From Acidilobaceae archaeon (GTDB taxonomy: Archaea; Thermoproteota; Thermoprotei_A; Sulfolobales; Acidilobaceae): a stretch of 32,489 bases of DNA. Below are positions 1-32,489 of the stretch, one piece after another. The notes under the pieces were generated by a model that was not told where the DNA came from, ran no database searches, and saw nothing but the letters and a program-made list of their open reading frames with translations. The position numbers were made by a program, and so were the translations under genes. How positions within the stretch are numbered: the first letter of the stretch is position 1; every line of letters starts with the position of its first letter. The stretch covers positions 1 to 32,489 of the forward strand of contig JALWOJ010000003.1 of NCBI GenBank assembly GCA_026995555.1, read 5' to 3'.

Positions 1-44
1 CTCGGGTGCAAGCCGAGCGCTCTTCCAGGCTGAGCTACCGGCCC
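1..44 (-). tRNA. tRNA-Ala(UGC), 5' half, truncated by window edge
   Basis: Read on the minus strand from 44 down to 1, the sequence gives an acceptor strand GGGCCGG, a D-arm with GCUC/GAGC stem, and an anticodon arm with a perfect 5-bp stem CUCGG/CCGAG enclosing the 7-base loop CUUGCAC. The anticodon is UGC (plus-strand positions 8-10), so the tRNA carries alanine. The window ends exactly at the 3' side of the anticodon stem, so the variable loop, T-arm and 3' acceptor strand lie outside. No intron is visible in the part present, including the position just after the anticodon. Confidence 0.9.
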
Positions 45-73
45 ACCATCAGAAGCTTCTCCCGCTTAGAGGA

Positions 74-84
74 TTAAAAATTAA
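74..84 (-). promoter_or_regulatory. TATA-like box upstream of tRNA-Ala, possibly bidirectional
   Basis: The minus-strand element TTAATTTTTAA lies about 30-40 bases upstream of the tRNA 5' end at 44, the expected place for an archaeal TATA box with a short leader. The same AT-rich block reads TTAAAAATTAA on the plus strand, about 70 bases before the MEMO-family start codon, so it may serve both divergent genes. This is inferred from position and composition only. Confidence 0.4.
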
Positions 85-151
85 CCCTTTTCCCCGGGCT
101 CTTCTTTATTAAACTGAATTGACAGGGTTCAAAGGAGGTTGGGGGATCCTT

Positions 152-1024
152 ATGGCCTTTAAGAGGAGGAGGCCTGCAGTTGCTGGGAACTTTTATCCTG
201 CAGATAAGGACGAGCTTATAAAGGCCATAGAGAGGGCCTTTCTTCATCCAATCGGCCCAGGGAAGCTTCCCGAACCTTACCTTTGGAGGAGGAAGAGGAG
301 CATAGGTTTCGTCGTTCCCCACGCAGGTTACCTTTACAGCGGCCCTGTTGCGGCAAACGCTTACTACAAGTTAGCTGAGGAGGGCTCCCCAAGGACGATC
401 ATAATAATAGGGCCTAATCATCAGGGGTTTGGGAGCCTTGTTGCAACCTATGGAGAGGGGGTCTGGGAGACCCCTCTCGGCGAGGTCGAAATAGATTATG
501 ATGTGGTTAAGGAGCTCGTCTCTAGGAGCAAGTACCTGGACATAGATGACAGGGCTCATAAGTTTGAGCACTCTGTCGAGGTCCAGCTTCCATTCCTTCA
601 ATACATGTTTGACTCAAAGTTCAAACTTGTCCCAATAACTCTCCTTCATCAGACCCCAGAGATCTCTAAAGATTTGGCAAACGCGATCTATTCTGTTGAG
701 AAGGAGCTAGATCTGGACTATGTGCTTATAGCCAGCAGCGACTTCACCCATTACGAGCCCCATGAGGTTGCTGTCAAGAAGGACAGCATAGCCCTTGAGA
801 GGATAAAAAAGCTCGATCCCGAGGGTCTCTTTGCTGTAATTGAGAAATATGATATATCCATGTGCGGTCCTGGTGCAGTTGCGACCCTCCTCTACTTAGG
901 AAGGCTTAAGGGGGCTGAGGAGGCTGAAGTGTTGAGGCATGCGACGAGCGGGGATGTGATAGGGGAGAAGGGCTGGGTCGTCGGCTACGCCGCGGTCAGG
1001 GTCCCTCTTCCTCAAAAGAAGTGA
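152..1024 (+). CDS. MEMO-family protein (AmmeMemoRadiSam system protein B-like)
   Basis: The 290-residue product belongs to the MEMO family, which shares its fold with class III extradiol dioxygenases and is widespread in archaea without a settled enzymatic role. Family landmarks are RRPAVAGNFYP at residues 6-16, PHAGYLYSG at 56-64 with His57, GPNHQG at 87-92 with His90, EHSVEVQLPFLQ at 139-150, SSDFTHY at 195-201 and CGPG at 238-241. His57, His90 and Cys238 correspond to the metal-ligand set described for human MEMO1. An in-frame TTG at 119 would add 11 residues. The ATG at 152 was chosen because the family motif starts close to it and an AAAGGAGGT ribosome site lies at 131-139. It is the first gene of the isoprenoid operon. 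Its job there is unknown. Confidence 0.9.
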   Translation: MAFKRRRPAVAGNFYPADKDELIKAIERAFLHPIGPGKLPEPYLWRRKRSIGFVVPHAGYLYSGPVAANAYYKLAEEGSPRTIIIIGPNHQGFGSLVATYGEGVWETPLGEVEIDYDVVKELVSRSKYLDIDDRAHKFEHSVEVQLPFLQYMFDSKFKLVPITLLHQTPEISKDLANAIYSVEKELDLDYVLIASSDFTHYEPHEVAVKKDSIALERIKKLDPEGLFAVIEKYDISMCGPGAVATLLYLGRLKGAEEAEVLRHATSGDVIGEKGWVVGYAAVRVPLPQKK

Positions 1025-1079
1025 TCTTGTTAGCTTTTAACTGAGGTCCTTGCAGTAAGTACTTCGGGAAGGTTGGGAG

Positions 1080-1874
1080 ATGGGAAAGTTAAGGCTTTCT
1101 TTAAAGGTTCCAGCTGTCCTTCTGGGGGTTCCTGTACCGCAGTCGGAGAACCCATACATAGCCGTGCCCATATCGTCGATGATCGTTAGGGTTGGGCTTG
1201 AGCCCTCAAAGGATCCCTCCTTAGAGCTCCTGGGCGAGCCTCCAAGGGCCCCTCTGATCAGGGGGATCTTGGAGGAGTTCTGGGTGAGGCTCTGCAGGGG
1301 AATGGAGATGTCATATATTGCTAGGATCTCGATAGAGGACGTAGTGGGCTCTCCCGGCCCCTCAGGGGTCTATGCCGCCCTCACGGTCGCCCTCCTTCAC
1401 TCCCTGGCAAAGGAGCATGGGGAGGTCCTTGATGAGTATGAGATCGCTGAGATGGGAAGGCTATCAGATCCCTTCAACGAAGGGCCTCCCTGGTCCGGCA
1501 TAGTGGATGCCTTAAGGTTTTCCGTCTGTTATGGAGCAACCGTTGCCTATAGAAACGAGGAGGAGGTTGCAAAGTTCGAGACAGGAGGCCTAGGGCTCAA
1601 ATATGAGAGCTTTCTACCGGTCAGGGAGCCCAGGATCACGAGGGAAAGTGTTGGCGGAGAAATATACAATGCCCTTGTCAAGCTCTCCGGTCTCGTAACT
1701 TTGGAGGGGGCAATTATGATCAGGGAAGGAAGGGAGCTGGGGGAGGTTCTGAAGAGGCTAACGCCGCTTCAGGAGGCCATAGCTCTGGGCGTCTGGGGGT
1801 TAAGTCCCAGAAGGGGTAGAATTTTAGCCCCAGGACTTCCTAGAAACTTTGAGTACTATAGGGCTGAGGCCTGA
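1080..1874 (+). CDS. Degenerate GHMP-kinase-like protein, function unknown
   Basis: The 264-residue product resembles GHMP kinases such as mevalonate kinase in outline. It has an N-terminal strand segment ending in PYIAVPISS (25-33), a glycine/serine-rich stretch SPGPSGVYAALTVALL (91-106) where the ATP-binding GLGSSAA-type loop would be, and WSGIVDALRFSVCYGATV (138-155) resembling the PSGxD region with Asp143. The ATP loop is not canonical, and the C-terminal glycine-rich third GHMP motif is absent. The protein is also shorter than the usual 300 or so residues. It sits between the MEMO gene and isopentenyl phosphate kinase, with a GGAAGGTTGGGAG ribosome site directly before ATG. It may be a pseudoenzyme or a regulatory subunit for the pathway. 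Assigning it as mevalonate kinase is not justified by what is visible. Confidence 0.6.
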   Translation: MGKLRLSLKVPAVLLGVPVPQSENPYIAVPISSMIVRVGLEPSKDPSLELLGEPPRAPLIRGILEEFWVRLCRGMEMSYIARISIEDVVGSPGPSGVYAALTVALLHSLAKEHGEVLDEYEIAEMGRLSDPFNEGPPWSGIVDALRFSVCYGATVAYRNEEEVAKFETGGLGLKYESFLPVREPRITRESVGGEIYNALVKLSGLVTLEGAIMIREGRELGEVLKRLTPLQEAIALGVWGLSPRRGRILAPGLPRNFEYYRAEA

Positions 1875-1875
1875 G

Positions 1876-2610
1876 ATGTTGTTCTGTAAAAGCTCCGTCA
1901 TAAAGCTTGGTGGGAGCTTCATAACAGTCAAGGACAGCCTTTGCACGGTTAATTGGGGCTCCTTGATATCAGCCGCCGAGCAGCTTTCTCAGTATGTAAA
2001 GGAGGGAGGTAGGCTAGTAATAGTTCATGGTGGCGGGAGCTTTGGACATCCTGCCGTTAAGGACGTGATTAAGGAGAAGGGGAGGATGGACATAAGCGGG
2101 GTTGGCTACGTTCAGGAGGCAATGTTGTCTTTAGCTACAAAGGTGTTCAAGGTCCTTAGGGCATATGAAATAGATGCTGTCCTTCACACAACGCATACAA
2201 TATGCAGCTGCGAGACCTGCTCATATGAAAGCGTTATACGCGACTTCAAGAAAGGTCTTGTCCCTATAGTTTATGGAGATGCTGTTCCCTGTAACGACAC
2301 ATTTGTTGTTGTCAGCGGAGATAGGCTCGCGGCCGAGATCGCCTCTGAGCTGGGGGTCGACTGTCTCATCTACGCCGTTGATGTTCCAGGAATACTTATC
2401 AACGATAAGGTTGTTGAAAGGGTGAAGGTTAGTGACATAATTGATCTCGTTGGCGGTTCAGGGGATATAACGGGCGGGATGAGAGGAAAGGTAATCGAGG
2501 CCTCAAGGGCGATCGGAAAGGTCAAGAGAATAGTCATCGTCGGCGGAAAGGAAAACGGAATTATAAAGGCCTTAAGAGGTGAAAAAGTGGGTACGGAGAT
2601 TGTCGGGTAA
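1876..2610 (+). CDS. ipk: Isopentenyl phosphate kinase
   Basis: This 244-residue amino-acid-kinase-fold enzyme phosphorylates isopentenyl phosphate to isopentenyl diphosphate, the last step to the C5 building block in the archaeal mevalonate route. Diagnostic features are IKLGGSFIT at residues 9-17, HGGGSFGH at 51-58 (His58 matches the catalytic histidine that marks IPKs within the family), SGDRLAAEIASELG, DVPGI and DITGGMRGKV. A TTG at 1849 would overlap the previous gene by 26 bases. ATG at 1876 is preferred because it starts right after the upstream TGA (1872-1874), has GAGG six bases before it, and places IKLGGS at the usual distance from the N-terminus. The 3' end overlaps the isomerase gene. 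Confidence 0.93.
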   Translation: MLFCKSSVIKLGGSFITVKDSLCTVNWGSLISAAEQLSQYVKEGGRLVIVHGGGSFGHPAVKDVIKEKGRMDISGVGYVQEAMLSLATKVFKVLRAYEIDAVLHTTHTICSCETCSYESVIRDFKKGLVPIVYGDAVPCNDTFVVVSGDRLAAEIASELGVDCLIYAVDVPGILINDKVVERVKVSDIIDLVGGSGDITGGMRGKVIEASRAIGKVKRIVIVGGKENGIIKALRGEKVGTEIVG

Positions 2611-3727
2611 GGGAACTGCGAATAGGAAGCTTGAACATATAAGGATCGTTCTTGAGAAGGACGTTGAGTCCTCTGAGGGCACTCTTCTGGAGTACGTCAG
2701 GCTTCCTCATAATCCCCTTCCTGAGCTTAACATGGATGAAATCGATACATCTGTTGAGCTGTTCGGGAAGAAGCTAAAGGCTCCAATAATGATAACTGGG
2801 ATGACTGGGGGTCATCCTGAGGTAGCCTGGATAAACTCAGCTATAGCTAAGGTTGCCGAGAAGTACGGGATTGCCATGGGGGTTGGCAGTCAGAGGGCGG
2901 CTTTGGAGGACCCGAAGCTCGAGGACACGTTTAGGGTTGCAAGGGAAAACGCTCCAAATGCAGTCATCGTTGCAAACATCGGCGGGGCCCAGCTCTCAAA
3001 GGGTCTTGAAATTGAAAAGATTGAGAAGATAGTTGATATGATTAAGGCTGACGCCCTCGCAATACATCTTAATCCTGCTCAGGAGGCCTTTCAGCCCGAG
3101 GGGGAGCCCGTATATAGGAACGTAATTAAGGAGATAAAGAAAATCGTTGATGAGCTAAATGTCCCCATAATAGTTAAGGAGACCGGGGCAGGGCTTAACG
3201 GAGCTGTTGCTAGGGAGCTTTGGGAGCTCGGAGTCAGGTGTTTCGACGTCTCTGGCCTTGGGGGCACGAGCTGGATAAAGGTGGAGACCTTGAGGAAGGA
3301 CTTCAGAAGAAACCCTGACGGATTTCCCGACCTGTGGGGAAACCCGACAGCAGTTTCAATAATTGATCTCAGAACTTCCGTTCCAGATGCATGTATCATA
3401 GCGAGTGGAGGGATAAGATCTGGCCTTGACGTGGCTAAAAGCATAACAATAGGGGCAGATCTTGGAGGCTTTGCCCTTCCAGCTCTAAGGGCCCTGTCCC
3501 TTAGGGGAGAGGAGGGTCTTGAAAGGTTCATAGATGACACTATATGGCAGATTAGAGTTGCAATGTTTCTGACAGGATCTAGGAACATAGATATGCTGAG
3601 GATGGTAAGACCTGTAATTTGGGGAAGACTGTTGGAAGAGTTGAAGTCATTAGGGATATCGTTAGAGGAACTTTCGATGGCTAAAATAAGGAGGATCCTC
3701 TCTAAGAGAAGGGGGCGAGAGGGTTGA
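2579..3727 (+). CDS. fni: Type 2 isopentenyl-diphosphate delta-isomerase (FMN/NADPH)
   Basis: This FMN-dependent enzyme interconverts isopentenyl and dimethylallyl diphosphate, supplying both substrates for prenyl chain synthesis. It has the ordered motifs of the IDI-2 TIM barrel: NRKLEHI near the N-terminus, ITGMTGGHPE, MGVGSQRAALEDP, VANIGGAQL, AIHLNPAQEAFQPEGEP, IIVKETGAG, SGLGGTSW and ASGGIRSGLDVAKSI. At 382 residues it is slightly longer than usual because the GTG start at 2579 lies inside the kinase gene (32-base overlap). A TTG at 2600 would also be compatible with the family N-terminus, so the start is uncertain by 7 codons. The 3' end overlaps the next start by 4 bases (TTGA). Confidence 0.95.
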   Translation: MKKWVRRLSGKGTANRKLEHIRIVLEKDVESSEGTLLEYVRLPHNPLPELNMDEIDTSVELFGKKLKAPIMITGMTGGHPEVAWINSAIAKVAEKYGIAMGVGSQRAALEDPKLEDTFRVARENAPNAVIVANIGGAQLSKGLEIEKIEKIVDMIKADALAIHLNPAQEAFQPEGEPVYRNVIKEIKKIVDELNVPIIVKETGAGLNGAVARELWELGVRCFDVSGLGGTSWIKVETLRKDFRRNPDGFPDLWGNPTAVSIIDLRTSVPDACIIASGGIRSGLDVAKSITIGADLGGFALPALRALSLRGEEGLERFIDDTIWQIRVAMFLTGSRNIDMLRMVRPVIWGRLLEELKSLGISLEELSMAKIRRILSKRRGREG

Positions 3728-4728
3728 GTGAGAGGCTTGAAAGGCTTCTAGACGTTTATGCTAAGATGGTAACTGATTATATCTTCAAGATGGTAAGGGG
3801 AAGGCCAGAGATACTTTACAAGGCCTCCCTCCACTTAATAAAGGCTGGAGGAAAAAGGCTCAGGCCCTTCATAACGCTCGCAACCGCCAGAATGCTCTCA
3901 GGTACATCTGGCGAGGCGAGGGCCCTCCCCCTAGCTGCCGCTGTGGAACTATTTCACAACTTCACTTTAATTCATGACGACATAATTGATAAGGATGAGT
4001 TCAGGAGAGGGGTTCCAACCACTCATGTAGCTTATGGGCTTGAATGGGCCCTTCTGGCTGGAGACCTCCTCTTTGCAGAGTCCTTTAGGGTCTTAGAGGA
4101 CGGCCTGGAAAGGGGGCTGGGATTTGAAGATCTTGGCAGGGCCATGTTAATACTTTCGAGGGCGGCAAAGAGGGTTAGCGAGGGTCAGGCCTTTGACATG
4201 GAGTTTGAGAAGAGATGGGACGTTGACATAAACGACTACCTTGAGATGATATATCTTAAGACGGGAGCCTTAATAGAGGCCTCAGCAATGCTTGGCGGTA
4301 TCGCCGCGTTAGAGGATGACGAGGTAGTTAGTCTCCTTGGCGAATACGGCAGGCTTGTGGGCATTGCATTTCAAATAAAGGATGACATACTGGGGATCTA
4401 TGGAGATCCTGCGAAGACGGGAAAGCCTGTCTATAGCGACCTTAGGGAGGGCAAAAAGACGATCCTGATCATATATGCCCTTAACAAGCTTGACAATGAT
4501 AAGAGGGAGAAGATCAAGAATGTCGTGGGAAGGAAGGCCAGTGAGGAGGAGTACAGAGAGGTGGCTGAGCTTATCAGGGAAAGTGGGGCTTTGAAGTATG
4601 CTGAAGACATGGCTTACAGCATGTCAAGGAGGGCCCTCAGAATTCTCGATAGCTTAGATGTTGTTGATGAGGAGTCCAGAGAGGCTCTTAGAGAGCTTGC
4701 CGTCTTCGTTGTCGAGAGGGACCATTAG
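3724..4728 (+). CDS. idsA: Geranylgeranyl diphosphate synthase (short-chain trans-prenyltransferase)
   Basis: The 334-residue enzyme condenses IPP with allylic diphosphates to make the C20 precursor of archaeal ether lipids. It shows GGKRLRP at residues 42-48, the first aspartate-rich motif DDIID at 85-89, RRGVPTTH at 94-101, the KT segment at 179-180 and the second aspartate-rich region IKDDILG at 218-224. An aromatic residue, Phe80, sits five positions before the first motif. In archaeal type I GGPP synthases that position limits the product to C20, so GGPP is the likely product. The TTG start overlaps the isomerase stop as TTGA, and the TAG stop overlaps the next GTG by one base, indicating translational coupling through the operon. 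Confidence 0.94.
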   Translation: MSERLERLLDVYAKMVTDYIFKMVRGRPEILYKASLHLIKAGGKRLRPFITLATARMLSGTSGEARALPLAAAVELFHNFTLIHDDIIDKDEFRRGVPTTHVAYGLEWALLAGDLLFAESFRVLEDGLERGLGFEDLGRAMLILSRAAKRVSEGQAFDMEFEKRWDVDINDYLEMIYLKTGALIEASAMLGGIAALEDDEVVSLLGEYGRLVGIAFQIKDDILGIYGDPAKTGKPVYSDLREGKKTILIIYALNKLDNDKREKIKNVVGRKASEEEYREVAELIRESGALKYAEDMAYSMSRRALRILDSLDVVDEESREALRELAVFVVERDH

Positions 4729-5246
4729 TGAGTCTTGACCACGAATTTAGTCCTGAGGACTACAGGTTTCCTAGGCTTTATGTTGCGGATGAAAAGTCCC
4801 CTGACATGATCACGTTATATCCAGATAAGGGCTGTTACGTTCATGGAGAGAGGAGTGGAGGAATAAAGGCTGGTCTCGTACCTTACGAATCTGGTTGGAA
4901 TCTCATACTAGATCCTGTCGAGGCCAAGATCATCAGAGCCTTTGCAGTCATAGTTCCTTGGCTTAAGGATGAAGCTATTTATGTTAGTGCGGGAGTAAAA
5001 GTTAAACTGATAGAGGTTGAAGGAGTCCAAGTTAACTTCATTGCTAGAGAGGGGGAGAAGGTAGACGAGAAGACCGTGCTCGCTTACGTTGTCACAAACA
5101 AGGGAGAGACGAGGACTTTAAAGGCAAATACAAAGGGGCTAATAGTATACATAGCTTGGAGACCTTCATCCAATCCTGAAAGATACGTTTACCTAATTAC
5201 AGATCCGAACGACATCAAGATGTTGAAGCCCAAGTGCTCCAATTAG
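4728..5246 (+). CDS. DUF2118 family protein with a biotinyl/lipoyl-like domain
   Basis: This 172-residue protein resembles the archaeal DUF2118 family, which has no assigned reaction. Its N-terminal part carries FPRLYVADE and DMITLYPDKGCY. The C-terminal third (about 110-150, REGEKVDEKTVLAYVVTNKG followed by RTLKANTKGLIVYI) has the rhythm of a biotinyl/lipoyl carrier-type beta sandwich, where G-x-x-V-x-x-G/K strands precede a hairpin. No classical MKM or DKA lysine hairpin is seen, so it may not be lipoylated or biotinylated. The GTG start shares a base with the upstream TAG, placing it as the last gene of the isoprenoid operon. Its 3' end overlaps the opposing Sm-like gene by 4 bases. Confidence 0.75.
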   Translation: MSLDHEFSPEDYRFPRLYVADEKSPDMITLYPDKGCYVHGERSGGIKAGLVPYESGWNLILDPVEAKIIRAFAVIVPWLKDEAIYVSAGVKVKLIEVEGVQVNFIAREGEKVDEKTVLAYVVTNKGETRTLKANTKGLIVYIAWRPSSNPERYVYLITDPNDIKMLKPKCSN

Positions 5247-5506
5247 GGGGAATATTCAGGAGCGGCTTCCTCAGGGTTAAAGCTTATGTACAACACCATA
5301 CTCCCTCTTATCAGAACGTCCCCATACTTTGCCACAGGCTTTCCACCATCCTTAACCTCTGCGGTGTTCGACAAAATTAGGTTCATAGTTCTGTCAGTAA
5401 CCTTAAGCATGCCAACGTACTCTGTACCGTCCTTAAGCTTTACAAAGACCACCTTACCAATGGCCTCTCTTAGATATCTAAGAGGGTTTGCTTTCTGCAC
5501 GGACAT
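5243..5506 (-). CDS. Sm-like (LSm) archaeal RNA-binding protein
   Basis: The 87-residue product is a single Sm domain. The Sm1 motif runs from GKVVFVKLKDG (about 17-27) through EYVGMLKVTDRTMNLIL, and the Sm2 motif is the GDVLIRGSMVLYIS segment (about 62-75) with the characteristic I-R-G. Archaeal Sm proteins form heptameric rings that bind U-rich RNA and act in RNA processing. The ATG at 5506 has AGGGGTG (5514-5520) eight bases upstream. It is convergent with the DUF2118 gene and lies 95 bases downstream of the HAD gene, with its own TATA-like element, so it is probably expressed independently of the purine operon. Confidence 0.93.
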   Translation of the reverse strand: MSVQKANPLRYLREAIGKVVFVKLKDGTEYVGMLKVTDRTMNLILSNTAEVKDGGKPVAKYGDVLIRGSMVLYISFNPEEAAPEYSP

Positions 5507-5542
5507 TTAGCAGCACCCCTATTCTTCTCGTTTTGTCCATAT

Positions 5543-5578
5543 AACCTCTTAAGGAGAGTTGAGGTTTAGATATTTAAA
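5543..5578 (-). promoter_or_regulatory. Promoter region of the Sm-like gene with a small inverted repeat
   Basis: The TATA-like TTTAAATAT (minus strand) lies at 5570-5578, which predicts a start of transcription near 5547 and a leader of about 40 bases. Between the TATA box and that start, AACCTC (5543-5548) and GAGGTT (5561-5566) form a 6-bp inverted repeat around a partly symmetric CTCTTAAGGAG core. The repeat could be an operator or a hairpin at the end of the upstream HAD transcript. Neither is proven. Confidence 0.4.
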
Positions 5579-5601
5579 GAATTCTGGCTGTTCTAAAAGG
5601 A

Positions 5602-6408
5602 TTAAGCAAGTCCCTCTTTGAGGTTGCTAAGTATGCAGGTAGGCCTCATATCCTCCCTTGCTTTTTCCACGTCTTCCCTTCTAGTCACTCCAGTCAAAAC
5701 TAAGATTGAGTCTATGCCAGCCCTATTCGCCATCAATATGTCGGTCTCAAGTCTATCCCCTATGATAACCGCGTTGGCAGAACCCCTCTCTCCAAGGGCT
5801 ATCTTTACCATCCAGGGGTTAGGCTTGCCGGCAACAAAATCAGGCTCCCTCCCCAGAGAGGCCTCTAAAGCGGCCACTATAGCTCCAGCCCCTGGCGCTC
5901 TCGATCCTCTCTCTAAAGGAAATGTAGGATCCTTATTTGATGCTATGAAAAGCGCTCCATCGGTTATAGCCTTGTAGGCAGCATTTAGCTTTGAGTACGT
6001 AAGGTTTCTATCAAGACCGACAATTACGGCATCAACTAAGCCTGAAAGAGCCTCACTTCTCGTAGCGAGCCTTAAGCCCATCTTTGTTGCCTCCTCAGCG
6101 AGGCCTTCCTCTCCGAGTATGTATGTTAGCGAGTTAGGTCTCCTCCTTGAAAGCCAGAGGACTGAGGCATAGCCGCTAGTAATTATGTTGTTTTCGCTTA
6201 CATCAATCCCCAAATTTTTCAGGAGGATCGAATAAACGGATCTAGACCTCGTAGAGTTGTTGGTCACGAAAAACACTTCCTTCTTAAGCTCTATGAGCTT
6301 TCTTATAGCAAGGACGTTCTCCTTAAGGGGTTCCCTCCCCCTCCACACAACGCCATCCAGATCTATAAGGAAGATATCATAATTTGAAAGCCTGCAGCTT
6401 CCGCTCAT
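5602..6408 (-). CDS. HAD-superfamily phosphatase, NagD/4-nitrophenylphosphatase-like (class IIA)
   Basis: The 268-residue protein is a haloacid-dehalogenase phosphatase with a C2-type cap. Motif I is DLDG with Asp16 and Asp18, motif II is TNNST, and the lysine motif is seen around ASNKDPTFP and GKPNPWM. Motif III is GDRLETDILMANRAG. Class IIA members hydrolyse small phosphate esters such as nucleotides, phosphoglycolate or sugar phosphates. The substrate cannot be read from the sequence. A TTG at 6429 would abut the purP stop. ATG at 6408 is preferred because AGGTGA (6414-6419) lies five bases before it. It is the last gene of the purine operon, 21 bases after purP, which hints at a nucleotide or pathway-intermediate substrate. 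Confidence 0.85.
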   Translation of the reverse strand: MSGSCRLSNYDIFLIDLDGVVWRGREPLKENVLAIRKLIELKKEVFFVTNNSTRSRSVYSILLKNLGIDVSENNIITSGYASVLWLSRRRPNSLTYILGEEGLAEEATKMGLRLATRSEALSGLVDAVIVGLDRNLTYSKLNAAYKAITDGALFIASNKDPTFPLERGSRAPGAGAIVAALEASLGREPDFVAGKPNPWMVKIALGERGSANAVIIGDRLETDILMANRAGIDSILVLTGVTRREDVEKAREDMRPTCILSNLKEGLA

Positions 6409-6429
6409 AGCTGTCACCTGAACGCTCAA

Positions 6430-7470
6430 TTATCTTAGAACGTCGTAAAGTCTATCCCTTTCCAATGCAAGCTTTATCTCCCTTGCTATCCTCCTCCCCA
6501 TGCTCATAGGTTCATCCCAGTAGAGCCAGGAATAGGGGCTTCCGTTTATGTATAGGTTAGTTCCAGCAACTATTCTTCCAGAGAACTCAAAGACCACTAT
6601 AGAAAGATCGTCCTTAACAACACTTTCTAGACAGAAAGGCCCAGCTATGCCTCCCCTTTCAACATTTGTTGTTGCCTTCACAAACTTGTCTCCGTAGTCC
6701 ATGACCTTAGGAAGTAGGCTCTCCCTGAGGACCATGGGTATGTTGCCAATTACCGTGAAGGAGGGCTCTATGTCACTTTTAGGAAGCCTGCCTAGGGAGT
6801 CAGCATTGGACTCATACCTTATATCTATGCCTAGAATCTCAAGCCTCTCGAGGATTGGGCTGTAAAAATAGTGATAGTAAGCTCTGGCACCAACTACATA
6901 TTCCTGAATTATAACATCCCTCCTATTATTACCAAGCTTCTTTACAACATCCCTCTTGCCTTTCGCTATAAAGTATCCTCTTCCACCCTTAGCCCCGGGA
7001 AGCTTCACTATTACAAGATCATCAAAATCTTCCTCCAGGGAGAACTCTCTGGGAGTAGGTATTCCGGCGGACCTGAGGAACTGCATCTTCCTCCTAGGAT
7101 CCGCCTCAACCTCCATTATTTTCCTTGATCCGAAGAGTGGAATCTTGAGGTCCAAGAAACACTCCGATCCAACATATTCTACCATGCTTCCATGCGGAAC
7201 TATTATTACGTTTAGGTCCTGAAGCTTCTTAATGACTTCATCCCTACAGATCTCCTTCCATGTGTTTATATGTACAACTTTATCTATTAAGTGTCGAAAG
7301 TTTGCATAGAAGCCCTCCCTTTCGGGTATTGTTATGAGTACCGTCTCAAAGCCCTCCTTCTTAGCCCCATGAAGTATCTGAAGGGCTGAGTGACTAGCTA
7401 AAACTCCTATGCGGATGTTGTCCTTATCATAATTAGAAATAACCTCCTTTATCTCATCTATCTCTTCCAC
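6430..7470 (-). CDS. purP: 5-formaminoimidazole-4-carboxamide ribonucleotide (FAICAR) synthetase PurP
   Basis: This 346-residue ATP-grasp ligase converts AICAR, formate and ATP to FAICAR, replacing the folate-dependent transformylase half of PurH. Motifs typical of characterised archaeal PurP are [17 protein letters not shown] near the N-terminus, IVPHGS and LFGSRKIM, the ATP-grasp loop [47 protein letters not shown], and near the C-terminus [12 protein letters not shown] followed by [17 protein letters not shown]. The intact GAKGGRGYF loop makes this the better candidate for the active enzyme of the two PurP copies here. The GTG start is one base after the purE stop and has AGGTG eight bases upstream. 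Confidence 0.9.
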
Positions 7471-7471
7471 C

Positions 7472-7888
7472 TTAAGAGCACCTGCCTGCGAGTTTAAGGA
7501 TCCTCAAGGCTAGATAGGCTGAATTTTCTACAATATCAATACCGACCGTTGCCACAGGAACGCCCTTAGGCATCTGGACTATTGAGAGGAGGGAGTCGAG
7601 CCCAGAAAGAGGTCCAACGGCTAGGGGCACCCCTATGACAGGTTTTTCTGTCCTGGAGGCTATGAAGCCCGGAAGCGCTGCCGAGAGTCCAGCCATAGCT
7701 ATATAGATGTCTATCTTACTGTCATTTTCTTTTATGTACTTCTCAAGCTCATCAGGATTTCTATGGGCGCTTAGAACTTTAAGATCTACTTCAATCCCGT
7801 AATCCTTTAATATGTCTACAGCTCTCTTCGCCTTATCAAGATCTTTATTGCTGCCAACGATCACAGAAACCCTAGCTTTACAGATCAT
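7472..7888 (-). CDS. purE: N5-carboxyaminoimidazole ribonucleotide mutase PurE, class I type
   Basis: The 138-residue protein makes CAIR in step six of purine synthesis. It shows the nucleotide-binding GSNKD (12-16), SAHRNPDEL (40-48) with His42, [13 protein letters not shown], and [14 protein letters not shown] followed by [15 protein letters not shown]. The SIVQMPxGxPVAT signature is that of class I PurE, which normally uses N5-CAIR from PurK, yet no purK is present in the window. Its ATG overlaps the stop of the upstream purP paralogue as ATGA. Confidence 0.93.
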
Positions 7889-8994
7889 GTTATCACCCTC
7901 TCAATACAGTCCTTCTCAATGCACTCCCTTATTTCAATGGCTATCCTCCTTCCCATGCTTATCGGAGCTCCGAAGTAAAGTTTGCTGTATTGACTGCCTA
8001 GGCCCATGTATATGTTCGTCCCTCCACCTATCCTCAACGCAACATCAAAGACAACAACCTCAAGATCGGGCGTTACCATGAGTTGTAATGTAAAGGGGCC
8101 TATTACTCCTGGGGGCTCTATCTCGTCCACAGCCTTAACAAACTTATCGCCAACCTCAAAGAGTTGATTGAGCATTCTCTCCCTTATTGTTGCGGGCTCA
8201 TGGCCTATCTCAACATACTCTACATCAATAACCTCCTCTACCTTAAGCTGATCCGAGGCTGGAAGCCTGAGGAAGCCATCTAGGTTGGTCTGGATCCTCC
8301 TATCAATGCTCAGAAGTTCCACATCGTTCCTGGCTAGAGTTCTGAAATAGTTCACGTTAAAGTGAGCACCAACTATTAGCTCCTCTATTGAGGCGTTCTT
8401 CAGGTCCTCCTCTCTCACTACCCCATCAGAGATCAACTTCTTAAACTTCCTCCAGAAGTCATCCCTGTCCCTAGCGACAAAGAATCCTCTTTCAACCCTC
8501 TTCTTTGCATGGGGCATCTTGACCATGACGGGTCTATCTATCTCGTCGGGGTTCGAGAAGGTCTTAGGTCTTCTGATGCCAGCAGCATCAAGGAGCTTGT
8601 AGTAGTTCTTCTCTCCAGTCCTCTCTTCATAGCGAAGCAAGTACCTGTTCCCAAATATCGGTATGGGAAGGTTGTTCTCAATTGTGTCATATCCTACGTA
8701 AACAGCAAAGCTTCTGTTAGGAACCATTATTGAGCTTCTCTCCCTGATCTTCTTAAGAATCTCGGGCTTCGCCACCTCAGAGAATTTATTTAAAATGATC
8801 GCATCATCAACAATCCTTTTGAACCTCAAATATGGAATTTCCCTCCCCTTTTGGCATATCGCTAGAGTCTTAAAGCCTTCATCCTTTGCACCATCGAACA
8901 CGTCAAGAGCGGAATGGCTAGCTATAGCCGTTATAGTTAAGGACTTTAAGTTATATCCTTCAAGAAGCTCCTCAGGAGAATATTTAGAGCTCAA
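7885..8994 (-). CDS. PurP paralogue with altered ATP-grasp loop
   Basis: This 369-residue PurP homologue is two genes upstream of purP proper. It keeps the family frame: [72 protein letters not shown] and [14 protein letters not shown]. The segment where PurP has GAKGGRGYF here reads [11 protein letters not shown], so the glycine-rich ATP loop is changed, and HYFYSP is replaced by NYFRTL. It may be a structural partner of PurP, a second FAICAR synthetase with different properties, or an enzyme for another step such as IMP ring closure, for which no known gene is present. The TTG start overlaps purM by 11 bases and is supported by GGAGGG about eight bases upstream. Confidence 0.8.
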
Positions 8995-10003
8995 TTTTCT
9001 TCCCTCCCTCAGTTTCTATGATAACCTCTCCATTACCATTTACAATCTCTCCAACTAAAAATCCTTCAAAATCATATTTTTCTATAAGCGAGAGAAGGTC
9101 ATCAACATGCTCCCTCTTTGTGGAAAGAATGAGACCTACACCCATATTGAAAACCTTGTACATTTCCTCCAGCGGAACGTTCCCCAATTTTCTTATGATC
9201 TCAAACCCTTCATCATAGGTTTTTAACCTTAAATAAGCTCTTCCGTCTCTCGGTATTATTCTCTTTAGTTTTGAGAAGGCGCCTCCTGTTATGTGTGCCG
9301 CCGCCCCCATCAAACCCTCTTTGGCAGCTTCTAGTATGAGCTCAGAATAGATGGCTGTGGGTCTAGTCAGCCACTTACCTAAATCAAAGCCATCAACAAC
9401 AACATCATATCTTCCGAAGGATGACTTTAAGATCTTTCTTATGAGGCTGTAGCCGTTTGCATGAGGGCCGTTACTCCTTACTCCAATGAGTACATCGTTT
9501 ATTTCCCCCACTCCCTTAAAGGCCTCAAAATTCTCCTTTACAGCTAGAACAGTACAGACTACATCTATTCCATTAACTAGGTCAGGAAGTATGGCAGTCT
9601 CTCCTCCAACCAAAAGAACTTTAGCCCTCTCTGAGGCCTCTCCTATACCCTTAATTATTTTTGAAAAAGCTTCTGTCTCAGCCCTGGGCATAGAGATATA
9701 ATCCGTTAGCAACACAGGCCTTGAACCCACACAAGCGACGTCATTAACGTTCATAGCAACGCAGTCCCATCCTGCAACATCTAGCTTATCAAGCTCCTTC
9801 AGAACAATAGTTTTTGTGCCTACTCCGTCTGTATGCATTACCAGATTCATATTTCCTATCTTTACAGAGGATCCGTACCCTTCAAAGCTCACTTTAATGC
9901 CAAGCTTCTCCGAGATCTCTTCCATTATCTTTTGAGCTAACCTGTGCATCCTTCTGTGTTCGTTAAGATCGACGCCAGCCCTAGAGTAAGTCCAGCCCTC
10001 CAA
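8984..10003 (-). CDS. purM: Phosphoribosylformylglycinamidine cyclo-ligase PurM (AIR synthetase)
   Basis: PurM closes the imidazole ring, converting FGAM and ATP to AIR. The protein of about 340 residues matches the family length and shows YSRAGVDL at the N-terminus, MHTDGVGTKT, GSRPVLLTDYIS, LVGGETAILPD, VRSNGPHANGYSLIRKIL and AAHITGGAF. A GTG at 10012 overlaps the purT stop as GTGA but has no ribosome site. TTG at 10003 has AGGTGA five bases before it, with the purT stop codon lying inside that site, so TTG is preferred. The difference is three codons. Confidence 0.93.
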   Translation of the reverse strand: MEGWTYSRAGVDLNEHRRMHRLAQKIMEEISEKLGIKVSFEGYGSSVKIGNMNLVMHTDGVGTKTIVLKELDKLDVAGWDCVAMNVNDVACVGSRPVLLTDYISMPRAETEAFSKIIKGIGEASERAKVLLVGGETAILPDLVNGIDVVCTVLAVKENFEAFKGVGEINDVLIGVRSNGPHANGYSLIRKILKSSFGRYDVVVDGFDLGKWLTRPTAIYSELILEAAKEGLMGAAAHITGGAFSKLKRIIPRDGRAYLRLKTYDEGFEIIRKLGNVPLEEMYKVFNMGVGLILSTKREHVDDLLSLIEKYDFEGFLVGEIVNGNGEVIIETEGGKKIEL

Positions 10004-10008
10004 AGGGC

Positions 10009-11247
10009 TCACCTTAGAGGGGTTATCTTCAGCATCTTTGCAGCCCTGATTGCCTTCTCTCTGGCCTTTGAAGGAGTTTCAGCCCTAGCTATTACAACAG
10101 CCATCCTTCTCCCAGCGTATGTAGATGGTTTTCCGAACCACCTTATTGTCACCCCTGGTATGCTCAGGGCAGAGTAAACTCCTTCAAGGTTAGGATACCA
10201 GGAGTCCTCAAGATCTGTGTATATAGCATAGGTTGCGGCCGGCGTCACGACCTTTACCTCTGGAACGGGCAATCCAGTCGCTGCCCTTACATGAATCGCG
10301 AACTCACTCAGATCCTGACTCACTAAAGTTACCATTCCTGTATCGTGAGGCCTTGGAGCTACCTCACTGAAGAGAAGCCTGCCATCCTTTGTAAGAAGAA
10401 GTTCCGTGGCATAAATTCCCAGACCTCCCAATCCTTCGGCAACCTTCAGGCCATATTCCTTACATCTGCTTAGGAGTTCGGAATCTCTTTCAGAAGGTTG
10501 CCACGACTCTATGTAGTGGAACTCGCCATGTCTCCAATGTTCTATGGGTTCTGCAACATCGGTTCTCACTCTACCGTCTTCAGAGACCCATCTATATGCA
10601 AGGACCGTGAACTCCGTTTCTAGGTTTACGAACTCTTCAACTATGACTCTCTTGCTATCCCCTCTAGCATGCTTTATCGACTCCTTATATACCTCTATTA
10701 TCTCTCTTTTTGGCCTTGGCTCCATGACTCTCATGTGGCCATGACCGCTGCTACTCATCTCCGGTTTCATAAGACACGGATAGCCTACCTTTTCGCAGGC
10801 CTCATAGGCTTCATCCTCGTTTGAGGCAAATGCATATCTAGTTGTGGGCAGACCCAGCTTCTCCGCAGCAAACCTTCTCAGCTCTATTCTGTTCATAGCA
10901 ATAGCAACTGCACTTGCATTAGGAATAATATTGTAGCCTTCATCTTCAAGATCTTTCAATGCATCCGTATTTATTGCTTCAATCTCAGGTATGACAGCTA
11001 TGGGATCCTCTCTGTGGACTATCTTAACTAGTGCGTCATAATCTAGCATGTTTACAACGTAATATCTGTGTGCGACGTGCATTGCAGGAGCCATATGGTA
11101 TCTATCAACAACTATCGTCTCGAAACCTAACCTTTGGGCCTCTATTACGACCTCCTTGCCCAGCTCCCCTCCTCCTAGGAGAAGTACCCTAGCTGCCCTA
11201 GGGCCCAAGGGACTTGGGAGCACGTCGAGCCTTTTACTCTTATTCAT
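10009..11247 (-). CDS. purT: Formate-dependent phosphoribosylglycinamide formyltransferase PurT (GAR transformylase 2)
   Basis: This 412-residue ATP-grasp enzyme formylates GAR with formate and ATP, so step three needs no folate. PurT-specific motifs are LLLGGGELGKEVVIEAQRLG (22-41), VVDRYHMAPAMHVAHR, IPEIEAINTDAL, AIAMNRIELRRFAAEKLGLP, GYPCLMKPEMSSSGHG and FSEVAPRPHDTGMVTL. These separate it from PurK, its closest relative. It is 30 bases downstream of purD, with a modest GAGGCGGG ribosome site. The stop is embedded in the purM ribosome-binding site. Confidence 0.95.
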   Translation of the reverse strand: MNKSKRLDVLPSPLGPRAARVLLLGGGELGKEVVIEAQRLGFETIVVDRYHMAPAMHVAHRYYVVNMLDYDALVKIVHREDPIAVIPEIEAINTDALKDLEDEGYNIIPNASAVAIAMNRIELRRFAAEKLGLPTTRYAFASNEDEAYEACEKVGYPCLMKPEMSSSGHGHMRVMEPRPKREIIEVYKESIKHARGDSKRVIVEEFVNLETEFTVLAYRWVSEDGRVRTDVAEPIEHWRHGEFHYIESWQPSERDSELLSRCKEYGLKVAEGLGGLGIYATELLLTKDGRLLFSEVAPRPHDTGMVTLVSQDLSEFAIHVRAATGLPVPEVKVVTPAATYAIYTDLEDSWYPNLEGVYSALSIPGVTIRWFGKPSTYAGRRMAVVIARAETPSKAREKAIRAAKMLKITPLR

Positions 11248-11277
11248 GAGTAACCCGCCTCAAAACAATTTAAAACT

Positions 11278-12768
11278 TTAAGAAGAGTAATCAAAAACGA
11301 CTAGACCCTTTCCAGGGATCCAGTCGTATATTATGAAGAGCCCTTTAGATCTTCTCCTCATATATGCAAGTCTTGCCAACCTTGCTTTTCTAAGCCTAAA
11401 CCTTAGATGTTCAGGACTTCCTATGTCCCATCTATGGATTAGTCTATATCCATCAAGAGTTTTGATGCTCGCTATTGCCTTCTCAGCTAAGAGGGATGCC
11501 TCCTCAAAACCCTTCTTGCTCGGGCAAACTACCTCTATAGCCCTTGAACCTGTAGTTAAAAGTTCTCCATTGACGAGGTCAACACCTCCATAAAGGACCT
11601 CACAGCCCAGTTTTTTAATCGTGTTTTCATCCACAGCTATGGGATGGCCCTTGGCCTTCTCCCTTTCTAAGGGATAGCCTTCTGGAGCAACTGCCTTGCT
11701 GACAACATATACATTTTCATTAATATTAAGCTTGTAGGACGATATCTTTTTTCTAGCCGCAGCATCTAGGAGTTCTAGAAAGTCGCTATTTATCATGAAG
11801 ACAAGGTTCCCGATCTCGGGATCTCCGAACCTAGCATAATATTCTATGAGGGTGGGCCCCCAGAAGCTGGTCAACATCATCTGACCACTTATAGCTCCCA
11901 CATACCTTTCTTTTATTTCATCGAAGAGAGCCTTTACTGTCATTTCAACGATCTTCGAGCTCTCCTTGAACTCATCTTCTGTCAGGAATGGGAGTATGTA
12001 TGAAGGACCGCTTATGGAGCCCATTCCTCCAGTTTCAGGTCCTAGATCCCATGGATATAGATGAGGGTGGTCTTCAACTATAGGTAACGGCAAAACGTCA
12101 TAGCCGTCAGTAACGGTCATTAGTGTATACTCGACACCCTCGACCCTCTCCTCAACGACTATGGTGTTCTCTATATCCTTGTACTTCTTCTTTATTACAT
12201 CAGCAAGCCTCTTTACATATGAGGCTGCGGCCTCTCTTGCTATCTTTGAGAGATGTTCTGCTGTCTCTCCAAAAACCCTAACGCCCCTCCCCCCAGCCTG
12301 TCTGGCAGGTTTTACCACAGAATCCCCAACCGCTTTAGCATATTCTGCTGCATCTTCAGGATCAACAAAGGTTTTATATCGGAGCCTGCCAGGTATTTTG
12401 TATTTCCACATGAGGTTCCTTGCAAATCCTTTATCCTTCTCAATAAGGGAGGCTCTGGCAGTAGGCCCAAAGACTATAAAACCCTTATCTTTTAACGTAT
12501 CACTAACTCCGCTGAAAAGAGGCTCTTCAGGGCCTATAACGACTAGATCTGGAGAAACCTCTTCGGCAGCTTTAAGAACATCGTTAGGATCTGTGGGTTT
12601 TCCTTTAAAGTACTTGCCGTTGGTTCCCTCACATAACCTTAAGATGCCTGGATTGACGTTTGATGATATGGCCGAAATACTTGGCTCAATTTCGCTTCTC
12701 GAAATTAAAAGCGTTAAGGCATGTTCTCTAGCTCCTCCCCCAACAATTAACACTTTGAACTTGCTCAA
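11278..12768 (-). CDS. purD: Phosphoribosylamine-glycine ligase PurD (GAR synthetase)
   Basis: The ATP-grasp enzyme joins glycine to phosphoribosylamine in step two. It has VLIVGGGAREHAL at the N-terminus, VIGPEEPLFSG, FGPTARASLIEKDKGFA, VVKPARQAGGRGVRV, VVEERVEGVEYTLM, GGMGSISGP, ARFGDPEIGNLVF and RWDIGSPEHLRFRL near the end. At 496 residues it is longer than the roughly 430 of bacterial PurD and carries a basic C-terminal tail of about 45 residues. A GTG at 12780 lies inside AGGAGGTG. That block is instead the ribosome site for TTG at 12768, which makes a TTGA overlap with the upstream stop and places the family start KVLIVGGG correctly. Confidence 0.93.
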   Translation of the reverse strand: MSKFKVLIVGGGAREHALTLLISRSEIEPSISAISSNVNPGILRLCEGTNGKYFKGKPTDPNDVLKAAEEVSPDLVVIGPEEPLFSGVSDTLKDKGFIVFGPTARASLIEKDKGFARNLMWKYKIPGRLRYKTFVDPEDAAEYAKAVGDSVVKPARQAGGRGVRVFGETAEHLSKIAREAAASYVKRLADVIKKKYKDIENTIVVEERVEGVEYTLMTVTDGYDVLPLPIVEDHPHLYPWDLGPETGGMGSISGPSYILPFLTEDEFKESSKIVEMTVKALFDEIKERYVGAISGQMMLTSFWGPTLIEYYARFGDPEIGNLVFMINSDFLELLDAAARKKISSYKLNINENVYVVSKAVAPEGYPLEREKAKGHPIAVDENTIKKLGCEVLYGGVDLVNGELLTTGSRAIEVVCPSKKGFEEASLLAEKAIASIKTLDGYRLIHRWDIGSPEHLRFRLRKARLARLAYMRRRSKGLFIIYDWIPGKGLVVFDYSS

Positions 12769-13982
12769 GGACTCATACACCTCCTACATGGATCTATTCC
12801 AAAAGACTCTAGATACTTCAAAGCATCTTCGAGAGGAAGCCAAACGAGTTCATCTGCATCCAAAACTCTCTTGATTTTTTCATCATCTAAGGTCCTGGCT
12901 ATGAGGGTCTTGGGGTCGAGCTTATTTACACCATAGGGACAGCTGTCCACGATCTTTGGGCTTGAAACGATCACATGCACCTCCTTTACAGCCTGTATTC
13001 TTCTCAGCCTGTGGATCACCGTCTTTAAGGTCAGACCGGTGACAACGCTATCATCGACTATGGCGATAGACTTTCCTTCAAAGACGTTAGGAACAGGGTT
13101 CAGCTTTAGGCTCAATGCCATGAGTCTCTCCTCTTGGGAGATCGGGGCAAGAGCAGTTCTTATCCTCCCTATTGTGGAAATGAAGGCCAGTTCTAAAGGA
13201 ACGCCTTTCTCTTCAGCGTAGCCTAGGGCATAGGGCAGTGCCGTCTCAGGAACACCAACGACTACATCAACATTTGCATCATGTCTTCTGGCCACCCTAG
13301 CACCCATACTCTTTCTAAAGAGGTAAACGTTGACCCCATCGACATAGCTATCCGGTCTGGCCAGATAGATGTATTCAAAAAGGGACGTGGTCCTCTTTCC
13401 TCCCTTTATGTCATACCTTTCAAAAAACGTCCTAGAGCCATATACGGCCTCTCCGGGTTTTAGATCGTACCTGTACTCCCCTCCCATAAGCGTTATTGGG
13501 GCACTTTCAGTAGCAAAATATACGGATTCAAATCCGTACCCGCCTAAGGATAGAGGTCTGATTCCGTTCTTACCTCTATACGCAATGAATTCTCCCTCAC
13601 TACTTAAGCCAACAAATGCACAGGAGTCATTCTTTTCCATTGAGAATATCTTTTGGACAGTCTCATCTATCTTCGAAGATGCCAACATCTTAGCTATTTC
13701 CTCTGGGTCACAAAGACCTTCAGATGCCACAGCGGCCTTCTTTCCATTATGTGATGCAAGGCCTATAGAAGCTGTAGGCTCTACTCCTGCTATAACGGCA
13801 TAACCTTTAGGCAACGACCACCTCTCTGACCATGGATTCACTTTTCCTACTTCTATATCGTCACCGTTAAGTACCGCATAGCTAACTCTATATCCTCTGT
13901 GTCTAAGTCCCATTATGCCATAATACGAATATCTTCCAGCGTCCTGATCCTTTTCAAAAAAGAAACTTAGGAGCAGACCCAT
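12765..13982 (-). CDS. PurF paralogue lacking the glutaminase nucleophile
   Basis: The 405-residue product is homologous along its length to amidophosphoribosyltransferase but begins MGLLLSFF, where PurF has MCGI, so the catalytic N-terminal cysteine is missing. The glutamine-binding RYST and NG segments are also unrecognisable. Remaining glutaminase-fold landmarks are GLRHRGY (25-31), KNGIRPLSLGG (138-148) and FATES (156-160). The phosphoribosyltransferase half is better kept: FEYIYLARPDSYVDGVNV (202-219), VGVPETALPYALGYA, and a PRPP loop VDDSVVTG (309-316). Of four cysteines that bind an iron-sulfur cluster in some PurFs, the first is serine (Ser200), while Cys348, Cys399 and Cys402 remain. 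It starts six bases after purF, with AAGGTG eight bases before ATG. It may use ammonia, partner PurF, or bind PRPP as a sensor. Confidence 0.85.
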   Translation of the reverse strand: MGLLLSFFFEKDQDAGRYSYYGIMGLRHRGYRVSYAVLNGDDIEVGKVNPWSERWSLPKGYAVIAGVEPTASIGLASHNGKKAAVASEGLCDPEEIAKMLASSKIDETVQKIFSMEKNDSCAFVGLSSEGEFIAYRGKNGIRPLSLGGYGFESVYFATESAPITLMGGEYRYDLKPGEAVYGSRTFFERYDIKGGKRTTSLFEYIYLARPDSYVDGVNVYLFRKSMGARVARRHDANVDVVVGVPETALPYALGYAEEKGVPLELAFISTIGRIRTALAPISQEERLMALSLKLNPVPNVFEGKSIAIVDDSVVTGLTLKTVIHRLRRIQAVKEVHVIVSSPKIVDSCPYGVNKLDPKTLIARTLDDEKIKRVLDADELVWLPLEDALKYLESFGIDPCRRCMSP

Positions 13983-13988
13983 AATCCA

Positions 13989-15341
13989 TCACCTTCTTCC
14001 CTTAGAGAAAAGAAGTTCAAGTTTATCGATCCTCACTTTAATTGGATAAATGGAAGTAAAACAACCTAAACAAAGAGGTCTTCCCACAGACTCCTCTATG
14101 TCCTTAACTGTATTGTAGATAAGCGTGTCAACTCCTATGTACTTTCTAATCTCCTCTATTGATCTTGAGTAGGCTATGAGTTCTCTTCTTGTTGGCATAT
14201 CAATGCCGAAAAAGCACGGCGATATTATAGGTGGGGCCGCACTCCTCAGATGTATCTCCTTTGCCCCAGCCTCTCTTAACAACTTGACAAGATGTCTAGA
14301 GGTATCGCCTCTTACTATGGAGTCGTCGACAAGTATTATCCTCTTACCCCTAACGCTCTCCTTAATTACCTGGAATTTCTTCAGTAAAACTTTTCTCCTT
14401 ATTGAGGGTGCCGAGATGAACGCCCTTCCCGAGAACCTATTCCTATAGATCACCTCATCCAGAGGCATGCCTCTCCTGATGGCATAACCTATCGCTGCAC
14501 TCCTGCCGCTGTCAGGTACGGGAGCAACGAGGTCAGCTTCAACATAGTCCTTCTCTGCAAGTTTGGCACCCATTCTCTTCCTGGCCTCATGAGCGTTTAC
14601 GCCCTCAAAGAAGCTGTCAGGCCTGAGGAAATAGATGTATTCAAATGCGCAATAGGCCGGTTTGAGTACTCTTCCTAGAGATTCCTTAGAACAGGACCCT
14701 GGCTCCTGGCAGTAGATTAGCTGTCCCCTGCCTAATTCCTTCCACTCAAGGCCTATGGTCGAAAGGGCGGCAGTCTCAGATGCCACGGCCAGAAACTCCT
14801 CTCCAAGCGAGTACGCAAGAGGTCTTATTCCCCTAGGATCTCTAGCAACTATTATTTCACCTTTGGAAGAAACGGCGACGAGACTGTACGATCCTTCAAG
14901 AATGTAGGATGCTTCTTTCATGGCATCAGCCAGGTTTCCGTGCTCCATGTAGAGTTTCTCTAGGATATCAACGAACGCCTTCGCATCCCAGAGGTAGCTT
15001 TTCTTGCCTAAAACCAAGTTTGCTGCCTCGTTAAAGTTTATTATGTTTCCGTTAAAGGCCAAAGCAATAATTTTCTTTGACCCTAAAACAGGCTGATATG
15101 CTCCACCATAGGATCCGCTTGTCGAATACCTGACATGACCTATGGCAAGGTGGCTATGGGAGCTAAGTTTTGATATATCGATTGCATTCCATACAAATCC
15201 ATTTCCTCCTACAACCTTTAGGCCTCCGTTTTCAAGGAAAGCAATGCCAGCGGCGTCATGACCTCTATGCTGTATTTCCAAGAGAATCTCATATACTCTC
15301 TCACAGGCATTTTTACCGAACCAGGCAGAGATGCCGCACAT
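13989..15341 (-). CDS. purF: Amidophosphoribosyltransferase PurF
   Basis: PurF commits PRPP to purine synthesis by transferring glutamine amide nitrogen to it. The 450-residue protein begins MCGISAWFG, so the Ntn-hydrolase nucleophile Cys2 is exposed by methionine removal with no propeptide. It has EIQHRGHDAAG (22-32), HVRYSTSG (69-76), FNGN (96-99), ARDPRGIRPL (166-175) and ASET. The transferase half has VPVPDSGR preceded by AP (about 273-280), NRFSGRAFI (301-309) and the PRPP loop ILVDDSIVRGDTS (336-348). Cys231, Cys376, Cys424 and Cys427 sit at the positions of the 4Fe-4S ligands of Bacillus-type PurF. Its ribosome site GAGGTG contains the purL stop codon. Confidence 0.96.
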   Translation of the reverse strand: MCGISAWFGKNACERVYEILLEIQHRGHDAAGIAFLENGGLKVVGGNGFVWNAIDISKLSSHSHLAIGHVRYSTSGSYGGAYQPVLGSKKIIALAFNGNIINFNEAANLVLGKKSYLWDAKAFVDILEKLYMEHGNLADAMKEASYILEGSYSLVAVSSKGEIIVARDPRGIRPLAYSLGEEFLAVASETAALSTIGLEWKELGRGQLIYCQEPGSCSKESLGRVLKPAYCAFEYIYFLRPDSFFEGVNAHEARKRMGAKLAEKDYVEADLVAPVPDSGRSAAIGYAIRRGMPLDEVIYRNRFSGRAFISAPSIRRKVLLKKFQVIKESVRGKRIILVDDSIVRGDTSRHLVKLLREAGAKEIHLRSAAPPIISPCFFGIDMPTRRELIAYSRSIEEIRKYIGVDTLIYNTVKDIEESVGRPLCLGCFTSIYPIKVRIDKLELLFSKGRR

Positions 15342-15354
15342 GGCTTAAAACACC

Positions 15355-17511
15355 TCAAAGAACTTTCTTTAACGAATTTAGGGCCTCAGAAATTTCCTCT
15401 AGATCAACGCTGACAACTTCTTTATCATTATACAAGAATCTAATTGTGTCTTCGTTCTTAGTCGTGTAGCCTACGATTGAAGCTTTTATTCCGTATTCAT
15501 TAGCTAGGGCCAAAAACTCATTAATTCTATCCGGTTTCACCTCATAGAGAACTCTGGCCTGTGACTCTGAAAAGAGAGCCTGTAGAGGGCTGCATCTGCA
15601 GACCTTAGAGATGTCAAGAGTTACCCCTACCCTGCCTTTATAAGCAAGCTTCGATACTGCGACAGCTATCCCTCCTAGGGATATTGAGTGTGAGGCATAA
15701 GCCAGATCTCTTCTGCATACCTCAATGGCAAACTTTGCGATTTTTTTCTCCTCTAACGGTCTAAATTCTGGAGGTCTTCCAGAAGCTTCACCTAGCAAAA
15801 CCTCCTGAAGCTCGCTTCCACCTAGCTCTGGCCTAGTTTCTCCGATTAGGACGAGGGGAGAATCTCCAACAGGAACCGTACTTAGGGCCTTGCTCACGTC
15901 ATCGACCCTACCCAAAACTAAGACGCTAGTAACAGGATCGATCATTGAACCTCTCTCATCCTCATTATATAGACTTACATTTCCTCCGATTATCGGAACT
16001 TCCAGCATCTCCGAGGCATAGGCTAATCCCTCAATCATTTTGACCGTATAATAGTGTTGTTCGGGCTTTTCTGGATTCCCTGAATTTATGTTATCAAGAG
16101 CAGCAAGGGGGACAGCGCCAACAACAGCAACTCTTCTGTATGCCTCTGCCATAGATAGCGCAGCTCCGGTGAATGGGTCAAGTTTTGTATATCTAGGATT
16201 CCCCCTAACTGCCGCAGAAAAGCCTCTTTTCGTCCCGTCCCTTAACCAGATAACTGCAGAATCTCCATAGCCTGGCGGTAAAACAGTTCTACCGCCAACC
16301 CCCCAATCATATTGTTCATATACAACGTCCTTGCATGAAACTCTAGGTGATGAAAGAACCTTAAGTATGGCTTCTCTCAAGTCAACGTTTTCAGGTAGAC
16401 TTTTTTCAGGTTTAGGGCTAGGCTTTGCAACCTCCCTGGAAACTTTTGGTGGAGAAACCGCTAGTTCGACAGGAAGGTCAACGACAACCTTTCCCTTGAA
16501 GTACATCCTTACCTTTCTGTCTCGGGTGAAGTAGCCGATGACGCTATACTCAAGCTCGTACTTATCAAATATTTCGAAGAGCTCTCCCAGCTTTGTTTTT
16601 TCCTTAGGAACAACTATCATCCTCTCCTGACTCTCCGATCCAAGAATTTCAAAGGGCTCAAGATCTGGCTCTCTTAAATGGACTCTATCCAGATGAACGA
16701 CCACCCCAACATTATTTTGAGCTGCAGTTTCAACAACCGCTGTACCTAGTCCTCCACCACCAAGATCCTTTACATGAGAGATCAGATCTTTACTATAGGC
16801 TTCAAGTAGGGCGTCTATTATCAGTTTTTCTATGAAAGGATTGCCCACTTGAATCGCTGCAAGATCTTTCTCATCAAGAGGTTTGCTTGCAAAACTGCTA
16901 CCAAGGAAGCCATCCCTACCAGTTGTATTTCCTAGCAAGATTATTGGATCTCCTGGCCTAACTATGCCTGGAAGGATCTTTTCAGGTTTCGTTATCCCTA
17001 CACATGCAACGTTCACTAGAGGTTGTTTTTCATATGATTTTGAGAACCATGTGAGCCCTAGGGCTGTGGGTATACCAAGTCTGTTTCCGTAATCACTAAT
17101 TCCTCTCACAATGTTTGATGAGAGCCATTTGGAATGTTTAGTCTTTAGACTTCCCATGTAGAGAGCATCGACTAGAAGCACAGGTTTCGCGCCCAAGCTT
17201 AATATGTCTCTAACTATTCCGCCTACTCCCGTTGCAGCACCGTTATATGGGTCGACCGCAGAGGGATGATTATGGCTTTCAATTCTGGCAACGAGAGCTA
17301 CATCGTCAAATAACTTAATAGCCCCTGCATCCCTTCCAGGACCGACTAAAACCCAGGGAGCCCTTGTCTTGAGCTTCCTTAGGTGTTCCTTCGTACTTTT
17401 ATAGCTACAATGCTCACTCCACTCGGCCTCTAAAAGCACAAGCTCCTCCTTACTCAGTTTCCTTCCAAGAACCTTCTGCGCATATTCTATTTCATACTTT
17501 GAAAGGGTCAT
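15355..17511 (-). CDS. purL: Phosphoribosylformylglycinamidine synthase subunit PurL (small type)
   Basis: PurL is the ATP-dependent synthase subunit that makes FGAM from FGAR with ammonia from PurQ in a PurLQS complex. With 718 residues it is the small form lacking a fused glutaminase. Motifs include AEWSEHCSYKS (29-39, His34), RIESHNHPSAVDPYNGAATG (first part, His80/His82 region), GVGGIVRDILSLGA, KDLGGGGLGTAV, GSESQERM, LDNINSGNPEKPEQ, IIGGNVSLYNE and ASHSISLGG. A GTG at 17520 overlaps the purQ stop. ATG at 17511 is preferred because a near-perfect GGAGGTGATC site lies just before it, with the purQ TGA inside that site. Confidence 0.96.
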   Translation of the reverse strand: MTLSKYEIEYAQKVLGRKLSKEELVLLEAEWSEHCSYKSTKEHLRKLKTRAPWVLVGPGRDAGAIKLFDDVALVARIESHNHPSAVDPYNGAATGVGGIVRDILSLGAKPVLLVDALYMGSLKTKHSKWLSSNIVRGISDYGNRLGIPTALGLTWFSKSYEKQPLVNVACVGITKPEKILPGIVRPGDPIILLGNTTGRDGFLGSSFASKPLDEKDLAAIQVGNPFIEKLIIDALLEAYSKDLISHVKDLGGGGLGTAVVETAAQNNVGVVVHLDRVHLREPDLEPFEILGSESQERMIVVPKEKTKLGELFEIFDKYELEYSVIGYFTRDRKVRMYFKGKVVVDLPVELAVSPPKVSREVAKPSPKPEKSLPENVDLREAILKVLSSPRVSCKDVVYEQYDWGVGGRTVLPPGYGDSAVIWLRDGTKRGFSAAVRGNPRYTKLDPFTGAALSMAEAYRRVAVVGAVPLAALDNINSGNPEKPEQHYYTVKMIEGLAYASEMLEVPIIGGNVSLYNEDERGSMIDPVTSVLVLGRVDDVSKALSTVPVGDSPLVLIGETRPELGGSELQEVLLGEASGRPPEFRPLEEKKIAKFAIEVCRRDLAYASHSISLGGIAVAVSKLAYKGRVGVTLDISKVCRCSPLQALFSESQARVLYEVKPDRINEFLALANEYGIKASIVGYTTKNEDTIRFLYNDKEVVSVDLEEISEALNSLKKVL

Positions 17512-17516
17512 AGCGA

Positions 17517-18185
17517 TCACCTCCTCAATGAATATCCTATGCTTTCGAAGATCTTTCTCCCACCTGGCTCAAAGGGTCTGGGAGCCTGCCAGGGAAAGGA
17601 GGCCCTTTCAGGGTGGGGCATCAGGCCCAATACGTTGCCATCCTTGCTTGAGACGCCAGCTATAGAGCCAACGCTACCATTAGGGTTCTCTAAATATTCC
17701 AGCCAAGGTCCCGCTGTAACCTCCCTGAGTTCGTTTAAATAGTAACGTCCTTCTGCATGAGCTATTGGCATTGAAAGAACCTCATTATCTTCTACGAAAG
17801 AAAGCCAAGGACCTTTAGGATTATGTACTCTTACCCTGACCCATCTGGCAATGAACCTGGCACTTTCATTATATAGAAGACTTCCAGGAAGAATGCCTAT
17901 CTCCGTCAATATCTGAAAGCCATTGCATATTCCCAGGATCGGCACTCCCTCCTCAAAAGCTTTCCGGATCTCCTCGCTTGCCTTGCTCCAAGAGGCTATG
18001 AGACCTGCTCTGCCATAATCACCATAGCTAAATCCTCCTGGAATTATTATTGCATCCCAATCCTCGGCCCTGAAATCAGAATGCCAAACTATCCTTCCTT
18101 CTAGCTTTGAGATCTCTCTCACGGCGTAGAGCGTTTCTTCTTCACAGTTAGTTCCAGGGTATTTTATTATTGCGACTTTAGGCAA
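17517..18185 (-). CDS. purQ: Phosphoribosylformylglycinamidine synthase glutaminase subunit PurQ
   Basis: This 222-residue class I glutamine amidotransferase delivers ammonia to PurL. It shows KYPGTNCEEET (8-18), IIPGGFSYGDYGRAG (47-61) and the nucleophile elbow GICNGFQIL (85-93) with Cys87. LMPHPERASF (188-197) supplies the His191/Glu193 pair of the triad. The TTG start lies eight bases inside purS and follows GGTGAT by five bases. The length is typical of the PurQ that works with separate PurL and PurS. Confidence 0.96.
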   Translation of the reverse strand: MPKVAIIKYPGTNCEEETLYAVREISKLEGRIVWHSDFRAEDWDAIIIPGGFSYGDYGRAGLIASWSKASEEIRKAFEEGVPILGICNGFQILTEIGILPGSLLYNESARFIARWVRVRVHNPKGPWLSFVEDNEVLSMPIAHAEGRYYLNELREVTAGPWLEYLENPNGSVGSIAGVSSKDGNVLGLMPHPERASFPWQAPRPFEPGGRKIFESIGYSLRR

Positions 18186-18432
18186 GATTTATCACCGTTA
18201 TCTCATGAACACTTGGATTGTACAACTTGGTCTCAAAGGCTATCTTCTTAACCTTGTCCAAAGCTTCATCTTTATTTTCAGCATTTATATCAAAGAAGAA
18301 CGCCTTTCCCGCCCTCACTTTAATGACGTCTTCGTGGCCCAGAGACCTAAGCTCATGAGCTATCGTCTCGCCCTCAGGATCTCTAGCTGAAGCCTTATAC
18401 GAGACAACTAGAAGGACCCTATAGGTGGGCAA
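18178..18432 (-). CDS. purS: Phosphoribosylformylglycinamidine synthase subunit PurS
   Basis: PurS is the small bridging subunit of the PurLQS complex. The sequence YRVLLVVSYKASARDPEGETIAHEL is recognisable as PurS (its first strand and the DPEGETI turn), ending with an AFETKLYNPSVHEITVINLA strand. An upstream ATG at 18453 would give 91 residues but has no ribosome site and overlaps purC. TTG at 18432 has AGGGTG seven bases upstream, starts 11 bases after the purC stop, and gives 84 residues, the usual PurS size. Confidence 0.9.
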   Translation of the reverse strand: MPTYRVLLVVSYKASARDPEGETIAHELRSLGHEDVIKVRAGKAFFFDINAENKDEALDKVKKIAFETKLYNPSVHEITVINLA

Positions 18433-18443
18433 GGTTTGGCACC

Positions 18444-19169
18444 CTACTTGCATATTCTTGTTGGGCTTCCCGCTATTTCGGCTAACCTCCTATAGCCTTC
18501 AATCAATAAGTTTACGTCCCTGGTTCTCCTATAGGTTTCCTTGTCAAGGTGCTTGCCTTCTGGAGTGAGCACTCTCATAGAGTCTCCACTAAGGTCATCA
18601 ATAACTAAAAGTTCGTTGGTTTTAGGATCTTTCCCAACTTCAATTTTGAAATCTATAAGCTTCAGACCGTTCTTAGCCCAGAAGTCAGAAAGTACATCGT
18701 TAACCTTAAGTGCTATCTCTTTAATTTTCTTAACCTCTTCGTCAGTGAGAAGTCCGGCCTCCACTATATCTTCCTCCAGGAGAAGAGGATCGTGGAGTTC
18801 ATCGCTCTTATAATGGAATTCAATTATCGGCTTTGAAAACTTCTTCAACAAATTGACAAGGGGCATCCTCTTCAGAAAGCTTCCATAAGCATAATTTCTT
18901 ACTATTACCTCTAAAGGAATTGCATTACACTTCCTAACCTTAAGGAACCTATTTTCCACAAAGCAAATGTAATGAGTTCTTATACCAGCCTCCTCCAATA
19001 TTTCAAAAAGTTTGGCCGAAAGCATAGCACTAAGTCTTCCTTTATTCGGGACAATATCCTTATATTTGCCGTCGAATGCAGTAACTTCATCTTTAAACTC
19101 TAAGAGAAGCTCCTCACCTCCCAGATCGTAGACCTTCTTTGACTTACCCTCGTAAATAAGCTTAGGCAA
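18444..19169 (-). CDS. purC: Phosphoribosylaminoimidazole-succinocarboxamide synthase PurC (SAICAR synthetase)
   Basis: PurC couples CAIR with aspartate using ATP. The 241-residue protein shows LIYEGKSKKVYDLG (4-17), EFKDEVTAFDGKYKD, NKGRLSAMLSAKLFEIL, the EVIVRNYAYGSFLKR segment, LIDFKIEVG and DDLSGDSMR, all in the family order. It is the first gene of the main purine operon. The TTG start is preceded by GGAGGCAGGT with the AGGT about five bases away. A 162-base divergent promoter region separates it from the HTH-phosphoribosyltransferase gene. Confidence 0.95.
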   Translation of the reverse strand: MPKLIYEGKSKKVYDLGGEELLLEFKDEVTAFDGKYKDIVPNKGRLSAMLSAKLFEILEEAGIRTHYICFVENRFLKVRKCNAIPLEVIVRNYAYGSFLKRMPLVNLLKKFSKPIIEFHYKSDELHDPLLLEEDIVEAGLLTDEEVKKIKEIALKVNDVLSDFWAKNGLKLIDFKIEVGKDPKTNELLVIDDLSGDSMRVLTPEGKHLDKETYRRTRDVNLLIEGYRRLAEIAGSPTRICK

Positions 19170-19203
19170 TTTTACCTGCCTCCGAAGCCTGATCCTGTGT
19201 AAT

Positions 19204-19213
19204 CTTAGTTAAG
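19204..19213. promoter_or_regulatory. Candidate operator 1, CTTAGTTAAG
   Basis: This near-palindrome of 10 bases has one asymmetric central position and matches operator candidate 2 (19258-19267) at nine of ten bases. It lies 35 bases upstream of the purC start codon, between the nearest purC TATA-like element and the predicted transcription start, a place where a bound repressor would block initiation. Function is inferred from symmetry, duplication and position. Confidence 0.35.
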
Positions 19214-19217
19214 AAAG

Positions 19218-19231
19218 AAAATTAAAAAAGA
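19218..19231 (-). promoter_or_regulatory. Candidate purC operon promoter (TATA-like)
   Basis: On the minus strand this reads as a T-run followed by TTAATTT, which would put transcription start near 19195-19200 and give a leader of about 28 bases. A stronger AT-rich block at 19271-19285 could also act as a minus-strand TATA box with a start near 19250. The sequence alone does not decide between them. Confidence 0.4.
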
Positions 19232-19257
19232 TCTATGCTGCTAAGGCTTTATTTTTG

Positions 19258-19267
19258 CTTAATTAAG
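19258..19267. promoter_or_regulatory. Candidate operator 2, CTTAATTAAG (perfect palindrome)
   Basis: This perfect 10-bp palindrome is centred 54 bp from operator candidate 1, close to five helical turns, and lies immediately before the TATA-like box of the divergent regulator gene. Its partner lies near the purC promoter, so one protein could cover both promoters. The neighbouring regulator has an N-terminal HTH and is the natural candidate to bind here. Confidence 0.4.
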
Positions 19268-19270
19268 TAA

Positions 19271-19285
19271 TAAATATTTTAAATA
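19271..19285 (+). promoter_or_regulatory. TATA-like box for the HTH-PRTase regulator gene
   Basis: The block TAAATATTTTAAATA lies about 50 bases before the TTG start at 19332. Initiation about 25 bases downstream would leave a leader of roughly 25 bases carrying the AGGGGAGTGA ribosome site. The block is nearly symmetric, so it could also direct minus-strand initiation towards purC. Confidence 0.45.
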
Positions 19286-19331
19286 GGTAAAAGAGCATTT
19301 GTTTATTCTCAGTTGAGTAAAGGGGAGTGAG

Positions 19332-20045
19332 TTGAAGAGGACAGAGAAACTTAAAGTTCAACTTAGGGCAGTAGATCTGCTCAGAATGCTTCACAAGAGA
19401 TTCAGTTACCATGAGCTTGAAAAGATAATTAACATACCAAAATCCGTAATAGCCCTCTACGCAACAGGGGCTAGGGTCCCTACGCCCGAGAATGCCCTTT
19501 TAATAATAAATAGGATACTTGACAGGATAAATCCTGCGACCCTAGTGATGAGCAGGCTGGGGAAAGTACAGGGCATGTCTGATTGGCAGGAGCTTGTTTT
19601 AGATCCTCTCATCTTAAAAATAACATCCACCTGGGTTATGATGCGCTTTAGAAATCATGACATAAATAAGGTTTTGTCTGCTGAAACTGTTGGTGTACCT
19701 TTAGCAACAGCAATAGCCCTTGATCTTGACGCCGATCTCGTTCTGGCTAGAAGAAGTCCTGAGGATCCTAGAAAGGAGTACATAAGGGGAGAGGCTGGGG
19801 AGCCCCCATTTAATATCAAGACCTTCTACGTATCTAAGTCAAGCATAACCAAAAACGACAATGTCTTACTTGTAGATGATCTGGCAAGGACTGGCATGAC
19901 TCTCGAGGCTTTAGCGAAAATAGTGAAGAACGTGGAGGCTAATGTGGTTGGAGCACTTGTTATAGTGGCGTTAGGCTCTATCTGGAGGAGAAGATTAGAG
20001 AAGCTTGGAATTAGGAACGTTTACTCATTTATGGAAATAACTTAA
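19332..20045 (+). CDS. HTH-phosphoribosyltransferase fusion, candidate purine regulator (GfcR/COG0856-like)
   Basis: The 237-residue protein has an N-terminal helix-turn-helix-like region (about 10-60; YHELEKIINIPKSVIALYATG) and a type I phosphoribosyltransferase domain (about 85-225) with the PRPP loop VLLVDDLARTGMTLEAL (178-194). The architecture matches archaeal GfcR-type regulators, often mislabelled orotate phosphoribosyltransferase. It parallels Bacillus PurR, where a DNA-binding domain is fused to a PRTase domain that senses PRPP. It lies between purB and the purC operon and diverges from purC, so control of purine genes is the simplest inference. The TTG start follows AGGGGAGTGA by a few bases. 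Its stop codon is shared with that of purB on the other strand. Confidence 0.82.
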   Translation: MKRTEKLKVQLRAVDLLRMLHKRFSYHELEKIINIPKSVIALYATGARVPTPENALLIINRILDRINPATLVMSRLGKVQGMSDWQELVLDPLILKITSTWVMMRFRNHDINKVLSAETVGVPLATAIALDLDADLVLARRSPEDPRKEYIRGEAGEPPFNIKTFYVSKSSITKNDNVLLVDDLARTGMTLEALAKIVKNVEANVVGALVIVALGSIWRRRLEKLGIRNVYSFMEIT

Positions 20046-21400
20046 CACTTCTTGATCTTCTCCTTCGAATACTTTATTGTCCCCTCAGTGAGGATCTCTG
20101 AAAGACCTGTGTATTTTTCGGGATCAAGAAGATCCTTTAACTTATCGCAGTCTAGAAGCCTTTGAACCTCTTCAAGGGTACAAGCGGCTTCCCAAAGTTT
20201 AATCCCTTTGTTAAGTGCAAGTTTCGACGCTCTTTGGGATATTTTGTATGCTTCCTCTCTCGTCAACCCTTTAAGGATGAGTTCGTTCATTAAAGCCTCT
20301 GCTGTGACAACATCATTACTAATATGGAGATCCTTCTTCATTTTCTGGGGATCAAAGCTTAGTCTACTTAGAAGAACCTTCATATCTTCTAGCATCTGGT
20401 CAATTATTAAGAGCGCATGGGGGAGGAGGAAGCGCTCAAAACTACTATTACTCAGATCCCTCTCGTGCCATAAAACCATATTTTCCATACTTCCAGAAAC
20501 TAAGGTTCTTAAGGCCCTTGCAAGCCCACTTATTCTCTCAGCAGTTACAGGGTTTGCTTTATGGGGCATCGCACTGCTTCCTACACTTTCTCCCCTGCTC
20601 TCCCATACTTCGGCTATCTCTGGCCTGGCGAGCTCCCTCACTTCAACAGCGAATCTGTCTAGTTGAGAAGCTAATATTGCTAGCGTTGCAATAAGTTCGG
20701 CGAAGCCATCCCTAGGTGCTATTTGAGTGCTTATGATGTGATATCCAACGCCTAACTTTTTCGAGACTACATCTCTTAGCTTTAAGCCCTTGTCCCCCCA
20801 AGAGGCCATTGTCCCTGTAGCTCCACCAATTTTTATGAGCAAGAGCCTTTTTTCAAGGTCACATATTCTCTCAAAGCTTCTGGTTAACTCGTAAACGTAG
20901 TTTGCTAACTTAAACCCAAAGGTTATGGGCGTTGCATGTTGTCCGTGAGTCCTTCCGGGCATCGGTACGTTTGAGGTTTTCATAGCTATGTCCGAGAGTT
21001 TATCGATAATTGATGCCAATTTCCTTTTTATAATACTTAAAGCCTCTTTTAATATAAGGACCCAGGCCGTGTCTACTATGTCATAGCTTGTTGCCCCAAA
21101 GTGAATCCAACGGGCGGCTTCCTTTCCCGAATACTTTCCAAGAAGAAACACTAAGGCTGCTATATCATGGCCTATACGCTTCTCCTCATCATAAACCATC
21201 TGTGCAGTCACTCTCTTTGCGGCCCTTTTTACATCCTCGGCAATCCCTGGAGGTGCTATACCTACTTCACTTAAAGCTTCAACTAGAGTCACTTCAACGA
21301 GCTTCATTGTGTCGATAATATTCTCCCTAGTGAAGAGACGTCGCATCTCCGGACTGCCATATCTCCACTCAAAGACGCAAACATGTTCGTCCTTCACCAA
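20042..21400 (-). CDS. purB: Adenylosuccinate lyase PurB
   Basis: PurB removes fumarate from SAICAR in the IMP pathway and from adenylosuccinate on the way to AMP. The 452-residue protein shows WRYGSPEMR (12-20), HFGATSYDIVDT (100-111), GRTHGQHATP (149-158) and the fumarase-family signature GSSAMPHKANP (274-284) on the flexible loop. TTG at 21400 and GTG at 21397 are both possible. GAGGTGAG lies a few bases upstream of both. The gene follows the FAD dehydrogenase by 16 bases and is probably co-transcribed with it. Confidence 0.95.
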   Translation of the reverse strand: MVKDEHVCVFEWRYGSPEMRRLFTRENIIDTMKLVEVTLVEALSEVGIAPPGIAEDVKRAAKRVTAQMVYDEEKRIGHDIAALVFLLGKYSGKEAARWIHFGATSYDIVDTAWVLILKEALSIIKRKLASIIDKLSDIAMKTSNVPMPGRTHGQHATPITFGFKLANYVYELTRSFERICDLEKRLLLIKIGGATGTMASWGDKGLKLRDVVSKKLGVGYHIISTQIAPRDGFAELIATLAILASQLDRFAVEVRELARPEIAEVWESRGESVGSSAMPHKANPVTAERISGLARALRTLVSGSMENMVLWHERDLSNSSFERFLLPHALLIIDQMLEDMKVLLSRLSFDPQKMKKDLHISNDVVTAEALMNELILKGLTREEAYKISQRASKLALNKGIKLWEAACTLEEVQRLLDCDKLKDLLDPEKYTGLSEILTEGTIKYSKEKIKKC

Positions 21401-21416
21401 ATGCTCACCTCAGAAA

Positions 21417-22844
21417 TCAATTACTATCCTCTACAGGAAGCTTTGCTTCTATCCCTAATCTTTCTGCTATACCTTTCGCTGCCAGATAGCCCGTAGCAGC
21501 TGCAACGTTTATTCCTCTGCTAAGGCCAGCGCCATCGCCTGCGACGAATATTCCAGGGACGTTGGTTTCAAAGGTCTTAGGATTAATTTTGACCTTTAGG
21601 GAGTAATATTTGACCTCAGGTGCGTAGAGGAGAGTATGCTTACTCCAAACCCCGGGGGCTAGATCATCAAGCTTCTCCAAACCCTCTAGTATGTCTACAA
21701 GGATTCTATGAGGCAGGGCCATACCTATATCTCCTGGCGTAGCACTTTTTAACGTTGGTTCCACCACACTTCTCTCTATTCTTTCCCAGGTGCTTCTTCT
21801 TCCTGAGAGTAGGTCTCCAAGTCTTTGTATAAGGGGTCTTCCTCCACCTAACTTAGTTGACATTCTGGCTATACTTCTCCCGTAGGCCAGGGAGTCCTCC
21901 ATAGGATCGGTTAATCTGATCGTTACTAGGAAGGCGAAATTCGTATTCAAGCTCTCCTTGGTAGCATAGGTTTCTCCATTAACCCCTACTGATCCATCTT
22001 CATAAAACTCTTCAACCACAAAGCCCCTAGGATTGGTACAGAAAGTCCTTACTCTATCATCAAAGGTTTTTGTATGAAAAATCACTTTGGGATCCCAGAC
22101 AACCTTGGTTAGAGGTTCCATAACCGCATAGGGAACTTCAACTCTAACACCGACATCTATAGGCCCGTACTCGGTTTCTATTCCTAATCTTCTCGCTTCC
22201 TTAGCGAGCCATGAAGCCCCACTTCTTCCTGGAGCTAAAAGAACAACTCTACTTTCCAGGTCACCCTTTGAAGTCTTAAGTACAAAGAAGCCATCCTTTC
22301 TTTCAATATGTTCTACTCTTGTCAGCACAAATATCTTAACACCGGAACTCTCAAGGTACCTCGTCATAGCCTCTATTACCTTGACTGTGTTCTCCGTTCC
22401 AATATGTCTCTGCCTCGACGGGATGAACTTAGCTCCAGCCCTCAATGCCTTCCTTATAAGTTCGGAAGCTTTTTCGGGATCAGGCTCAAAAAGTCTATCT
22501 TTCGGAGCCCCAAAATATACAAACACCTTATCAACTAGATCTATAATTTTCTGTGCCTCCATCCAGCTCTTCATTAAAATGTGAAGGTCTCCTCCAATGT
22601 CGGGTCTAAGATTTATTATCCCGCTGCTGAGAGTTCCTGCTCCCCCAATACCCTGAAGTAAATGACAAGGCCTGCATCCTATACATCTACCAATTTCTTT
22701 TAGGGGGCACCTCCTCTGAGAAGCTCTAAGACCCTCATCTATCAAAGCCAGTTTAATTCTTCCTTTTTTGACTTCATCCGCCAAAGCAAGGGCTGCAAAA
22801 AGTCCTGCAGGTCCCGCGCCCACTATTGCAACGTCAAAATCCAA
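21417..22844 (-). CDS. FAD-dependent dehydrogenase of the COG2509 type, function unknown
   Basis: The 475-residue flavoprotein opens with a Rossmann nucleotide-binding motif VGAGPAG (8-14) and ends with a second FAD motif, IFVAGDGAGLSRGINVAAATG. Between them are LLAPGRSG and a cysteine cluster Cys46, Cys54, Cys57, Cys60 (CPLKEIGRCIGCRPC) leading into GIGGAGTLSSG. The pattern resembles uncharacterised FAD-dependent dehydrogenases (COG2509). The cysteines could hold metal or be redox active. It is immediately upstream of purB, but its reaction and any link to purine synthesis are unknown. The TTG start has AAGGTGA seven bases before it. Confidence 0.8.
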   Translation of the reverse strand: MDFDVAIVGAGPAGLFAALALADEVKKGRIKLALIDEGLRASQRRCPLKEIGRCIGCRPCHLLQGIGGAGTLSSGIINLRPDIGGDLHILMKSWMEAQKIIDLVDKVFVYFGAPKDRLFEPDPEKASELIRKALRAGAKFIPSRQRHIGTENTVKVIEAMTRYLESSGVKIFVLTRVEHIERKDGFFVLKTSKGDLESRVVLLAPGRSGASWLAKEARRLGIETEYGPIDVGVRVEVPYAVMEPLTKVVWDPKVIFHTKTFDDRVRTFCTNPRGFVVEEFYEDGSVGVNGETYATKESLNTNFAFLVTIRLTDPMEDSLAYGRSIARMSTKLGGGRPLIQRLGDLLSGRRSTWERIERSVVEPTLKSATPGDIGMALPHRILVDILEGLEKLDDLAPGVWSKHTLLYAPEVKYYSLKVKINPKTFETNVPGIFVAGDGAGLSRGINVAAATGYLAAKGIAERLGIEAKLPVEDSN

Positions 22845-22895
22845 GCTTTGTCACCTTTTACTTGGTGAAAGCAATGAGTTTTGCCAGACATATGT

Positions 22896-22906
22896 TTTCT
22901 TAAACG
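22896..22906 (-). promoter_or_regulatory. Weak candidate promoter of the FAD dehydrogenase-purB unit
   Basis: The minus strand reads CGTTTAAGAAA, about 55 bases upstream of the TTG at 22844, a suitable distance for a TATA-like element with a leader of about 30 bases. The match is modest. The rest of the 176-base gap holds a terminator-like hairpin (23003-23020) and a small inverted repeat, CACTTTC/GAAAGTG (22943-22965). Confidence 0.25.
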
Positions 22907-22980
22907 AGTTAACATATCTAAGTATGAGAGATTTAGAGCGTTCACTTTCAGCCCCAAAGAAAGTGGCCTAGAAGAATTAT

Positions 22981-23020
22981 AAAAAAGTTATTTTAAATAT
23001 TCTTTTCTTAATCAAGAAAA
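22981..23020 (-). terminator. Candidate terminator after the C25 peptidase gene
   Basis: Directly after the TAA stop (23021-23023) the minus-strand transcript reads TTTTCTT, a 4-base loop, then AAGAAAA, giving a 7-bp A/U-rich hairpin (23003-23020). About 17 bases on comes a run of six T (22981-22986). Archaeal termination depends mainly on T-runs, so the T-rich tract is the more likely signal. Confidence 0.45.
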
Positions 23021-26000
23021 TTATCTTCTCCTCGCAAAGACCGCTGCTACGGACGCCATTATTAAGGCTAATAGAGACAGAATGGCGGCGCTCAATGCAT
23101 AATTCTTAGCGGATTTAGCTATATCTTCACTCTTCGAGATACTGGCTGAAAGGGAAGTATTCATGTTCTCGAGCCTATTGTTAACGTTGTTGACGTCATT
23201 CTTTAAACCATTAAGGTTAACAGAAAGCGTTCCTAGGTCAGTGCTTATTTTAGCTATGCCATTGTTCATGCTCACTATTTTACCTTCTATATCTCCAAGC
23301 TTCGTCTTTATCAGAATGGTCGTGCTATTGATAAACTCAACCTTTTCTATAATTTTGCTTAGGTTCAGCTCTATCGTTCCCAAGCTTGTCATAATTTCTA
23401 ACACGTTCCCTTTAATTACCTTCACCGTGCCTAAAAGTGTGCCGATGTTAGTTTCTACAGAAGCCAGGTCGTTTCTGATCAGCGATATATTGCTTAGGGT
23501 CAGAGAGAGGGCCTCACTATTAGTTGTTATGAGGGACGCAATGTATTTAGTGCCATTATATGCCATGTAAACTACGCTTACAGGAATTATCGTGCTTCCC
23601 TCAGCTTGCAGATATTCAGAGTTCACTTCAGCTCTGATAAACAGCAAGTACGTTCCTAAGCTATTGGCATTAAACGTCACATCATAGATCCCATTGGTTC
23701 CACTGATGGAATAGGTCACTTCTTTTCCTAGAGGATCTTTTATTGTGATGTTCAGTTCGGCAGGTACGAGCTTTCCATTGTATAATGTCTCTATCTCAAC
23801 CGAAACCTTTCCCGGAGCCGAGACTCTAGGTGACCCTACTACAATATTTATCGCGCCCTTCTTATAGACGGTTATATGACTTGACAACAAGCTTTGTATT
23901 TCCTCTAGGAATTTGGTGATGGTCGGATATTGATAGGAGGCTGTATTAGAGGAGGACGTGACTGTTATTATGTAGGGGACGTAAGGTACTAATGTTATTA
24001 AGTACTTTCCTGGGGCAATGTAGGGAAGTATGGTGGACCAAGAAATTACGCCATCGATCGAGACCGGTATTTGTGATGCAACCTTACGCCCTACAATAAC
24101 CAGGTCAACGTATTTTATGTTAAATAGGTCAAGTCCATAACCACTTATATTGATCAGACCTCCCGCTATTTGTTTTGCAGGCAGTATCTTTACACCTAGA
24201 GCACCTAGAACGAACTTCCTGAGGCCCCATCCCTCTTTGTATAGGTCAACTACTAAAAGGCCGGAAACATTCTTGTTTATGTTCTGTTTGATGATCCCTA
24301 CGCCATTTGTTAAGCTTAGTGGCCCTTTGTTCACGATGTTGTAGTTCAGTATAAGACCCAGGGTAAATCTATACACCCTTATGATCTCGAAGGAATAGGT
24401 TCCGTTAATGCCCGATACTAACAATGAAAAACTCTTGGTCGATTTGTATATTGGCATCGAACCTCCTGCCAACATGAGTACTATTGGTATCTTAGTTAGG
24501 TTGATCATTGTAGTAAAGTTCAGAGCCCTTACGTTGTATATCGAGGCCTTTACTGGTCTTATAGAGGGTAGTTTGGGTAAGACCAGAGCTGGGTCTCCTA
24601 GGAGTTCAGCCTTAAACGCTTCAGATAGAACTATGGCAGAGTACATGGAGTTTCCGTAAAGGCCCATAGCCTTTATTAGGTAGTTCATAATTCCTCTCTC
24701 ATAGACTTCGCCGAGGGTTGTCCCTTTAGGTCCTAATGTGTTATACGCTCTAAGTATCTCCTCGTGCAATAACGTCGCTCCATAGTATTGTGCGACTAAG
24801 GTACCATTTATAACGTTGAAGAGACCAACAGGCCCCGTAAGCTCCCAAGCCACTCTGGCCGAACCTATGTAGGCTATGCCTCCTGCAGGGGAGAGAAGTA
24901 CAGCCTCTCCGAAACTGGGTGGCATGAAGTATGCTGGGGTGACAAGGGCTTCATCCCATGCAGCGTTCATACATGCAACGCTACTAACTATAGGGACGTT
25001 AGGGTTCGGTTTAAGGCTCAAAAGTTCTTGGGAGGTCATTAAAGGTTCAAATCTAAATGTCGGAAGTCCGCTTTTTCCTTTAACTATCAGCATGTCACCG
25101 AGAACAGTCCCGGATCCGTGCGCTAAGGCGAAATACCAGAGGGCTCCAGTTTTACCTTCAAATATTTTCTTTACCGTGAGGTTATTATAGTTGCCCAAGG
25201 TCCTGGCCATTATGGTTACATTGAAGTGTGAGGTGGTGTTGTCATAGACGAAGGTCGAAATAGCTGTCTCACCGAACATCGCTGGGAGTAAGAACGGGTA
25301 TCCACCGCTTAGTATTAGCTTATCACTACTCTTGTACACAGTTGAATTATACCAGCTGATCTCCTTCTGAATATATTCTTCTATAAGCTTAGGATCGGAG
25401 AAAGGTATTCTACCAACATAGAAATCAGGGGCAAAATCGTAGTCCGGGCTTGCGTAAAAGAAGTCCGTAGGAATCCATGAATTGTAAGGTCCTAGGCCTG
25501 TCTTTATCGGGTACTCATAGTAGTAGCTTGGAGGAACAGTTTTTGCGTTTCCTATTAGTATCACGTAGGTGTAGTCTCCTCTATGTTCTCTTAGAAAGCT
25601 TATTATCTTAAGAGCTAGCTCGAAGTCATAATCTTTCTTTAACGTCATGTAAACAGAGTCCTTGAAGAATGGGTGGGCAAATCCAGGATATGGCGGCGGT
25701 TCTGCTGGAGAGTATGTGGAGTTTATCTGTTCCACAGTTTCGATGCTAACGTTGAAGCCCTTTTCCTCATAAAGTTTTTCCAGCGGTTTTGTTGCATTTA
25801 TTAGCTTCTCGGAGGTTATTATTAGTACGTTATTTTCATTGTCTTCGGCCATCTTAATAGGATTAGGATAGTGTATTAACAGGATCACATTATTTATGAT
25901 AACCAGCTCGTTCTTAACAGGATTGTAGTTTATTGGGTAAAACCTTATTATGATGAATGTCTTGTCTCCGAAGCCGTGCCACACACTTACATTAACTACC

Positions 26001-26512
26001 GTGCCCGGGAAGTACTTGTTTGAGCTATATATCTTCTCGTTGGGTATGTATTTGATCTTCTGAGGCTCTTTAGCATCATAAGCTAACGGTTGGGGCGTAG
26101 GCACTAAAGGCCTATAAAGCTTAACGAACTTTACGTCGCCCACCTTAACACTTATTTTGACCTCGTTTTTAGGAATGTAGCCATTTATCTGGATGACTTT
26201 GACTAGTACGGGCAGATCAGGAAGGCCCGGAGAATTGATGTATGTTTGAATCCATCCTTTAGGTTGTTTTGTGGGTGCGATAAGAGAGTATCCATTCAAA
26301 CTTCCCACTTGGGCCTTAAAGTTGTCAATATAAAGCCTTAAAGTAGGCTTAAGGTTTTCTTCAGGAACTTTTATGTTTAGTGCTTTCAAGACATTGTTAT
26401 AGGAAACGCTTGTAGCGCTTATGATGTTGATGGGAAACAATGAAAGCAGGAACAACATTATGATACCTAAGGTCGCTAGGCTTAGATAAGTTTTTCTAAC
26501 CTTTATATTCAA
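23021..26512 (-). CDS. Secreted gingipain-like (C25) cysteine peptidase with coiled-coil stalk and C-terminal membrane anchor
   Basis: The 1163-residue protein starts with a signal peptide (about 1-33; basic MNIKVRK then a hydrophobic core). Residues about 50-220 resemble the propeptide region of gingipain-type peptidases (GLPDLPVL at 96-103). The C25-like catalytic domain (about 225-655) has ALAHGSGT with candidate catalytic His465 and SVACMNAAWD with candidate Cys514. Beta-rich regions follow, including an Ig-like segment around 870-970. Then a low-complexity stalk (about 1000-1130) repeats xLGTI/xLGDI-type units, followed by a transmembrane helix (about 1137-1159) and a basic tail ending RRR. 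Many N-glycosylation sequons are present. It is probably an outward-facing surface protease or S-layer-associated protein. The TTG start is set by a perfect GGAGGTG six bases upstream. Confidence 0.82.
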   Translation of the reverse strand: MNIKVRKTYLSLATLGIIMLFLLSLFPINIISATSVSYNNVLKALNIKVPEENLKPTLRLYIDNFKAQVGSLNGYSLIAPTKQPKGWIQTYINSPGLPDLPVLVKVIQINGYIPKNEVKISVKVGDVKFVKLYRPLVPTPQPLAYDAKEPQKIKYIPNEKIYSSNKYFPGTVVNVSVWHGFGDKTFIIIRFYPINYNPVKNELVIINNVILLIHYPNPIKMAEDNENNVLIITSEKLINATKPLEKLYEEKGFNVSIETVEQINSTYSPAEPPPYPGFAHPFFKDSVYMTLKKDYDFELALKIISFLREHRGDYTYVILIGNAKTVPPSYYYEYPIKTGLGPYNSWIPTDFFYASPDYDFAPDFYVGRIPFSDPKLIEEYIQKEISWYNSTVYKSSDKLILSGGYPFLLPAMFGETAISTFVYDNTTSHFNVTIMARTLGNYNNLTVKKIFEGKTGALWYFALAHGSGTVLGDMLIVKGKSGLPTFRFEPLMTSQELLSLKPNPNVPIVSSVACMNAAWDEALVTPAYFMPPSFGEAVLLSPAGGIAYIGSARVAWELTGPVGLFNVINGTLVAQYYGATLLHEEILRAYNTLGPKGTTLGEVYERGIMNYLIKAMGLYGNSMYSAIVLSEAFKAELLGDPALVLPKLPSIRPVKASIYNVRALNFTTMINLTKIPIVLMLAGGSMPIYKSTKSFSLLVSGINGTYSFEIIRVYRFTLGLILNYNIVNKGPLSLTNGVGIIKQNINKNVSGLLVVDLYKEGWGLRKFVLGALGVKILPAKQIAGGLINISGYGLDLFNIKYVDLVIVGRKVASQIPVSIDGVISWSTILPYIAPGKYLITLVPYVPYIITVTSSSNTASYQYPTITKFLEEIQSLLSSHITVYKKGAINIVVGSPRVSAPGKVSVEIETLYNGKLVPAELNITIKDPLGKEVTYSISGTNGIYDVTFNANSLGTYLLFIRAEVNSEYLQAEGSTIIPVSVVYMAYNGTKYIASLITTNSEALSLTLSNISLIRNDLASVETNIGTLLGTVKVIKGNVLEIMTSLGTIELNLSKIIEKVEFINSTTILIKTKLGDIEGKIVSMNNGIAKISTDLGTLSVNLNGLKNDVNNVNNRLENMNTSLSASISKSEDIAKSAKNYALSAAILSLLALIMASVAAVFARRR

Positions 26513-26593
26513 AGTTACACCTCCGGTCTCATTTGTTTTGAAAAGGGCCCCCTAAATAAGACTTTATGAGAAATATTCGAGAATTACAGTTAT

Positions 26594-27613
26594 TTATATG
26601 TTCAATTCGTTACTTCTGTCTATCACACAGTTTACATCCTCGCCCGTTCCTATTATTGATATTGGAACCTTCAGTCTCTCCTCTATGTTCTCGATCCATC
26701 TCTTTGCGTCTCCAGGGAGATCCTCCCACCTTTTGGCACATCTGGCCTCGGGAAACAGTACATCTATCTTTGTTATAGCTACATCGGTAGCTGAGTTCGC
26801 TTTTACAGCTTTTAAGGCCAGATCATAGTTAAAAGGAGCAACTCTTCTGGGTCTACCAGTAACTGTTCCATACTCTAGAAGTCCCCTTCTCTTGGCTTCC
26901 TCAAAACTCAGCTCTCCAGGTAAGGGACCAGTTCCAACTCTAGTTACATAAGCCTTGAAAACTACGGTTATTCTTTTAACATACCTAGGACCTATGCCCA
27001 CCTCGCTTAAAGCTCCACAGGCAGACGTGTCCCTGCTTGTAACATAAGGATAGGTTCCATGATACAAACTTAGCCAGTATCCTTGAGTCGCTTCAATAAG
27101 AACATGGTTTCCGCTCTCCAACAACTCCAATATCTCTTTCTGTGTATCTGTCAGAAACTCACTAAGTTCAGGAAAGTCCTTGGCCAACTTGAGCTTTCTC
27201 AAAACTCTGTCTGACATTGCAGCACCAACGCCAGTCTTAGTCGAGCCCAATTTAGTGAAATGTTCGTCAGTTTGTTCCTTAATCTTATGCTCTTCAGTTA
27301 TTATTCCGGTCATGGAGTCCATCCATATTCTTCCCTTTATGCCCAACTCCTTTACCTCAGAGGTGAAAACATCTTTATCAATCAGAGCCCCCCTAGCTAT
27401 ATAGAGTCTTGCCTTCTCATAGACAAAACCAGAAGGTACAGCTCTCAACTTCCACTTTTTGTTGCAACAGACAACTGTATGTCCAGCGTTAGTGGCTCCC
27501 GTTCTAACAACTGCCGCAGGCCGTGTTGATAAAGAGAGATAGCTCACTATCTTCCCTTTTCCCTCATCACCGAAGAAACCTCCCACCACTATGTGAACTC
27601 CTTCTGTGGTCAC
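26594..27613 (-). CDS. purA: Adenylosuccinate synthetase PurA (short archaeal type)
   Basis: PurA makes adenylosuccinate from IMP, aspartate and GTP. The 339-residue protein is the short archaeal form. It has VVGGFFGDEGKGKIVSYLS at residues 9-27, where most relatives read QWGDEGKGK, ATNAGHTVV (40-48) with His45, GVGAAMSDRVLRK, EATQGYWLSLYHGTYPYVTS and VTRVGTGPLPGE. TEYGTVTGRPRR is present as LEYGTVTGRPRRV. GTG at 27613 is the only start giving the full family N-terminus. Its ribosome site is weak. It is separated from purB by the FAD dehydrogenase and C25 peptidase genes and appears to have its own promoter. Confidence 0.95.
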   Translation of the reverse strand: MTTEGVHIVVGGFFGDEGKGKIVSYLSLSTRPAAVVRTGATNAGHTVVCCNKKWKLRAVPSGFVYEKARLYIARGALIDKDVFTSEVKELGIKGRIWMDSMTGIITEEHKIKEQTDEHFTKLGSTKTGVGAAMSDRVLRKLKLAKDFPELSEFLTDTQKEILELLESGNHVLIEATQGYWLSLYHGTYPYVTSRDTSACGALSEVGIGPRYVKRITVVFKAYVTRVGTGPLPGELSFEEAKRRGLLEYGTVTGRPRRVAPFNYDLALKAVKANSATDVAITKIDVLFPEARCAKRWEDLPGDAKRWIENIEERLKVPISIIGTGEDVNCVIDRSNELNI

Positions 27614-27638
27614 GAGTATCAGTCCTGAAGATCAAGCT

Positions 27639-27662
27639 TTTAGATAATTTATATTAAATTTT
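27639..27662 (-). promoter_or_regulatory. Candidate purA promoter
   Basis: On the minus strand the AT-rich block AAATTTAATATAAATTATC lies about 30-50 bases upstream of the GTG at 27613 and contains a good TATA-like core. Transcription would start close to the start codon. The CTTAATTAAG palindromes seen before purC are not present here. Confidence 0.4.
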
Positions 27663-27721
27663 GTTGTAAGTAGAACGGAATTATGTTATGACTACTTGAA
27701 TTATCTAGAAGAATATAGAAA

Positions 27722-27733
27722 CATTTTTATACT
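27722..27733 (+). promoter_or_regulatory. Candidate promoter of the ABC transporter operon
   Basis: The element CATTTTTATACT lies about 80 bases before the ATG at 27809. Initiation about 25 bases downstream would leave a leader of roughly 50 bases containing the GAGGTGA ribosome site at 27796-27802. The 195-base gap between purA and this operon holds nothing else that I can support. Confidence 0.45.
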
Positions 27734-27808
27734 CGAAAAATGGAGGGTAAAAACGGCTACTCCTCGCTAACTAAAACAAGGTTCTGATTTAATTCGAGGT
27801 GAAATAAG

Positions 27809-29533
27809 ATGGCTTCAAGAGGTACATGGATAGCGATAACTGTGGCAATAATAGTTATTATAGCTGTCGCTGTAGGCGTTGCAGAATATGCCCATCATCA
27901 TACTACCAAAGGAAAGATTATAACTTCCACAACTACAACACCAACAAGCAGTTCGACAACAAGCCTAGCACCTCCTCATCTGACTGGCAACGTTGAGACA
28001 GACATAGTTTCTATAGGCAAATATTTATCATCTAAAGGAATAAAGGAAGTGAAGTTTGTTGTGTGGGCTGCTGGAGATCCCAATAGCGTCCTTAGAGAAT
28101 ATGCAATATTCGAAGCTGCACACAGACTTAACATTATTCTGGAGAACAACCATGTCGACTTTAAGATAGTTATTGATTCACAAAAGTCCCTCTTTAGAAG
28201 AGGTGGAGGAGATAAGTTAGCAGATGATTTTGCTGCGGCATTTCAAAGTGGTTCAAACCCTGATATAATGGCTAATAGCTACAAGTACATAGCCGAATTT
28301 GCAAGTCAAGGCTACATTCTCGATTTAACCAATTACATAAAGGCCTATCATAATTTGTTTAGTGACTTCTATCCAAGCATAATGAAGGCTGTTATCTATA
28401 AGGGTCACTACTATGCAGTACCTCAGGATACTGAAGCAAGGCCCCTTTACTGGAGAACGGACGTTGCTGCGTGCATTGCGAAGAAAACAGGCATTAACAT
28501 CCTTTCAAACTTAGCAGAAAAAATAAAGGAGGGAAAGGTAACCTGGCATGACGTTTTCAAGTATGCAGAACTTGCAAAGAAGACCGGATGTAGCGAGTGG
28601 GGCGTACTCCACAGAAAGGGTACAGCTCATCCCGATCTCATCCAATTCATATATGCGTTTGGAGGTAAACTTGAAGATCCCTCTACAGGAAAATTGGTGC
28701 TCCCGGTCGCTGCCGTTTATAAGTGGCTTTACGTTGAGTGGCTAATGGCTAGAGATGGGCTAATACCTAAGGACATGATGAGCTGGGACTGGGCAAAGCA
28801 AATACATCCTGCCGTTGTTAGCGGAAAAACGCTCATATGGATAGGAGGTACATGGCATTGGACGGAGTGGCAGGCCCAGCCATATTATTACGACAAGAAA
28901 CTAGGAAAGTACAGGCCCTTAACTGCAGAGGAGGTGAAGAAGTACTTCTACTATACATTGTTCCCTGCAGGAGATCCTGGAGATAAGCCATTAACTCTAA
29001 GTCAACCCTTCGTTTGGTACATAGCAAGCAATGCGGGAAAGGAGAACCCTGATTATAACGAATACAAGGAGATATATCACATGATAGCATTTCTCCTGGT
29101 TGTGAAGGCTAGCGACCCTGACATAATAGCTATACACTGCATAATAAGTGGTCACCTGCCGGTAAGAAAGGCAGCTACAAAACTAATGGAAAACCAGACC
29201 TGGATAAACGAATTGAAGAGCCTAAAGATAAACTTAGATCCTAGGGTCAAGGAGGCAATCGCTCCTATTGTGCAGAAGACTGTGAATCCTATAAACATAC
29301 AGTTCTTGGTTAATGTGAGTAAGATGCTTGCCTATACAAAGCTGACACCTATCAACCCCTACTATCCTAAGTTGGCAAACATCTTCACTACAGCAGTGAC
29401 GAACGTGCTAGAGGGAACAATGACCCCTGCCCAGGCAGTAAAATACATCGAGGATAAGATAAAGGCCGATCCGGACCTTTCCAAGAACGTAGAAATAGTA
29501 GGATCCATACCAACGAACTGGAAGTTCCCATGA
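27809..29533 (+). CDS. ABC transporter extracellular solute-binding protein (family 1, CUT1-like)
   Basis: The 574-residue protein has an N-terminal hydrophobic anchor (about 7-27), then a Ser/Thr/Pro-rich linker (about 33-57) as in glycosylated archaeal sugar-binding proteins. The family 1 solute-binding domain follows. Recognisable parts are KFVVWAAGDPNSV, DDFAAAFQSGSNPDIMANSY, the EFASQGYILDLTNYI segment, DTEARPLYWRTDV and WIGGTWHWTEWQ. No lipobox cysteine is visible, so anchoring is probably by the uncleaved or class III-type N-terminal helix. The aromatic-rich core suggests a carbohydrate ligand, but the substrate cannot be named. The ATG has GAGGTGA six bases upstream. Confidence 0.88.
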   Translation: MASRGTWIAITVAIIVIIAVAVGVAEYAHHHTTKGKIITSTTTTPTSSSTTSLAPPHLTGNVETDIVSIGKYLSSKGIKEVKFVVWAAGDPNSVLREYAIFEAAHRLNIILENNHVDFKIVIDSQKSLFRRGGGDKLADDFAAAFQSGSNPDIMANSYKYIAEFASQGYILDLTNYIKAYHNLFSDFYPSIMKAVIYKGHYYAVPQDTEARPLYWRTDVAACIAKKTGINILSNLAEKIKEGKVTWHDVFKYAELAKKTGCSEWGVLHRKGTAHPDLIQFIYAFGGKLEDPSTGKLVLPVAAVYKWLYVEWLMARDGLIPKDMMSWDWAKQIHPAVVSGKTLIWIGGTWHWTEWQAQPYYYDKKLGKYRPLTAEEVKKYFYYTLFPAGDPGDKPLTLSQPFVWYIASNAGKENPDYNEYKEIYHMIAFLLVVKASDPDIIAIHCIISGHLPVRKAATKLMENQTWINELKSLKINLDPRVKEAIAPIVQKTVNPINIQFLVNVSKMLAYTKLTPINPYYPKLANIFTTAVTNVLEGTMTPAQAVKYIEDKIKADPDLSKNVEIVGSIPTNWKFP

Positions 29534-29552
29534 CCCTTCTGGAGGGAGAGCT

Positions 29553-30497
29553 TTGGCCCTCAAGAGGGGGAAAATAGGAACCCTAATTTTTTTCTTATCA
29601 CCAGCATTACTCCTCATAATATTATTCTACATACTTCCCCTCATCTTGTCTATCTATATAAGTTTTACCCCACTCAAATATTGGAACCTTGAGAAATATT
29701 TGAGCCATTTAACAACTTATAATTACAAACGTCTCTTTCATATAATGATCTATGATCCTGATATAGTGAAAATAGTTAAAACTACGATAGTCTTTGTCAC
29801 ATTTACATTAATTGTTAATGTTCTAGGAGGGTTAGGCCTCGCTATAGCCATGTTTGCCATGGATGAAGCACTCTCGTTACCGTTTAGAACCCTCTGGATG
29901 CTTCCAAGGATGACGCCAATAGCCGTCTATAGTTTGCTTTGGTACTATTTCTTCCTGGGCGCGCCTCAGGGAACCTTAAATTCTATCCTTCTGAGGCTGG
30001 GGATTATAAAACACCCAATTGCTTGGGGCGTATCTCCTTCTCTACTTCCCTATTCCGCCTGGGCAATTCTGATACTAGTTAACGGGCTGGTTGGAGTCAG
30101 TTTCGGGATGATAGTCTTCTACAGCGCGTTCAAGAGTATACCTAGGGAGCAGATAATAGCTGCGAGGGTAGATGGAGCTTCTACCTGGCAGATATTTAGG
30201 CACATTTTAATCCCACAGATTAAGTGGCATTTGATGTACGTAACTATATGGGAGCTGTTGAGCTTGTCAACAACCTATGCCCATATATATTTGCTAGTTA
30301 AGTGGGGGGCCGTCGATAGGTTCTGGGGAAGCACCTGGGCGCTGTTTGTCTTTAACACAGCCTTTGAGACGGGGGATCAAGGGCTTGCTGCTGCAGCAGC
30401 AACCCTGCTTGTGGGGGTAGGAATAGCTCTTGGCCTGATAGCGTTGCGCCTTCTAGGATATAGAAATCTTGTAGGCGAGCCAAGAGGTGATCTTTAG
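29553..30497 (+). CDS. ABC transporter permease, MalF/UgpA-like (CUT1)
   Basis: The 314-residue integral membrane protein starts with a hydrophobic helix (IGTLIFFLSPALLLIILFY) and has about six membrane segments. The cytoplasmic EAA loop AARVDGASTWQIFRHILIP, which docks on the ATPase, is clear near residue 210. The TTG start is supported by GGAGGGAG at 29541-29548. It lies 19 bases after the binding-protein gene and is followed without a gap by the second permease. Confidence 0.92.
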   Translation: MALKRGKIGTLIFFLSPALLLIILFYILPLILSIYISFTPLKYWNLEKYLSHLTTYNYKRLFHIMIYDPDIVKIVKTTIVFVTFTLIVNVLGGLGLAIAMFAMDEALSLPFRTLWMLPRMTPIAVYSLLWYYFFLGAPQGTLNSILLRLGIIKHPIAWGVSPSLLPYSAWAILILVNGLVGVSFGMIVFYSAFKSIPREQIIAARVDGASTWQIFRHILIPQIKWHLMYVTIWELLSLSTTYAHIYLLVKWGAVDRFWGSTWALFVFNTAFETGDQGLAAAAATLLVGVGIALGLIALRLLGYRNLVGEPRGDL

Positions 30498-31412
30498 ATG
30501 AGCAGCGAAGATATAGAAACGATGAGATCCTCAAGGCTTAACTTAACAATAGGTTTAACTTTAGGGGTTCTCTCAATACCCTTAGTACTAATATATTTAC
30601 TTTTAGTGCTCTCAAGCTTCGCAAACAGGCTCCTTAGTGGTCCCGACATACTACAGGCCTCCTACTCTCTTTCCAATTGGATAATGTTCTTCTCAGGGAA
30701 GTTAAGCCCTTCATCAGGAAGGTTGTTTACACCAAAAGATATAATTATGATTATAATCAATACTCTAATAGTTGCACTCGGAGTTATGGTTGTTGTTGTA
30801 ATAGTCAGTGTCATGGCCGGATATGCCTTTTCAAGAATGAAATTCTACGGTAGGACAAGTCTCATGGAGTTTTTAATACTGCTTCACGCGTTCCCAGGCG
30901 TTGCCCTCATAATAGCTGTTTATGCCATTTACGTTAAGACGCTCTCACTCTTTCCCGCAAACACTTCGAGTAGCGCTCTGGTTGCTTACAGGTTTTTCTA
31001 TACCATAATAGCAAGGGCATCGTTGGAAGTTCCAATGAGTATCTGGCTCATGAAAGGGTTCTTTGATAAAATACCCTGGGAGTTGGAGTGGAGCGCTTTA
31101 GTTGATGGGGCGTCTCGTATCGGTACTTGGTGGAAGGTCCTTTTACCTCTTGTAAAGCCAGGGATAGCTGCACTTTCAATATTTTCATTCTTGGCTGGAT
31201 GGGAAGATCTTATATATGTCCATGTGTTTCTTTACATAAGCGGTATCAGAACTCTAGCAACATTTATAGAAGAGGTAGTGGGTAATATAGAAATGACGTA
31301 CCTACCTGCTGTGGCGGCTGCTGGCACGCTGTATCTGTTACCGACGATAATATTCTTTGTGTTAACACAGAGGCTCTTAGTTGAGGCAATGAGCGGAGGT
31401 GTTAAGGCTTAA
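30498..31412 (+). CDS. ABC transporter permease, MalG/UgpE-like (CUT1)
   Basis: The 304-residue protein has about six membrane helices and the EAA loop SALVDGASRIGTWWKVLLP. Together with the preceding gene it forms a heterodimeric CUT1 channel. ATG follows the TAG of the first permease directly, with GAGGTGATC (30484-30492) as ribosome site. Its TAA overlaps the ATPase start as TAATG. Confidence 0.92.
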   Translation: MSSEDIETMRSSRLNLTIGLTLGVLSIPLVLIYLLLVLSSFANRLLSGPDILQASYSLSNWIMFFSGKLSPSSGRLFTPKDIIMIIINTLIVALGVMVVVVIVSVMAGYAFSRMKFYGRTSLMEFLILLHAFPGVALIIAVYAIYVKTLSLFPANTSSSALVAYRFFYTIIARASLEVPMSIWLMKGFFDKIPWELEWSALVDGASRIGTWWKVLLPLVKPGIAALSIFSFLAGWEDLIYVHVFLYISGIRTLATFIEEVVGNIEMTYLPAVAAAGTLYLLPTIIFFVLTQRLLVEAMSGGVKA

Positions 31413-32489
31413 TGGTGGATGTTTATTTAGAAAATGTAACAAAAAGATTTGGAAAGTTTGTGGCCGTTGACAGAGTAACCATAAAATTTCCAGATTCTCT
31501 ATTCTCTGTGATCTTAGGACCTAGCGGTTCAGGGAAAACTACTACCCTGTATCTTCTTGCAGGAATCTACAAGCCTACAGAGGGCAAAATATACTTTGGA
31601 GACAGGGACGTTACAGACCTTCCACCGAAAGATAGAAATGTGGGACTGGTGTTTCAAAACTATGCGCTTTATCCTCATATGACTGTTTATGAAAACATAG
31701 CTTTCCCCTTGAAGCTAAAAAAGGTGCCAAAGAGAAAAATAGATGAAAAAGTTAATGAGTTGGCAAGGCTCCTGGGTATAGAGGAACTTCTTGAAAGATA
31801 TCCAAGCCAAATAAGTGGTGGCCAACAGCAAAGGGTTGCTCTGGCAAGGGCACTAATCAAGGAGCCCGATGTCCTTTTGTTGGACGAACCCCTTTCGAAT
31901 CTGGATGCGTTGATCAGGCTAAGACTTAGAAGCGAATTAAAGAGGATTCAGAGGAAGCTGGGGATAACGGCGATACATGTCACTCACGATCAGGTAGAAG
32001 CTATGAGTATGGGAGATATAATAGTCGTTTTCAATAAGGGTAAAGTGCAGCAGATCGGAAAGCCTCAGGAGGTATATAATAAGCCCAAGAACTTATTTGT
32101 CGCAGGCTTCCTGGGTAACCCTCCAGCAAACCTCTTGAAAGGGGAGTTCAAAGAGAGCGTTGAAGGTCCGTTAATCGAAATAGAAGGCACATATGCTTAC
32201 TATGACCTACCTCTAAACATAGTAAAGGTGCTCAAGGATAACAATATAAGAGACGTAGTCATAGGTTTTAGGCCAGAGAACGTCGAGATACTTTTTGAGC
32301 CTGAAGACGAGACCAAGGGTCTTTTACTCTATGGAGAGGTCTACACCTTAGAACCCCTAGGTAGAGAAGTAATTGCTACAGTATCTTTGGCTAATGGGGC
32401 ACTCATTAAAATAATACTGCCTCCTAAGCTTTCTGAAATTAAGGTTGGTGATCTTGTATATGTTAATGTACCTAATGACTATGTAATGT
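31412..32489 (+). CDS. ABC transporter ATP-binding protein, MalK/UgpC-like, 3' end cut off
   Basis: The reading frame runs open from ATG at 31412 to the window end, giving 359 residues. Motifs are Walker A GPSGSGKT (36-43), Q-loop VFQNYALYP (80-88, Gln82), signature SGGQQQR (135-141), Walker B VLLLDEP (154-160), D-loop SNLDA and H-loop HVTHD with His192. After about residue 240 a TOBE-type regulatory domain follows (VVIGFRPENVEI). MalK-type ATPases usually have 360-380 residues, so only a short C-terminal part is missing. GGAGGTG at 31395-31401 serves the start. Confidence 0.93.
   Translation, partial: MVDVYLENVTKRFGKFVAVDRVTIKFPDSLFSVILGPSGSGKTTTLYLLAGIYKPTEGKIYFGDRDVTDLPPKDRNVGLVFQNYALYPHMTVYENIAFPLKLKKVPKRKIDEKVNELARLLGIEELLERYPSQISGGQQQRVALARALIKEPDVLLLDEPLSNLDALIRLRLRSELKRIQRKLGITAIHVTHDQVEAMSMGDIIVVFNKGKVQQIGKPQEVYNKPKNLFVAGFLGNPPANLLKGEFKESVEGPLIEIEGTYAYYDLPLNIVKVLKDNNIRDVVIGFRPENVEILFEPEDETKGLLLYGEVYTLEPLGREVIATVSLANGALIKIILPPKLSEIKVGDLVYVNVPNDYVM

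Follow-up and report, generated by a model that had tools for sequence, protein, structure and literature searches.

A candidate PRPP-sensing regulator of purine synthesis, encoded between purC and purB in an archaeon of the Thermoproteota

Introduction

What controls de novo purine synthesis in the Thermoproteota? Our survey of the open-access literature found no HTH-PRTase regulator of purine synthesis in this phylum, nor any other described one, which is weak evidence of novelty as subscription journals were mostly outside its scope. In Bacillus subtilis the regulator PurR controls a 12-gene pur operon from operators built of inverted repeats, ~14 bp long and set in pairs; its phosphoribosyltransferase (PRTase) domain binds PRPP without enzymatic activity, and PRPP frees PurR from DNA (PMC8789054). 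A 32,489-nucleotide stretch of an Acidilobaceae genome (here, the window) carries a gene, which we call REG, that a first-pass annotation had read as an archaeal counterpart of such a PRPP-sensing regulator. Here we ask whether REG encodes a purine regulator, and offer one named candidate and a defined candidate operator for purine regulation in the Thermoproteota.

Results

REG is enclosed by purine genes. The pur operon of the window (5602..19169, minus strand; assigned from the gene run and domains) begins with purC (18444..19169, minus strand; TIGR00081, 204 bits against a cut-off of 190) and continues unbroken through purS, purQ, purL, purF, a second purF-like gene (purF2), purD, purT/K, purM, purP, purE, a second purP-like gene (purP2) and a HAD gene to position 5602, covering the de novo purine route. 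REG (19332..20045, plus strand; assigned from ORF, domain and homologue evidence) has a TTG start, encodes 237 aa and is transcribed divergently from purC; its 3′ end overlaps by 4 bp the 3′ end of the convergent purB (20042..21400, minus strand; TIGR00928, 391 bits against 326). A gene for an FAD-dependent oxidoreductase (21417..22844, minus strand) follows after a 16-bp gap and is probably co-transcribed with purB. These matches bear out the first-pass placement of REG, divergent from purC and between purC and purB.

The surrounding genes have peculiarities of their own. The FAD-dependent oxidoreductase gene adjoins purB in a second family as well as in the window, and in loci L053-L058 of family f4 only a few kb separate it from purB and purP, a conserved purine linkage. 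Directly after purF the window encodes the second PurF-like protein (12765-13982, minus strand, 405 aa; TIGR01134, 168 bits against 350), which starts MGLLL, is without the catalytic N-terminal Cys and keeps the PRPP loop VDDSVVTGLT; with its gene in the corresponding position in G226, G208, G020, G515, G410 and L003, it is, judged by sequence, a conserved degenerate amidotransferase paralogue. Two PurP-like (DUF1246/DUF1297) genes, at 6430-7470 and 7885-8994, flank purE within the one operon.

The C-terminal part of REG is a type-I PRTase domain (aa 113-215; 19668..19976, plus strand), matching PF00156 Pribosyltran with an E-value of 9.3e-11 and, in the family profile, aligning to PurR (1p4a). 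Its PRPP loop VLLVDDLARTGMT (aa 178-190; 19863..19901, plus strand), which includes DDLARTGMT, is intact; across 40 homologues D183 and G188 are invariant, and D182 and T190 are conserved in at least 90%. The N-terminal part contains a predicted helix-turn-helix (aa 21-59; 19392..19508, plus strand), for which the match of REG itself to HTH_3 is weak (E 0.0019; 18.6 bits, under the Pfam cut-off of 23). Among 40 family members, however, 23 match HTH_3 at E<=0.01, the best at 2.6e-7. An AlphaFold model, built on two sequences and poor in its PRTase part (block means 26-57), places N-terminal helices at aa 26-33 and 37-45, with pLDDT of 81-89 over aa 11-50. The best short fold matches of the N-terminus are XRE/Cro-C1 proteins (C.Kpn2I, SinR, P22 c2 and DdrO); their probabilities are 0.5-0.8, and their E-values, above 0.4, are non-significant, which is unsurprising given the small domain and the poor model. 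A helix-turn-helix, probably of XRE/Cro type, is thus supported beyond REG's own score by the relatives' matches, the predicted structure and the fold matches, and the fusion of an HTH-like N-terminus to a PRTase domain whose PRPP loop is intact, as first annotated, stands.

Is such a protein a regulator, or an enzyme that happens to carry a helix-turn-helix? The nearest NCBIfam model is NF006328/PRK08558, ‘adenine phosphoribosyltransferase’ (165.1 bits against a cut-off of 184, over aa 1-224), followed by APRT and then PurR_Bsub, with GfcR far lower. PRK08558 shares the overall architecture and length of REG, but REG scores below its cut-off and belongs to a clade of its own, associated with pur operons; at one helix-turn-helix position most of the family has Arg (CRY/SRY/ARY), and the REG clade has Leu, Gln or His there. 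When a profile of the 40 homologues was compared with PDB sequences, B. subtilis PurR (1p4a) came first at E 7.7e-30, with the alignment starting at profile position 78 and so covering the PRTase part only; behind it came B. subtilis xanthine phosphoribosyltransferase (1y0b, 2fxv; E 1.6e-25), an enzyme that, unlike REG, has no HTH, and APRT (E 2.5e-23).

REG might accordingly be a purine salvage phosphoribosyltransferase of adenine or xanthine type with an HTH-like N-terminus, linked to pur genes through a shared pathway. The name of its nearest curated model and its intact PRPP loop would suit an enzyme, and a 40%-identical REG paralogue in the window genome stands ahead of a PnrA/Bmp-type nucleoside ABC transporter (as does its counterpart in G389), a place that could befit a salvage enzyme. 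But the match to that model falls short, the HTH is conserved across the family, the profile matches PurR better than any enzyme, and a divergent position with paired palindromes, kept in two families (below), is a regulator's signature. The window genome also encodes a separate GpT-1-type purine PRTase, a salvage enzyme, which makes that role less likely for REG. We consider a salvage enzyme unlikely, and a bifunctional enzyme-regulator possible; we favor a regulator, and infer that its PRTase domain is no longer enzymatic.

Phylogeny places REG in a small, separate, monophyletic clade (support 0.999) made up of the window genome (G000), a same-genus MAG (L003/G421), G515, G514 and the g11 genomes G226, G208 and G020; G398 and G421 are apparently one genome, as contig number and coordinates match, and were counted once. 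A 40%-identical homologue in G522 is sister to the clade. In G000, G421 and G515, REG and purC are transcribed divergently, as are the homologue and purC in G522; REG and purB converge in G000, G421, G515 and G514. Because G514, G515 and G522 belong to another family than the window's, the arrangement recurs across families, in full in G515 and in part in G522 and G514. The g11 genomes (1.5-2.2 Mb) have their clade member 16-36 kb from purC. A scan of genome contigs found only one relative.

Inside the window's family REG tracks de novo purine synthesis. Only three members of this family (f1), G000, G421 and G410, have purL, and a clade member is present in G000 and G421; G410 has purL and purC on a contig that ends 334 bp past purC, before any regulator gene. 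In ten f1 genomes without purL and purC the REG clade was not found, while other members of the HTH-PRTase family were kept. Across the order, the clade is present in 7 of 214 genomes (E<=1e-50); purL accompanies it in six, and the remaining one is a MAG of 68% completeness in which a contig end cuts the clade gene. The converse does not hold: purL occurs in 75 of the 214 genomes, and 69 of these 75 are without the clade at E<=1e-50, so REG is one lineage's solution, neither general nor required by the pathway.

The purC promoters of seven genomes, from two families, contain palindromes of the form ~TACTTAGCTAAGTA, which flank the TATA box and are new here. The window has three between purC and REG, set around two promoter elements picked out by eye: a putative TATA/BRE of the purC operon, GATCTTTTTTAATT (19220..19235, minus strand), conserved in L003, and a putative TATA of REG, ATATTTTAAATAG (19274..19286, plus strand). 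Candidate operator B, ATCTTAGTTAAGAA (19202..19215), lies between the purC TATA-like box and purC, at the same place as in L003 and kin genomes; candidate operator A, TGCTTAATTAAGTA (19256..19269), a weaker match, lies midway between the divergent promoters; and candidate operator C, TCTCAGTTGAGT (19307..19318), lies a short way upstream of REG's start codon and covers its expected transcription start. A further candidate, operator D, TTCTTAATCAAGAA (23005..23018), is upstream of the FAD oxidoreductase-purB operon; only 10 sites in the window genome of 1.5 Mb match with <=1 mismatch, operator D among them, but the other family does not conserve it. A guaA-side site in the L003 genome was set aside, as it is not conserved in the window genome.

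Position and spacing of the palindromes recur among relatives. L003 has sites at places aligned to those of the window, with a perfect palindrome, TTTTCTTAGTTAAGAAAA, where operator A aligns. Operator C is 50 bp from operator A in the window, and the corresponding distance is 49-51 bp in L003, G410 and G515; for the pair closest to purC, the center-to-center distance is 54 bp in the window, 55 bp in L003 and 56 bp in each of G410, G020, G226 and G208. G515 has one perfect site and another 51 bp off on the REG side, genomes of another family have TACTTAGCTAAGTA-like pairs on both sides of the purC TATA, and the g11 genomes keep the purC-promoter sites though REG is distant. G410 (L244:11499-11832), with a pur operon 67-81% like the window's, has three operator-like sites.

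Each purC promoter has 2-3 sites with <=1 mismatch, where shuffles of each promoter yield 0.05-0.22, and at that stringency 6 of 7 purC promoters have a site pair 48-57 bp apart, found in <=0.2% of shuffles; the middle site of the window has 2 mismatches, leaving no pair there at <=1 mismatch, while the pair is clear in relatives. In ~1.9 Mb of sequence, part of it redundant, strict pairs with a spacing of 40-65 bp are confined to purC promoters and one glnA-like gene. Genome-wide the strict pattern is no commoner than its reversed control, so the signal is one of pairing and position and not of total counts; across the whole window the 14-mer is not enriched over chance (5 found, 3.5 expected). 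A palindrome search upstream of all REG homologues family-wide gave no enrichment over 447 control promoters, which limits the operator claim to the REG clade. The motif was derived post hoc from the promoters that it describes, a concern lessened, and not removed, by the shuffles and the transfer across families.

Another regulator, for example an Lrp-like protein, might read these palindromes, with REG having a different role. In the window genome (L190:730-786; G000 contig C183), the paired palindromes ACTTAGGTAAGT and ACTTAACTAAGT, spaced by 45 bp, precede a glutamine-synthetase-like ORF, and are either part of the same regulon or the sites of another regulator; Sa-Lrp of Sulfolobus is reported to respond to glutamine (PMC3584215), which would suit the latter. 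Yet no such sites are found at the purC promoter of G074, which has purL but not the REG clade, or in G522, whose diverged protein keeps the family's Arg in the recognition helix (one genome each), and one of the sites sits at REG's own start. We give a separate reader of the sites little credence. A role of REG in purine control is well supported by comparison of genomes: pur linkage in two families, co-occurrence with the pathway within a family and conserved candidate operators all argue for it, upholding the earlier suggestion that its position points to purine control.

Discussion

We suggest that REG is, with good though not compelling probability, a dimeric, autoregulated transcription factor, devoted to de novo purine synthesis, that binds ~TACTTAGCTAAGTA palindromes and senses PRPP. 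The XRE-type N-terminal HTH would bind these palindromes in the promoter shared by purC and REG, where each expected transcription start is covered by one and another stands between, at distances of ~50-56 bp; in the window the HTH would bind ahead of the purB operon too. Sensing would fall to the C-terminal PRTase domain, whose intact loop would read PRPP. When purines are scarce PRPP would be high and would release REG, derepressing the pur operon, by analogy with Bacillus PurR. That operators B and C lie over the two expected starts, with A between them, fits pur repression combined with autoregulation, and we infer that REG binds the candidate sites with repression as the outcome; PRPP as its ligand is proposed from the likeness to PurR.

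How far does that likeness go? PurR (TIGR01743, 1p4a/1o57), like REG, fuses a DNA-binding domain to a type-I PRTase domain and keeps the DD, K/R and G.T of its PRPP loop (PMC8789054). Its HTH, in contrast, is a winged helix where that of REG is, by profile and model, XRE-type, and its operators are CGAA boxes with a 16-17 bp spacer, whereas the candidates of REG are CTTAGCTAAG with centers 50-56 bp apart. REG matches the PurR model at 60 bits, over aa 87-214 only, against a cut-off of 258.7; on this score, the absence of a winged helix and the different operator sequence and spacing, we reject membership of the PurR family. The PurR-like domain logic first proposed for REG therefore holds for the sensor half, for which PurR is the best PDB match, and fails for the DNA-binding half. 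Within the sensor, Thr211 and Lys207 of PurR correspond to Thr190 and Arg186 of REG, and Phe205 and Tyr102 to Leu184 and about Met82; as Phe205 and Tyr102 contact the ligand in PurR (PMC8789054) and are not kept in REG, ligand preference may differ.

Haloarchaeal GfcR (NF045507) and PRK02277 share with REG the pairing of an HTH with a PRTase domain in an archaeal transcription factor; GfcR activates glucose and fructose degradation genes (PMC11519228), whereas the neighbors of REG are pur genes. REG scores 22.3 bits against the GfcR cut-off of 300, so we reject membership of this family too; GfcR, named in the first-pass annotation as a related protein, is by sequence a relative, albeit a distant one. 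By analogy, REG would work like PurR while standing outside both families.

REG could also read its sites as a purine-operon regulator in another way, as an activator, or as a sensor of a purine base or nucleotide instead of PRPP. An HTH-PRTase protein that activates is on record in GfcR (PMC11519228), the place of operator A, upstream of both TATA boxes, would allow activation, and the loss of PurR's base-stacking residues would fit another ligand. However, operators B and C over the expected transcription starts are placed as for repression, and the PRPP loop is fully kept. We regard such variants as unlikely, though deserving of some weight, and prefer a PRPP-released repressor.

These heat-loving archaea, then, probably regulate purine synthesis in a manner close to that of Bacillus, using differently assembled parts. 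A broader proposal, which we hold tentatively and with doubt slightly the stronger, is that a purine repressor arose independently of PurR, from an XRE-type HTH and a salvage-type PRTase with an operator code of its own, and that the wider Thermoproteota family consists of hitherto unrecognized PRPP- or purine-responsive regulators with branches acting on de novo synthesis and on nucleoside uptake. If the reading of REG as a purine regulator is right, Firmicutes and archaea each came, with different HTH types, to join a DNA-binding domain to a PRTase sensor for controlling purines, and re-annotation would be due for a large family that now goes by the name adenine phosphoribosyltransferase.

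Of 398 genomes sampled from the phylum, 296 encode a member of the broad HTH-PRTase family, and most members do not adjoin pur genes, so the purine-control claim covers the REG clade and not the whole family; a comparison of neighborhoods, proposed with the original annotation, thus finds pur linkage in the close clade and mostly not beyond it, so that the refuting absence of linkage named there is not borne out for the clade. Six Sulfolobaceae-like loci (family f4; the family name is inferred) have an HTH-PRTase gene ~4 kb from purB and purP. At L033:4193-9805 an HTH-PRTase paralogue stands beside a PnrA/Bmp-type substrate-binding protein, an ATPase and two permeases, an arrangement shared by L040 that suggests a regulator of purine-nucleoside uptake. 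Other lineages have a degenerate PRPP loop (L049-L052 and L044-L046; LADVVYTGRT and VDDFSIHGHT), suggesting from these residues that catalysis was lost or the ligand altered. Lastly, the window genome encodes (L182:430-795; G000 contig C198) a 121-aa HTH protein that has no NCBIfam match; its helix-turn-helix resembles that of REG, and a TCTTAACTAAGT site lies 139 bp upstream.
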